Positions 1 to 64,000 of a DNA stretch of 64,000 nucleotides are shown here, in pieces. The notes under the pieces were generated by a model that saw nothing but the letters and a program-made list of their open reading frames with translations, was not told where the DNA came from and did not search any database. Location: assembly GCA_022539475.1 (NCBI GenBank), contig VCMS01000012.1:62001-126000 (forward strand). The letters are read 5' to 3'. The position numbers and the translations under genes are program-made. The first letter of the stretch is position 1, and every line of letters begins with the position of its first letter. This stretch comes from Gracilaria domingensis (lineage: Eukaryota; Rhodophyta; Florideophyceae; Gracilariales; Gracilariaceae).

Positions 1-2265
1 TCGTCCATCAGAAGCTGAGTATTGGAAAACTTCATTGTCAATAGCAGACACCAAAAGGCACTCGTCATCAGGTGAAAAACACGCCCTCACGTTCTCACTC
101 CGACTTCTCGTCGTAAACACTGGTCGTCGCCCTCCCCCAGGTCTCAATTATCACAAGTCCCATTTCTTCACACATTGGGCAAAAATCGCGGTTATGAGCA
201 CATGAAGATTGCGATAAGCAAACTTCGTGACATTATTGCCTTGATTATGACAATCCTTCATAACCTGTACTTTTCGACCAGTGGCCAGATCGTATAAACC
301 GACATCCCGAGTTACTCCGCTAACGGCAAATCGCGCATCACATGCACTGGTATGGATCGACGTCAAATGATCAAAGAGTTCAGACGTATACACACAGCCA
401 CCCCTCCTCCTATCCCTCATCAAGCTAACACTAAACACATGTATAGCTCCAGCATTTGATCCCGCGAGGAACAGGTCACCCTGTTTGTTTAACCAAGACA
501 GTACCTCACGTGCGGCAGCAGCGGCACCATTTGCATTGCGACCAAACTGTAATCTCCTTAATGAATTCGTTTTAGAGAATACAGCCCCCGGCTCACGATC
601 TCCCAAGCCCCCCTTCAAATGACAAGAAGCCTTCACAACACCACTTTCCATATCCATCACAACCAAGTATCCTTTCTCTGTTCCATACACAAACTCGCCC
701 GGGATTCTCGGATTGAACTGAAATTGACGACGGCGATCGCCAATCTGACACAAATATTCTATGCGAGGAGCGCCGGGTGGAGTGAGCAGAACACGCGAAA
801 ACTGGTCTTCAAACCCGTAGTCTTGCTCGCCTTCATAGCCAGTACTCGCCTGCGCAGCAGAATCCTTTGCTCCGCGCGACGTTGGTAACAAACCACTCCA
901 TGGTTCCGCGAGAGCGGAAGGACCATCGGTCATACGCGAGGACAACGCAGCAGCCTGAACGCGACGCATTCTTTCAATAAATGAAGCATCACGTTCGTTC
1001 GGTGTAGAGGAAGTCGCTGCCAGGGCAACGGTCAAACCCGTAGCGACGCTCAGTCTTGAACGTCCACCACCAGACTGTATACCAGCAGCAGCAACGGCAG
1101 CCATCAAATCCATGACAGGTTCTGCTTGCGAAGCAGTACGACGCCTCTTCCGTAATCTAGGCTCTGAAATGGTGCAGGAACTGCTCCGCGAAAGTCTGGA
1201 GTCATGCGAAATACCCATTTCACGATCTCGCAACAGTGACACGGTGCTCTTCCTAATTGAAACACCAGGGGGCGTCCGATGATGTTTGAAATGGTTGCGC
1301 GCAAGTTGACGAGCCTTATTAAGTTCCTCAGGGCCTATATTGACGCCATCAATCATGCGCAACGGCTTTTTTGTGACGGAAAGCAAAAACACGCGGTAGT
1401 GAGGCACGAGCGCTACGGGGGTAGGATTAACGAGAGCAATAGGAGCCCAGCCATTGGGCAGGTGACGTGCTGCATCATGCTGCGAATGATCAACCATATC
1501 GATAGGTTCTGTTACAGTGCGTCGGGGGACCGAAGGGTTTGGCGATAATGATGTGTTGATTGTGGCAGCGGTAGCAGTCACAGGGGCGGATGCAGCATTG
1601 GGCATAAGTGCATCATGACACGGCTCAGGACATGGTTGCTTTGGAGAAAAATAAGCGCAGTTGTACTGTCGTGAATGAGAATGATGTTGGCGACGGCGAA
1701 GCGAGTGCTGCGTACACATCGCAGAGTTACGTTCAGCGGCATCATGCAGATCGGTGGCAGAAGTAGAAAGTGAGCGACAGAGATTTTTCATAGAATCATA
1801 TGTAGTCAAGTCATATATGCTGCCGGCAAATAATGCAGCAACTAGAGAAGGCAAGGCATCCAGAAACTCGGCCGTTCTTCACAAGTTGGAAAACTTAGTG
1901 CAGCGGAGCGACACCCAACGCAGATCCTTAAGAAGAGCGAGAGTGTGATAATGAACGGAGGATATAGGACACGCATCCATACGCGAGCCAACGAGTTTCG
2001 AATGCGGGTGTGAGAGAGGATAAGAATGAAAGAAAGGGTTCCAAGGACGCAAGGCTATGGCGTTTAGATTGCAACATGCAGTAAAGTCAATCTCAACCCA
2101 GATATCATGCGGAAGACAAAACGAAGCAGCCATGAGAGCACCAGCACCATCGGCACTCAAGTTGGTGAGAACTGAACGACGGGGCGTGAACTGGTGTTCG
2201 TGGTAAACAAGGGTGATATGGCGCTGAGCCCATTACACGAGAGGTGTTTGAAGAAGGCGGAGCAT
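1..2265 (-). CDS. Plant-type LRR-WD40 repeat protein, in-frame stops, runs off left edge
   Basis: One minus-strand frame reads from an ATG at 2265-2263 to the window edge and matches plant proteins with an LRR-like N-terminus and C-terminal WD40 blades. Recognisable stretches are LRWVSLRCTKF (LRR-like), DGVNIGPEELNKAR and LLRDREMG (middle), KGYLVVMD and VKKWDL (WD40), and FSPDDECLLVSAIDNEV near base 60. The frame is interrupted by TAA (2235-2233), TGA (1881-1879) and TGA-TAA (153-148). Homology resumes in the same frame after each, so these are isolated stops rather than frameshifts. The largest open piece is 151-1854. A scaffold or substrate-receptor role is known for WD40 proteins in general, but no specific function can be assigned. 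It may be a recent pseudogene, use readthrough, or contain sequence errors. The start codon is uncertain, and a TATA-like ATATATAA lies only a few bases before the ATG. Confidence 0.6.
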
Positions 2266-2401
2266 GTTATATATTGATAGGCTGTAGGGTTATAATGTAG
2301 GCCAGACACAGCATGTGACTGGATGACGGACTATACGACATCGGCGGTGACAGAAACGGCAACGGCGACACAGGATTGGCCAAGGGCGAGAAAACTTTCG
2401 A

Positions 2402-3397
2402 CTATCGGCGTCTTACGTATCCGAATCGCTGTAGCTCCACAGCAATGTTGTCTCGTATCATTGATGTTTCTCGACTTCGGTTTCTTGACCGTATGTTATC
2501 TGACTCCATGTGGAGATTGTTCTGTAAATGCACGATCGGTGACCCATGTACACTGTTGTCTACATGGCTTGGAATTGTTTCGAATGAGCTTCCGTCGTCC
2601 ACATCTAATACGAAATTATGCAGCTTGCATGCAACCATAATGATAAGCGTAACTTTGTGCAGGGGGTAGCGAATTGCGGACCAAAAGATGCCGAACCGAC
2701 AGACCAATATACCGAATGCGTGTTCCACCACAGTCCTACAAGAAGACAAGTATGCATTAAAGGAATCTTCCAACCCACTTAAACCTTTCCCCGGATACGG
2801 TGTCAACACTCTGGACTCATTTGAATAAGCGTCATCAGCAGCAACAACAGCCCAACTAGGGAGCTAGGGTCCTTTTAGTAGCTCATACAGTTTCGTAGAT
2901 GAAAACGCAGTAGAATCGTGTGTTCCCCCAGAATGAGTTGCAGACACGAAGCAGAACTTGTAGTCGGCCTGCGCTGCAGCTTGAACGCGGACAGCGAAGA
3001 ACCCTTTTCGATTGAAATACTTCTTAGGATCCTTCACATCACTTCGTTTTGGCTTCGTTATCTCGATCGCGATTCCATCAAGTGCTGCGAGTATACCATA
3101 GATCGGAGATCGCCGCAGCTGACAAAACATATTAGCCTTTTGCGTGCATTCTGCGTGGGTAGTAGGGAAACGAATCTCAGGTAGCAAGGTATCCAATGCA
3201 CACAATGTTTCCTCAAATATGCTGTATACTGTACTGGAACCTATTCCATACGGCCACCATACGTCCAAATAGCTAGCTCCAGCCATAATACGTAGTGTAA
3301 CAAACAAAATTATTTCGACGTTGAGTGCCGTCGAAGCCTGGGTATGATGTCGCTGTGAGCGTTTTAAAAAAGGTCGTACGTCTGTGTTTCCGGGATG
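2402..3397 (-). mobile_element. PIF/Harbinger (HARBI1-like DDE) transposase remnant
   Basis: A single minus-strand frame encodes most of a DDE_Tnp_4-type nuclease. The N-terminal part has FVTLRIMAGASYLDV and GSSTVYSIF (the helix-turn-helix-like region typical of PIF/Harbinger nucleases). The first catalytic Asp is in ALDGIAIEI, the second in AADDAYSNES, and the acidic third residue in VVEHAFGIL. The frame is split by one in-frame TAG at 2866-2864, between the first and second catalytic segments, giving pieces 2864-3397 and 2402-2809. No ATG opens the frame after the TAG near 3398, and the partner Myb/SANT gene and terminal inverted repeats were not found. It is therefore a nearly complete but probably inactive transposase. 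Family assignment is firm and activity is unlikely. Confidence 0.8.
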
Positions 3398-3865
3398 CTA
3401 GTTTACAGTCCAAAAATCGCAGAAAAAAAATGCTAGTATTTCATATGTTAAATTGCGATTAGTGGAAGTTTGAAGTGGAAGAAAAACTAGAGTAAACTCC
3501 AGATTCTGCAGTATGGTTTGAATGGAATACTAGGCTTGACTTTCAAACTACGAGCTATTTCTAAGAAATATGAAAGTTGCTAGAATCTTAGAACTAACTT
3601 CCATTTCTGCTAGTTCACTAGTACTACCGGTCCATCGGTCCAAAAGAGCCATCGGTCCGAAAGCACAGTGGAAGTTCCATCCTAGCAGAAATGACTGTTA
3701 TTGATGCAGTATTGCAGGTTCATGCAAGGTATAGCACCACATGTAAACAGGTCCAAACCGGTCATCGTACACATCTCCACCCTACTTCCCACCCCCGAAA
3801 ATCCATTCTGACATCACCAAAGAAGCCCTGTATCATTTGGAAGACAATTACGCATCGAAACTCAC
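3398..3865. other. Non-coding spacer with short inverted repeat
   Basis: No gene is recognised. The spacer contains the 12-bp inverted pair CATTTCTGCTAG (3602-3613) and CTAGCAGAAATG (3682-3693), with three copies of TCGGTCC between them. This could be a small stem-loop or the ends of a very short non-autonomous element. Confidence 0.35.
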
Positions 3866-5290
3866 CCAATAGATACCCTGAAAATGCTCTCGTTGCCCTC
3901 AATGTAGACATCCCCTTGGTTAGTTTTCTGTTGCCTAGTCTCTTCGTCCATCTCAACATGGAAATAAACACACTTACCTCAACATTCTTCGCCATCTTCA
4001 TCTCCCCAACTCCCTCGAAAACATCTCAACTGCACAATTTCCAGCACCGCCACCGATCCATTGCCATCCAACGCACCTGCACATGCACAAACACAAGCTA
4101 GTCAAATACTCCGTTAGATACGTTTCCATCTTCGAAACTTTCCCAAATGCACACTTATCTACTTACCATGTGTCCCTACCTGACCAATAGCCTCGAAAAC
4201 ACGAATCAAACTGTCCCGAAAATCCTGCACATACACATAAAACAGTAACCAGTTAGCATTCTTATCAGAACTCGAACAAAAAACATCTCGNNNNNNNNNN
4301 NNNNNNNNNNNNNNNNNNNNNNNNNNNNNNNNNNNNNNNNNNNNNNNNNNNNNNNNNNNNNNNNNNNNNNNNNNNNNNNNNNNNNNNNNNNNNNNNNNNN
4401 NNNNNNNNNNNNNNNNNNNNNNNNNNNNNNNNNNNNNNNNNNNNNNNNNNNNNNNNNNNNNNNNNNNNNNNNNNNNNNNNNNNNNNNNNNNNNNNNNNNN
4501 NNNNNNNNNNNNNNNNNNNNNNNNNNNNNNNNNNNNNNNNNNNNNNNNNNNNNNNNNNNNNNNNNNNNNNNNNNNNNNNNNNNNNNNNNNNNNNNNNNNN
4601 NNNNNNNNNNNNNNNNNNNNNNNNNNNNNNNNNNNNNNNNNNNNNNNNNNNNNNNNNNNNNNNNNNNNNNNNNNNNNNNNNNNNNNNNNNNNNNNNNNNN
4701 NNNNNNNNNNNNNCCGCGCAGTCCACATTATCCGCTTAGCTAACTCTTCGCTCTTCGAAACATTCTCAAATGAACACTCATCTACTTACCATGTGTCCCC
4801 TACCTCACCAATACCCTCGACAACACGCATCAAACTGTCCCAAAAGCCCTACGCATACGCATACAACATTATCCAGTTAGCATTCACATCAAAAGTCGAA
4901 CAAAAAGCTCTCAAACTTACCCATAGGCCCCCGCCCAAGACATTCACGCTAACCTGCTTCCAAATCCTCTCCGTGCGTCTCGCAAAATCACGTAACGTTC
5001 CGCAGTTAGACTTCGCAAACACCATCAGCATCAAAAGGTCTCACTTACATTGAACCCATTCAGTACGCATCCCAAACATAAAAAACCTGAACTACTCCGG
5101 TTCCAATCCAAAGATTCCGCACGCTGCAGCTTCATGAACCTGTCGCGCTCATTCTCGCACACAGCCGCCGCCGCGCAAAAACACTGGTCAGAGTCGCGCA
5201 TATTCGCCATATCAAACATTTACGCCTCGACTTACCTGTTTCGCACGTTTCACATCCCAGGACAGGACTCTGAGAGGCAACGCCACTGAA
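3866..5290 (-). CDS. Probable multi-exon gene with short introns and duplicated mini-exons
   Basis: The minus strand has a regular series of strong splice signals. GTAAG donors begin at 5235, 5048, 4920, 4789, 4166 and 3977. Acceptors fit introns of about 50-100 nt, such as 5235-5184, 4920-4849, 4166-4077 and 3977-3878. Several introns carry a CTAAC branch-like motif about 30 nt before the acceptor. Deduced exons are 5183-5049 (135 nt, one open frame), 4848-4790 (59 nt), 4224-4167 (58 nt) and 4076-3978 (99 nt). The 59- and 58-nt exons are near copies: the first reads FWDSLMRVVEGIGEVG and the second FRDSLIRVFEAIGQVG. An N gap (4291-4713) lies between them and may hide more copies. The family is unknown, and the phase does not stay open across all junctions. 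It could be a pseudogene or a spliced non-coding RNA. Confidence 0.4.
4131..4908. repeat. Direct repeat about 155 bp, copies 4131-4285 and 4754-4908, flanking a gap
   Basis: The two copies share most bases, including TTCGAAAC, TCTACTTACCATGTGTCC and CCAGTTAGCATTC, at an offset of about 623 bp. Each copy holds one mini-exon with its donor and the preceding intron of the putative minus-strand spliced gene. The intervening N gap suggests that a tandem array collapsed or failed in assembly. Confidence 0.7.
4291..4713. other. Assembly gap (N)
   Basis: Run of 423 undetermined bases inside the exon-repeat region. Confidence 0.99.
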
Positions 5291-5587
5291 GCTCACAGAA
5301 GAAGAACTTCAATCGCAGCCACACTGTACGTCAATCATCGCCGGCCGCGTAATGCGCCGTCCGCGAAAATTTTTGAAAGTTGTGTTCAGAAAAGTTCGAA
5401 ATCCTCCCCACACTGAAACATGCAGGAAAGGTACGTAAACGATCACGTGCACGGTGGAGTTGGTGGCGTATAAACACACTTTATACTCTCCCCTGCAGGG
5501 TGCTCCAAGATTCTGCGCCGCACCATCACCACCGACCTCCCTCTGCAAGCAACTTCCCTCACTACTTTCATACCCTCTCACCCAGCC

Positions 5588-8500
5588 ATGCACAACTGTT
5601 GTTTCCCCCGCTGCTCATTCCATACACAGTCCCTCGCCTCTCTCGCCCAGCATCAGAAGCGATGCAGACACAGGACTGACCCAAACCCGTTTCTCACCCC
5701 AACACCTCATCGAGGATCCCACTTCCCTCCCCGAACCAAGCGCCGCAGACTCAACAACACCGAACCCCCTTCCTTCCCCCCCTCTAACCGCCCGTCCGAT
5801 AACGTAGCACTCGCAGACGACGACCCTTATCTCCAGGAACAGCTTGCTCTCTCCCTACGCTCATCCGACGCAGCACAGATACTCAGCCCGCATCACCAAC
5901 TCGCCTCCCAGTCCCCTTCCACAGGCTCAGGTAACGCCTTCTCCCCCTCTCCACCCTCACAGAAAGACCACATCCATAACCTCGTCACCTACATATCCTC
6001 CATCGCCACAAAACTCGGAAAGCGTTCTGCTGACGAGCTCATCAACATTCTCAAGCAATCCACCTTTCCCTCTTCCCTCTTCCAGACCTCCATCACTTCC
6101 GCTGCCGAATGTCTGAAACTGCACTCCAAAATCTTCGAAGAAACAGTCAGCTCCATTGGGTTCACCTCAACCATCATCCATGACAAAAACCATAACTTCT
6201 CCGCCACCCTCTACCTCAGGGACCCCGTTCAGGTTCTCCTACAACAACTTCGTCTCGCATCCCACAGCAACTCCTTCTTTCATCCAGTCAAACAAGCTTC
6301 AAGAACAGGAACTACCGCAATCGCACACCCTATGGCTTCGGAACTCGGCCGCCATGTCGTCCCGACTATCAAGAGGCATATCATGCATTCTCCGGACCCC
6401 GACGTCATCTGGCACGATCCCAGTATCACCGGCACAGACTCGTTCGTCGGCCTCGTTCAACTATATTCAGACAAGTCTTCCACCTCTTTGAAAAGTTCTT
6501 CTGTTACGTCGTATCCTCTTCACATCACCCTCCTCAATTTCAATGACTCCTTCCGCAGAAAGTGCATCACGCAGAACTACACACTCGTCGGATACATACC
6601 CACATCCTTCACCTCCGACTCGTCCTCCACTGACACAGATTCCTTGGAAGTCGCTCCCTCAACCCCCAGCGTGACCCGCATTGTGCGCATGCAGCTCGTC
6701 CAGGAGTCCCTAGAAACCATCCTCAAACCTCTGTATCATATCGGTATGAAGGGTTTTCCCTTCCGCGACGCCAAAGGAGTCCTTCGTCAATGCCATCCAG
6801 TCATCTCCAACTACAGCGCTGACATCCCCGAAGCCAAGGACATTCTCGCAGTACTTCATGGCACAAAGCCAAGCAAACCCTGCCACCGGTGTCTCCTCCC
6901 TCGTTCAAAACTCAACCTCTACCAACCTACTCTCACAGAGCGAACCCTCTCACACACTTTGCAAACCAGAAAAAGACATGATGACCTACTTCTCGAGGCA
7001 GATTCTGCTCTCCTCTCCCATAGACCACGGGTTGCAAGGAACCTCAAAGAAGAAGCTGCAGAACTTCTCCACTCCACCTCTCTCTCTCCATACAAGTCCT
7101 TTCTGGAATCTTACCCTCTTCTCAACATCTCTTCACTGCTCACTCCTTATTCAATCTTCTCCTTCGAGCCCCTTCACAACTTTCACCTTGGCATCTCTAA
7201 ACTCATCAAACTCGCCACAATCGAACGCCTGAAGTCCGATTCTCTTCACACTTCCGTGGGCTTCAATGGATCCTCCAGGTCGTTTCGGTCCATCAGAACA
7301 TCTATTCTTACTCACGCCAACTCCATCCTAGCTGACATCGAACGCTCGTTTCCGGCTCCAGGGCTTCATATTGATTTCTCGACATCTGAAAAGGGTAAGT
7401 CTCTCAACGGCTTCTTCACCACTGACGGAATCAGAGGCATGCTAGAAGCAAAGGACTATCGCGCCCTGGACATGGTCTTCCCCTTCATCGGTGCATTCTT
7501 CGACCGTTGCTGCGGTGAAGTATCTCCCGCCCCAATAACCACCATTTTCACCTCTTACGTCGATCTCGTCAATAACGTTCTTCACTACCACACTGCCCCA
7601 GAATGGACTGATGATCGCTTACGCTCTTTGGAGACTCTCATCAAGAACTTCAAGACTCAAACTGTCTCAGTTTTGGGTCCATACCAGGCATCCAACTTTC
7701 GTACTCTCAAATTCCATCTCCTGGATCACATCATTCCAGACATCCGTCGATACGGAGGCCTCCATTTCGGTGATGCAGGTGTGTACGAGCACGCGCATCT
7801 CCTGTTCAAGAACCACTACCGCCGTACCTCTCGCAGAAGATCAACTGCGCATAAGGAAACAGTGGACTCAATCCAAGAGTCGCAAGATTTCTTACACTCC
7901 ATCTCGGTAAGGAAACACTTCTCCATGTCTACCAACTCGGCCAGTCGTTTGTCGCAGCGGTGTCCCTCCATGGTTCGTGATGGTAGTTCATTCTCCCTCT
8001 TCGACATCATCACGGCCGACAAGTATCTACGGTCCCATCCAAACGTCCCGTCATCTGCTCTCACAGATTTGTTCTCCAAAACTACATTGCAGTTCATCAA
8101 CCAAATCTCTCGCGACGCCCTCTCTTCCTTCCGTACCCTAAGCTTAGAAACTCTTCAACCGTTGGACAACCCCCATGACATCAAAATCACCGTCGTTAAC
8201 TCCGCTTACATTGTTTCTGGATTCTGCCCCTCGCTGGATGACTACGATCGTCACTTTCAATGCATTAGACTGCGAGAGCCGGAGGTCTCTTTGTGTGAAC
8301 GTATTTTTGCAACCACTTCTTTCGGCCCTTCCAAGTCCCCAAAATTCTCTACCGTCCTGGTTAATGGAACTCCTCCTCCCGGTTGTGACTTCCCGACCGC
8401 ATGGGTATGCAAAGTCTTTGCCCTGGTTCGCTTTAGCAGATGTAACCAAAGCAATTCCGATTCTGAATTTGCCTTTGTTCGCTTCTTCGAGGTAACGGAG

Positions 8501-8806
8501 CCGTTGGATAACATTGACGAATCCTTGAACTGCATTTCCCTCCGCTGGGCCACGGATGACGAGGAAGATCACACATTGCAAACCTCCAATTCTCTAAAAC
8601 GGTCAACAACTGCATCTGTATCCCCATGGTTCGGTCTCGTCCCATTCTCTTCGATCAAAGGCTCGGTACACATCCTCCGACAAAACTATCCCGCACGCCC
8701 CTTTTTCCCTCCATTGCACTGGAAGTTCCACCGATTCTACATTAACAGATTCTATCGCAATCCCCGAGCTCGTGTACACTACCATCCAATCACCAAACTT
8801 TCGTAA
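5588..8806 (+). mobile_element. Plavaka-like DNA transposase, intact 1072-aa ORF
   Basis: An uninterrupted 1072-residue frame starts at ATG 5588. It opens with a Cys/His cluster resembling a zinc finger (CCFPRC, then LAQHQKRC). The core has features of the Plavaka group of large cut-and-paste transposases known best from fungi: LYSDKSSTSL followed by YPLHITLLN, a VGYIPTSF segment, PEAKDILAVLHGTKPSKPC with a CHRCLLPRSK cluster, FEPLHNFHLGISK, and GDAGVYEHAHLLFKNHYR near the presumed last acidic residue. Family knowledge places Plavaka near CACTA/EnSpm or the KDZ transposons. The opposed ORFs at 8823-11374 end 17 bp away, which suggests a two-gene convergent element. Terminal inverted repeats and target duplications were not found. 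No stops or frameshifts were seen, so the ORF looks capable of making full protein. Confidence 0.8.
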
Positions 8807-8822
8807 CGTAAACCATAATGCA

Positions 8823-9848
8823 TTAGTGACGTTCTATCCAATTCTCCTCATGTAATCCTTCTTGCACAGACCTTTCCCTCATATCCCTCTCTGCAGTTAT
8901 GTCGTAGAACATACGGTCTCCCCGACTGCAGCATCCAACATAGCAATCCAGTACAGCTCCGAGCTTCTCAGAGATCTCTCCCATAAACACATCTTCTCGG
9001 ACAGCAAGGTACATTTTCCTTTTCGACGGAATCCAGTAAACCACAGTGCCCACCCGGTCATCATTTCCATGCCGCGCATCTTCAGCATTCGATGGGCCAT
9101 TTCTGAACTCTGTTGGATAACTCTGCTGCATGCGGACCCTCACGGTCTTCAGTATACTCTCAAGTGCCAGTGGTAGATATTTCCCGAACAAGTTGGAGAA
9201 CAACACTTGTCTCTTACCACCTCTCCCTCGTTCAGACTCTGTCGCGCGAACAACGGACGCTATCCAGGCATCAAGACGTGCCAGATGCATAATTGTTCCA
9301 TCCACTGGATCCCTCTCTTCGGTATTCCTCGAACTTGTTTGTAAAACGTCGTAGCCCATGAACTCACGCAGCACCTCCAAGCTCAGGCTGTTCCGAAAAA
9401 GCAAGTCACATGGTTCATCTTCGGTTGCATGATATGGGTTAAAGCCCGAGAAACATATATCTTCTACCTTCTGAGTTCTCCACGACGACAGAATCTCACA
9501 TCCATTTGCATCTTCGGGTAGGAGTTTTTCACGTACCTCTCTGGTTTGTATTTCATACTTGTTCTGCTCCATTTCATCATTTTTTATCGGGGTCCTTACA
9601 AGCATGTCGTAACCTAGTCCCATCAATAACTTCTCCTTCGCATGGCGTTTTCGAACACCTATTGCATCACTTAAAGCCTGTTTCAACCTTCTGCGCAAAC
9701 AAATGTCGTGCGTTAACTGTTTCACACAGTCATCTTCCATTTTCATTCCTCGGATAGATTCCCAACGTGGCTTCATTACCTCCGTCTCCACAATTTGCAT
9801 CAACAAATGGTCGCCTCCACCACGTACGGATGGCGTGTACGCCCTCAT
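8823..9848 (-). CDS. Accessory ORF B beside Plavaka-like transposase (341 aa)
   Basis: This open frame begins at an ATG that overlaps the stop of the upstream ORF (ATGA at 9848-9845) and ends 17 bp from the transposase stop in convergent orientation. The product is rich in charged residues. Segments include LTHDICLRRRLKQALSDAIG, GFNPYHATEDEPCDLLFRN and VGTVVYWIPSKRKMYLAVRE. No known domain was recognised. It may be the C-terminal half of one protein with the 509-aa ORF, split by a frame change, or a separate cistron reached by termination-reinitiation. Compact convergent packing with the transposase suggests it is an accessory gene of the same element, which is inference. Confidence 0.6.
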   Translation of the reverse strand: MRAYTPSVRGGGDHLLMQIVETEVMKPRWESIRGMKMEDDCVKQLTHDICLRRRLKQALSDAIGVRKRHAKEKLLMGLGYDMLVRTPIKNDEMEQNKYEIQTREVREKLLPEDANGCEILSSWRTQKVEDICFSGFNPYHATEDEPCDLLFRNSLSLEVLREFMGYDVLQTSSRNTEERDPVDGTIMHLARLDAWIASVVRATESERGRGGKRQVLFSNLFGKYLPLALESILKTVRVRMQQSYPTEFRNGPSNAEDARHGNDDRVGTVVYWIPSKRKMYLAVREDVFMGEISEKLGAVLDCYVGCCSRGDRMFYDITAERDMRERSVQEGLHEENWIERH

Positions 9849-11374
9849 TCCATGGCAAGATCCATTGGGCACCGTGGCACTATCTCCTTCCCATCAACAA
9901 CCAGCACACTGTCGTCTTTCTCAGGTCCAACTGTCTCACTTCGGTTGCCCCAGTTCCTTGCCGGTATACTCATCTCGAAGCATAGCTCTCTTGTCTCGTC
10001 TTTGGCGTATTGAAGTATGGAGTCATAGACGGTCTTCGCAACACCAACAAACTCGTCGTTCACGTCAATGTTGTACCGCTTCCTGCTCTTGTTACTGTCA
10101 CGTTCGTTCCTTTTCCCTCCACGTCTGAGAGCCTCTCTCAAAGAGTGTATGAGAACCTCTTGTTCTCTGACCTTAACCTCCAGTTGCTCTATGTTCTTCT
10201 GAGCAAGTCGTACGCTCATTTTCAGACTTTGCTTGTCCTCTATTGTACGATACAGATCTCCCTTCAGTTTCCCGATCTTTTCCAAAAGCTCGTATCGCGG
10301 AGTAAGGGATTCATCTTCATCTTCTTCCATTGCACCATGCAGGGAAAAGCTCCGTGACAAAGCACCACGATCAACATCTTTATCGTTCCATACTTCTCTA
10401 CGGGCGTTTGCTATGACAGGTTGCCGATCGTTCCCCACCCGTCTATTCTCATTTCCATGGTTCGTCCTTCTTCTGACCTGATTGAACCTGTTTCTCTGTG
10501 ACTCACCTGTGACTGGTGTCGGTTGTATCTCGTTTTCGTCTTCGTCTTCCTTGTGTCTGGACCCAATATGAGGGACGGAATCATGCCTGCCTTCGATGGG
10601 AGCCATATGCGTTGCATTTCCGGCGTCCACGTTGTCGTTCGCCTCCACGTTATCCTTGTCCTCGACGTCACTTGGGATATCTACTGCGTCCGTGGACTCC
10701 CGCTCCTTTCTTCCACTGCCTTTCTTGGCACGAGAGACACCCTCATTCATTTTCTCGTTCCTCTTCACTTTTCTCGAATCATAACTGTTACGTTCTGTTC
10801 CGGCAGCGCTTCTGGGTATCTCCCTATCCCCAGGTTCGGCTCTAGGTTCGGCTCTCACGATGGCGCAATCCACGGTTTCCATCTCCGCATTGTCATCCGC
10901 AGTTCTCACCTTGTCGAAACAATCATCGATACGAGGACCTTCTGTTCCTCCACTGCCTCTTGTCCTCCTTACATTCTGACGTACAGCCGTTCTTCTCTTA
11001 TTTCCTTTCATCGCTTTGATATCTACATTTCCATCATCACTGACCCTTGGCTCTTCCATTGCAGCCATGTGGCGTGTAACAGGCCCACGCATTGCACTAT
11101 CCTTGGCTTGAACGGTTTCACTTACTGTGCGTTCCGTAGTGCATGTGGAAGCTCCTGACCTCCTTCTCGGTTTTACTTCCGATACTGTAGATGAAGATTT
11201 TGGTTTGCGAAGTCCAGCACGAGGTGCTCGGCCTCGGCTACCTCTCCCATTAGTAGCACTACTTCGTGAGACGACCGCGCTCCTACGTTTGGCCACCCCA
11301 GTATCCCAGCGCTCCGGCGGTACCGATGCCTTTCGCGGTTTACCACCTGCATGCTCCGCACGTTGAGGAGCCAT
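9845..11374 (-). CDS. Accessory ORF A beside Plavaka-like transposase (509 aa, basic and coiled coil)
   Basis: The frame opens with a clear ATG (MAPQRAEHAGG). Residues 1 to about 330 are low-complexity, very basic and Arg/Lys/Glu-rich, as in disordered nuclear or nucleic-acid-binding proteins. Residues of about 345-410 form a likely coiled coil (YELLEKIGKLKGDLYRTIED, then KVREQEVLIHSLREALRR). A short conserved-looking C-terminus, NDEFVGVAKTVYDSILQYAKD, follows. It is immediately upstream of and overlaps the 341-aa ORF. No family was recognised. Position and orientation fit an accessory protein of the neighbouring Plavaka-like transposon, but no shared termini prove it. Confidence 0.6.
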   Translation of the reverse strand: MAPQRAEHAGGKPRKASVPPERWDTGVAKRRSAVVSRSSATNGRGSRGRAPRAGLRKPKSSSTVSEVKPRRRSGASTCTTERTVSETVQAKDSAMRGPVTRHMAAMEEPRVSDDGNVDIKAMKGNKRRTAVRQNVRRTRGSGGTEGPRIDDCFDKVRTADDNAEMETVDCAIVRAEPRAEPGDREIPRSAAGTERNSYDSRKVKRNEKMNEGVSRAKKGSGRKERESTDAVDIPSDVEDKDNVEANDNVDAGNATHMAPIEGRHDSVPHIGSRHKEDEDENEIQPTPVTGESQRNRFNQVRRRTNHGNENRRVGNDRQPVIANARREVWNDKDVDRGALSRSFSLHGAMEEDEDESLTPRYELLEKIGKLKGDLYRTIEDKQSLKMSVRLAQKNIEQLEVKVREQEVLIHSLREALRRGGKRNERDSNKSRKRYNIDVNDEFVGVAKTVYDSILQYAKDETRELCFEMSIPARNWGNRSETVGPEKDDSVLVVDGKEIVPRCPMDLAME

Positions 11375-11837
11375 CCGAGATCCTTCGGCCTTCGTGCGCG
11401 GTAGTATTACGGAACAGATATAGAAACGTGAACGATACTGAAGGTATATGATTGAGAGTGATATGTGAGGGTCACGTACTCGGTGTGCAGGACTGATATG
11501 TGAAGGGAGGGGAATTTAACCTCGTACTGCATATATGGAGAAAAGCATTCTGCAGCATTTGTGGCGGATCGGCATTCAATTTTTGGACCTTTCCCGGGTC
11601 CATATTCCGGACTTGGTCCGATTTTCCCGGATGTTGCGCCCTGCATATACAAGTACGGCACTTTCAACGATCTTTCATACCACTATATGCATCAATATGT
11701 TACACAGTACAGCTTGAGTGTACATATGAGTAGTATTTCTGCAATCATAGCAGAAGTGTTCAATACAATTTACTTCAACAAAAAGCTTTTCTCACTACAT
11801 TGAGCCCATACGAAGTCCAAGGACATTGTCTGAGAAC
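11375..11837. other. Spacer between accessory ORF A and methyltransferase-SET gene
   Basis: No gene is recognised. It is moderately AT-rich and contains CCCGGGTCCATATTCCGG near 11596 and TTTTCCCGG nearby. It must hold the 3' end of the methyltransferase gene and the promoter of the 509-aa ORF. A right-hand transposon end could lie here, but none was identified. Confidence 0.4.
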
Positions 11838-14800
11838 CTAGGTTAACCTTTCCCAAGGATATGTGGGTCCATAGTCAACGTAAATTTCGTCGTGCTCCTT
11901 AATGTCCCTTGAGGCCGTGACTACGAGGAGTCTGTAGTTCTCCAAAAGCCCCAAAGTTGTAGCCTGATACTCTGTGGGCTGGCGAATGAATACATTTGGT
12001 TTGCGTGCCATGTTAGAATCCATTTCTTCCAATTCCTTGTCCTCATCACCTTCACGATATGACGCGTCATTGATATAGCCCGCTACACAGAAAGGAGCAG
12101 GAACTATCCAGGCATGACCAGCGTTGACTTCAGTATCATAATGCGGGAGAGTGTTGTACATTTGCCCCTTCAGCCTCACTTGCATGCAATACTTCCTGAA
12201 CCGAGATGCAGTGGCCCCCAGCATTCCGTCTCCATACGTCAAATGTGTGGTATTGCGTCGGCTTAGATCATGATACACCAAGGTCCCATAAAAGTATCCA
12301 ATAACCTCCCCTTCGGAAAACGCCCTACTCGTAAATACTCCATTTCCACTTGCTGCATGTTTGATATTCGACTTCTTCACATAGAGCCATAGCGATGTCG
12401 CCTCGACAGAGAGTAAAGTGTGACTGTCCAACGTAGTCATCTTCCCTTGTAAGGCAAGTGGCCACTCATGGAACGGTTTCTCTTTGTACGTAGTGATAAG
12501 ACCAGGTTCATTCCAATAGGTGGATAGGTACGACATGATATGGAATGGGAAAGATTGGTACGATGGGAATCCCTTGGGTGCATTCCATATAGTCGAAGTC
12601 TTTCGTTTCCGTTCAGGAAATTTGGCATCCACCACATAAGACGCTTGAACTACCTCATTCGTAACCGGTTCTTTCATCTTCAATTCATTGCGCCACACCT
12701 TTCTTGCGTAATGCACAATAGCATTGTGCTTGGCATGAGAGAAACACTGCTCATCTTGCTCACATCCAATGAAACGCCGAGGCCCCTCAATATCCATACA
12801 TGCCAGCGCGCACGAGAACGTCCCGGAGTAGAGATCAACCACAACATCCCCGGGATTCGAGAACCTCGCTATCAGCTCCATCAGTAGTTGCCTCGACTTT
12901 TGTTCTGGACGAGCGTTCGCGGTTCGAATTCTTCTACCACTCTTCACTCTCCATCGGAGACTCTCCCCAGGCGTAAGATTTGGAACCTGGTCAATGATAG
13001 AATAGTGCCCAGGATAGCGAGCTGAAACGTAGTTGAAGTTCTGATAGTTCACCATTACCTTCTGTTCCGCGTACGGGTTTCCATTCCTCACGCCATGCAC
13101 GGCGTACTCCGTCGCCCCAAACAGGCGAGTAGTATTACGCGCAGGGTTCTTCAAGGGGTTCGAACGAGAACGAATGAAGTTCATGGGCGTCGAATCCACT
13201 AAGAATGATGCGGTTTTCTTTCCGCTTGCGTCCTCCGACTTGTGCTCTCGCAAAATCTCTTCCCAGTCTCCAAACTGGTCGATACTGCAGAACAAAACGA
13301 AATGTCCTCCTGGTCGAAGCATGGATGCCATGATGTCCGCAGTATTGTCCATATCATCGTCAGCCAATTCGTCGTACTCGCTGTCGCGGATGCCATATGG
13401 TGGGTCTGTGAGCACGAACTGAACGTTGCCTTCCAAAGATGTATCCGATGGGAAGATAGTACCATGAGCCTCCACCAGTTCGTCATATCCGACACAATGC
13501 ATTGAGAATTGCTTCTCCATGCTTCCTCGCACCATATCTAGAGCATTTAACGTGCGCGTGTCATCAAAGTCATGAGGGGGGAGAACCCCATCTGGAACGT
13601 TATCTTTCGCCCCAACAGAGGCACCAGGTGTATCACCTTCTTCATTGTCGCTATCGAGAATGACGATGACATCGGAGTTAACTGAGCTTTTCCCTGCGGC
13701 GTTCCTCTTGGAGGAGCTCGGAATCTGTATCGAGTCCTCAACCTTAACCGTGACGGTATTACTTCCTCCATCCTGCTCTGAAGGAGCGGCCCTAGGGATA
13801 AGTCGAGATGGTTGGAGGTTATGTACAGACATCGCTTGACGAATAGAAGACACGTACTCTTTGGAGAATACATTGAAACGGGGTGGTACTCGTGCGGGGC
13901 GGCCAGGTCTGAAGCTTTCCAACAAATTCCATCTTGACGTTGGGGACATTTTGTATAGGAAGCCATTCAACACAATCTTGCTGACATCTGCCAAGAATTC
14001 CTTTGCCAACTCCCGTAAGTTGGCGTCGATAGTATCCGGAAGAGTATGAACCCAAGAAACGGTGTCGGTCACATCCAACGTGGGTTTCAGTTCTTCCCCC
14101 AACGTATGAAAAGCTGACTCCGGACTGTACCCAACAGAGCGGGATTCAATGACATGGAACCCAAGCGACTTCTTTTCTACAAGCAGGTATGGCAGCAACA
14201 TCTGCTCACCATCACCAAAGCCTAAGGTTGAGGCAAAGAAATCCCATCCCTTACAAATCGTTTGCACTGCATGTGCCATCCGTCTCCCGTGCGTCTCATT
14301 CGAAGCTATGTAGCCGTCGACGAACTGCACAGCTCTATGGGTTCCCTTCCCGGTCTTTCCTCTCTTCGCCGCTGGGAGATTTCTCTCCGAAGTTATATGC
14401 TTCACGAAAGAGAGATAGAGTAACTGCTGAAAACGAGTGGGAGGCCCAATCCTGAACGTAGTTCTCTTCGTCTGCTTACTGCCTGGACCATGTCGTTTGA
14501 AAAGGTCATTCCAGAAAGCCCGTTCTATGAACGAGCTACCGTTGTCGACATCCTTTTCAAGACTCCAGGTAAACAAATCTCTCACGCGCCGATCAGAATT
14601 CTCGTCGTCTAGATCAGTGATACGCGTATATTTGTAGACCCTGCTCAGAAAACGCACGTCCAGACAGATCTTCGTGACTTCTTTTGCGGAGTAGTTTTGG
14701 AAAGGACCCTTGACCGCAGTGGTGATGAACTCTCGTGCACATGCCAGGTGTTCACGGTTTGATACAGCGTATTCCACAATTTCCGTGTACCCAACTTCAC

Positions 14801-15005
14801 GCGGATTACCAGTACCACTTCTTGAAGCGGCATACGCATCTCGCAACTCAATGAACAACCCCCAACATTTCAAGAAACGCGTTGCCATGCTGGCTGAATC
14901 GAACGACGCGCTAGAGGATGCGCTAGAGGATACCGTGCCGTGGTTCTCATCGGCCAGCACACTCTGCTTAACAGTCCGAGGAGCGTCATTTCCGGTGGAC
15001 GCCAT
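11838..15005 (-). CDS. Fused amino-DNA methyltransferase and SET-domain protein (1055 aa)
   Basis: One intact frame starts at ATG 15005; further open frame upstream lacks an ATG. Residues 1 to about 440 match nothing I recognise. Residues of about 445-452 (DVIVILDSD) look like a SUMO-interacting motif followed by acidic residues. The methyltransferase has motif IV DPPY at residues 534-537 (VLTDPPYGIRD) and a motif-I-like glycine segment DLYSGTFSCALACM at about 724, then FIGCEQDEQCF. The order IV-then-I is that of beta-class N6-adenine or N4-cytosine DNA methyltransferases. A SET domain fills about 880-1050: GNGVFTSRAFSEGEVIGYFYG, AGYIND in place of the usual NHS segment, and DEIYVDYGPTYPW at the end. 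The likely role is nuclear, with S-adenosylmethionine-dependent methylation of DNA and of a protein lysine (inference). It is divergent from the ParB-dioxygenase gene across a fold-back element. Confidence 0.75.
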   Translation of the reverse strand: MASTGNDAPRTVKQSVLADENHGTVSSSASSSASFDSASMATRFLKCWGLFIELRDAYAASRSGTGNPREVGYTEIVEYAVSNREHLACAREFITTAVKGPFQNYSAKEVTKICLDVRFLSRVYKYTRITDLDDENSDRRVRDLFTWSLEKDVDNGSSFIERAFWNDLFKRHGPGSKQTKRTTFRIGPPTRFQQLLYLSFVKHITSERNLPAAKRGKTGKGTHRAVQFVDGYIASNETHGRRMAHAVQTICKGWDFFASTLGFGDGEQMLLPYLLVEKKSLGFHVIESRSVGYSPESAFHTLGEELKPTLDVTDTVSWVHTLPDTIDANLRELAKEFLADVSKIVLNGFLYKMSPTSRWNLLESFRPGRPARVPPRFNVFSKEYVSSIRQAMSVHNLQPSRLIPRAAPSEQDGGSNTVTVKVEDSIQIPSSSKRNAAGKSSVNSDVIVILDSDNEEGDTPGASVGAKDNVPDGVLPPHDFDDTRTLNALDMVRGSMEKQFSMHCVGYDELVEAHGTIFPSDTSLEGNVQFVLTDPPYGIRDSEYDELADDDMDNTADIMASMLRPGGHFVLFCSIDQFGDWEEILREHKSEDASGKKTASFLVDSTPMNFIRSRSNPLKNPARNTTRLFGATEYAVHGVRNGNPYAEQKVMVNYQNFNYVSARYPGHYSIIDQVPNLTPGESLRWRVKSGRRIRTANARPEQKSRQLLMELIARFSNPGDVVVDLYSGTFSCALACMDIEGPRRFIGCEQDEQCFSHAKHNAIVHYARKVWRNELKMKEPVTNEVVQASYVVDAKFPERKRKTSTIWNAPKGFPSYQSFPFHIMSYLSTYWNEPGLITTYKEKPFHEWPLALQGKMTTLDSHTLLSVEATSLWLYVKKSNIKHAASGNGVFTSRAFSEGEVIGYFYGTLVYHDLSRRNTTHLTYGDGMLGATASRFRKYCMQVRLKGQMYNTLPHYDTEVNAGHAWIVPAPFCVAGYINDASYREGDEDKELEEMDSNMARKPNVFIRQPTEYQATTLGLLENYRLLVVTASRDIKEHDEIYVDYGPTYPWERLT

Positions 15006-15285
15006 GTAAGAACTGAGAATCAGAAAGGACGCGAAGTAAACGAGTATTGTGAAACGGTAGAAGTTTCGGAGATGTTTAAATGGGTGGGAAGCGACGGAAA
15101 CGTCGGGAAGCGTCGGAAACAATGGTGGAGAGCGCGGTTGCGACGGATTACCGAGAACTGAGCGGGTAATGAAATAGAGAGACGAGAGTGGGATCTAAAC
15201 ACATCAAACCGGTGGGGCACGTCAGTATGTGCAGTGCATTATATGTCTAGTATGTAAAACCAACGTAGAAAACACTGGGTTCGTA

Positions 15286-15915
15286 CATCTTTGAACATCG
15301 CCCGAGCGCGGTGTGGGAACCGCGGTTCGCCGAGTTCATAGCCGAGATCATAGCTATGATCTCGGCTATGAACTCGGCGAACCGCGGTTCCGGCACGGCG
15401 CATCTGACGAAACGCCACGTGTATACCGCCGAAAGACCCCCCCTGAGGACCCCCTGGAGACCACTTCTACTACACAATGCGCACCAAAGCACCTGTTCTC
15501 ACCCACACCACCACTACCTGGTGGTGTTGCTGGCGTTTATATGGGCAGTGAATAAGTGACGCCCCGTCGATGGCCGCCGCCCTCCGTGCGCTGCTCCGCT
15601 CCCACCGCATCGTCTCTCCTCCTCAAGCCCTTCCCCTCCGTCTTCCACGCTTGCTACACAATGTGTCCGAAGTGTCATCCGCGTCTCCATCGCTCTCCCG
15701 TTTATTCGACGTCACTGCCCACATAAACGCCAGCAAGGGGTCCTCCAGGGGGGTCATCAGGGGGGTCCTTTCGGCGGTATACACGTGGCGTTTCGTCAGA
15801 TGCGCCGTGCCGGAACCGCGGTCGCGAGTTCATAGCCGAGATCATAGCTATGATCTCGGCTATGAACTCGGCGAACCGCGGTTCCCACACGGCGCTCGGG
15901 CGATGTTCAAAGATG
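15286..15915. repeat. Fold-back/MITE-like element with nested palindromes (about 630 bp)
   Basis: The ends are exact inverted copies starting CATCTTTGAACATCGCCCGAG on the plus strand at 15286 and mirrored to 15915. The arms (about 15286-15455 and 15740-15915) each contain a palindrome. The left one, 15316-15391, is a perfect 76-bp palindrome centred on AGCT. The right one, 15812-15885, is nearly perfect. An inner inverted pair (GCTGGCGTTTATATGGGCAGTG near 15528, mirrored near 15715) extends the arms. There is no credible ORF, and no clear target duplication (flanks TTCGTA and ATGAAA). It fits a Foldback-type non-autonomous element and lies in the shared upstream region of two divergent genes. 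Confidence 0.8.
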
Positions 15916-16165
15916 ATGAAAGGCGGGGACAGTGGTCAACCAGGACGGAATCAGACATTGATCCAACCATTTATAACCATCAGGAACTGTACCCACACTG
16001 CTCACGTGGGCATTGCAGCCGTTTTGAACGTGAGTGGTTGCGTCCATTGTGCTCACGCGAGAAAGGGCGGAGATTCGAACACGAGCGGTTGCAACTTCAC
16101 GGGAGCAAACGTACGATTTGAAGAACACCAGGACTCGTGTATATCACACACACTGGCACCATATA

Positions 16166-19100
16166 ATGGATATGAGGGGACTGGGAAAGGGTCAAATGAG
16201 ACGCTCTCGAAAGGTGAGAAAGCCTCGACGAACCATGGCACCACAACTTCGGAGCGGGACCAGAACTGCTGAACCGAACGCAGCGACGGGGAACGCATCC
16301 ACAGCTATGAAGTCGAAGCCCGCACCAGGCGAAGAAGTGACCTTGTTGTTGGGAGGGGCAGGAGGGAACAAAGCAGCGATTGGGAAAGCTGTTCTCGTTG
16401 AAGTGGACGCTGGTGGAGGGAAGACAACGTTCAGAAGGGAAATGCATGGACATGCTCTGCAGGGAAAACCAGGGGAAGATGTAGTTGGTATATGGCGAGC
16501 GAAGATATCTCATGAGCTTGACACTCCCTATCCCTATCTCTTTAAGTGTACCGATGAAGATTCTGTTCCGAAGACATTGAAGGACATGAACAGGCCCGGT
16601 TTCTACGCCTGGGACCTGAACTTAATGTCTAAGGTGGGTGACGTCGTAAGCGCTGATGAAGGAGACAAGGGTGCTCCGAGTTCCAAATTCGTCGCCCCTG
16701 AGAAGCCATCGAATACTGCTGGGAAACGGGTGCGAGTTGTAGAACCTAAAACTCCATCCAGTGCCCGAAAGCGAATGGAGATGAAAGTGGCTCATGTGAA
16801 AACCCCGTCGAATGCTAAAAAACCCCAAGGCGGGAAACAAGCGCCAGTACCAAAGCTGAAAACACCATCGAACGTTCACGGTGGTGGAAAGCAGATGCAA
16901 GAATTCAAGATGACCACGACCCCAGAGAGTGCTGTATCGGCATTTCGTAAACAAACTGCTACGATTGTGCAGTCTGGAGCATCGAGGAACAGCACTGCGG
17001 AAGCTATTACTCAGGCTGGAAATCGCAGTGGAGTGACAATGGAAGTGATTGACGTGGATGAAGACGAAGACGAAGACGTGGTTCTAGTGAAGGAAAGCCT
17101 TGGAAGCAACGTCAATGAACTCTTTGATGAAGGTGATGTGATACCTCCTGATGATGTCGATACGAGTTTAGCGAGTTTGGTATTTGACTTAGATCATTAC
17201 GAGTATGTGTCTGTTCAAGTCGATATTGAGCTCATTCAAGTTCCGGAAATGACTGTGAGAGGGTTGTTCCGGAATCATGTCGAGGCTCTGAAAGAAGAGA
17301 TTGGACGCAAAAGCTTCTTACAGGCACTTGGGACCATGAGCGTTGCTGTTCTGTCTCAGGATGTGTCCGAGAAGGACATAGTGCAGAACAATCGCTTGAA
17401 AGTGAATGTGTGCTGATTGATGGAGCTCATCGTTATGTAGCACTCAAAGAGCTCTGTGAATCTATGCCCAACATTAGGAATCTATGTGAGGTCTTTCTGT
17501 TTCGCTGTGGAAGAGAAAAGATGGACAGAAGATGACCACGAGGGAAATCTTGAGCCTTGGCAATGTGCTAAACGATGGATTGAAGCAAGCTCGTCTTATG
17601 GGTTTTGCTGACAAGGTGCATTCTATTGTGTCATTTATAAGGGTCCTGGTTGAGGAAGAGAAGAAGGACTTGAGCAAGATGACGAGGACCTCTGTCGCAG
17701 GTGCACTAAGTGTTTGCGGTATCATTGGCCAGTACAATATCAAGCATTTGGCAAGATTTGCAGAGATGGGGTTGAAGGTGGCGAGAAGTCCTGGATTGCT
17801 GGAACATTTGGAGCGGATTTGTGGGGACTACCATGAGATTGGAATTTCTTGTATATCAAGTGATGAATTCTTTACCATGGATGAGCATACAACCCACTTC
17901 ACGCTCGACGCTCTGGTTGCATACTTTTCCAGGAGGCGAGTGTCGAAACTGACGGGTCGTTTTGAAGACGTACGCAAATACTTCTTTATCTGCTGCAGGA
18001 GGCTTCAATCTTTGCCAGAGGAGCTTTCGAAGAAGAAGAAAGTTACATTGGAAGAAGCGTATGCCATGAAGGTGGAAGTGACAAAGTTTGAAATGCGCAC
18101 CGTTCGTGAGTACCTTGCAACACAGGCAGCACGAATTGATGTACCTTCGAATAAGAAGCTCTGGGAAGGAAGGATTTCGAGAAGAATCTGGATTGCTCGT
18201 GATAAGCTGGCAAAGAGTTTAGGGGTGGATATGTTGAAACCTGCCACTGGTACTACGCCGACTGAAACACAGTCTGAGACCAAAGCGGTAGACGAGTCTA
18301 CAACGCAGAGAATGGCCACACGTTCGGCAAGTAGGAAGGCCAAAGCGCCAGTGCGCAAGGGCTCTAAGGACTCTGATGTAGAAAGTGAAGAGAATATGCC
18401 ATCGAAGACAAGAAGCATGAGGAGTTCAAGACGAAGCCGTCGACGAAGGAATGCAATGAGAGACGTGAACCCTAATCAACGGAAGAAGTCAAGGACGGAG
18501 GGTATTCAATCTGTTCACAATGAAGTTATCAGTCATCTGCGGAGTCTTGGTGCGAAGGGGGTGAGAAACTTGTTGAAAAGTCATCAGATATCCATTGGCA
18601 GCGACACAGACTCAGATGGAGTACCAATTGTGGTCTCACAGGCAGAGGACACTGACCCGTTCGATGACACAGTACCGCAGGTGTTGGCGCCAGGTCTGAA
18701 GAAGGCTGAAGAAGTAGCATATGAAGGTGACGATTCGTGGCTAAAGTTGGTGAAGACCTTACCAAGCAAGTGGCCGACTGGAGTGGAGAATGTCATTAAA
18801 TCTGTGTACCCGTGGATGGATGCGATACATCTCCAGAAGCAACACCGAGGCCACTTGTTGGAGCCCAAGGACTTTGAAAGTGTGCACCATGCAGTCTTTT
18901 GGCATGCAGCGTATCATGGCCATAAACTCCTGAACGCGGCAATGGGAGGCATGGAGGTCGACGAGAAGACGTTATGGGGGGATGCACTGAAGAACGACTC
19001 TCTTGCGTATGTCTATTTTGTGAAGAAGAACGTCGAGCTTCGAGAGAGAGGTTTCTGTATTCTGGACGGCTTTGCATCGGATGGAGAGTTGGTGAAGCTG

Positions 19101-20010
19101 ACAGAGAGTTTGAGCAAGCTCATTGACGGGGATGTTAGTGTGGAATTACTGGACTTCTTCCGAAGGGACTTCGAGAGGGCTCCAGACCTTAGGATACCAG
19201 AGAACCGAATCACATGGATACCGATCATCAACGCAGATGGTGGGAGGTACATGACTACGAGAAGAGGCATAGTGGATGACATGGAGGCAGCCGTAGAAAG
19301 ACATGTGCTTGTGAAGAAGAGAGCTTTACTGGATGCCCGACTGGGACAGATATGTGCTTTAATGGGTTTACAAGATAATAGGGTGGAAAAGGAGAGGATG
19401 TATGCGCCGAAGACGGGGGGAGGGTGTTATGCACTGCAGTTGGATGCAAGCGGCAGCAGTTACATACGGATTTCCCGACCTTGGCGAATGAGGATAAGCT
19501 GGAAGAAAAGAAGAACCCGGGGTACTTTATGATGGTGTCCGGAAGTGTGTCGTTTCCAATTTGGGTATGTGAAGGGTCTCATACACACTACGCAGTTACT
19601 CCCAAGGCATTTGAAGGTTTGGCACGGGGGATGTTTGTGAGGAAGTTTTTCGTTCCGCCTAAGTCTATATTTATTGGAAGAGGTGATGTGTTCCATGCAG
19701 GCGCTTCAAATGAGGATGGAAGATTCCCGAGATTCCCTTGTTTCGTTACCACATGTACATGGTACCTGAGAAATACAACCTCCCAGATGCGGTACACCTT
19801 AACCCACACTTTCGACCTCAGTTCAAGGAGGATGAAGACCTGGTTAGTATGAAGGAGAAGAGGAAGAATCCAGAACCGTCGAATTTGGAGGAGGAGAATG
19901 ATGAAATGATAGTAGAGGAAGGGGAAGAACAGTATGAAGAAGATGACGAAGATGAGAATTATGAAGTGGAGGAGATTGAAAACGATCTTGAGGATGGCGA
20001 AGAAGACTGA
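16166..20010 (+). pseudogene. ParB/sulfiredoxin-like protein with C-terminal candidate Fe(II)/2OG dioxygenase domain, broken
   Basis: The gene starts at ATG 16166 with a basic tail containing three KTPS-type repeats (KTPSSARK, KTPSNAKK, KTPSNV) and an acidic SUMO-interaction-like EVIDVDEDEDED near residue 293. A ParB/Srx-like domain follows (VDIELIQVPEMTVR, then VLIDGAHRYVALKEL, then GQKMTTREILSLGNVLNDG). A long middle part with a basic SRRSRRRR stretch precedes a C-terminal domain with LHTDF (HxD), GRGDVFHAGAS (second His) and RYHMYMVP (Arg), the residue set of Fe(II)/2-oxoglutarate dioxygenases, and then an acidic tail. The reading frame changes about four times: about twice in the ParB domain and twice in the dioxygenase. 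It is therefore decayed or error-rich. The large open piece is 17532-19532. The function could be DNA or protein oxidation, which is inference. Confidence 0.6.
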
Positions 20011-20341
20011 GTGAATATGTGATGAAACTTTGTAGTAATCTATGTGTCGAATATAGTTTCGAAGTAAATGATCTTGTGAATCGAGAGAAAGTTTAAGAAT
20101 TGTGGAAGCGACGACTCTACCCAAGATTGAAGGGTAGGATAGGATACCATACCAAACACTTCAATCCTGGAGAGCGTCATGAATATGTGGGAACTATGTT
20201 TGTAGAGAAGAGATTCTGTTTAGTTGAAACATGTATCAGTTATGTACTTATGTTCGTATACTACTTGTCTCGCACTTGGTGAATACGTCAGCCAGAAGGC
20301 AGTAGATGTTGTGTCGGGGGTCTAGGGTGCTCACCAATGGC

Positions 20342-21487
20342 TCACAAGTATCGCTTTGCGTTGATTCTTGGTGCGTGTTTGACGACTCCGGAGCATACAA
20401 GTAGTACAATGAACAAGGTGTTTGTGAGGAGGGGCGGGATACCTCTGTACGAACCAAAGGATTCGGGGTCCAAAGACTCGGAGAGTGTGTGTGCGAAGAA
20501 AACTGGGACCACTCTGTTCAGAAAAAGTCTGATAGAAAGCAGGAAATCCTGAAGGAACAAAGCTTTCGGAACGAGTTTAGAATACAACGGCAGTACGGAT
20601 TTAGCCCTCTTCTCCGGTATACCACCCGATTGGAGAGCGGAACTATGTTGTTGAACGTATGTTTTGTAGAGAAATAGATCCCAAATGTGTTGATGAGAAT
20701 GTTGAAGAAGCCGAAGAAGAAACCGCCGGGGAAGAAGGAAATACATGCAGTTTTGAGAGAATCCATGACATCGATTGGAGGAGGACGGAGCTGATAGGTG
20801 ACGAAGATAGAGAGGTTGAGGACGATAAGCCCACCGATGCTCATGCCGAGGTATTTATTCCTCAGTGCCGAAACGGTGCTGGATGTGTGCGACGGAGTCA
20901 TTGGACCATATGCGAGTCTACCATACCTTGTGGCGTGAAGAGAGAATGCCAATTCAAACAGAATAATGTGAAACATAGTTTCGAGCATGCTGTACAGGAT
21001 GGTGAATCCCAGTTGTGTTCGGCGGAGGAAGCGATCGTAGAGAAGAGCGTGTGTTATGAGAGGCTTTATAATCCCATAGAGAGCTCCTATGGCTACTGAA
21101 ACGAAGAGGAGAATGCCAAGAGAGAGGATAGCGAGAGCATGTTCAGGGGATTATGTGAATAAGACCGAGCCTCTGACATGTAGTTGGGTAGCTCTGAAAG
21201 ATTCCCAATTGTGTGGAAGAAGGAGGATGTTCAAGGATTCGGTCATGAATTGAAACTTCGTGAAGTATGTCATAAACATCACTGAGTTCATCCAGCAGTT
21301 CGGGGGATAAAAGGGTCTGGACTCCTCGAACCGTGGCTTCCCCGGTGTCAACGTTGTACTTCAGTTGAAGGCAGTCGTCAAAGGTGATGTATGTCCTATG
21401 GGGAAATGCGTTGAGATGGATAGGTATGAGAGCAGTTTGGTTGCGAAGCTGTACATGCGATACCTTGTGGGTGTTTTGGAAGGCCAT
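20342..21487 (-). pseudogene. Hypothetical multi-pass membrane protein, in pieces
   Basis: The first piece starts at ATG 21487 (MAFQNTHKVSHVQ) and runs 114 codons to 21143, with a soluble N-terminus that reads YITFDDCLQLKYNVDTG. The minus strand continues in the next frame with hydrophobic segments (ALAILSLGILLFVSVAIGAL, then ETMFHIILFELAF, YLGMSIGGLIVLNLSIFV and FFPGGFFFGFFNILINTFGIYF) down to about 20518. In a third frame LLTNTLFIVLLVCSGVV reaches 20342. Four or five membrane spans are therefore plausible, but at least one frame change separates the N-terminus from the membrane part. No family was recognised. It may be a decayed host gene. Confidence 0.4.
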
Positions 21488-22127
21488 TGTGAGCTCTGCT
21501 GCCTGTGAGTAGGTAGGAAAGAGGAGAAGAAATGAAGAAAGAAGGGGCGAGGAGAAGATATATTTATTGAGAACGAAACGAGCAGATATTACCTATAAAG
21601 AGGTGTATCGAAGGAGCTATATCTATGTTTTGTTTCCTTTAAGGCTTGTAAATTTGAAGTGAAGAAGGTGTTCATAAACGAGTGGCGAACTTAGCTTCTG
21701 TGATGGAAAAGCTATGAAGAGAAGGAGTACATGAAGAGTAAAATGTAGGGCGATGAAGAGGACGGAAGAATCATGATATGATGGTAGTGGTAGGATTTCA
21801 TTTCATATACTACTGGCATGAACCATGTATGAAACGGGACGCCCTTCTCGCAACGGTTGGGAGAACATGGAGAATGAGAAGCATAGAGAGTGTTCAAAAG
21901 TGAAGAATTGTGCTAGTAAATATGAAAATAATTGCGATGCAGAGGTTGGACGGATATGAGCGGGTGCGGCGGTACTACAGTGTCATGGGACGAAAGCGTC
22001 TACCCTTGGTACACCGTGATCGGTTTGCGAAGGAACGATCAGCGAGTTCTGTTCTTTTCGGCTTCCCTGATTTCTCTTCTTTCGATATCCCTTTTGCTCT
22101 TCTACCAGATCTTCTACCAACGCGTCC
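21488..22127. other. Spacer, nothing recognised
   Basis: AT-leaning spacer with no ORF showing domain features. It lies between the promoter side of the minus-strand membrane protein and the start of the plus-strand coiled-coil gene. Confidence 0.4.
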
Positions 22128-22929
22128 ATGAGCGATGACGATTCGCGTTCGAACATTAGGTGGCCATGGGAGTCGGACGAAGGGGTACGGTCGCACAAGA
22201 AGTTAAAGAGTGTGTTCGAGGAGGAAGAAAAGGACGAGCTGGACTGGTGGGCCACTGCAGTGCTGGGGTGTGCCGGAGCGATGGGGACGCGCATGGGAGA
22301 GAACGTGGGTCGACTGACGAAGAAGTGACAGGGTTCGTGGTAAGGGAACTGAGGGGGATGAAAGAGGAGCAGAAGAAGATGATGAAACGCATTGAGAATC
22401 TGGAGGGGAGCTCGAAGGAGGTGAATGGGAGGAAGAAGGGCGGGGTAGGGGTGTGGAGGAACGCCGGTAACTCCGGCGCCGAAGACGAAGATCGTGAACG
22501 GCGTTGGGTAGGAGTGTGCATCGGAAGCGAGGACGAGGATGCGAGAGACTTTGTACCGGCGACGGATAGTTTTGGGGCGGATGAGGTGATGGAGGAGAAT
22601 TGGTGAGGAAGAGAGGTCTGAAGAGGAAGGTTGGCGAGAAGAGGCCGATCCAACCGAGGAGTTGGGGGTAGAAAGGATGAAATTCAGCCGAAGGTGGAGA
22701 ACAAGAAAGGAAAAGGGATAGTAAGAAGAGGACACGGGTTGGGTTCAGGACTGTTCCGAAGCCGGTGTGGAAAGGGAGCAGTGTTGTTGGATACGAGGAG
22801 AAGTGGAGCTGGGAGGATGTTGTGGAGGATGAGGAGGAAACGGTTGAGAATGATGATGGGAAAGAATTTCGTACGCTATCATTCGCGGATGTGGAGGTAG
22901 AGGAAGGAGATGAAGGTGCTTTACTTTGA
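22128..22929 (+). pseudogene. Acidic coiled-coil protein of unknown function, frame-broken
   Basis: The gene opens with ATG 22128 (MSDDDSRSNIRWPWESDEG). After about 60 codons coding character moves to the next frame (TGFVVRELRGMKEEQKKMMK, a heptad-like coiled coil), and later to a frame reading VPKPVWKGSSVVGYEEKWSW, then EFRTLSFADVEVEEGDEG, ending at a TGA near 22929. About two frame changes are therefore present. The overall plan (short polar head, coiled coil, acidic tail, about 260 residues) recalls the 309-aa ORF at 29334, but no clear sequence identity between them was seen. No known domain. Confidence 0.4.
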
Positions 22930-23337
22930 TTGAGGTGATACAGTAGTTGCCGGGTTGACGGAGGTAGAAAAGCGTGGGGGATTGGATGTGCGCAACTACC
23001 ATTTCATGAATGTTGTACTAGCCAGAGTTAGTTTACATTCATTATTTGTGTTTATTTGCAATCGACAAGTATGCAAGTGCCGTTGGTAGCTTCCAGATCG
23101 AGCTACCACCTAATCCGTCTGAGTATACTAGGTACAAAAACTTTCATGTCATGGAGGTGAACTAGCAATTATGTCCGCTTTCACTCATTCTAAAAATTCT
23201 GTAGTATTGCTTGAATAAATGAAAGTATGGTATCCAAAAAAATTTTTTTTTGGCTTGCACATAGCCGTACATTCAATTCTTTGCACATTTTTAACGATTC
23301 AATCCACAAAATAGCATTCTAGCCTCTTGGACATAGC
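22930..23337. other. AT-rich spacer
   Basis: No gene seen. Contains an AAAAAAATTTTTTTTT tract near 23237. Confidence 0.4.
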
Positions 23338-23895
23338 GTTCCGGAAACACAGACGTGGGTTGTAAGGTCGCGTGCTTTACTTGATGTTCGAATGGGTACA
23401 ATTGCTGCGGCTTTGGGACTATGGGACAATGAAAGGGAAGCTGTGAAGATGTACACTCCGAAAACTGGTGGTCGATTTCTGGGGACGACGAGAAAGTGCA
23501 AGCGCCAGACGCTGCACACCGACTTCAGTAGTCTGGTTACGAAGGAAAATATGAATACTGGCAACCCCGGATACTTTGTAATGGCCTCTGGGAAAGAGGG
23601 CTTTCCTCTCTGGGTGAGCGCTGGAAGCCATCAACTGGTGGGGATGAACAACCAACAGTTGCGAGTGATGTCGGAGGTGTATCCAGCGAAGAAGATAATT
23701 ATCCCACCGTACTCTGTATTCGTGGGCCGTGGTGATGTGACACATGCTGGAGCAAGTGGGAAGGACAAGGTGGATAGGCCCGAGTCTATGGATTTGCTGG
23801 TTAGATACCACATGTACATGGTACCAGAGGGCTACGCACTACCTGATGCTGTTCATCGGGTGCGGGATTTCCGACCCACGGTTTGTCAATGGTGA
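23338..23895 (+). pseudogene. Truncated second copy of the candidate dioxygenase domain
   Basis: This open frame corresponds only to the last ~190 residues of the ParB-dioxygenase gene. It shares RALLDVRMG (RALLDARLG in the long copy), DNEREAVKMYTPKTGGR, KCKRQTLHTDF, NPGYFVMASG, FVGRGDVTHAGAS and RYHMYMVPEGYALPDAVH. The presumed metal and 2-oxoglutarate ligands (HxD, second His about 76 residues later, Arg about 20 further) are all present, and unlike in the long copy this part lies in one frame. It lacks any ATG at a sensible N-terminus and has none of the upstream domains, so it is a 5'-truncated duplicate. An acidic tail is encoded just after, in another frame, to about 24050. Confidence 0.65.
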
Positions 23896-24374
23896 CGAGG
23901 AGGAGGAGGCGGAGGATGAACTGTTGTCCGATAAGGAGGGTGGGCGGTTGACATGGACGAAGACCAAGTGGTCGTGGAGATTGGTGTGGAAGCGGACGCC
24001 GGTAGAACCGAAGTGCTCGAGAGTAGTAGTGATGACGATTTGCCAATAATGAGGCTGCGAGCGCCTCGAAGTGGATGAGAATGAGATGATTAGTAAATTA
24101 TGTGTGTCTTGCGAGTATTAAGAGTAGTATACTATTACAAGGCTATACATATGAACATAGAAAAGGTGCGGCAGGCTGGTAATTGAACAAATGTCAAACG
24201 TCTTTGCGTCCAGTTGCGTCTAATTGCAACATGCCAAATGCTCGGTATCGTTAGCATCATTGGTGGCACCAGTCAATTCGCAATTGAACATGTATCGTCC
24301 TAACATTCTGAAACTGCACTTAAGGTTGCTTTTAAGAGAAGTGTGAAACTGAGAAGTCTATACAGTTCCTGTCT
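23896..24374. other. Spacer, nothing recognised
   Basis: The acidic-tail coding trace of the dioxygenase copy is followed by AT-rich DNA with no gene seen. TTGCGTC/TTGCGTCTAATTGC-like short repeats occur near 24200-24230. Confidence 0.35.
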
Positions 24375-25231
24375 ATGCGGTACTTGTGCAGTATGGTGAC
24401 TGTATCAGGAAAAATGGCAGAGGAACAGAGAGACTTGGCGGAAATTTCACCAAATACCTTGTCTAAGTTCATATATGCCAATGGTTACGGTATATTAAGT
24501 TCCGTTGATGGAACGTTGAGAAGAGAAGGAGAGTCAATTCCAGAAGAAGTTGTGAAGTGTATGAAGTCATTGACGAACGTGTTGGTTTCGGACTTGTCAC
24601 AGGGGGTGATGTGGGCGATGTGGAGGGGAAAATGGAAGGACTCGGAGACTATAAGTTTGGTGTCTCGGCGAATCATGGAGCTTTCCTGCGTTTCTCTGAC
24701 GAGAGGAAATTAAGGGTGCATTCAATGATCACACCCTTGACCACACTGTTGACGGACTACTGTTCCTGGCAAGGGATTTGAATAGGAGGCATGGTATTGT
24801 GAATGATGATGACAAGGGGTTCGTGGAGACCAGAAGTGATAGTGGCCTTCCCAATTTCGTGTACAACAAACTGTGCAGTGGAAAGAAGAAGTGGATTCTG
24901 CTATTGGGACCTGTTGCAGAAGATGGATGCGTTTGTTATCTATCCCGGCGATAAAAGTTGCGAAATTGTGGACAAGCGATACACAAAAGGAAGCGGAGGA
25001 GAAAATCTTGTGGATAATGAACCGTGATTTATTGATACGGATGACGTCGTGACGTTCGGAAGTGCTTTGAGCGACGGGCCTTTGCATGAGGTAGGCGTGT
25101 ACGGCGTTCACGTCAAAGAAGATTGTATCCCGGGTGGAGTACACAACCTGTTCGAAAGCGTGGAGGATGTACATTCGATAATTATGTTGGTGGCTCTGTT
25201 GTACGGCTACGAGGAAAAAGCAGCACGATAA
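24375..25231 (+). pseudogene. HAD-superfamily phosphatase pseudogene, copy 1
   Basis: Starts at ATG 24375 or, better by comparison with copy 2, at the internal MVTVSGKMAEE. HAD motif I is visible in altered form (LSSVDGTLRREGESIP, where copy 2 has SDVDGTLKRAGEHIP). The middle is spread over two other frames (FGVSANHGAFLRFSDERK, then KKWILLLGPVAEDG). The end, FGSALSDGPLHEVGVYGVHVKED with EDVHSIIMLVALLYGY, is the motif IV region of Cof-type (HAD-IIB) phosphatases. At least two frame changes and the altered motif I Asp mark it as non-functional. Copy 2 lies tail-to-tail 70 bp downstream. Confidence 0.6.
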
Positions 25232-25301
25232 AACCACCATGATTCATAAAAGGGTATTGAGATATATACGACACTTTTATTACTGAGATCTCATATCATA
25301 G

Positions 25302-26232
25302 CTAAGTATTAAACGCATCGTAGCACTTGAAACAAATTCCAAGAGGCATTTCTAAACCATGACACTTGCATTTTCTGTACCCGTACAGTTCTGCCGCCCT
25401 TCTGATGGTCTCATGCACGTCCTCCACCCCATCAACAAGATATGTTACCGCTGCTGGATGGTCTTCTCCCTTCACATGAACTGCCAGGGTTGCCATTTCA
25501 TATAGAGGGCCATCATTGGAAGCATTCCCGAAAGCAACGATTAAATGTGTCTCGAACTGGGGGGTCGTTTTCAACCAAGGCTAGCGCCCCCACTATTTTT
25601 CGTGAAACGAATGTCCCCTATGTCACAGTTTTCATCTTGAGGGTAACGCAACCAGGTTCGGAAAGGATGTCAACAACTTTGAAAAATACCGGAGTTAATT
25701 CTGTTTCCACTCGACAGTCCATGGACGTGAAGTTAGGGAGGGTCACTGTCTTTTCTAGTGGTCCCAAAACCCCCCAAAACCTGCTTTTTTCGTTGGGGGG
25801 GGAGACCGCTTTCTGTCGTGAAGTCCATGCGGATTCCATTTAGGAGAGTGCAAGTCTCTCAAGTTCGCTGCACATGTTTTGTAGCCTTTCCCTGTCAAGG
25901 TCCTGATCAATTGTCAGGATACCAATGCGATAATACTCACCCGTGACCCTTGGTTTCCAGAGATGCCAAAAGCTATGTGCCACCAAGGTGAGGCTCCATG
26001 AAAACTCTCGGGACATCCTCATATATCTCGCCGTAGCAATCCAGAACCAACGCGTGCGTGGATGTACTTCATGCATTTGACTGATTTCGGCAGGAATGTG
26101 CTCCCCAGCTCTTTTCAGAGTACCGTCAACATCACTAATCAACGGCGTAAGCCACTTTTTGGAACTATTTCCGTTAGTCAGCTGCTGAGGAGTTACTTCT
26201 TGGGCCTCTAACTTCTGAGTGAAGTATACCAT
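25302..26232 (-). pseudogene. HAD-superfamily phosphatase pseudogene, copy 2 (inverted)
   Basis: Starts at ATG 26232 (MVYFTQKLEAQEV). Motif I is intact as LISDVDGTLKRAGEH. Motif II may lie near RWFWIATARYM. The middle (TVTLPNFTSMDCRVETELTP) and the motif IV end (LIVAFGNASNDGPLYEMA, VHVKGEDHPAAV, EDVHETIRRAAELYGYRKC) lie in other frames, so the gene is broken by two or more frame changes plus a stop near 25618. The C-terminus adds a Cys-rich KCKCHGLEMPLGICFKC tail absent from copy 1. HAD-IIB enzymes hydrolyse sugar phosphates or similar metabolites. Neither copy can make a full enzyme as sequenced. Confidence 0.6.
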
Positions 26233-28382
26233 GTTTTGGAAAGCTTTCGAAAGGGTTCGATTTGCAAATGGGTGTGGGTATACGAATGAAGTACGATGTG
26301 ATTGATGTTCACAAGGTGTTGCGTAGTATACAAGAGAGTCTAGAACGACCTAATACCCGTATTGTAGTTACTGGTTTTAAACTTACTAGGAGGGAGAAGT
26401 TCTTTGCATCGATTTGAAGTTAAAGACAAAGACTGATTGATCATAAATTATATGTACGGTTCAAGTGGTAAGAAAACTGTAAAATATCTTTTACATGAAG
26501 CTTAGAACCAAGAAGAAGTCAAAACAACCTCTTGTACGGGTTGGAAACCCATAAAAAGGTTTACCTACTTTATACGGGTGCCCCAAGTAATGCAAACCGC
26601 GTAGTTCTCAGGAAATATACACAATTTTTTGTACTTTGTTTCGTTACTAGTATCGTGCACGTTAATGATTATGGAAATGACCATTTTTCTATCTAAGGAA
26701 AATCTTAAGCGAAGTATTTAGTGATAAGGGATGAGGATTTTAAAGGGGGATATTTGAAACCACAGAAGGACGAACAATATAGTAATGTAATGGAACAGCG
26801 TATTTCGATAAAGTAACTTTTATGTTTTAACTATCTCTAAAAGGTTAACAACACCGAAAATTCATGTGTTCTAACCTCAAAGCTAGGGGAATGGAGAGGG
26901 GATAACTTTTTACCTTAACAACGTGACATAGTTTGTATGAAAGGACGGGGGGTCACGCACAATGTTTCTTTCTTGGCGGGAAAAGTCGTAGAAGTACGCG
27001 TTCCTAAACTGAAAAGTCGCGCCGAGAAAGAAGCTAGGAAGCAACGAGAGTTTTCCCATTATGCAAGAAGTCGCCCAACGGTCTCATTCCAGGTTGAAAG
27101 TTGTACCTGGTCTTAAGCGAAACTATATCTTCAAACAGCTCTTTCAATTATTGTGAGCACAACCCGTCTGCACTCCGTAGCGACTACGTCCATAGGAATG
27201 AAACCTCTTGGAGGGCCCGCGACGATGTGAACGCTGATAGCCACACGAGCTTCTCATAATAAGCTTACGAGGAAATGTGTCTTCGTCGACAACCCGCAAG
27301 GTGCAGGACCCATAGACCTTAAACCTGTCTGCAACGTTGCGAGGCCCACTTTCCTGTTGCGACAGTGAGGACCATCCGGACTTTGAGGAGCTGACACCAT
27401 CCTGCGGAGCTGCGTTTCTTGAGAGGACACCAACGTACAGGACAACTTTTGGAACATGTCCACACACGAGCTTCGAAACCAATGGTATGGATGTCTCCCA
27501 TTCTGTTACGAAGAAAAAAACGAGATATCTTCTTAAGCGCAATAAGGAACAAGCCTGAATTACGGTCTCCAGGGTGTTCGTTCTTCCACAAACTCCGTAT
27601 CGACATCAGAAAGATGAGAGGGTAGCAGCCATGCTTGCAGAATTCGTGTGCGGAAAATGACCGATCTTCTTCGTTCGCCAGCATCGGTACCTATACGTCC
27701 CCTTCCAACAACTAACGGCCCGAGTCCTTCGGGCGGGAATGAGGCCTGCATGGACGTCAGAGTCTGGGACTCGGAGGCGGAGTGGGAGGCATGTCGCGAC
27801 TGGGAGTTCATTGCCAAGTGTTTCGAATATGTTTTGTTGACATAGGAAATGGCGAAGATGGGGCGGAGAATTCCTGGATGCGGGAACGAGTGATACTTAA
27901 GTAAAAATNNNNNNNNNNNNNNNNNNNNNNNNNNNNNNNNNNNNNNNNNNNNNNNNNNNNNNNNNNNNNNNNNNNNNNNNNNNNNNNNNNNNNNNNNNNN
28001 NNNNNNNNNNNNNNNNNNNNNNNNNNNNNNNNNNNNNNNNNNNNNNNNNNNNNNNNNNNNNNNNNNNNNNNNNNNNNNNNNNNNNNNNNNNNNNNNNNNN
28101 NNNNNNNNNNNNNNNNNNNNNNNNNNNNNNNNNNNNNNNNNNNNNNNNNNTGAATGATAGCCTTGTATTGAGACGACAAGCCACAAAGTGTGATGATGTT
28201 TTATGAAAGGTAGGTGGAAGAGTAGAAAGTGTGCAATGAATGAAACTGATTTCGAACCTGAGTTGTAAAGTAGTTGTAAAGTACGAGTTACGGGGAGCTT
28301 GAATACAGGATGAAAGGAGCCATTTTGGCTTCATAAATGAGGTGAACGGGTTTTATAGCTTCAATCAGATTGCAATAATTAA
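26233..28382. other. Gene-free stretch including an assembly gap
   Basis: No convincing gene was found. 26,233-27,130 is AT-rich with scattered stops in all frames. 27,140-27,900 has longer ORFs on both strands (up to 121 aa) but no recognised domain. An N run follows at 27909-28150 (242 bases), then about 230 bp of AT-rich DNA before the epimerase fragment. Confidence 0.5.
27909..28150. other. Assembly gap (N)
   Basis: 242 undetermined bases upstream of the epimerase fragment. Confidence 0.99.
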
Positions 28383-28679
28383 AAGGATGGAGTTGGATTG
28401 CGCCCGAATACGTCTATAAAGGTCGTAGAAGCACTTATGAAGGAAGGAGTTGTAGACATGTTATTGTTGATGACGGTGGAGCCAGGGTTTGGAGGACAGG
28501 CGTTTATGGAGGGTGTTCTTGATAAGGTGCGACATGCAAGGGAGTTGTACCCAAGAATAGGGATACAGGTGGATGGGGGTATTGGACTGAGTACTGTGAA
28601 AGGAGTAGTGAAGGCCGGTGCAAACATTTCAGTTGCAGGATCTGCATCTTTGGCTCGAGTAACCCAGCTCATGTCATAG
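28383..28679 (+). pseudogene. C-terminal fragment of ribulose-phosphate 3-epimerase
   Basis: A 98-codon frame matches the last third of ribulose-phosphate 3-epimerase, the TIM-barrel enzyme that interconverts ribulose-5-phosphate and xylulose-5-phosphate. Visible family motifs are GVGLRPNT, the hallmark LLMTVEPGFGGQAFM, IQVDGGIGLSTV and AGANISVAGSA. The frame is preceded directly by TAA and has no N-terminal two thirds. Upstream sequence is AT-rich and partly an N gap. TAAAAG just before the first codons could be a splice acceptor, so a 5' exon may be lost in the gap. The C-terminus is shorter than usual. Probably a truncated copy, but an intron-containing gene remains possible. Confidence 0.7.
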
Positions 28680-28764
28680 CTGGTTTTCGAAAGGTTGGTT
28701 AGAGATAGTAGCATAAATTTATTGTTTATTACATTGTTACCTTTACGTGTTATCACAACTAAAT

Positions 28765-29110
28765 TCTCCGTCTCCATTGGAGATGTATTTCTCTTGTATG
28801 ACAACCGGGAAAGGATGTGAGAGAACATAAATATATCCCCAGTGGACGCTGAGAGGGAGGATGAACTACTCTACGTGCTATCATTGTTACCCATCCGGTG
28901 TCGAGTGGTGACATATTCTTTTTTTGTCACAACCCACAAAGGATGTGACAGAAGAAGAACATGCCCCCAGTCGACAGAGGGTGAGCAACTCTAAGTACAA
29001 TCACTAGTCCCTAGCTTGCCTCCACTGGCAATATCTTCCTGTTTTGCTATAACCATCGAGTGGGGTTATGGTGGAAGAGAAAAATATCGCCGGTCGAGGC
29101 GAGGTGGGTG
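28765..29110. repeat. Diverged tandem repeat, about 3 units of roughly 120 bp
   Basis: Three imperfect units share the pattern TCCA-TTGG/CTGG, a T-rich stretch, ACAACC/ATAACC, AAAGGATGTGA or similar, then CCCAGT-GAC and GAGGGTGA. They start near 28765, 28890 and 29015. The array lies just upstream of the 29334 ORF and could be part of its promoter or a decayed satellite. Confidence 0.5.
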
Positions 29111-29333
29111 GGGACTATGTGAAGAGGAGACAGAGAGATGGCGCTTAAATAGCGGAAGGTGCGGAGGTGTACAGTGGATGTTTTGGCGGGAAATGGGATG
29201 AGGGAAACAGGGACAATCATGGTGCTGGATATAGCCCGTGTGGTTGGACAGTGGGAGTGGACAGCACAGTTTAGCTCGATTGCACTGTATCGCAGCGGAA
29301 ACTTCGATCCAACTACTACTTCTTTTTCTGAAG

Positions 29334-30263
29334 ATGTCGAACGGATACGTGAAGGATGAGGAGCTGTGGGTGCTGTTGGAGGGGAAGGAGGTACCGCAGA
29401 CGCCGTCACCAAAGCGGGAAGAGGACGTGATTACGGCGGCTGGTCGGATGTCGCAGAAGAAGGAAGTGGCTGAGGAAGGAAAGAAGTGTGAGGCGAGGAG
29501 AGGGGATGGTGATGAGGTGGAGAAGGGGGTAGAATTGGAGGTGGAGGGGGTCGCAATGGAGAGAAGGGGTGCGGTGCATCTGAGTCAGTTAGAGGTTGGA
29601 GACCAGATAGAGAGTGGGGGCGGAGAGGGTGACAGGGAGATGCGGTTTGTGGGGGAGATGAAGGCGAGGGTGGGGATGTTGGGGTTGGTGATGAAGGAGC
29701 AACTGGACGATGGAATTGTGGAGATTGTAACGGAAATGGGCGGTGTGGTGCTGAGTGGGGGTGGTAGTGGTGTTTCGGTTGAGGCGATTTCGAGCCTGCG
29801 GAATTCGTTGTCGGTATTGGGAGTGGAGATGAGAAATCATGTGTATGGGATGGTGGAGTGTGCGGGAAGGGAGGTTGGAGAGTTGCGGGAGGAGAATAGG
29901 GTTCTGAACGAGAGGTTGGACGTGCTGGAGAAGGAGGTGAAGGAGTTGTGCAAGAGGCAAAGATTGGTGGAAGAGGAGACGGTGAAAGGAGGTGTGGAGG
30001 AAAAGACGGAGAAGGGAAGTGTGGGAAGGGTGGCGGTGCAGAAGGGGTCTCCTGTGACACCGAAGACAAAGGGTGGTGGGGTTGGGGATGGGAAGAGCCG
30101 TCTGAAGAAGAGGCGTAAGGAGATGAAGAAGGTGGTGGAGGAGGTGCCGCGGGAGGGAGTGGGAGCTCCGGTGGTGACTGGGTTTAGGAGTGCGGCGGAG
30201 GTAGCGCGGACTGCGAAGGGGATTCTGAGGGGACAGGAGGAGAGAAGGATGGGAGGGATTTGA
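29334..30263 (+). CDS. Hypothetical 309-aa charged coiled-coil protein
   Basis: Starts at ATG 29334 (MSNGYVKDEELWVLLEGKEV); an in-frame extension upstream lacks good context. The protein is rich in Glu, Lys, Arg, Gly and Val. Residues of about 140-230 contain a central coiled coil (VEMRNHVYGMVECAGREVGE, then LREENRVLNERLDVLEKEVK). The tail is basic (KSRLKKRRKEMKK), followed by TGFRSAAEVARTAKGILRG. GC is higher than in surrounding DNA because of a G-rich coding strand, which also creates long shadow ORFs on the minus strand. No family was recognised. The plan (acidic head, coiled coil, basic tail) would suit a nucleic-acid-binding protein, but that is inference. Confidence 0.55.
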   Translation: MSNGYVKDEELWVLLEGKEVPQTPSPKREEDVITAAGRMSQKKEVAEEGKKCEARRGDGDEVEKGVELEVEGVAMERRGAVHLSQLEVGDQIESGGGEGDREMRFVGEMKARVGMLGLVMKEQLDDGIVEIVTEMGGVVLSGGGSGVSVEAISSLRNSLSVLGVEMRNHVYGMVECAGREVGELREENRVLNERLDVLEKEVKELCKRQRLVEEETVKGGVEEKTEKGSVGRVAVQKGSPVTPKTKGGGVGDGKSRLKKRRKEMKKVVEEVPREGVGAPVVTGFRSAAEVARTAKGILRGQEERRMGGI

Positions 30264-30689
30264 AGCCGTTTTGGGGCGAGGCGGGTATACGAGAAGGGGG
30301 AGAGTTGTGCACCTGACTTCTACAAAATGAACGCGTGATGGGCGAGAAATGGGTAAATAGCGGGGGTGGTGTGGACTGGGAAGAAGTGATGGGATGATTG
30401 AGGTGGGATGAGTTGCGATTGGCATTGCAACATGGGAGAAAATGGAAACGCAAACTAGCACGAGTGCAGTTTTGAGAGAGGGTCGCGGAAAAGAGTGAAT
30501 GGGGTGGTGCGGCGAAGTAGAACCTCTAGAAAAACTAGGGGACCCAAGAACTAAACTGCGCGAGATGGAATTTAATATTCCAAAATTTCTTAATTTTTTG
30601 AGTGCCAGCCTCTGCTACCCCCTCGCGCGCCCCAAATAGCCCCAAAACTAGCTTAGTTTCCAAAGCGAACAGACTATATTCCACTTTGC
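30264..30689. other. Spacer, nothing recognised
   Basis: 3' flank of the coiled-coil ORF grading into AT-rich DNA. No gene seen. Confidence 0.4.
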
Positions 30690-31300
30690 AGAACACAGAC
30701 GATCTTCTTGCTTGCAGTCGATAAGCTGCTTAGCCTATGCTTCATCAATGACAGACTTTTGCTCTCGTGGGAGGCCACGGTCGTAGAAGTGGGGTGCCAA
30801 TGTTGCGAAAACTGTTTTGTAAAGTTTGTCGGTTCCTTTCTCTGCTGCGGCCTGAATTGTCTCTACCCAACGGGAGACATCTTTTCGATACTTCTAGAGA
30901 TCTCCTTCTGAATTGAAGATTGGGGGATCCGTTGGAGCAAAGGGTTTAGAGGATGTGGATGCTGGGCCCATAACTGGGGTGGACTGCTGCATGGCGCGTG
31001 CGTAGTGGGCGCTAGGCGGAGACGGTTGCGAAAGGCGCGGCGAGAGTCTGGGAGCGAGATAGGCGAGGAAAGCCTCTGCTTTCTTAGTTGCTTTCTCCCA
31101 GGGTTCGCTAGGCAGGCACCTGCGGACCCCCTTTTACTGGTGTTGTTCGCGTGCGCTCAGCCGCCTTTCGGTGAGATCACCGGGAGCTCGCTGGAGGTCA
31201 CCGTCAGACCTCCAGCGGGGCGCTGGGCGCAGGCGAAGCTTGATGCCACGTTTACACCCATGATAGGATGAGATGGATACTGATATGATGAATCATCGCT
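30690..31300 (-). mobile_element. Remnant of an older Ty1/copia-type element (gag start and possible LTR)
   Basis: The minus strand at about 30690-30930 resembles the gag N-terminal region of the nearby full copia element (shared pattern: W/V-WV-TI/II-AAEKG-DK-YKT-FA/FT). The GC-rich segment to its right (about 30990-31300) sits where the 5' LTR would be. It contains a 10-bp-stem hairpin GCTGGAGGTC/GACCTCCAGC at 31190-31216. It is a fragment only, clearly older than its neighbour and broken. Confidence 0.5.
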
Positions 31301-31314
31301 GATGATATCCGTAT

Positions 31315-31595
31315 TATGGTACACGGCAGTATGAAGCGCGTGCTCAGCAAACGTTGCAGAGAGCTACGCTGTCGTCTCCTTGGTCCTTGGATGGGCAAAC
31401 AGAGCAGGGAAGAAGTCGGTTCCCCCGTCTGGTCCCCCTCGCCTCCTCCGGGCGGGGCCAGACGCCGTCTCGTTCATTCTAGACCCCGTTCTACCGCTCT
31501 CGGAGCCCCTCGTCAGCTCTCGAGCAGCGGGAGATCAGTGAACCTCACGCGAACTGCGAGCAGCCCGCGCGTGTACAATTGTACACATAGCCACA
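31315..31595 (-). repeat. 3' LTR of the copia element
   Basis: 281 bp, direct copy of 38768-39048. In element orientation it begins TGTGGCTATG and ends GTGTACCATA. It contains the short palindrome GTGTACAATTGTACAC. Confidence 0.9.
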
Positions 31596-32235
31596 CACCC
31601 CCCGCTCGCACCGTACCCGTTTCTCTCCATGAAAAAGGAGCCATTCATCTCCAAGGGTAGCGGTGCGGGATCACGGTAAGGACGAAATGCAAAGTGGTGT
31701 AGCAATCGAACAACCAGTAAGAGTGCGGTAGTGCGAGCGAAGTAGGACATCCATCGCAGTCACTAAGATAGCGCGAACAATAACAAATTATCTTAACAAT
31801 AAAGAAACGTTGTTGATCCATGTCCTAAAGTTTTCCGGCCAAGAGCAAAGAACACAGAGTGTCAGAGACACCAATATATCCAGTACATAACCACTCATTA
31901 TGACACAACTCAAACCAGTAGGTTCCAGCCAGGATGAAAATGTAAACGGCACCGAACCAACAATATCATCACGGCGCGTTGCTGGGTCAAATATTTTGCC
32001 CTGCGCCGCCGGATCCCAAGTACATAAGGACAGCTTCAAGTTCCTGCTGGATCCAAGTCTTTTGTAGGCCAACCTCCCAAGCTGAAACGCAAGATCACGG
32101 ACGATCTCTATATCGTCGGCAAGAACCAAGCAGTGGAGAGCAGGGCGCGGCTCAGCCGTGTTCTAGAACTCCCACACGCAACCTCTACTCGTTTCTTGGT
32201 TCGAAGTGGGCCTTTTCAGGCAGCTTTACGTCGCG

Positions 32236-33870
32236 ATGAGAGATGTTACCAGCGCCGACGGGGGACACAAGTCTGGGCTACAAGAAGTGGTGCCTAGCGC
32301 GAGAAATTCGACGTGGCGTTGTAGCTCAGCACTCCGCGGTGCGCACGTACAGGTTGACATGCGTCGGGAAGCAGTGGTCAGGGACCCGCGGCGCATGGAT
32401 AAATCAGTCGTGAAACGGTGCATTAGTCGAAACCGTGCTTCAACGCAACTTCCAGATTTTAGATCTCTCTGGATCCTGTCTTCGACAACAAACGAAAACA
32501 AAAGAAGACGGCTCTCAGGGCAAACGGTCCATACTGTACCGACTCAGAAGGCAAAAACAGCCCGTAGTTCTGAGGCAGATGCTGCTAATCAACAGCATTC
32601 CGAAAAGACTATTACTCAAAGTCGTTATCCCCAGCGTGTGCGCAAAACTCGGTACTTCTTTGTTCGCCAGCCCACGGCAAGCACCCAGCCTGAGGACGGA
32701 AAGATTCATGAGCCCGACGTGACTGCTCCATCTGCACCTCTAGAAGATGGTACTTCCGCAAGCAGCTCTGAGCAGGAATGGAACTTCACTAGTGTAGTTT
32801 CCATCACTCGAAACGCAGAAGCAGCGGATGAACTGTATCACTTAGAACACCTTTCAGGGGAAATTCGGTCGCTACCACCGGCTGATTGTTTCGCACTTGT
32901 AGGGGAAACATTATTTGAATGGTGCAGAAAACGGCCGGGAGTGAAAGCGGATCACGCTGTAGCGTTGCGCTACGGTCTGTATGAATGTAATGCCGGGACC
33001 ATATGGTCCATAGACGAAGTTATGTTCGTGGCGAATACTTGTTTTTCACCAGGGCAATACGGCGTCAGGATCTTGGAGGGTCCAGCGTACTACGCAAGGA
33101 ATCACGACGAGCCACATTGGGGCTGGAGTTGTGTGACCTTAAACAGCATTGAAGGCCCAGGGCTCTGTGCAGCACTAGTGGCACAGGCAATATGGGAGGG
33201 CCCAGTGATTTGTGAAGTGCAAAGACTTGGTAATCGTGTCTCGCTCATTCCCCGGCAAAGCGTCTCTGCAATTGATGCTTTGGGCCGTCACTGTGTGGCT
33301 CACCCACAAGTTCCAGTAAGAGTCTCGTGTCCGGGTCGGCGCCCCCATTTAAAAGGCACCAAAAAGTACCAGATCACTGACTCTCACATGATGGTGTCCA
33401 GTACGGATGACTTGTGTATGCATGCCTCACTAATCAATGCCGCAGAACGAGTAGCGGGCGCACGGTTCACGAAGTGCACCTTACTGTCATCAGAACTTCC
33501 TGCATTATTAAGCTTCACAGATATGGCACGATGGTTGCAAGACAAGGCAGGCAACATGAAGTTAAATCGTGTGAAGGTACCAAAGTCACAACCAAGCCGA
33601 CTTCGATGGTTGGCAACGCGGTGTGCCGGAGTATACTTGGTACGCTTGAGAAAGAGAAATGTGGACCACGTATTATGCGTCGATGCAAACACCTGTGAAG
33701 TTCTAGATGCCGTGGAGCCATGCCCACTTGAGCTTTCTTACTTGACCCTGTGTGCATGTTTGGGTGGTATGGGTGAGGGTGTAAGTGAAATGGAGCTGCG
33801 CGAACTCGTCTTCTTCCATCGCTCAAAGGGAACCTTCTTGCATAAGGCGAGGGTGACCGAGAGTACTTAA
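32236..33870 (+). CDS. Antisense ORF inside the copia element, candidate papain-like domain (544 aa)
   Basis: An open frame starts at ATG 32236 on the strand opposite to gag-pol, between the RNase H end and the 3' LTR, with internal stops absent. Residues 1 to about 190 are basic and low in structure (NENKRRRLSG, SRYPQRVRKTRYF). Residues of about 190-540 look globular. LCMHASLINAAERVAG followed ~100 residues later by VYLVRLRKRNVDHVLCVDAN and VLDAVEPCPLEL resembles the Cys-His-Asp layout of papain-fold cysteine peptidases (C39/OTU-like). The assignment rests on motif spacing alone. Antisense or extra 3' ORFs are known in some LTR elements of plants. No function is proven; deubiquitinase-like or structural roles are both possible. 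Confidence 0.5.
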   Translation: MRDVTSADGGHKSGLQEVVPSARNSTWRCSSALRGAHVQVDMRREAVVRDPRRMDKSVVKRCISRNRASTQLPDFRSLWILSSTTNENKRRRLSGQTVHTVPTQKAKTARSSEADAANQQHSEKTITQSRYPQRVRKTRYFFVRQPTASTQPEDGKIHEPDVTAPSAPLEDGTSASSSEQEWNFTSVVSITRNAEAADELYHLEHLSGEIRSLPPADCFALVGETLFEWCRKRPGVKADHAVALRYGLYECNAGTIWSIDEVMFVANTCFSPGQYGVRILEGPAYYARNHDEPHWGWSCVTLNSIEGPGLCAALVAQAIWEGPVICEVQRLGNRVSLIPRQSVSAIDALGRHCVAHPQVPVRVSCPGRRPHLKGTKKYQITDSHMMVSSTDDLCMHASLINAAERVAGARFTKCTLLSSELPALLSFTDMARWLQDKAGNMKLNRVKVPKSQPSRLRWLATRCAGVYLVRLRKRNVDHVLCVDANTCEVLDAVEPCPLELSYLTLCACLGGMGEGVSEMELRELVFFHRSKGTFLHKARVTEST

Positions 33871-33915
33871 AAAGTTTACCTCTCAGATCTTGAGACTAAG
33901 AAAGCATTTCTCGGC

Positions 33916-35292
33916 CTAGTTTGTGTTCGAAACTCTCTTCGCATATTGAAGTAACGACGCAGGTATCACCCCTGTCCTCATCACCTCATTGAGCATCCGG
34001 AACATCACAACGTTACGTTTTGTCAATGCATCCGCAAGATTACGGGAGCCTTTAACCCACTGGAGAATAGATATCTCTCCTGTCTCGAACGAATCCCGAA
34101 GTCTCGCCACCGTTGGTCGAAGGCGATAATCTTTCCCTTCGTGGAGGGTCGTGATCGTGGAATGTAATCCATCGGAGTCTACAGTTAGGACAAACGGGAG
34201 GACCATCTTCGCTACATAAACCCGCACTATAGCACCCGACATCATCGCCCCACGGTCCGCCGAGAGGGCAGCAGCCAGGATCTCTGCTCCAATCGAGCTG
34301 AAAGAGACCCTGGCTTGCTTGGAACTCGTCCAGTCAAGCATGTGGAACACTGGATCTCCACCCCCCGCAGGCATGAAAAGTCCCGAGAGATAGCCGGTCT
34401 GCCCATACGAGCCCTTTCCCTGACTGGCATCCGAGAAAGCAAGGTATCGCGGAGCGATTCCGAGAGAAGGAGGACGCTTGTACAGAAGCTCGGGCTTCAG
34501 AGACTGCATTTCACCAAGGACGTGGTTCGCTAAGATCAAGTCTGACACTAGTAACTTCGAGGTGCGTTGTTGCAAGTAACTGGCAGCAAATGAGGCTTGT
34601 GGAAGGACGCCATGGCCTAGGAAGTTAAGCGATCCAGTAAGACCGAGAAACTCAGTCCGCTCACCAGAGGTGCATGGGGAGTTAAAGCTTTTGCGGCGTT
34701 GCCTTGTGATCGACAACTTCCGAATACTGCCCATGAACTCTTCCATATTCACTGAGACGGACCCATCATCTTCCCGACGGATACGTAGCCGGTTGAAGAT
34801 GAGCCTGCGTGAAGTATCGAACTTTCCAACAGTGAATCTTGCACTGATCTCGTGGTGGAATCGTTCGAGGTCCTCCGGAAGCCCCGTGATAAGCATATCG
34901 TCAACGACTTTTGCCAATGCGAGCCTAATAGACCCGTCCTTGTTTCGAAGTATAAAGAGTTGCGGGAGTCCTGGGAGGGGCTCGATCTCCTTCTCCGATA
35001 GCCAATTTTCAACCGTGAGCTGCCAGAGTCGCCCGGACTCAACTAGGCCGTAGGTCGGAGCTAAAAGCTTCCAAACATGACCTGGAGTTGCCCATCCTTT
35101 GGGAGGAACCATGAAGATATCGCGCCTCAGTTCACCGCCCTGTAGATACGCACCCTTGATATCAAGTGTGGCAAGTGGAAGCCCCAAGGTAGCTGCAATC
35201 GAGAGCACTGTTCGAATGACAGGAAACTGCGCGGATGAAGAGTCCTTTCGGATTCCCTCTTTCTCCCTGTCCCTATTACCGTGGGGAACCAA
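33916..35292 (-). mobile_element. Copia element: reverse transcriptase and RNase H region
   Basis: Part of the 31315-39048 element. Shows the copia RT core (TLDIKGAYLQG, a VDDMLITG catalytic segment) and RNase H features (LAFSDASQGKG, TVDSDGLHSTI, LADALTKRN). Fossil polyprotein segment. Confidence 0.85.
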
Positions 35293-37424
35293 GCGACACT
35301 TGAGACGAAGCGCGCCCTCTTCACCATCATCCTTAATGTGAAAGAAGTGGTGAGAAGTAACGATGTTTGCTTCCTCGGGAGAGCAGATCGGCGCACTTCC
35401 AAATAGCGTCCCTTGTAGACGGCTTTCTCTTTGGCTATGGATTTCTCAACAACCCATCTTGGCAAGAACTGTGTTCGGAATTCAGAGACTTGGTTTTTCC
35501 CTAGCACGGGAAGAGCACTCTTCAGAATCTCTTGCTCTGCTGAGCGGAGTTGAACCGGTGGATTGACCTGTTGGACCGCAGTAGCACCAATATCTTTGTC
35601 CGGACGAGGCGGGTCGTGCGGGATACCAATGTCTCTCTCAGGGTCATCTACGACTTGTGGTTTCTTTCCAGCAAGTAAGGAACAAACATTGGGGTGATAA
35701 GACCAAAGTGTTGCCTCATCATTCAGCAGAAAACCTATCGACTGCTTTCGGGGCTCGTCCGATGGTTTATCTTTCACAGCGGGTTCTGAGCTCATGCTCG
35801 GCTCCTCTCCACCGACTTTGGGATTCACACTCTCACTCACCTCCACAATACCGTGTGAAAGTGGCGAGGTGTACCCAAGACTATCGAGTTCCACGAGCAG
35901 AGCGGATGTTGGTACGAGACGAACATCTTCGTAGGCGGCACGAATACTAGGGCCCTCGTGTTGTTCATTCGAAGAAAGCAGAAGTGAATGTTCTTGCGCT
36001 TCGCGCACAAAACCAACCTTCCACTCGCCAAATTTGGGGCCTCTCTTAAAGTAATACACCGCTGTGCCTTTCGGAAAGTGAGTCTGTGAGAGTACCTTCG
36101 GGCTGCGAGTCTTCTCGACGGTGTGAATCGCCCTCCTCGCTACCTGTTCCTGGTACGCCTCGAGGAGTTCCGCAGATACCTTGGACTGCGGGAGCCCCAT
36201 AAGGCTTGGGGTGTAGCCTCGAACGAGTTCGAAGCTGCTCATCTTCCGACTGCCGTACATGCAGTTGCTCAGGAATGTCCCACGAGAGAGAATCTCTTCG
36301 TAGGAGAACTTGGTTTTGCGAACCGCCGAAAAGTAGCTTGCGTCCCGAAGGAGTCGGGTGCAGACAAGCCTCACGATTGCATTCTTTGACTCCACCACGC
36401 CAATCTTGTTATGTCTACGCGCGGGGCGCGGCTCATAAGAGATAGAGTGCGCACTAAGGAAGTTCTTGAAGGTGCCTTTGTCGAATTCGGGGTCGCCAGA
36501 GAGTGATTCCGGTGGGCCATGGATATTCACCCAGTGTTGCTCGAAAGCAGACTTGACCTCACTCAACTCCCTTGTCTCAAGCATTGCCGTGACGGAAAAT
36601 GCTGAGGAAGCATCCACCATATGTAAGATGGGAAGGTTGTCCATCTCTGAAACAAAGAGAAAGTCAATCTGGACATGTGTGTTGAATGGCACCAGCAGCC
36701 GCCGGAAGGAAACTTTCCTGGACGAAGAAGGACGCCCGGTAGATTCGCATGTTGTGCACTTACTCAAGGCCGACCCGAGCGCCTGTTGCAGTACTGGAGT
36801 AAGAACACCAGCCCGCCGACAGATCTCCTTCATGTCTTCCATAGGCATGTAAGTGAAGCCATGGAGCTTTGACGCGAAACGGCGGCAGACCTTCTGGTCG
36901 CTATACCTCTTCCTCAGTGCCTTCACAGAGGTTTTTCCGATCAGGCTGCGGTAGCAGGCGAAATAAGAAGAAATGGCTTCACTTGTGCTAGGCATTACCA
37001 AGAGTCTGGTTCGAATGGTGTCGTCCGGGTCGCCTGGAAGCTGTGAACTGTACGTCTGGAGCTTGAAATACTTGTCAGACAGTATCCCCTCGGGAACGAT
37101 TAGGAGACTTTCGCCGCCTAGCAAGTTACTCTGATGAAGAAGTTTGTTGCCGACCAACAGTATCCCGTCACCAGCGACAAGGTAGAACGGCAGAGACGCC
37201 TTTTTTCCATCAATATCGGTCAGAGGGAGATCCCAGATGGCGAATACCAATCGAGCGTCGTCGCAGTTTGTGCCATACCCGTGGTAGAAGGGTTCACAGT
37301 CAAGGGGGCGGAGTCGAAAGGGAATGTCGAGAGCCGAGGCCATTCGTGCTGCCGACTTCACGCCACCGACACTTCTAGGACAACCAAGGTCCAGAATAGG
37401 ATTCGGGTCATCCGCTCCTTTCAA
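35127..37424 (-). mobile_element. Copia element: protease and integrase region
   Basis: Part of the 31315-39048 element. A protease-like LDLGCPRSVGG lies at the start. An integrase zinc-binding segment ends in CTTCESTGRP, followed by the integrase core (HVQIDFLFVSEMDNLPILHM, then DPEFDKGTFKNFL and RRHNKIGVVES). Fossil polyprotein segment. Confidence 0.85.
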
Positions 37425-37447
37425 ATTTGGGGCTCCACGCCTTATTA

Positions 37448-38740
37448 TTAGGCTTGATTGGCGTTCGAAGGTGTGGAGCCTCGACGAAAAAACCCCTCAG
37501 ACGATTTGTTCTTCTCGGATGACTCCTTCTCCAGTCGAACCATTCTCTGTAGATAAGTTTCTCCGTCCTTATATTTGCAATCCTTCGAGTTTCGGTAATG
37601 CTGGGTAGATCCACAATCAAAGCAGAAGCCCTTCTTCGAAGCGTTCTGTCGCTTATTCGAGGGATCCCCGCGGCCCTCAGAACGGCTCTGAGACTGGCCT
37701 CTTTTCTTCTTTCCAGTCTTCTTGGAATTGCGCTGCACGCCTCCATCAAAAGACTGCTGTGGCTCAGACGGAGAGACCCCGTACGAAAGTAAGGCTTTGT
37801 GAACTCTCTGCTGAACCATGGTCTCAATTTCGTTGCGGGACAGCTCGTTAGAAGCCTGCTTTGTAGCAGAAGAAAGCGAGTACAACATGGAGACAGCATC
37901 ATCGAGGTGCAAGACTACTCGAGGAGCTGCGGGCTTTGCAATCGCTTTTATGTTTTCAGGCTTGCTGTCACCCTTCCGTTCAGGTAAACGTGGAAGTTGC
38001 AGGGCCAATGCATCGGATGATTCCTTCAACTTTTTCCGGTACTCCTGGAAGTGGGACTGCATGGCCTCCATGGTCTCCGGAATTTCTACGGGTTCGAGGG
38101 TTCCGACCAAAGAATCAGAGACTTCTCTAATCCTCTGCATCACACCGAACGGAACGAGACCACCATCCACTGCTGTCTGCCCCTGTTCGGCGCGAGACTG
38201 TGCTTGAGAGAGGAGCTGTAAAACAGCATTGTGAAGCGTGTTTTCTGGGAGCTTCGAATTGTTGATGAGCATGATAGCAAGAACTTCACCAATGTCAGTT
38301 GAAGATTCAAACCCGGCATGGATCAAATGTTGAGATGCAAGTCCACGGAAACGGTCTACAAATGCCACCAAGTCTTCATTGTTTTTACGACGGCAGTTTG
38401 ATACCTTGTTGAAAGAGGATATGAGGCGGTTGACCATAGCAATTGGAGGATCCACCACAACCAAATCAACAATTTCCTGAACAGCCTGAATCTGGTCGTC
38501 CTGACAAAAGTCAATTTGCCCTTTCGCTTGGGCTTCTTCGACTATGCTCTTTTGCGCATGAGGTAAGCCATGTTACACAAGAAGCCGACCCAAGATAGTA
38601 AACATAGTTTTATATCTTTTGTCCGGCCCTTTTTCGGCTGCAATACGAATAATATTGACCCATTCAGAGATTTCTTGACGCCACTAGAGAAGATCTTTTG
38701 CAGCATCGAAGGACGGTACATCATGAGCGTTTGACATTTT
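37448..38740 (-). mobile_element. Copia element: gag region
   Basis: Part of the 31315-39048 element. A UBN2-like gag core (MVNRLISSFNKVSNCR, LVAFVDRFRGLASQHL) is followed by a basic stretch and one zinc knuckle, CFDCGSTQHYRNSKDC. Related to the fragment at about 30690-30930. Fossil. Confidence 0.85.
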
Positions 38741-38767
38741 TGACAGCGTTGGCTCTGGGCTCATAAA

Positions 38768-39048
38768 TATGGTACACGGCAGTATGAGGCGCGTGCTCAG
38801 CAAACATTGCAGAGAGCTACGCTGTCGTCTCCTTGGTCCTTGGATGGGCAAACAGAGCAGGGAAGAAGTCGGTTCCCCCGTCTGGTCCCCCTCGCCTCCT
38901 CCGGGCGGGGCCAGACGCCGTCTCGTTTATTCTAGACCCCGTTCTACCGCTCTCGGAGCCCCTCGTCAGCTCTCGAGCAGCGGGAGATCGGTGAACCTCA
39001 CGCAAACTGCGAGCAGCCCGCGCGTGTACAATTGTACACATAGCCACA
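38768..39048 (-). repeat. 5' LTR of the copia element
   Basis: 281 bp, about 98% identical to 31315-31595. Followed directly by the CGTAT target duplication at 39049-39053. Confidence 0.9.
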
Positions 39049-39053
39049 CGTAT

Positions 39054-40147
39054 ATTATCAGATTATGAGTTTGCTTTCACAGCTGCGAAGGTGTCGCTTT
39101 ACAGATAAGATTGGTGTCAAGAACGTGTGGACTTCACGAAGTCACGTCATCATTCTGTAGTCGTCGCTACAAGCGTGACTCACAACATAGTTGTGAGTGT
39201 CCACCGTATCGACAAATAACACGATCATCGTGTTCTTTCTTCGTAGAAGGCGTACGAAAAGCGATTGTGCCTGTCCAGTATCTGCTTGGTTGCAGCGCAC
39301 TTCACGAGGCACATTACTTGCTATCACGCACCAGGCGCGCGGCCGCGGTTTCGAAGGGAAGAGGTACAGAGAGAGAGAGAGGCGATGCGAGAAGATAACG
39401 CGGCCTAATTATGTTACCGGGTATGCGAAGCAAAACCAATTAAGCAAAATTTTCTGCGTAGCTCAACGCCAACGGCGTGAGGCTGTCCAGACGCCCATTT
39501 CCGTCGTTGCTGCTCCACGACGCTCCCCTGCCGCGCGCTGTTAATGAACAAACACCTTGGTGTCAACACAAGGAGCACGTAAGCGAGAGCGGCCAAACTT
39601 AATAATATTTCGCGCCGTTTAATTCTGTTCTCACGTGCTGCCACGCTTCGTGCGCCGCTCCCTCCTGCGCCACGTGGGCGCACCATTGCTCCGACGTCGC
39701 CCGGATTTTTAAAAATAACGCGCCACGTCTGCGTGCTCATTCGACGCCTTTCTCTATCTTTACACACGGCGCTTCACTATGGGTGAGCGCCGCTGCCCTC
39801 ACCGTTCGCCGCCACCGCTGTCGGAGGATGCTTGTCCCCCGCCACTTCAAGCTGCTGCGTTTCAAATCTGGCGCAATGCGTGAGCTTTACTCAGTTTGCA
39901 CCACTTGAATCTGTCGTCGCTTTGCTTGCCAATGCTTGTGAGATCGCCACATGGCTGCCGCAGCCACCATGACAGTTTGGTTTGCTTGTCGCTTGTCGAG
40001 TGCAGCCGTATGCTCACTATTTAAAACCGCTTGACTGGGGTCACGCACGTTTACGCCCCGCGTCAGAAAGCTCGCAGCGGCAGCGGCTTGCTCCCAATCT
40101 CCACTCTGACCTCGTCAACATCTTAGTACATTTCGTTCCTACTCATC
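39054..40147. promoter_or_regulatory. Intergenic and promoter region of the secreted-protein gene
   Basis: No supported gene; a 117-codon minus ORF at 39414-39767 has no recognised domain. A TATA-like TATTTAAAA lies at 40018-40026, 122 bp before the ATG at 40148. Confidence 0.5.
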
Positions 40148-41089
40148 ATGCAACTTTTCGTCGTTGTGTCTATCTTCGCAGTTCTGGCCTGTGCTACAGC
40201 GCAAGGCGGTGAAAACTATTTCGCCGCCCAATGTGCGGGAGAGGGACCCCGATGCATTCCGTGGACAGCTGGATCCTCTCGGGTATGTATGCCGTATAGA
40301 TGGATGAGTGCCCAACCGGGACCATGTATACAAGCCGCTTGCAACTATTGCTACGTTGGAAGCCGTCGTTTTGATGTATCTGTTTGTCGTCGACTAGCAA
40401 TCTACAAGAACTGCTTCAACGGCAGAGCTCCCACGCGACAGCCCGCTAGACCGGCACCTCCGGCTCCGAGACCAGCTCCGAGACCGGCTCCGGTCGCACC
40501 GAGACCGGCTCCGCCTGCACCTAGCGGAAGCTGCGCATTCAGGGCTGAGGGAGACAAGGTTGTGATTCCTTCATGGGCTCTGCCGGGTGCGCCTGGCTGG
40601 AATAAGAATGGTGACGGGTCGATGACCTACAAGCCTGGTGGTGGCGGTGGTATTGACCGACAAGGCTCAGGCCAGATTTGCGCTAACATCAGGGTGAAGC
40701 AGGACGGACAATACTATTTCACAGTTCGCTCTCGTGCCCCTCATGGCACGGAACACAATGACGCGTGGTTCAGGTTCTCCGGTGGATTCCAGTTGTTCAA
40801 GCCTGGAAATGGGATGGTCCGTGGTAACTCCGGATGGTATAAGGGATACCAGAATAGTGGAGGGAATCGCATGGCCGACTACATTGTGACCATCGACTTC
40901 AATGGGCATCAGTTCATTACAAACTACCTCAATAGTTGGACCACTTATCAGGTGTGCATGTCGGGCCGTAGCACACGCTTCTCTGTGTATTCTCTTGTGT
41001 TTATCAAGTGTTCAGGACAGAGTTGCAGCCGGTTTGGACCACAGATGAGGAACGCTATGTCTTCACTGCCGACATCCAAATGCTATTGA
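40148..41089 (+). CDS. Secreted Cys-rich protein with Pro/Ala linker and C-terminal beta-sandwich-like domain (313 aa)
   Basis: ATG 40148 opens a clear signal peptide (MQLFVVVSIFAVLACATAQ, cleavage likely after AQ). Residues of about 20-95 form a small domain with many Cys (CAGEGPRC, CIQAACNYC, CRRLAIYKNC). Residues of about 97-128 are a PAP-rich linker (PAPRPAPRPAPVAP). Residues of about 130-300 form a domain starting SGSCAFRAEGDKVVIP with a Gly run, then DGQYYFTVRSRAPHGTEHNDAWFRF and ending in a Cys-rich FIKCSGQSC. The layout resembles an extracellular carbohydrate-binding protein with two modules joined by a flexible linker. The HNDAWFRF segment recalls beta-sandwich sugar-binding modules, but no family was assigned. 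An extracellular-matrix role is inferred from the signal peptide and layout. Confidence 0.8.
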   Translation: MQLFVVVSIFAVLACATAQGGENYFAAQCAGEGPRCIPWTAGSSRVCMPYRWMSAQPGPCIQAACNYCYVGSRRFDVSVCRRLAIYKNCFNGRAPTRQPARPAPPAPRPAPRPAPVAPRPAPPAPSGSCAFRAEGDKVVIPSWALPGAPGWNKNGDGSMTYKPGGGGGIDRQGSGQICANIRVKQDGQYYFTVRSRAPHGTEHNDAWFRFSGGFQLFKPGNGMVRGNSGWYKGYQNSGGNRMADYIVTIDFNGHQFITNYLNSWTTYQVCMSGRSTRFSVYSLVFIKCSGQSCSRFGPQMRNAMSSLPTSKCY

Positions 41090-41762
41090 CTTGATTTCGG
41101 GATGGGTTTTGAACAACAGTAGCTTGAAATAGCGGGTGAACATATATTCCTTCTGGGGACAGAGAACTTCTGTTAATGTGTACATAAAGTGCAATCACGC
41201 CACTACGCTTCTCTGTGTACCTTTGGTAACCGGAGGTTGGCCTTTTGCTCCCAGATCATGGCAGACAGATACAAGTACAATTTGCGCTTCTGGCGACGCG
41301 AATGACTTGTTTGTTCCTACAGTGCGTCATTGTTCGTCAACGCTTGTTTCTCGCTCCTGTTGAGGAGGTAGTCGAGAGCAGGTGGACTAGTTAGCAAAAC
41401 TCTGCCCAGTATCTTACTGACGCTTGCTCGCGTATCCGTCTTCATTGTGTGGTCAATGACACAGAACACGGGACTCTCACGGCGGGGAGGAAGAGCGTAA
41501 TGATCCGCAATGTCGGTTACGTAACATGGGGCGGATGCGAAGTTCACGTCATCACAGCCGATCACACGTGTGCACGTACCGTTGTACACGGTGCGTTCCG
41601 TTTTCGAAACCGAGTTTGCAAATCAATTCGCTGTCAGTTGCGCTGGCAGCCGCGCAAGAAGGCCCCAACTCGCCGCGCTTCCCGCCCTCGTCCTTGCTCT
41701 CATTTGCAACGCCATCCGCACCTTCTTCCAGCGCTCCACCCCCGTCATCCGTGCGCTTCGAG
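41090..41762. other. Intergenic and 5' region of the mannosyltransferase gene
   Basis: No gene seen. The mannosyltransferase frame is open back to 41526, but the conserved protein begins near 41763, so this is probably leader sequence. Confidence 0.45.
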
Positions 41763-43403
41763 ATGACCACATCCAAGCAGCCGGAATTAAGGCGTCGCCG
41801 CGGCAAGCAAAATGGAGACAGTTTGCAACCGGGCATCGCGTTTGATGCAACTGAGAAATCGCTCAAGTTCGGTGCCGTGAAGGCACAAGATCGTGATCCA
41901 GCTGCCAAGCTCGGGAAAATTAGAGTTGCTCCTGCGAATCGCCCGCCTGTTTTCACAGTCTATCAGACCGTTCTGGATTGGGTTATTATGATTGCACTGT
42001 TTGTCGCGGCGGGAATTGTGCGCTTTTATAAACTTGCGTATCCGGATGTGGTCGTGTTTGATGAGATTCATTACCTTGCGTTCGACAATCATGTGTTGAA
42101 TGGCACCTACTTTTTTGATGTGAATCCGGTATGGGGGAAGCTTGTCATTGCGTTTTTTGCCCGATTGGTGGGATATGATCCTTCTCATGCGCCGCCCGGT
42201 CTGAGTGAGAAGGTCGTGAGTCCTCTTCAGGCGTTCGCCGCACGAGCGCCTTGCGCATTCTTTGGGACGCTCACAGTGCCAGTGTTTTATAAGGTTTGCA
42301 GGTGGTTGCATCTTAGTACATATGCATCTGTCGTCGGGTCCGCGTTCATACTCTTTGATTGCATGCATGTCATTCAGAGCCGTGTTGCAATGGTCGATTC
42401 TGTGCTGGTGTTTTGGACTTGCTTTTCTGTCATGTGCGCGTTTACTCTGTGGGATCAGAAGAACTACATCATCTTTAAAGGCAAGGATGTACGCGTTTCA
42501 TCCGTGCTGAATATGATCATGTTGCTCGTTGTCACGGGCATAAACTGCGGCTTGTCAATCTCAGTGCGGTGGACTGCTTTCGCGACTCCCGTGCTCATCT
42601 TCATTATCAGCTTTTTCGGTGTGGGTCCGTTTCTTGTGGAACCTCTTAACTTCATCGAGCTTCTTGTGTTGTACGCGAGTGCGTTTGCAGGATATGCTGG
42701 GTCGTTCTGCTTGTTTCTCTTGCAAGTTAACAAGTCGGGCCCGGGAGATGGGTTCATGAGTGCGCCATTCCAGGCTTGTTTGAAGGGAAACAAGTTTGCG
42801 GAATCTGGCCCGTGCGCAATGTCGTATCTTGGGCGCGTATGGGAGATCAACAAACAGATATTCAATTACTCAAAGCAGATCCGGGGAAAGGACAAATGGG
42901 GCTCTTCATGGTTCCAGTGGATCATCAATTGGAGGGGCGCCTTGTATTACAGATGGAGTGATGCGCAGAAGAAGTTGCTAGCGATCATCTATGTGCTAAT
43001 GAACCCTGCAATGACGTTCTTGATCAATGCTTTGATGGCGGTGTTTATTGCTGGACTGTTCTACGTTGTACGGTATCGGAAGCAGTTGCAAGTGAATGAG
43101 GCACTGAAGGCACATCTACGGCGTGGAAGCGTGATGTTCTTTGGATGGGTGTTGAGTATGCTGCCTACGATGGTGGTGTACCGGTCGGGTCCGGTGTATC
43201 AGTATCTACCCGGCTTATTCTTTGCACAGGCATTAGCTGCAGTCGGGTTTGACTTGATTCCGAGAAAGTTTCGGCCGGCTGCGAGCGTGTTAGTTATAGC
43301 GGCTTTAGTTGCAGGGTTCGTGTACTGGAGCCCTTGGGTGTATGGATCAGTTCTTTCGGAAGAAGATCATATAAGACGAAGGTGGCTGCCTCGTTGGGAC
43401 TAG
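41763..43403 (+). CDS. Dolichyl-phosphate-mannose-protein mannosyltransferase, MIR-less (546 aa)
   Basis: The GT39 family transfers mannose from dolichyl phosphate to Ser/Thr of proteins in the endoplasmic reticulum. ATG 41763 (MTTSKQPELRRRRGK) is chosen because family similarity starts with the basic cytoplasmic tail. The first membrane span, VIMIALFVAAGIVRF, is followed by the hallmark luminal loop (VVFDEIHYLAFDNHVLNGTYFFDVNPV) with the acidic DE pair and the VWGKLVIA segment. About ten membrane spans follow. After SGPGDGFMSAPFQACLKGN, where fungal and animal PMTs carry about 180 residues of MIR repeats, only about 60 residues precede the C-terminal spans (RGALYYRWSDAQKK, then YLPGLFFAQALAAV). 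At 546 aa it is much shorter than the usual 750-900. Identity is firm; loss of MIR could alter acceptor choice. Confidence 0.88.
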   Translation: MTTSKQPELRRRRGKQNGDSLQPGIAFDATEKSLKFGAVKAQDRDPAAKLGKIRVAPANRPPVFTVYQTVLDWVIMIALFVAAGIVRFYKLAYPDVVVFDEIHYLAFDNHVLNGTYFFDVNPVWGKLVIAFFARLVGYDPSHAPPGLSEKVVSPLQAFAARAPCAFFGTLTVPVFYKVCRWLHLSTYASVVGSAFILFDCMHVIQSRVAMVDSVLVFWTCFSVMCAFTLWDQKNYIIFKGKDVRVSSVLNMIMLLVVTGINCGLSISVRWTAFATPVLIFIISFFGVGPFLVEPLNFIELLVLYASAFAGYAGSFCLFLLQVNKSGPGDGFMSAPFQACLKGNKFAESGPCAMSYLGRVWEINKQIFNYSKQIRGKDKWGSSWFQWIINWRGALYYRWSDAQKKLLAIIYVLMNPAMTFLINALMAVFIAGLFYVVRYRKQLQVNEALKAHLRRGSVMFFGWVLSMLPTMVVYRSGPVYQYLPGLFFAQALAAVGFDLIPRKFRPAASVLVIAALVAGFVYWSPWVYGSVLSEEDHIRRRWLPRWD

Positions 43404-43588
43404 TAGTGTATCATGGTAGCATAGAAGGTGGCGATAGAGGGTGGCGATTTGTACAAAACGAAACAATTGGACGTTGCTGTGACACAGGGCGGCATTTTTT
43501 TTTACACAGATGGTGACGTAGATACATGCGAAACAACAAATGATGACAACTTGGCTAGACCTTGTGACGTGAGGCGCGAGATAACAAT

Positions 43589-43855
43589 TTACAGACTCTG
43601 GGTGTTGGCGTAGTTGACGGCAACATTAGTGTGTGTGTCCACTGAGACGAAGGCAAGCTTAGTAGAGCTGACGGTAGCAGGAGCTTCCTCTTCCTCTTCA
43701 TCCGACGAACACAGAGCCATGGCCAGCGGAATGGCTACAGCGACCGCCAGCACGGCGACAGAGACGCCAATAATGATTTTGCGACGGTCAATTTTGCACT
43801 CATCATCCTTCTTCTCGGGGGCCGGGGTGGTGGCGGGCGTGGTTGTCTCGGGCAT
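43589..43855 (-). CDS. Small single-span membrane protein (88 aa)
   Basis: ATG 43855 (MPETTTPATTPAPEKKDD) starts a Thr/Pro-rich head, followed by a basic KIDRRK, one hydrophobic span (IIIGVSVAVLAVAVAIPLAMAL), an acidic SSDEEEEE patch and a short polar tail. The open frame extends upstream to 44059, but that part is Arg/Pro-rich without family features. No homologue was recognised. It is convergent with the mannosyltransferase gene, whose stop lies 185 bp away. Confidence 0.55.
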   Translation of the reverse strand: MPETTTPATTPAPEKKDDECKIDRRKIIIGVSVAVLAVAVAIPLAMALCSSDEEEEEAPATVSSTKLAFVSVDTHTNVAVNYANTQSL

Positions 43856-44406
43856 GATGGAGCAGTGCGGCGTCGAGCAGAAGGAGGGCCGTCTTTGGCT
43901 GAACGCAAGGCTGATGGGGAGGTGGAGGGGAGCGGGTCGCGACGTGGGGGTCTGCGGCACGAATATACGCAGGGCAGTTCGCATCTTTTTTACTCGGAGA
44001 GGCGCGAGGTGGTGCCGAGATAGGGTTTGCCAACACGCGCACGCCATTGGTCGCGCCACTCTCTCGTAGCAGCCAAGCGCCGTGCCATGTCAGCGCACGC
44101 ATGCCACGCTGCCAGCGCGACCACGTCGCATGTGGCGCCCCCGCGCATGTAAGCAGGATGGTCATGCTGACGGAAAGCTGCGCTGCGTATCTCGCGGGTG
44201 CGAAACGGTCAGCTTGGCGGCGCACGCGCCTGCCTGCCATGTCAGTGGCGGCGTTGCTTTCGCGTGGTGAAAGAGCGAGTTCCGAACTTGTACGTTGTGC
44301 GTGCCGCTCCGCTCCGGCTCGTCGCTTCGCTCCGCGCTCTTGTCGACCTGCTGCGCGCGTCCACTTGGCTGCCTTCTCCGAGCGAGTGCGGCTTGCAAGC
44401 GACATC

Positions 44407-44922
44407 ATGCAGACGCATAATGCCGCCGTTCTCAAGCCCGTGCCGAAGACCATTTTGAGTCCGCCTTCTCGCTCCGGCGTGCTGTCTGTGTACGCCACGA
44501 AGCTCGTGGCGCTGGGCTTTGTTTGGTTGTGTTCCATCGTCGTGTGGGGGCATCAGGCTAATGTGGCCGCTGTGGTTGACAAGTGCAATGCCCGATGTAT
44601 CATACACATCACCTTTGCCATAATCTCATGGTTCTTTACGTCTTCGCTGTTGGTTGTCAATTATCGTGCAGAGTCGGCGCGCACCGAAGGAACGGGAGGT
44701 TGCGAGCCCCAGCTTACTGCCTTGCTTATTTTCTTTTGGATCTTCGTGGTGGCCAGTGCTAGTACCCACAACGGCGCCGATTTTATCATCAGGTGGTTTG
44801 CGTGGCTTGGCTTTTTCGGCAGTGTTTATGCCACTTTCAAATCGTATCACTCATTCAAAGAGGGCGATTTGCCCACTGCTTTACCCGATAACTTTGATGA
44901 GGAAAACTATGTGTATGGATGA
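44407..44922 (+). CDS. Four-span membrane protein, paralogue A (171 aa)
   Basis: ATG 44407 (MQTHNAAVLKPVPKT) matches the start of the paralogue at 45812. Four hydrophobic segments are seen: VALGFVWLCSIVVWG, IIHITFAIISWFFTSSLLVV, LTALLIFFWIFVVASAS and IIRWFAWLGFFGSVYATF, with a tyrosine-containing cytoplasmic tail (FDEENYVYG). The two loop cysteines (DKCNARC) correspond to those of the paralogue (DVCSSLC). Length and topology recall MARVEL/synaptogyrin-type vesicle proteins, but this is a resemblance only. The gene is oriented toward its paralogue. Confidence 0.72.
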   Translation: MQTHNAAVLKPVPKTILSPPSRSGVLSVYATKLVALGFVWLCSIVVWGHQANVAAVVDKCNARCIIHITFAIISWFFTSSLLVVNYRAESARTEGTGGCEPQLTALLIFFWIFVVASASTHNGADFIIRWFAWLGFFGSVYATFKSYHSFKEGDLPTALPDNFDEENYVYG

Positions 44923-45224
44923 GCGTGCATCTTGTGCCCTGTCCCTTTCTTTGTTTCTTCCTCGCGCCATTCACATGTACATAATGTATTCTTCCGCGTA
45001 AATCGCTGCCTAAATCTTTATGCCTTTCCGTAAACGCATTCTTATTGCTTCGCTTCTTGCTTCGCATTTACTCTCCCGTGTAGTACCCGTCCATTCAACG
45101 CACAAGTGTTACAAATTGCCTCATTCTCATTTACACACATGCCCTTAAGACTCACTACACAATTATATCACCGTGTACTTCCGGGGTAGTAAACATTTAT
45201 CTGCATCCCCAAAACACCGTCTCG

Positions 45225-45812
45225 TTACGAAAAGTTGGCATATTCCTCGTCTTCAGCTGCTTGCGTCGCAAAGTTCTCCTCGTATTGCAGTGTCAGTCTT
45301 TCTTCCTCCCTCGCATTGTGCGCCTTGTAAGACCCATAGATGCTTCCGAAAAACGCCAGCCATCCGAAGAATATGGCGATTTCGCTCGTGTGAAACGAAA
45401 CGCCGCCCAAACCCCCTGGTGGCTGTTCCACAGCCGATAATAAAGATACGCCGACCGTCCACCATATCGCCAACGCAAACATGGCGTGCTTCTCGCTTTG
45501 TGACGTATACCAAGTCAAGGCCTCTGTCTTCCCTTTCCATTGCACCAAATGCGCCACTAACATGGCGCTGGTCATCACGAACGACACCACGCCCCATGCT
45601 ATCGACGATTTGCACAACGAAGAACAAACGTCGGTGGAATTTGCAAACTCCGATGTACTACCAAACACCACAATGGAACACAACCACACAAACGCCTCGC
45701 AAACGATCTTCTGAGCATACAAAGAGATTTCTCCAGAGCGTGGCGTACCGGGTGGCGGCCCGCGATCATCGAAACCATCATCTCTCTTGGCTGACAACAA
45801 AGGAGTAGACAT
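45225..45812 (-). CDS. Four-span membrane protein, paralogue B (195 aa)
   Basis: ATG 45812 (MSTPLLSAKRDDGFDD). Shares with paralogue A the segments FVWLCSIVVFG (FVWLCSIVVWG in A), the loop DVCSSLC, and the last span FFGWLAFFGSIYGSYKAH (WFAWLGFFGSVYATFKSYH in A). The genes face each other tail-to-tail with about 300 bp between stops, an inverted duplication. Four spans are predicted, with a glutamate-rich C-terminus (AAEDEEYANFS). A MARVEL/synaptogyrin-like fold is suggested, not shown. Confidence 0.72.
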   Translation of the reverse strand: MSTPLLSAKRDDGFDDRGPPPGTPRSGEISLYAQKIVCEAFVWLCSIVVFGSTSEFANSTDVCSSLCKSSIAWGVVSFVMTSAMLVAHLVQWKGKTEALTWYTSQSEKHAMFALAIWWTVGVSLLSAVEQPPGGLGGVSFHTSEIAIFFGWLAFFGSIYGSYKAHNAREEERLTLQYEENFATQAAEDEEYANFS

Positions 45813-46885
45813 GACGCTCTTCGCAGCTTCTCTGCGCTCAAGTTGTATGCAATTTTTGCAGCCGTTGGCAGGCAAAAGGTTCACAGCTCACAGCGGTAGA
45901 CGCGCGAGCTTTGTCATGGGCGAAGGGCGAGTGGCGGCCTCGGTGGCAGGTGAAAGCTTCTAACGGTGGCGGGGGGGATGAACATTTGGTTTTGCGCCAT
46001 GCGTTGTCAGCAGCCTGTAAGTTGCTTGTCAGAATGTCACGTAACGGCCGTAGACGTACGTCTGCTGTTCCTCAATCCGATTTCAAACTTTGAACGGAAA
46101 AATTCATCACCGTTGGCCCCCTCTCCTGCTGCCCTGCAAGTGCTGTCGTTATACCTTCGTTTTGGGGCGGACTGCCACTCGTACTCTCAGGTAACCTGAG
46201 TCAGTATGTCTTTGCGATCGCTACCATGTGTACCAATGTGTACCAGCGTACCGCCACAGACTACAGGCTCCCACTTAGTACGAGTCACCAATGCACCGAA
46301 GGCAGCTGTACAAATCACCGATGAGAATTGCTAGCTGGTACGTATGTGGCTCCCTAGCTCCGAAGAACTTGAGTTGAGGGAAACCTCTGTGTCCAAGTAC
46401 GTGAATTAAAGCCATGTTCTTGGAACTCGAGTTTCAGTTGAGGCCACAACCGTTGAGGTCCATGAGCTTGGACTGTTTCGCTGAAAAGAAATCTCACATC
46501 CTTCAATAGGAAGAGACAAGCGAATTTTGATTGCAAACTTGCCAAACCCCAAGATTGATGAAACGCTGTATCCGTGAAGTCGGTTGTTGTCGCTATTCAT
46601 GACGACCGAAACATTCGCACCATCAACGAAAGGTATCTTTGAAAGCAACAAGAACAGTTTACGATATGTCCAGTCCTAATTTTGCGCCCTACAGAAGATG
46701 ACAATAGCTGTCAATGGATACGGCAAGAACTTTTGATGCAGTGACTTCAGGCAGTGAAACGAGAAATGGGTGCGAATAATCGTTTGCATCTCTAGTTAGA
46801 AAGTTTAATGGTCTGTATTTCAGACTCTGAAAGTGACTATTGATCCACATTCAGCAGGTAACGTACACGTAGAATGGGCAGCACG
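45813..46885. other. Intergenic region, nothing recognised
   Basis: About 1.1 kb between the four-span gene and the 3' end of the RAE1 gene. Short ORFs only; none has domain features. Confidence 0.5.
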
Positions 46886-47971
46886 CTAACGACGTGTACC
46901 ACCTACTAGCTTGCTGTTGCTTCTTTTCCCTTTCACCTCCGCCGGCTGCACCGCGTGCAATAATATGTATTTCCGATCTGACGTTGGATTGGAATGGGCG
47001 GCACCCTTGCTCCAGTCGTATCCGACAGCGTACGCGAAGATATTACCGTCTGAGCTAAATGCTGTTGCCGTAATGGGTTGATTAAGCCTCTGGAACTGCT
47101 TGAGACGATGCTTGTTGTCCTTGTCCCAGAAGTTGAAACCACCGTCCCCTCCCGCGGTGGCAAACGTTCCATGTTGCTCATGGAACGATATTGAGTTGAC
47201 GGGATAAATAATGTTGTTGTCTGCATCACGATGACACTTGAACGCGAAATCTAAGTTCTTCCGGTCCTTCTCGTGAACATGATCGATGCTTACACGCCCT
47301 TCTATAGAGCCAACTGCGTAGCCGCTCTGGTCCGGAAAAGTTGCCAGACATCTGAATTGGTATTTGAGCTGTGCCATCTTTTCGTGGTAGACCACAGTGG
47401 GCTTCCGGATATCATAAACACGCAACTTTCTATCTGCCGTGCCAGCGACAAGCAACGGTGCTCGAACATCCATGCAGTACACTCTTTCGGAAAGGGGAAC
47501 AGATCCCATCGGAGTCCCCGTTGGAGCTCGCACATCCCAATACTTGATAGTCTTGTCCCATGATCCAGTGACCACACATGGAGACCCATTTCCCAGGTCC
47601 TTGCAATAAAATACATGGCGAATCGGCGCATCGTGAGCGGCGACGGTAGAAAAGTTGCCAGAGCTGAGCTGCCACATTCGAGCCACTTTGTCAACTCCTG
47701 CAGAAAACACAGCTTGGCCGTCTGCACTCCACGAGACGTCCAGAACAGGTCCTTGGTGCTGTTTCATACCAACAGGGTTGGATTGGCCGTTGGACTGCAG
47801 CTCCCAACACCTTACTTCATTATCCCACGATGCAGACACCAGGAAGGACTTGGGAGCCAGTGTTTGAGGCGAGAAAGCAAGTGACTGCACGGTGTCGTTT
47901 GGCGGTTGATTTAGAAGAACGTCATTGTTCGGATTATGCGGAGCGCCCGTGTTTCCACTGGCAAACGCCAT
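46886..47971 (-). CDS. RAE1: RAE1/Gle2-type WD40 mRNA export factor (361 aa)
   Basis: RAE1 binds a GLEBS motif of nucleoporin NUP98 at the nuclear pore and takes part in mRNA export and spindle function. ATG 47971 gives MAFASGNTGAPHNPNND, then the first blade NDTVQSLAFSPQ. Seven WD40 blades fill the protein: LVSASWDNEVRCWEL, VFSAGVDKVARMWQL, VTGSWDKTIKYWDVRAP, LVAGTADRKLRVYDI, GSIEGRVSIDHV, and the family hallmark GGFNFWDKDNKHRLKQF followed by NIFAYAVGYDWSKG. Length is normal for the family (about 350-370). The gene is intronless. It is divergent from the acyl-CoA-binding protein gene, with about 600 bp between start codons. Confidence 0.93.
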   Translation of the reverse strand: MAFASGNTGAPHNPNNDVLLNQPPNDTVQSLAFSPQTLAPKSFLVSASWDNEVRCWELQSNGQSNPVGMKQHQGPVLDVSWSADGQAVFSAGVDKVARMWQLSSGNFSTVAAHDAPIRHVFYCKDLGNGSPCVVTGSWDKTIKYWDVRAPTGTPMGSVPLSERVYCMDVRAPLLVAGTADRKLRVYDIRKPTVVYHEKMAQLKYQFRCLATFPDQSGYAVGSIEGRVSIDHVHEKDRKNLDFAFKCHRDADNNIIYPVNSISFHEQHGTFATAGGDGGFNFWDKDNKHRLKQFQRLNQPITATAFSSDGNIFAYAVGYDWSKGAAHSNPTSDRKYILLHAVQPAEVKGKRSNSKLVGGTRR

Positions 47972-48572
47972 TGCTGAAAGGATGCAAGCTTACCCCGTGT
48001 TTGAGAGCCGTGCCGAATTGAGAATGATGGTAGAAAAGGCTTCTTGGAGAGAAACGCGGATGGAGGCTTCACTTTGCGGTGAGCTCCGCGGGGCAAACGC
48101 TTGCGATAACAAGGTCGAACTTCGAAGTAGAGAGAAAAAATCATGAAGTCGTCACATCCGGAGAGAGAATTCCAAAGTCGTCTTAAAAACATGCAGATCC
48201 GTGCACAGTTTGCATCGTGGATCAACGGATGCTTTTTTCCATTCTGCTGCGCAGATGCACTCATATAATTGGTTCCCGTTCTCCACTTGTCGTGCGACGA
48301 ATGGCTAATATTCCGGATTCCTTCCCAGGTTCCATAACCTTGTTTTGGACAAAGTGGAACTCGTAACCTTCGGTTCGGCAGCCTACCAGGGGTACCAAAG
48401 GTACCCGCCAAGGTTGGTTACATGACATGTGTCGGTTGTCGAGTGTCAGATCACAGACTTGCTCGTACACAAGATCTTCCATGCCCTTCATCCACTCCTT
48501 GACTCTGCCTTCTCCTCGACGACGAAAGAGCCGACCCTTTCCCCTACTCCAGATCTGAAAGCGACAAAAGAA
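47972..48572. promoter_or_regulatory. Divergent promoter region, RAE1 and ACBP
   Basis: 600 bp between opposite start codons. A GGTACC-containing short repeat (CCAGGGGTACCAAAGGTACC) lies at about 48390. No TATA box clear enough to name. Confidence 0.35.
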
Positions 48573-48925
48573 ATGGGTATCCCAGAAGTATTTAAGGAGT
48601 CTGCTGAGCGCGTGAAACAGCTGCCGGATGCCTCCAACGACGACAAACTCGAGCTTTATTCCCTATTCAAGCAATCTAACATTGGTGACTGTAACACAAG
48701 TAAGTTGTAGTGCCTCATCCCACACTGATGTATGCAATTGAAAGAAAATCATTTTCTGACTCAAGTGCCATCTTAGATCGCCCGGGTGGTGTGTTTAACC
48801 TATCTGAAAAGGCGAAGTGGGATGCGTGGAACGCCCGAAAGGGTATGGCTCAGGAAGAGGCCATGAAGGCTTATATTGGCAAGGTGGACACTCTTTGTGG
48901 TACTAGCTTTGGCTCCCAAATCTAA
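48573..48925 (+). CDS. Acyl-CoA-binding protein, two exons (91 aa)
   Basis: ACBP binds long-chain acyl-CoA esters in the cytosol. Exon 1 is 48573-48699 and exon 2 is 48777-48925, joined across a 77-bp intron with GTAAGT donor and TTAG acceptor. The spliced product is 91 residues, the usual size. Visible signature: [12 protein letters not shown], then [56 protein letters not shown]. The ligand-contact YSLFKQ and KAKWDAWN segments are conserved. The frame is open upstream to 48429, but that part lacks family similarity, so ATG 48573 is preferred. One of only two clear introns found in recognised genes of this window. Confidence 0.92.
48700..48776 (+). other. Intron of the ACBP gene
   Basis: 77 bp, donor GTAAGT, acceptor ATCTTAG. 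Removal restores the conserved GDCNTNRPGG motif. Confidence 0.9.
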
Positions 48926-51068
48926 GCTTCAGTTTTTGGGCGTTGCGGAGAAAATTGAGTAAAGTCAAGTGAGGTCCCCAAGAAAAGGCTGAGCTTGCCA
49001 TAGCTATTGATATCTTACAGATTGGCTTGATCGCCTTTTTTTTGTTGACATGAATTGGCTGCTTTGGGCAGAGGGACTGAGTCGAGCCTTGCCTACGCTC
49101 AGACAACTGAAGGTTAAGACCTCTTCTCTTAAGATAAAACTTGTTCACGACAAACATGTAGGAGAACTGATAACGTTAAACTCGCGACCGCTATGCAAGA
49201 TCCTGCAACTATTCTTATTGTCACGCGATGGTTGTCATTCGAACGTGAGAACGTAGGCGATGACCGTGCCTCCACGATGACTTGAACAAACATATTTGTG
49301 TTCCGCAACGCTTCTGCTGACAAAGATATCTCTCATTTCACCAAGCAAAAGGTGCACCCTGCTTCTAGTCCCTCTGCTCTCATGAATGTTTTCTTTGCCG
49401 GGAATCCAGTCTACTAAAAGACAGCGATTGGATTTGATATACGATTGTTCTTTATTCAGTATTCGCGTTTGCACACAGAGAGCTCTTGCGAGTTTCATGA
49501 CTGGAATGGTGTTGTCTGCATATTTTCATGGCCGTTTGACCTTCTCATATTACATTACTGTGTAATATGTTAAGGCCAAAGGGTTGATAATCTGCGAGGT
49601 GCTCATGCGTTAAGTCTGTCTGTCTATCTGTGTAAAGAACAACTCACGTTGTCTAAGATTATCCTTTCAAGTCGATGGGAGCAGCCCGTAGAGATAATTC
49701 ATTTGTGCCCATGCAGAGAGGGGTGGGCTTCGCCCTTGGCTCGCCGTTCATGTTACGAGAATCCGAACTTCTCATGTTCAGAAGTGTTGTCGATATTGGG
49801 TTCATGATACCAAATAGGAAGGTTGTCCCCTTTAGCCATTTGTGTCTACAACTAAATATGGGCTCAGCCGTTCTGTGCATCTTTCTTTCTCTAATGCGAT
49901 CCGCTTCTGATAGAGTTGCGGAAGGGCTATATATAGATATACACTTTTGAGCAAATGAACTACATCTAGATGACAACAGCTTGTTCTGCTCTGCTATGAA
50001 TCTCATTTTACATGATTCGAACCATGAAATTCTTCTGTCAACACAAACCCCGTGGGTTACGATTGCGAAAGAGCAAAAAGCAGACAAACAGAACTTTCGA
50101 GACTCCGTGCCTCATGTCGCCATTAATGTACTCGCAATTTACTGCTGACGTTCTGCACATGCCCGAGTCATGTCGACGCATAACCTCAGTTGCAACGTTT
50201 TCTTTGTCAAGAGGACGGAAAACAACAGCATGTTTAACTTTCCTGACATATTGGCATCTGCCGATGATCAAGAATCCTGAGAAAGGTTCATCATCATGAT
50301 GAACCTTTATCAGGATTCTTTGGTCTCTCTCTCTCTAGTACGGGCGCAGTGGTCTCATTCCTACTTTTTGCAGAGCGTTTTTGATAAAAGAAACGCTCTT
50401 TCACCAGAAAACCCAACACTCTTTCTGCTCATTTTCTTTGGTGTTGAAGCAGCCTCGAGAACTTTCTTCGATAATGAAAGGAAAGATGCATATGTATACC
50501 TGTATGATACATTCTGGGCCACTAAATGAGTTACACACTGGCCTGGTTATGTATGTCGACTGGGCCGTCGGCACTCCAGCCGACGTTGACGATGCAAATC
50601 AGGCATCTCCAGGCGGGGCGCGTTAGAGCTATTGATAGACGAAGCTCTTGAAAGATATTATTCCTGGAAAGAAATTCTTACTCGAGAAGCGCTCCGACAA
50701 CTGGTCATTTACGGGCTGTATCCTCGAGTATAACCATTTTACTCTCTTCTAGAAGGAAAAATGAGTCCTTCCACTTGAAGGGCGCATTTTTCCTTCTGGC
50801 TGAAATGAAGGATAGCCTCTCTGACTCTTCAAGCTCGTGACTGTTGACGTCAATCCTTCTCATAAATTATGCGTGAGCCACGGATGTATCGCTCCCAATT
50901 TACGCACACAAGCTTAATTCCGACTCATGTCGGTGCAGTGTCTCAAATGTGTATTTTATGAGCACTCCTTTTTAGTATAAAACTCTTCGAGTGCTTTTTC
51001 TCACCAACTCTGAACCATTATTTTAGACAGGTGATCTTGGCTGTTGTTCAAGCGTGAGATTACAATAT
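48926..51068. other. Long intergenic region with hairpins
   Basis: No gene supported over 2.1 kb. Notable inverted repeats: 49548-49570 (CATATTACA/TGTGTAATATG), 50269-50320 (near-perfect palindrome around CATCATCATGATG, with arms AAGAATCCTGA and TCAGGATTCTT) and about 50752-50800 (arms AGAAGGAAAAATG and CATTTTTCCTTCT). These may be relics of small elements or structured RNA. Confidence 0.5.
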
Positions 51069-51950
51069 TGGGGTCTTCCAGGAAAAGCCAGAATGACAAA
51101 GCGACAAACTCTGACCAATGAGAGCACCATAAAGCGTCGCGTAAGTCGCAATGACTTTGTCACCCTGGAGCGGGGGGTCCGAACCCCGCTTCAAAGTGAC
51201 AGTCGTAAGCTGACGGTAAACTAGTGGTATAAGCTTCTTTACAAACGTTTCAAACCTCTCTCGCTAAACTCTTTTCCTCCACAAAGCAGCATTTCTTGCT
51301 TCACCGTCATTGTAATGGCATATTCTCCAGTTAGTAAACTACTTCCTCTTCTTGACCGCAAAAATAATTGAGGCCGTGGTGTTCAAGCTGCAAATGAATT
51401 TCGGAGACGCACGCTTGCGCTCAGCGCAGAATGTTGTTGAACAAGGGCGACAGCGAACAATTCAGAAAATCGCTCTCGTAGATCTTCGTAGAACTCGTCT
51501 GGAAAGCAGCACTTTCATGAAGCAGTACAATACATCTGCGGCTCTAGTTTCCACCGCAACGTTGACCAAAAAGAGAAAGGTTCTTCCTTGCTTGTGCACT
51601 TGTTGCTCGCGTCGTCAAAAAAGTTCGAGCGCTGCGGTGAAGTTTCGTTTGTGCATGTTGGGCGGTGGCTGTTCGGGCTCGTGCCCGAAGAGCGCGAGGG
51701 TCTGAACTCCTTCAATTGAACGTGCTGGACTCAAATAGCGGTTTGCTCGGTGATGCGTGTCTTTACGGGTCCAAATGGAGCGCTATAGCTGAAGTCTGTG
51801 AGGAACAAGAAGCAATGCGACCGTACCGTTTAAATGCATTGGCGACAGCCATCACAAAAAAACTTTCTGTACGGTCCATGTAACCTGTAGGGCGTGTGCC
51901 AGGTGCTCTCTTTGTCATTCTGTCAGAGTAGCTTTTCCTGGAAGACCCCA
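51069..51950. mobile_element. Small inverted-repeat element (MITE-like, about 880 bp)
   Basis: The left end, 51069-51101, starts TGGGGTCTTCCAGGAAAAGC and is mirrored at 51910-51950, which carries one 8-bp insertion in the right arm. Inside, a GCGGGG/CCCCGC hairpin lies at about 51170-51189. A 117-codon ORF (51352-51705) shows no domain, so the element is probably non-autonomous. Target duplication is unclear (flanks ACAATAT and TTTATTC). Confidence 0.65.
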
Positions 51951-52966
51951 TTTATTCCTTCCGAGTACAGACTCTGTACTACAGAGTAACTAGGATATAT
52001 CTCAAGGTTGTAGGATATCTTTCAGAAATACGTGACTTGCAGCAGCATCCGTGACAAAGCTGGGCAAGAATCTAAAAGCCAGGGTATTGCCCACATTTTC
52101 TCGCAGCTGCACAATTGCTTTGATTTTCAACGATATCCGCAGCTGGTGATCTAGAAAAACGCGATTTGTCATGCTGAACTTGGTCTTGGCTAATATTGGC
52201 TCCCTTTCAAGGCTGCTGAAGGACAGCGAAGGTGTCAGACAGTTTGAAACAAGAAGCCCAATTAGTTGGAGACTAATTGCTTCCAGGATGATCGCTTGAC
52301 TACAAGGAGTATGGCGATCGAAATGATAATGATACAGATACCATTTCTAATACTGTAGTGCTCTGATATGTGGCACGCCTGCAGAGGCCTGCTCACCATG
52401 GAACCAATATCCACTGCACATGTGAATCTCACAACAGTCATTGAGTTAGAAACAAGCAATGTTCACAATGAGCTCAAATGGGAGGTTGGATAGAAAAACG
52501 GAATCTGACTGAAGCTGCTGCGACGTCCTATGGACATAAAGCTATTGCCCATATGCGTACCTCTGGTCCAGGTAGAAAACGAGAGGACGACAAAGCTGCC
52601 ACGAGTGACGAGTTACGAACGCCGTTGTCTAAAATTGCTCATTACTCCTAGATACGATCAGCGATAGTAAGCAAAAGAGTCAGCTTTCAAATGTAGAAGC
52701 AAGCAAGAAACACATTGGTTCTTGTCTGACCAAGTCTGGACCAAACTGGTTCATTGCTCTATCCAAAATCAAATGGGATGGGACACTGTATCGAAGATTC
52801 GCGTATATGAGACCAGACCTGCTTGAGACAGTTAAAGAAACAGCGTGTTAAGGCTAACCGTACAAAAGGGCTACTCTTAACACAGGCCCTAAAAGGTTAA
52901 GGTGTGGCAATTTAAGTTATGCTGCAGGTTAAATTGCAAAGCAGCGACAAAATGCAATCGAATCAG
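51951..52966. other. Intergenic region, nothing recognised
   Basis: No ORF above about 70 codons has features. This is the 3' side of the M48 peptidase gene. Confidence 0.5.
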
Positions 52967-54016
52967 TCAACTCGTCGGGAACCCAAAAGCATCCGCAAAC
53001 ATGTCGCGAGCGACGGCGCACTTGGTCTCGTAGCGATCGGCCATTTGCTCAGACTTTTCCCTCAAATCAGCAGCCCTTCGCTCCGACATCGGGTGCGTCG
53101 ACAAAATGGATTTCATCTGTTTTGAAGCCCAGCCGCCCTGATGCTCACCCGTAGCATGAGCAAGTTTATCAAAAATAGAAGGCCCTTTCCTAGGATCATA
53201 ACAAGCTTCCGTCATGATGATCATGCCCACCTCGTCCGCTTCTCGCTCCAACTTTCTCCCAAACGGCAACTCTAGTAACAATTTGGTGAGACTCATCGAC
53301 AGCATTTGCGAACTGAATATGGCGGACAGAAGAACAAACAAGGGCCAGATCAACATCTGCAGCTGGATCTTCTCCGCCGAATGTCGATTCACGGCGTGCG
53401 CGATCTCATGAGAAAGCACCATGGCCAATTCGTGCTCGCTACACATGTGCATCAACCCGGTGGTAACCAAAATTCTACCGCCAGGCACGCAGACGGCATT
53501 AGGCGTGGCGTCGTTCGACACGGCAACCGACCACTTGAAACCGTGACTCAGTTGAGCATCAAGCGAATTACACGCCTTTGCCAGGCGTGCGACGACAGCG
53601 CGCGCGCGTCGCGTGCGCGCATCCGCAGGATGAAGCAGCGAAGGGCGAACAGAGTCAAGCAGTTGCTGGTACGCAGCCTTGCCGAGCTCCATCTCCGCGG
53701 ACTTTGACAGCGAAATGACGCGCCAGCGCGACGTGAACGGCGCCACGTCAGAGTAATACACGACGTACAGCGCGCAGCCGGAGGTCAGTAGCAGCAGCGC
53801 GCGCGACGGGCGGCGGTTGGAGGGCGCGCTGCGTTCGAAGTGGACGTACGGCTTGCGGACGGATGAGCGCGGCGGGGGCGGAAGAGGGGATGGCGGACGC
53901 GCAGAGACGCTGAAGGTGGTGAGACTGTTGCGGAGCATTCGGTGGCTTGGATGATGCGGACGCGAAGCAACGGCGCGAGCGGCGATCTGGCGCGCGGCGC
54001 GAAGCACCATCTGCAT
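52967..54016 (-). CDS. OMA1-like M48 metallopeptidase, probable mitochondrial inner membrane (349 aa)
   Basis: ATG 54016 opens an Arg/Ser/Ala-rich, acid-poor N-terminus (MQMVLRAARQIAARAVASRP) typical of mitochondrial targeting. A hydrophobic span follows at about residues 75-90 (LLLLTSGCALYVVYYSD). The peptidase domain shows VPGGRILVTTGLM, the zinc-binding HEIAH (about residue 202, within LSHEIAHAVNRHSAEK) and the third ligand region EREADEVG (about 257). A membrane-like loop, LIWPLFVLLSAIFSSQML, lies between them, then STHPMSERRAADL. OMA1 is a stress-activated protease of the mitochondrial inner membrane. Length and the HEIAHAVNRH context fit this subgroup of M48. Intronless, at the start of the GC-rich block. 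Confidence 0.85.
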   Translation of the reverse strand: MQMVLRAARQIAARAVASRPHHPSHRMLRNSLTTFSVSARPPSPLPPPPRSSVRKPYVHFERSAPSNRRPSRALLLLTSGCALYVVYYSDVAPFTSRWRVISLSKSAEMELGKAAYQQLLDSVRPSLLHPADARTRRARAVVARLAKACNSLDAQLSHGFKWSVAVSNDATPNAVCVPGGRILVTTGLMHMCSEHELAMVLSHEIAHAVNRHSAEKIQLQMLIWPLFVLLSAIFSSQMLSMSLTKLLLELPFGRKLEREADEVGMIIMTEACYDPRKGPSIFDKLAHATGEHQGGWASKQMKSILSTHPMSERRAADLREKSEQMADRYETKCAVARDMFADAFGFPTS

Positions 54017-54987
54017 TGCGGGGCGGCGTCGGCGTCGGGGTTCGGCTTCACGTACTCATCGCGCGCGGTGGGGAGGGCGGCGAGTCGGGGAACGAAGGCG
54101 GGTGAGAAGCGCGACTGAGCGTCAAAAGCTCGCAGCAAAGGTAACTAGACAAATGACGCGCGATGGCGTGCACTGTACCGACGGTACTCGTGGCCGCGCT
54201 GTAGTGAGTTGCCTTTTCACTCGTTATACCTTACTTAGGTAAGGCACCGCCGTTCACGCAGAGCTGTCGTCAAATGACGGCGACGTCGCGGCGCGTGGGG
54301 CGGCGAGAAGAGGCGCGTCTGCGGCGCGTGGGGCGGCGAGAAGAGGCGCGTCTGCGGCGCGTGGGGCGGCGAGAAGAGGCGCGTCTGCGGCGCGGGGTGG
54401 AAGGCTGGCAGTGACAGCGGCATGGCGGCGCGCCGGCCGCGGCCATTGCACCAACGTCACGGCTTTCCGCGCGGCGCGCAGCCGCACGCGCGCGCACCAA
54501 CGCGGGAAAAGATGGCGCCGCACGCGCGGCGCGCAGACATCTCCCCTCGGCACCTTCGCGCCGCGCCGCCAGCGCCGCCGCGCCGCGCGCCACGATGGCG
54601 GCGCGCGAGTGGCCGCCACAGCCGCCAGCCGCCGCAGCCGCCCCAAAGCTGTGCCGTGTACACGCGCGGCGCCAGCGCGCGCGCGCTGATTGGCGCGCGC
54701 GCCGCGCGCGCGCCGCCGCGCGTTCGGCGGCGTGGCGTCCGTTGCCGACGTGCGAATGGCTGCGCGCGGCTTGTGCGCGCCTGCATCCGCGCGCGGCGGG
54801 TGCTCGCGCAGTTTCTCGCGCGCGCGGCTTTGCTGGCGCCGCGCGCGCTCGCTCTTATTAAGCCGCGCGCGCCGGCCGCGCACTGCGCGCACGCGGCGGG
54901 GCCGCGCCCATTGCCTGCGCGTCGTTCTGCTTCAGCTGCGGGCTGCCTCTCGCCGCGTCTCTGTGCCTGCGCGCTTTTGCTGCTCCA
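54017..54987. other. GC-rich intergenic region with minisatellite; divergent promoters
   Basis: Lies between the starts of the M48 peptidase (minus) and the kinase (plus). Strongly enriched in GCGC/CGCG. Long ORFs occur on both strands because stops are rare, but none shows a domain. A TTATTAAG at about 54855 is a possible TATA-like element for the kinase. Confidence 0.45.
54291..54400. repeat. 33-bp minisatellite, three perfect units plus partial
   Basis: Units 54291-54323, 54324-54356 and 54357-54389 begin GCGCGTGGGGCGGCGAGAAG; a partial unit follows. 33 bp is a multiple of 3, so the array stays open in several frames and creates an APQTRLFSPPH-type shadow ORF on the minus strand. Confidence 0.9.
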
Positions 54988-56607
54988 ATGTTCCAGGCGG
55001 AACGCCGCGTGTCGTCGCTCATGTCCGTCAAGCCGGACGACACGGCAGACCAGCCCGGCGTCACGCTGCTGCGCCGCCTGCCCGACGCCTTGTCCGGTCC
55101 GGTGCGCATTCGCCGCCGCCGCCGGCTGCTGCGCGAGTGGACGTCGGCCACGGCCAGCCTGCGCGGCACCGCGCTCATCATTCTCGCCGACGGCTCCAGT
55201 CGCGTCATCAGCGCCGTCGACGTCAACCACGTCTCGCACTCGCTTTCCAAGTCCAACGTCGCGGCCGTCACCGTGCGCTCGTGCACGGGCAGCGTGCTGC
55301 GCCTCAAGTTCGAGCGGCAGGCTGCGCAGTGGCTCGACGCGCTGTATTCCATTGTCAACGCGCCGTCGCCTTCGCTGTCCGACTTTGGCGTCCTGTCGCC
55401 GATCGGCAAGGGCGGCGGCGGCGAGGTGTACTTGGTCAGGGAGCGCGACGGCATTAATGGCATTGCGCCCAACCGACCGCTGGCGCTCAAGGTGGTCCAG
55501 AAGCACGACGCCTTCCACTCGGACGGCTCTCTGCGACATGTGTTGGACGAGCGACTCGTGATGGAGCTTGTGCGAGGCTTCCCGTTCGTCGTCAACCTCA
55601 CGCACGCCTTCCAGACGGAGAAGGCCTTGTACATGGTGTCCGACTTTTGCCAGGGCGGCAATTTGAGGACGGTGTTGAAAAAGTGCAGCGGCGCGCGACT
55701 ATCGGAACAGCACGCGCGCCGCTACATGGCGCAGATTGTGCTGGCCATTGAGCACATACATTCTCTCAATGTAATTTACCGCGACATCAAGCCTGAGAAT
55801 GTGCTGCTGGACGCGAACGGCAACGTGAGGTTGTGCGACTTTGGGCTGAGCAAGATGTTGAGCACCGGCCGATTTGGGCGCACAAGGAGTTTTTGTGGAA
55901 GCACGTCGTACATGTCCCCGCAGATTGTGAGCAACAAGTGGTATGGAATTGGCACAGACTTGTGGTCGCTGGGAGCGCTGTTCTATCGCATGCTTGTGGG
56001 ACGCGCTCCGTTTGATGACCATTCGGGTCGCTCTGGCGCAAGAAATGGTGCGTCGGATATTGAGAAGCGCATTCAGCTGGATGACGTGCTGTACCCGTCG
56101 TTCCTTTCTGATGCGGCGGTTGAGATGCTTTCCGGGCTGCTGAAGAAGAGCGAAGAGGAACGAATGAATTTGCAGGACCTCAAGGAGGCGCTGTTCTTTG
56201 AGGATGTGGATTGGGACAAGGTGCTTGAGGACGGCTATCAAAGTGCGGCGGCGCTGCAGAGGCGCGCCACGGAACAGACGTATGATCTGGACAATTTTGA
56301 CAGCGAGCGGTTGCAGTCGCATGGAATCCGATTGGAAGACGAAGAATTACATGAGCGCAGGGAGAAAAAGGGCGGCGGAGACGGGGTGTTTGGCACTGGT
56401 TTCGGGGCCAGGAAGAGTTCGAGACTGGCCATGCGCATTCGGCAGCGAAGCGACATGCACAAGGTGCAGAATGGGACGGCGATTGTCGGGTTTGGCTACT
56501 CGTATGCGTCTGCGTCCGATTTGAGCACAATTCGATCCGATACGAGTGGCAGTCGATCCAGCGGCAGCAGAAGCGACACGCGAGTTGAGCGAACGCACGC
56601 TCCTTGA
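54988..56607 (+). CDS. AGC-family protein kinase with N-terminal PH-like domain (539 aa)
   Basis: ATG 54988 (MFQAERRVSSLM). Residues of about 36-128 look like a PH domain (GPVRIRRRRRLLREWTSATA, ending FERQAAQWLDALYSIV). The kinase domain spans about 131-405: Gly loop GKGGGGEVYLV (about 139), LALKVVQK Lys, YRDIKPENVLL, DFGLSK, activation segment RTRSFCGSTSYMSPQIV, then GTDLWSLGALFYRML. After the domain, an AGC-type tail segment reads EQTYDLDNFDSERL. PH plus AGC kinase is the plan of AKT-like kinases, which respond to membrane phosphoinositides. The catalytic loop has YRD instead of HRD, and the APE motif is SPQ, losing the usual Glu. The C-terminal 80 residues are Ser/Arg/Asp-rich without a clear hydrophobic motif. 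Confidence 0.87.
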   Translation: MFQAERRVSSLMSVKPDDTADQPGVTLLRRLPDALSGPVRIRRRRRLLREWTSATASLRGTALIILADGSSRVISAVDVNHVSHSLSKSNVAAVTVRSCTGSVLRLKFERQAAQWLDALYSIVNAPSPSLSDFGVLSPIGKGGGGEVYLVRERDGINGIAPNRPLALKVVQKHDAFHSDGSLRHVLDERLVMELVRGFPFVVNLTHAFQTEKALYMVSDFCQGGNLRTVLKKCSGARLSEQHARRYMAQIVLAIEHIHSLNVIYRDIKPENVLLDANGNVRLCDFGLSKMLSTGRFGRTRSFCGSTSYMSPQIVSNKWYGIGTDLWSLGALFYRMLVGRAPFDDHSGRSGARNGASDIEKRIQLDDVLYPSFLSDAAVEMLSGLLKKSEEERMNLQDLKEALFFEDVDWDKVLEDGYQSAAALQRRATEQTYDLDNFDSERLQSHGIRLEDEELHERREKKGGGDGVFGTGFGARKSSRLAMRIRQRSDMHKVQNGTAIVGFGYSYASASDLSTIRSDTSGSRSSGSRSDTRVERTHAP

Positions 56608-57665
56608 GGGGTTCGGAACGTTTTGTTGCTTTTTTTTCTTTTTTAGGTGATGACGGGAGAGATGCACATGGGGACGTTGGCTGGGGGGTTGGTTGTACGG
56701 CTGTAGCGTAGTTTGTAGAAGAAATTGTATCGTAGATATATGTATGTCACACTTGGTCGCAGGGCGGCTAATTTTGAAAAAGCGTTCAAAGCTAACTACG
56801 AAAGCGTGTTTCTCTTGTGCGGGGGGGGGGGGGGGGGGGGGGGAAGACATGTTCTCAGGACATTTTGTTGGCGCGGGTGCAGCACGGAGGACGCCGATAC
56901 GTGTTGTGCTGCAAGCAAAGCGTGAAAGCAACGCGCCCAAAAAAAGGGCGGCGCGCGGCGACGCATCATGCGCCGCGCGCGACGCCAAAACGCCGCCGCG
57001 CGGCGCGCGCCGCCGCGCGGCGCGCTAGCTCGCCTGCAAATTTGCAGCGCGCGCCGTCGCCGCGCCGCGCCGCGCCTTTTACGCACCTCTTTTTGGCGCG
57101 CCGCGCGTGAGTTGCCGCCGCGCCGCGCCGCGCCGCGCCGCGCGCGCCGTCGTATGAAGCGCGCAATATAGCGGTGCGGTGCCGCCGGCGCGCGCGCGTG
57201 CGCGTGCGCGTGCGCGTGCCAGCCGCCGCGGGCAGCGCGCGGCCGGCGCGCGGCCGCCGCCCGAGCCGGCGCGCCGGCGCGCCGCACGAGGCGCGGCGCC
57301 GCGGTGCGGGAAGGGCGCGCGCGCGCGGTAAGTTGGATGCGCGCGCGCGGCCACTCGCGAGTGCGCGCGGCGCCAGTTTGTACGTTTGGTGGCGGCACGC
57401 GCGGCGCGCCGCCGCCGCCGTACGTGGGGTGCCGTGGCGGGCCGCTTCGCGCGCGCCGCGCGCGGCGGCGGCGCGCGCGCTTCTCGCGCGCTGTATGTGC
57501 GTGCGCGCCACAGCGAGATACGTTTCACAGCGCGCGCTTGACAGCAGCCCTCCCCCCCCCGCCCCCCGCGCGGCGGCGGCGCGTGCGCCAGCCGTGAATG
57601 AGCGTGCACTAGGACAGACGCCAACAGAGAAACACACAAGGCGAACCAGGTTTAGTTCATACGCG
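56608..57665. other. Extremely GCGC-rich intergenic region with 23-bp G run
   Basis: 56821-56843 is an uninterrupted run of 23 G. From about 56930 to 57600 the DNA is almost only G and C with dense GCGC/CGCG, including GCGCGCGTGCGCGTGCGCG near 57190. No domain is seen in the long ORFs on either strand. This is the shared 3' region of the convergent kinase and GRAM genes. Confidence 0.7.
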
Positions 57666-58676
57666 TCAAGTAGTTGTGGCAGCCGAATCAGCGCCCGCGT
57701 CGGCAGCGCTCGGTGGCGCGCGCTCGACTGCGCTGTCAGACGGCGTCTGCGGCGCCGCCTTCATGTGGTCCAGCAGCGATAGCGCGCCGTTGAAGTGCGT
57801 GTCCGAGTCAAACTGCGCGAATATGTAGCTGGCGTTGTGCACGGTGAGCACGCGCAGCATCGACTTGGCGCCCTTCTGGATCTTGGCCACGTCGCTGAAC
57901 GGCACCGTGATGCCGAACGGCGTGCGCGAGAACACCGCGTGCTCGTCCACCACGTGCATGGCAATGTGCGTCGTGGTCACAAACAGCGTGCCGCGCAGCG
58001 GGAACACCTTCTCCGGCGTCGCGTTGTTCAGGTGGCAGCGGTACTTTTGAATCAGCGCGCACTCAAAGTGATCCACCACCTGGTCGTGCCTGTCCAGCTG
58101 CGGAAAGTGCTTGTCAAACTGCTCCAGCACGCGCTGCGACTGCTCGTCGCCCAGCGCGCGCGCGCCGCCGCCGCCGCCGCCGTGCGCGGGCGCCAGCATG
58201 TCGTCCAAGAAGCTGTTGAGCGTGCCCCACCCCTTGCCCAGCTCCTGCGCCGCCTTGCCAAACGTGTGCTGCGCCGCCTCGGACGCGTGCGCCAGCTCGG
58301 CCGACGCCGCGTGCGCCAGGTTCGCCGCCGTCGCCTTCAGATCGGGCGTGCGCACGGAGCGCGCCTCCTGCGGCTGCGCCGCGTCGGCGCCGTCTGGCGG
58401 CGGCGGCGACGACGGCTCGACGGCGTCCGGCGCGGCGAACAGCGAGCCCAGATGCAGCCGATCCAGGCGCCACGCGCCGAACGGGCTGGAGGGCGCGTTC
58501 GCGCGCTGCGGCGAGGCTAGCGGCGACGCGGCGCCCTCCAGCGCCACCACGGGCACGGGCGGCGGCGACTCCGCGCGCGCCGCGGCGTCGCCCGCGGGCG
58601 CGGGCGCGGGCGCGGGCGCGCGGGCGGCGTCGGCGGCGCGCGGCGCGGCGGGCGTCTCGACGGGCAGGTCAGCCAT
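57666..58676 (-). CDS. GRAM-domain protein (336 aa)
   Basis: ATG 58676 (MADLPVETPAAPRAAD) begins after a long Arg/Ala shadow extension that is rejected as untranslated GC-rich DNA. Residues 1 to about 110 are Ala/Pro-rich and disordered. Residues of about 115-170 may form amphipathic helices (AANLAHAASAELAHASEAAQ). Residues of about 205-315 form a GRAM domain (VVDHFECALIQKYRCHLNN, FPLRGTLFVTTTHIAMHVVD, FGITVPFSDVAKIQKG, SYIFAQFDSDTHFNGALSLL). GRAM domains bind membrane lipids and occur in sterol-transfer and plant stress proteins. No StART-like domain is present, so it resembles the short plant GRAM proteins. The C-terminus is Ala/Asp/Thr-rich. Confidence 0.85.
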   Translation of the reverse strand: MADLPVETPAAPRAADAARAPAPAPAPAGDAAARAESPPPVPVVALEGAASPLASPQRANAPSSPFGAWRLDRLHLGSLFAAPDAVEPSSPPPPDGADAAQPQEARSVRTPDLKATAANLAHAASAELAHASEAAQHTFGKAAQELGKGWGTLNSFLDDMLAPAHGGGGGGARALGDEQSQRVLEQFDKHFPQLDRHDQVVDHFECALIQKYRCHLNNATPEKVFPLRGTLFVTTTHIAMHVVDEHAVFSRTPFGITVPFSDVAKIQKGAKSMLRVLTVHNASYIFAQFDSDTHFNGALSLLDHMKAAPQTPSDSAVERAPPSAADAGADSAATTT

Positions 58677-59475
58677 GAGCTTCGCGCGGCGGCGCGGCGG
58701 CGGCGCGCGCGCGCGCAGCCGGCGCGCCGCGCGCCGCGCCAAACGCAGGCGGCGCGCGCGCGCGCGGCGCGCTGGCGGGGCGGCGGTGGGAAAATCGCGA
58801 AACTTTTTGGGCGAAATTGGCGCGCGCGCGCGCGCACGCTGGCCACGCGCACGCGCCGCGCGCGCCGCGCCGCGCCGGCGCTGCGCCAGTGCAAGGCGCG
58901 CGCGCAACGACATGTCAAACTACGGCGCGCCGGCGCTACGCGCGCACTGCGCCGCCGCGCCTTCGCCCCGCCGCGCGCCCGCCCGCGCCTTCCTCTCCTT
59001 CTCGCTCTCCGCACCCCCACCCCCCCCCTCCCCCCACCGCAGCTCCGCCGCGCCAGCGCTCCCGCCCTACAGTGCTCCCCCCCCCCCCCCCCCACACCCC
59101 CACACCCCCACCGATCCTCTCCCACCCACCTACCTCCTCCATCCCCCACTGTCTCCCCCAATATCCACCCAATCACCCATTTGCCCCCCTCACCCCCCCC
59201 CCCCGATCCACCTCCAGACCCCCTCGCACCCCCCCCCCCCCCCCACCTTCCTCCAGTTGTGTAGTCATAGTTGCTCAACGCTTCCACGCGTTGCCCAGTT
59301 GAATACATGTGTTGTTTCTCTTGTTGGTTTCGTACTCGTAGTAGTAGTAGTGAAGTCATCAAACAGTTATTCCCAACCCAAAATGCAAAACCGTCCATCT
59401 GTCTCCAACGCCAAAAAAATAAAAAAAGCAAGCAGCCGCCGCTGTCACGCCTGAGGCCTCGCCCGTGAAACACTC
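58677..59475. other. Intergenic region with C-rich tracts
   Basis: 58,980-59,260 is pyrimidine-rich with many C runs of 8-16 bases on the plus strand; before it, DNA is GCGC-rich. No gene seen. Holds the promoter of the GRAM gene and the 3' end of the hydrolase-fusion gene. Confidence 0.6.
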
Positions 59476-61170
59476 TCAGCCCGTGCCGCCAGACACAATG
59501 CTCTGCAAAAACGCCGCCACCGTGTTGTTGAACCGCATCGCCTCCTCAATGTACAGCAGGTGGCTTCCCTCCTCGAACGGGATCAGCCGCGCGTGCGGCA
59601 TCGACTCCGCCTCCACCACCATTCCCTCCCACTCACTAATCTTGCTCTTCTTGCCGGCAATCACCAGCGCCGGGCACGACACCGCCGCCAGCACCGCGCG
59701 CCAGTCCGCAAACGTCAGGTTGCACATCAGCTTGCTCACAAACCACGCGTCGCTCTTGAGGCTCTCGTCCACGCACATGCTCAGCGCCATCTGCGACGGC
59801 TCGCGCGTGAAGCCCATGCGCACGCACTGCTCGTGAAACGCGCGCGGGCTGCCCTTCAACTGCGCCAGCCGGAACGTGAGCGACACCTCCGAGAACGCCA
59901 ATTTGGAGCCGTACATCCACGAGCCGTCCGCCGCGTGCTGCGGGAACGGTGATTGGTCCACAAACATGGCCGCCGAGATCTGCGCCGGTCCGTACAGCTC
60001 CACAAACGCCCAGATTACGGCGCAGCCCAGCGCGCAGCCCAGCAGCGCCACTTTTTCCAGGTGCAAATGCACCATCACGTCGCGCAGATCGGCCGCCAGC
60101 CGGTGCACATGGAAGCCGCTACGTGGCTTGTCCGAATCGCCGTGGCCGCGGTGATCGTAGCGAATAACGCGAAAGCGTGAGCCAAGCTCACGAAAGTTGG
60201 GCTCAAAGTACTTGCACGACGCGGCTAGCGCGTGAATCAGAATCAGAGGGTGGCCGCTGCCACACTCCTCGTAGTACAGACGGATGTTGTCGTTGGTGCG
60301 GATGTGGCCGCTGCGCGTCACGTCGTGGCGCAGCTCGTGCGTCATGATGGGCGGCGTGCCCATGGGATCAAAGTAGCCGGCGGCGGCGGCCGCCACCGCC
60401 TCCTGCGGGTGCGGCGGCGTGGAGGCGGCGGCGGCGGCCGCCGCGGCCACGATCACGTCCTGCGAGGCGGGCTGCTGCAAGGGCGGATGCAGCGCGGGCG
60501 CGGAGCGGCGGCGCTTGCCAATGCCCTCGGAGAAGGAGGCGGCGGCCGCAACGGCGGCGGCGGCGGCGCCGCGCGACTTCTTGCCAATGGACAGAATGGA
60601 GCGACGCATCTTGAGATCCTTGGAGATGGCGAGCGCTTCGGCGCGCGCAGCGGGGGGGGCCTCGGCGCAGTTGGACAGATGGGCGCTCATCATGCGACGC
60701 TCGCCGCGCGTGTTGCTGTCGCGATTGACCTTGCGGCAGTACACGCAGTGCGCGAAGAACTTGTTGGTCTTCTGCATCTTCTCGCCCTTGATGAAGTGCT
60801 GCCATAGCTTGGAGGTGGAGGTGGCGGACTGCGCGGCGGACGCGAGCGGCGGATGGGCGACGGGGTGGTGGGGGCGATGCGAGTCGAGGTGGGGGGGAGG
60901 GGGGGGGTGGGAGAGGCCCTGCAACATGAGGGGGGGGTAGCGGGCGGCGTCGGGGCGCGGCTGCGCGGGCGGCTGCTGGGGGGTGGGGGGGGCATGCGGC
61001 AGGGCGGGGGGGGAAAGGGGGGGGGACGTGGGGGGGATGCGGCTGGGGAGCGGTGGCGGGATGGGGGGTGGCGGGCGGGAGGCGGGCGGGTGATGGGAGA
61101 GGGAGTCGTGGTGGGAGGGCGCGTCGGTGGAGGCGGCGGATTCGGTGACGGCCGCGTCGGAGGGGTCCAT
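59476..61170 (-). CDS. BED zinc finger fused to an alpha/beta hydrolase lacking its nucleophile (564 aa)
   Basis: ATG 61170 (MDPSDAAVTESAASTDAP). Residues 1 to about 110 are Pro/His-rich. Residues of about 119-170 form a BED-type zinc finger (SKLWQHFIKGEKMQ, FAHCVYCRKV, MMSAHLSNC). A basic stretch and Ala runs follow (GIGKRRRSAPA). Residues of about 290-560 are an alpha/beta hydrolase (IRLYYEECGSGHPLILIHAL, FRVIRYDHRGHGDSDKP, SCPALVIAGKKSKI, FEEGSHLLYIEE). In the nucleophile elbow the expected GxSxG reads GCALG, with Ala380 in place of Ser. The acid position after PALVIAG also lacks the usual Asp, while the His is kept. BED fingers bind DNA and are often of transposase origin. The product is therefore likely a nuclear, non-catalytic, possibly ligand-sensing protein (inference). 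Confidence 0.85.
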   Translation of the reverse strand: MDPSDAAVTESAASTDAPSHHDSLSHHPPASRPPPPIPPPLPSRIPPTSPPLSPPALPHAPPTPQQPPAQPRPDAARYPPLMLQGLSHPPPPPHLDSHRPHHPVAHPPLASAAQSATSTSKLWQHFIKGEKMQKTNKFFAHCVYCRKVNRDSNTRGERRMMSAHLSNCAEAPPAARAEALAISKDLKMRRSILSIGKKSRGAAAAAVAAAASFSEGIGKRRRSAPALHPPLQQPASQDVIVAAAAAAAASTPPHPQEAVAAAAAGYFDPMGTPPIMTHELRHDVTRSGHIRTNDNIRLYYEECGSGHPLILIHALAASCKYFEPNFRELGSRFRVIRYDHRGHGDSDKPRSGFHVHRLAADLRDVMVHLHLEKVALLGCALGCAVIWAFVELYGPAQISAAMFVDQSPFPQHAADGSWMYGSKLAFSEVSLTFRLAQLKGSPRAFHEQCVRMGFTREPSQMALSMCVDESLKSDAWFVSKLMCNLTFADWRAVLAAVSCPALVIAGKKSKISEWEGMVVEAESMPHARLIPFEEGSHLLYIEEAMRFNNTVAAFLQSIVSGGTG

Positions 61171-61810
61171 GGAAGGGGGGCGCGCGCCGGCATGCGGTGG
61201 GGGGGCGTGGCGGAGGAAGGCGATGGTGTGGGGGTGGCGGGGGGGGGGGGGGGGGGGTAGGGGAGAGGAGGGGGGAGGGGGGGGCTAGGGGAGGGGAAGG
61301 GGGGTCGGGGGGGGTTTGGTTGTGGGGTGTGGGGGGGGGGGGGTGGCGATGGGGGGCGGCGGCGGACGTAGGGCGGCGGGCGGGCGCGGGCGGGCGCGGG
61401 CGCAGCACGCACGGAAATCGGTCGACGAGCGCGTCGCGTTGCGCCGCGCGCGTGCGCAGGCGCGTGCGGCGGTTGAGATGGGCGCCGTTGAAGCGCCAAA
61501 AAAAGGCGCGACGAAACGGCTGGTGCTCGACACTTGCCGCGCGCGCAGTGGCCGCCGCGCGCGACACTGGCGCAGCGCGCGCGCGCCGCCGCCGCGCTTT
61601 TCACTGGCGCACAACAACAAACCGCCACTGTAATGCGCGCGTGCGCGCCGCGCGCCGGCCACGCTGGCCGATCACTTTAGAGGCGCGCGCGGCGTGTCTT
61701 TTTTCGCCGCCGTGTCCGTTCCCGCGCGTCCTTCCATCCGCGCGCCCCGCCCGCGCCGCCTGCCGCGCCTCGTCCGCCCGCGCCTCCGCCCCCCCCCCCC
61801 CCCCCCCCCG
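60880..61810. promoter_or_regulatory. G-rich/C-rich divergent promoter region of hydrolase-fusion and GH35 genes
   Basis: From 60880 the plus strand carries many G runs (19 G at about 61239-61257), through the 5' coding part of the minus-strand gene and its upstream DNA. Then comes a GCGC-rich core (61380-61680), and a run of about 21 C at 61789-61809 just before the GH35 coding start. Strong potential for G-quadruplex structures on alternate strands. Confidence 0.55.
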
Positions 61811-61812
61811 CC

Positions 61813-64000
61813 ATGCCCCCCCCCGCCATGCCCCCCCCGCCGTCGCCTTCGACCGCCGCTCCCTCCGCGTCGCCGACAAGCCGCTCCTCGTCCTCTCCGG
61901 CGCCGTCCACTACGTGCGCGTCCACCCCCGCAACTGGCCCGCCATCTTCCGCTCCTTCCGCCGCGCCGGCCTCAACACCCTCGAAACCTGTACGTCCTGA
62001 TCGCCTCGCTCCCCACCCCCACCCCTCCGCCCGCTCCCCCCTCGCCTGACCCGTCCCCCCTCCCCTACACCCCCCAGATGTGTTTTGGGCGCACCATGAG
62101 CAATCCGCCTCTCGCTATCATTTTGAGGCCTCGCGCGACCTGTTTGCCTATATTGCTGCCGCCGCCCGCGCTGGGCTCTACGTCATTCTGCGTCTCGGCC
62201 CGTATGTGTGCGCAGAGGTTTCGTACGGCGGCTTCCCGTTCCACCTCCGAAATCTGCCCCATGTGCGATTCCGCACCGTCAACGCCTCCTTCATGTACCA
62301 CGTAGAGCGCTGGGTGCGACACGTCGCCCACCAGCTGCATCACCGCCGCCTGCTCGCCAGCGCTGGCGGCCCCGTCATACTCGTCCAGCTCGAGAACGAG
62401 TATCGCATGGTGTCCGACGCGTACGCCGCGCTGGGCACTGCCTATTTGCAATGGATGGCCGACCTGCAGCAACAGCTCAACTTTGGCGTGCCGTCCATCA
62501 TGTGCTACGGCGCCGCCGACCGAGTCGTGGAAACCATCAATTCCTTCTACGCCCACCGCGACATTCCCGATCATCGCCGCCGTCACCCGGATCAGCCGCC
62601 AGTGTGGACTGAGTGTTGGACCGGCTGGTATGACGTGTGGGGTGCTCCGCACCATCGTCGCCCGCTGCCCGACCTCCTGTATGCCGTCGCCCGTTTCTTT
62701 GCCGCTGGAGGCGCCGGCATCAACTATTACATGTGGATGGGCGGCACCAATTTCGGTAGGACTCCCATGTACCTGCAGGCTACGTCCTACGACTACGACG
62801 CCCCGATTGACGAGTTTGGCTTCCACACCACCAAGTCTCGCCACCTTGCATTGTTACATTCTGTGCTCAAACAGGGCTTTGAGGCGCACTTTATGGACAA
62901 CCGTCAAACGGACCCCCCCCTCGTCGACGGAGTCGTGCAGTGGGGCCACGTGCTGTTTGTGTGCAACGATACCGACCACGTTAAAGCTGCACGCACCCTA
63001 CCGTCCGGCCAATACTATCCGCATCAGCTTAGTGCGCGCAGCGTGCATATTGTGGACGCTCGCTCCATGCAGCTGCTTTTTGACACGTCTACCATACGTC
63101 CCGAGCTAGTCGTCTCGAAAAAGTACCTGCACGTGCGAGCCACACCGTCGCCGTGGAAGCTCGTTTCTGAACCGCTTCCTACACGGCACTCGCTTGGCAA
63201 CACTGACACTCGCGATAGAGTCTCGAGCGATGTGCCGCACGAGCAGCTGACTCTTACAGACGATGACTCTGACTACGCGTTTTACGTAGCACGCTTCGAG
63301 CGCTGCGCCGAGGCTGCACCGTCCGCTGCACCGTGCGCTGCACCGTCCATCGCGCTTCGTTTCGAGGCCGCTGACTTTGTGCGCGTGTTCGTTGACGGTC
63401 GGCCGGTTGCCACGTCACAGCTGCCCCTGTGGGAGGATCGATGGCGCAACCAGTGGGCACAATATCCGGACGGCGAACGCGGCACTGCGCATCAGCTTAC
63501 TGTGCCTGACATCTATGATCAAGCTTTTGAGCTTTGCATCATGTGCAATGCGCTCGGTCTTGTCAAAGGCGACTGGCAGCTCAATAACCAGAACATGGCC
63601 TTTGAGAGGAAGGGATTGTTGTCGGATGTGCAAGTGTCCGGCTGGCAGAGGTGCTCGCAGTGGCAGTGTGTTGGCAGATTGGTTGGTGAGGTTGCGGACT
63701 ACGTGAACCAGCTGCATAACAAGGACTCTAAACCACTGCAAAACCAAGAACAACAAAAAGTCTCAGCGGAGTCTCCAGTATGGGGTGCTTGTGAATTGAA
63801 GGTGAGCAGGCCTTCAGATAGTTGGGTCCTAGACCTCGCAGGGTTTGGAAAGGGTGTGTTGTGGGTGAATGGACATCTGCTTGGGCGCTTTTGGGATATC
63901 AAGGGCACAAGAGGAATTCATGGCTTCTTGACTGGTTCTCCCATTGTTCAGGACGAGCCAGGTACGTACACGCAGCGGTACTATCATGTTCCCAACTGGG
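61813..64000 (+). CDS. GH35 beta-galactosidase, plant type, 3' incomplete
   Basis: GH35 enzymes remove terminal beta-galactose, in plants from cell-wall polysaccharides. Exon 1 ends at 61989 and exon 2 runs from 62078 past the window edge; the 88-bp intron starts GTACGT and ends CCCAG. The protein begins AVAFDRRSLRVADKPLLVLS, then GAVHYVRVHP and AGLNTLETYVFWAHHE (across the junction), RLGPYVCAEVSYGGFP, the acid/base Glu in QLENEY (62398-62400), the nucleophile Glu in WTECWTGWYDVWG (62611-62613), and GGTNFGRTP. A C-terminal beta-domain reads GKGVLWVNGHLLGRFWDI. No signal peptide was found. ATGs at 61813 and 61828 lie one base out of frame with the conserved protein across C runs, so either C-run length is misread or translation starts elsewhere. 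Confidence 0.9.
61990..62077 (+). other. Intron of the GH35 gene
   Basis: 88 bp, donor GTACGT, acceptor CCCAG, very C-rich. Splicing joins ACC-T to AT-GTG, giving the conserved TYVFW motif. Confidence 0.88.

Follow-up and report, generated by a model that had tools for sequence, protein, structure and literature searches.

A single reading frame joining DNA amino-methyltransferase and SET domains near a Plavaka transposase gene in Gracilaria domingensis

As a rule, DNA methylation and histone methylation are linked by distinct proteins, readers on the one hand and writers on the other. If both writers occurred fused in nature, the link would be direct and open to test within a single protein. 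The locus described here, in a 64-kb window (the whole stretch of DNA that was analysed), raises the question of whether one polypeptide carries both writers and, if so, whether it belongs to a mobile element or to its host. The genes encoded elsewhere in the window, for a protein O-mannosyltransferase, a WD40 protein, a kinase and a Copia reverse transcriptase, look eukaryotic, and there were no tRNA or Rfam matches in the window. The frame in question and its parts are as follows.

11838..15005, minus strand: MTase-SET fusion ORF, 1055 aa, with ATG at 15005 and stop at 11838-11840
13638..13670, minus strand: SUMO-interaction-like motif VIVILDSDNEE (residues 446-456), N-terminal to the MTase domain, found by regular expression only
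12729..13424, minus strand: beta-class amino-methyltransferase (MTase) domain (residues 528-759), from Pfam PF01555, PHROG 67 and an AF2 model with Foldseek
13395..13406, minus strand: catalytic motif IV, DPPY (residues 534-537)
12810..12836, minus strand: atypical motif I, DLYSGTFSC (residues 724-732), from alignment with 42 related enzymes
11868..12347, minus strand: SET domain (residues 887-1046), with GNGVF near its start and DYG at its end, from Pfam PF00856 and a separate SET profile

The intact frame of 1055 residues claimed by the sequence-only reading was borne out, with zero internal stops and zero N among its codons; it lies on the minus strand, which that reading had left unstated. 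Upstream of the ATG the frame stays open as far as a TTG at 15122, giving a frame of 1094 residues; the Pfam search was run on this longer frame, whose residue numbers equal the 1055-aa numbering plus 39. In a simulation with 200 first-order Markov sequences, each 9 kb long, the longest stop-free run had a maximum of 292 codons and a mean of 169, against the 1055 found here, and the five other frames of the same stretch contain 28 to 60 stops each. The codon-position composition was alike across the N-terminal, MTase and SET parts, and the linker (residues 760-880) had a GC content of 0.45 at codon position 1 versus 0.52 overall, which is compatible with either the presence or the absence of an in-frame intron. 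A region of about 500 aa lies N-terminal to the MTase domain, and it contains the stretch VIVILDSDNEE, which resembles a SUMO-interaction motif.

The MTase half matched PF01555 (N6_N4_Mtase) with an E-value of 1.4e-14 and 55.1 bits against a curated cut-off of 26.7, covering positions 1-220 of the 221 in the profile. DPPY at residues 534-537 precedes the SAM motif I at 724, so the beta-class order proposed earlier, together with both of the motifs it was read from, was found again. PHROG 67, a phage DNA methyltransferase family, also matched this half (E 1.5e-25), and a PDB search with the single sequence retrieved M1.HpyAVI (deposited as DpnA) at E 3.3e-6 and CcrM at 0.0012. The AF2 model of residues 496-1055, built on an alignment of 34 of the 42 IMG/VR MTases, had a mean pLDDT of 48.5 and a pTM of 0.45, with central MTase blocks at pLDDT 77-92. 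All 38 PDB matches of this model at E ≤0.001 in Foldseek were DNA amino-methyltransferases, led by M1.HpyAVI (E 9e-8), M.BceJIV and MboIIA, then CcrM, with the rotifer N4CMT structures (8s9o, 8s9m, 8s9n) lower; the TM-scores by target length were modest (0.41-0.68, ranks 1-38). This agreement is a fit and not an independent proof, because the input alignment consisted of MTases. The structure prediction called for in the sequence-only reading modelled the MTase core, while most residues of the SET half, for which the input alignment had no rows, stayed below pLDDT 50.

The residues around the SAM site are unusual. The fusion retains DPPY, the aspartate and first glycine of motif I, the QK pair of HPTQKP and, further on, an acidic residue, while the usual consensus GSG[ST]T and HPTQKP are absent and read GTFSC and RPEQKS; this consensus is common and not strictly defining, and some aligned relatives deviate from it too. 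The comparison set was drawn from the best 80 IMG/VR loci, which gave 78 ORFs with a start and 42 that had DPPY and were 180 aa or longer; DPPY in 42/42 is therefore by construction. The second glycine of motif I, a glycine in 40 of the 42 enzymes, is phenylalanine in the fusion, and two positions further on the fusion has cysteine where all 42 have threonine. Eight phage enzymes were taken from 25 of 229 matching records, and seven of them were aligned. The enzyme of Aeromonas phage phiA047 (locus L002, DFTAGSFTTG) also has phenylalanine at that glycine, and the substitution is therefore not obviously fatal. DNA methylation by this half is likely but unproven, because its SAM loops are atypical. 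SPPY is the motif of most N4C enzymes of bacteria and of the rotifer N4CMT (PMC8885841), so DPPY favours N6-adenine over N4-cytosine, and the motif suggests that the target base would be adenine rather than cytosine.

The SET half matched PF00856 over the whole profile (1-105 of 105) with E 2.5e-6 and 28.3 bits against a cut-off of 22.4, and the C-terminus reads YVDYGPTYPW as had been described. Both domains that the profile search was to look for, amino-methyltransferase and SET, were thus recovered above cut-off. To build the separate SET profile, a SET regular expression was applied to 31 bacterial SET loci from a single phylum and picked out 14 ORFs; the phylum is that of the Planctomycetaceae genome G002 (which holds locus L142), and PF00856 had matches in 52 of its 199 genomes. 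With this profile the fusion protein had a summed score of 20.8 bits from two stretches (7.5 and 10.3), while the best of 999 shuffles scored 4.9 bits. The conserved SET halves GNGVF and SRDIKEHDEIYVDYG stand about 110 residues apart. GNGVF (the GxG motif) and DYG both align; the asparagine motif is IND by eye, compared with NHS in most bacterial SET rows, at a position that MAFFT did not align. The top phmmer match of the SET half in the PDB was SETD8 with E 0.15, which is not significant alone, and residues 871-909 weakly matched an effector model of NCBIfam (E 0.22, below cut-off). There were no relatives of the SET half in plasmids or phages (tblastn, E up to 1), and when the SET protein was searched for in the 199 genomes of a single bacterial phylum, the one match had E 0.009 and two stops in its frame.

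Searches of the viral contig collection gave no confirmed relative of the whole fusion, the MTase half, the SET half, the HxD...H...R gene described below or the Plavaka ORF, and none of the fusion was confirmed in the prokaryotic genome contig collection; single-protein queries in these collections reach close relatives only. Relatives of the MTase half were found only through alignments with bacterial-type MTases, which returned the best 80 of at least 128 relatives among 600 stretches in viral contigs and the best 80 of at least 119 among 588 stretches in genome contigs. The pattern F[IVLF]GCExDxxCF, a putative motif of eukaryotic proteins that is not counted as evidence, had 0 matches in viral contigs. 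A tree of 84 rows, consisting of the query and 83 of 165 blastp-matched loci (with D[PV]PY and <340 aa), gave no resolved position for the fusion MTase, which sat on a long branch of 2.57 changes per column. Within this set the IMG/VR enzyme L018 had the top identity, 31% across 208 columns, and it shares a similar SNP stretch: RSNPLKNPARN of the fusion resembles KSNPMPRN, which occurs in 7 of the 83 rows, all within one 13-row cluster (support 100/96). This likeness is only a hint of kinship.

No description of an amino-MTase/SET fusion was found in the literature searched, outside which most subscription papers lie, and the genome searches covered viruses and prokaryotes. The earlier statement that no standard family has this architecture held to that extent. 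The combination in one polypeptide is new relative to these searches, carriers of each writer alone being already published.

The surroundings of the fusion gene contain the following features.

2405-3397: Harbinger-type transposon
5588..8806, plus strand: Plavaka transposase ORF, 1072 aa, Pfam PF18759, E 5.9e-24
8823..9872, minus strand: ORF of 349 aa with no family, tail-to-tail with the transposase ORF, 16 bp apart
9845..11374, minus strand: ORF of 509 aa without a family match above cut-off and, by eye, coiled-coil-like
15286..15915, unstranded: hairpin of 630 bp between divergent ORFs, with inverted arms (183 alignment columns, 95%) and CATC...GATG termini
16034..17416, plus strand: ORF of 460 aa, no family above cut-off
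17532..20007, plus strand: gene copy 1, pattern HTD...GRGDVxHAGAS...RYHMYMVP, distributed among three frames through decay or a sequence error
23323..23892, plus strand: paralogue of copy 1, core only
31315-39049: Copia element

The transposase scored 85.3 bits against a cut-off of 26.3 (Pfam profile positions 108-316 of 325). It lies 3 kb from the fusion ORF, with two ORFs on the fusion strand between them, and the region of 5.6-19.5 kb contains six ORFs without interruption, 349 to 1094 codons long. Neither the transposase nor this compact run of uninterrupted ORFs had been mentioned in the sequence-only reading. The GC skew changes from -0.43 (4-6 kb) through -0.05 (14-16 kb) to +0.33 (22-24 kb), with the sign flipping near the hairpin, and G at codon position 3 is 0.14 in the Plavaka ORF versus 0.29 in the fusion ORF. 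No second copy of the fusion was found within the 64-kb window.

Both paralogues beyond the hairpin have HTD, GSH, GRGDVxHAGAS and RYHMYMVP. Their amino acid identity was 53% over 157 codons, with saturated silent sites (pS) and a dN of 0.44, which indicates that selection acted on both at the protein level for a long time; since one of them is now frame-broken, the gene cluster may be decaying. By eye, their HxD...H...R pattern resembles that of 2OG-Fe(II) dioxygenases (TET/JBP- or AlkB-like); searches of Pfam, NCBIfam, PHROG and the PDB gave no match in support of this. The structure model of the HxD...H...R protein had a mean pLDDT of 31 and no usable fold. The sole PDB matches of the profile of this gene were bone morphogenetic proteins (best E 0.92), which were rejected as chance.

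According to PMC12730594, Plavaka elements end in TGT..ACA or CATCA..TGATG, and such ends were looked for around the cluster as terminal inverted repeats with a 2-3 bp target-site duplication (TSD). A blastn self-comparison of 1-32 kb, with N gaps on both sides of the cluster (4291-4713 and 27909-28150), showed no terminal inverted repeats around it; hairpin aside, the best long-range inverted pair was 23 bp at 91% (E 0.17). The internal hairpin begins with CATC and finishes with GATG, and its resemblance to the CATCA..TGATG ends is suggestive only. Since no bounding terminal repeats were found in 1-32 kb and no TSD was seen at the hairpin, we term the cluster Plavaka-associated and not a defined element.

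The fusion gene may be a modifier gene of a probable mobile element, and it unites two types of writer that transposons are known to carry separately. We tentatively favour, at somewhat less than even probability, the possibility that a large DNA transposon of Plavaka type, or its remnant, carries it as cargo and that it encodes a two-headed amino-MTase/SET methyltransferase. The beta-class half, of phage or bacterial type, would write N6-methyladenine on the DNA of the element, and the SET-type lysine methyltransferase half would methylate a nearby chromatin protein, because the two halves are tethered; the DNA mark and the protein mark would then be laid at one place. The proposal of joint marking of DNA and a chromatin protein by one polypeptide thus stands as far as the domains and their single frame are concerned, while dual marking itself is still conjectural, with the SAM loop and HPTQKP substituted. 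The likely beneficiary would be the element, whose own copies could be labelled to escape host silencing or to time transposition, in parallel to proposals for other transposon-borne modifiers. With such a fusion next to a transposase, the tools with which mobile elements handle host silencing would come to include a DNA mark of bacterial type and a SET writer. It is rather doubtful, though conceivable, that a eukaryotic DNA transposon with adenine and lysine methylation in one enzyme at the same site, plus oxygenase-like genes that may remove such marks, forms a self-contained mobile system without the host 5mC machinery.

The cargo reading is supported by two domains above cut-off in one frame, an ORF length far above the null, the nearby transposase, the model of the MTase core, the SET profile score against shuffles, the tight ORF packing and the published transposon-borne modifiers. 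The failure to find bounding repeats in 1-32 kb, the N gaps, the atypical SAM motifs, the single copy in the window, the lack of confirmed relatives in viral and prokaryotic contigs, the difference in G at codon position 3 between the Plavaka and fusion ORFs, and the frame-broken paralogue count against it. Some of these points would fit a gene of the host, either domesticated or resident for a long time, with an unrelated Plavaka copy and other transposons as mere neighbours: no element ends were found in 1-32 kb, and the Harbinger-type and Copia elements close by show that the neighbourhood is transposon-rich anyway. We consider such a host gene somewhat unlikely, given the tight tail-to-tail packing of the ORFs with the transposase and the large intron-poor Plavaka clusters already described (PMC11244446).

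The altered SAM site bears on what the protein does. If the MTase half were non-catalytic and served as a DNA- or methyl-DNA-binding module that positions the SET half, the protein would be a DNA-targeted lysine methyltransferase, and the changes of the second glycine to phenylalanine, of the usual threonine to cysteine and of HPTQKP to RPEQKS, as well as the long tree branch, would be accounted for. Yet the catalytic DPPY, the motif-I aspartate, the first glycine and the later acidic residue persist, the phiA047 enzyme has the same phenylalanine, and two of the 42 other enzymes lack glycine there, which makes a mere binding role an unlikely explanation. It is very improbable that the single ORF is an artefact of two separate genes, of an in-frame intron that was retained, of a pseudogene or of a chimeric assembly; the lower GC in the linker and the broken neighbouring gene copy would agree with such an error, but a frame without stop or N far beyond the null and a composition otherwise alike across its parts argue against it.

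Compared with known systems, the cargo reading has several partial precedents. Judging from the model and the profile, the MTase half appears to share with M1.HpyAVI, M.BceJIV, MboIIA, CcrM and phage MTases the order of DPPY then SAM motif, the whole Pfam profile and the fold. It differs from beta-class N6-adenine and phage MTases by its altered motif I and HPTQKP and by two extra residues before R-F-I-G, and the fusion adds the N-terminal region of 500 aa and the SET domain. The Plavaka giant repeats of Amoebidium (PMC11244446) reach up to 50 kb with intron-poor genes, and for many of these genes the only hits come from distant lineages, dinoflagellates and red algae among them. A large intron-poor cluster with a Plavaka transposase is common to both, whereas the Amoebidium repeats have many tyrosine recombinase genes and none was present here among the ORFs run through Pfam, which are part of the ORFs of the window.

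Epigenetic modifiers in the neighbourhood of DNA transposons have been described before. According to PMC12730594 (Kojima 2025), TET/JBP genes occur in eleven transposon lineages of fungi, Plavaka and Kyakuja among the carriers, and an oomycete, as cited there, has SET genes in its HarbingerS and MuDR families; the present case has a DNA MTase and SET in one polypeptide and is a candidate element only. Other DNA methyltransferases encoded by mobile elements are the DNMTs of retrotransposons and the Dam-like adenine MTases of DIRS elements (PMC5890265); the candidate case described here would differ in representing a DNA transposon, a beta-class enzyme and a SET fusion. Finally, in bdelloid rotifers transposons are marked by N4CMT, a bacterial amino-MTase (N6_N4_Mtase) fused to a chromodomain (PMC8885841). 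Both proteins join a bacterial amino-MTase captured by a eukaryote to a chromatin domain, but N4CMT combines a histone reader with SPPY, whereas the fusion combines a SET writer domain with DPPY and lies beside a transposase.

The fusion ORF carrying the N6_N4_Mtase and SET domains (11838-15005, minus strand) and the divergent ORF at 16034-17416 (plus strand) were separated by a hairpin of 630 bp at 15286-15915, which contained nested palindromes of 96 columns. The ends of this hairpin read CATC...GATG, and no target-site duplication (TSD) was seen when one was looked for there. The hairpin could be a non-autonomous element, or it could serve as a regulatory centre.

Across 4000-31300, the GC skew turned from strongly negative to strongly positive, switching near 15.5 kb, and its maximum of +0.46 was found at 28-30 kb. 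The end of this stretch roughly coincided with the start of a Copia-type element. This element, a Harbinger-type transposase and the genes of a high-GC region lay at the following positions:

31315-39049, Copia-type LTR element, direct repeats of 282 bp, 98% identical
33916-35292, reverse transcriptase of the Copia-type element
2405-3397, minus strand, Harbinger-type DDE_Tnp_4 transposase in two pieces
54000-64000, genes of the high-GC region: kinase, GRAM, hydrolase and beta-galactosidase

The GC content of this last region was 59-73%, compared with 40-54% across the remaining window.

Two old paralogues, at 17532-20007 and 23323-23892, both showed an HxD...H...R pattern, and neither matched a family. 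The first copy contained frame changes, one of them close to a six-G run, so these changes may reflect either sequence error or decay. Two further short stretches, at 24336-24710 and 25843-26349, were paralogous to each other (60% over 20 residues) and lay on opposite strands, the latter stretch with a weak, below-cut-off likeness to a HAD hydrolase. Moreover, two opposed ORFs at 43915-44919 and 45228-45887, with no family above the cut-off, were 30% alike across 200 columns.

A SUMO-interaction-like motif was common to the fusion ORF (residues 446-456) and the 16034-17416 ORF, where it reads MEVIDVDEDEDED at residue 338.
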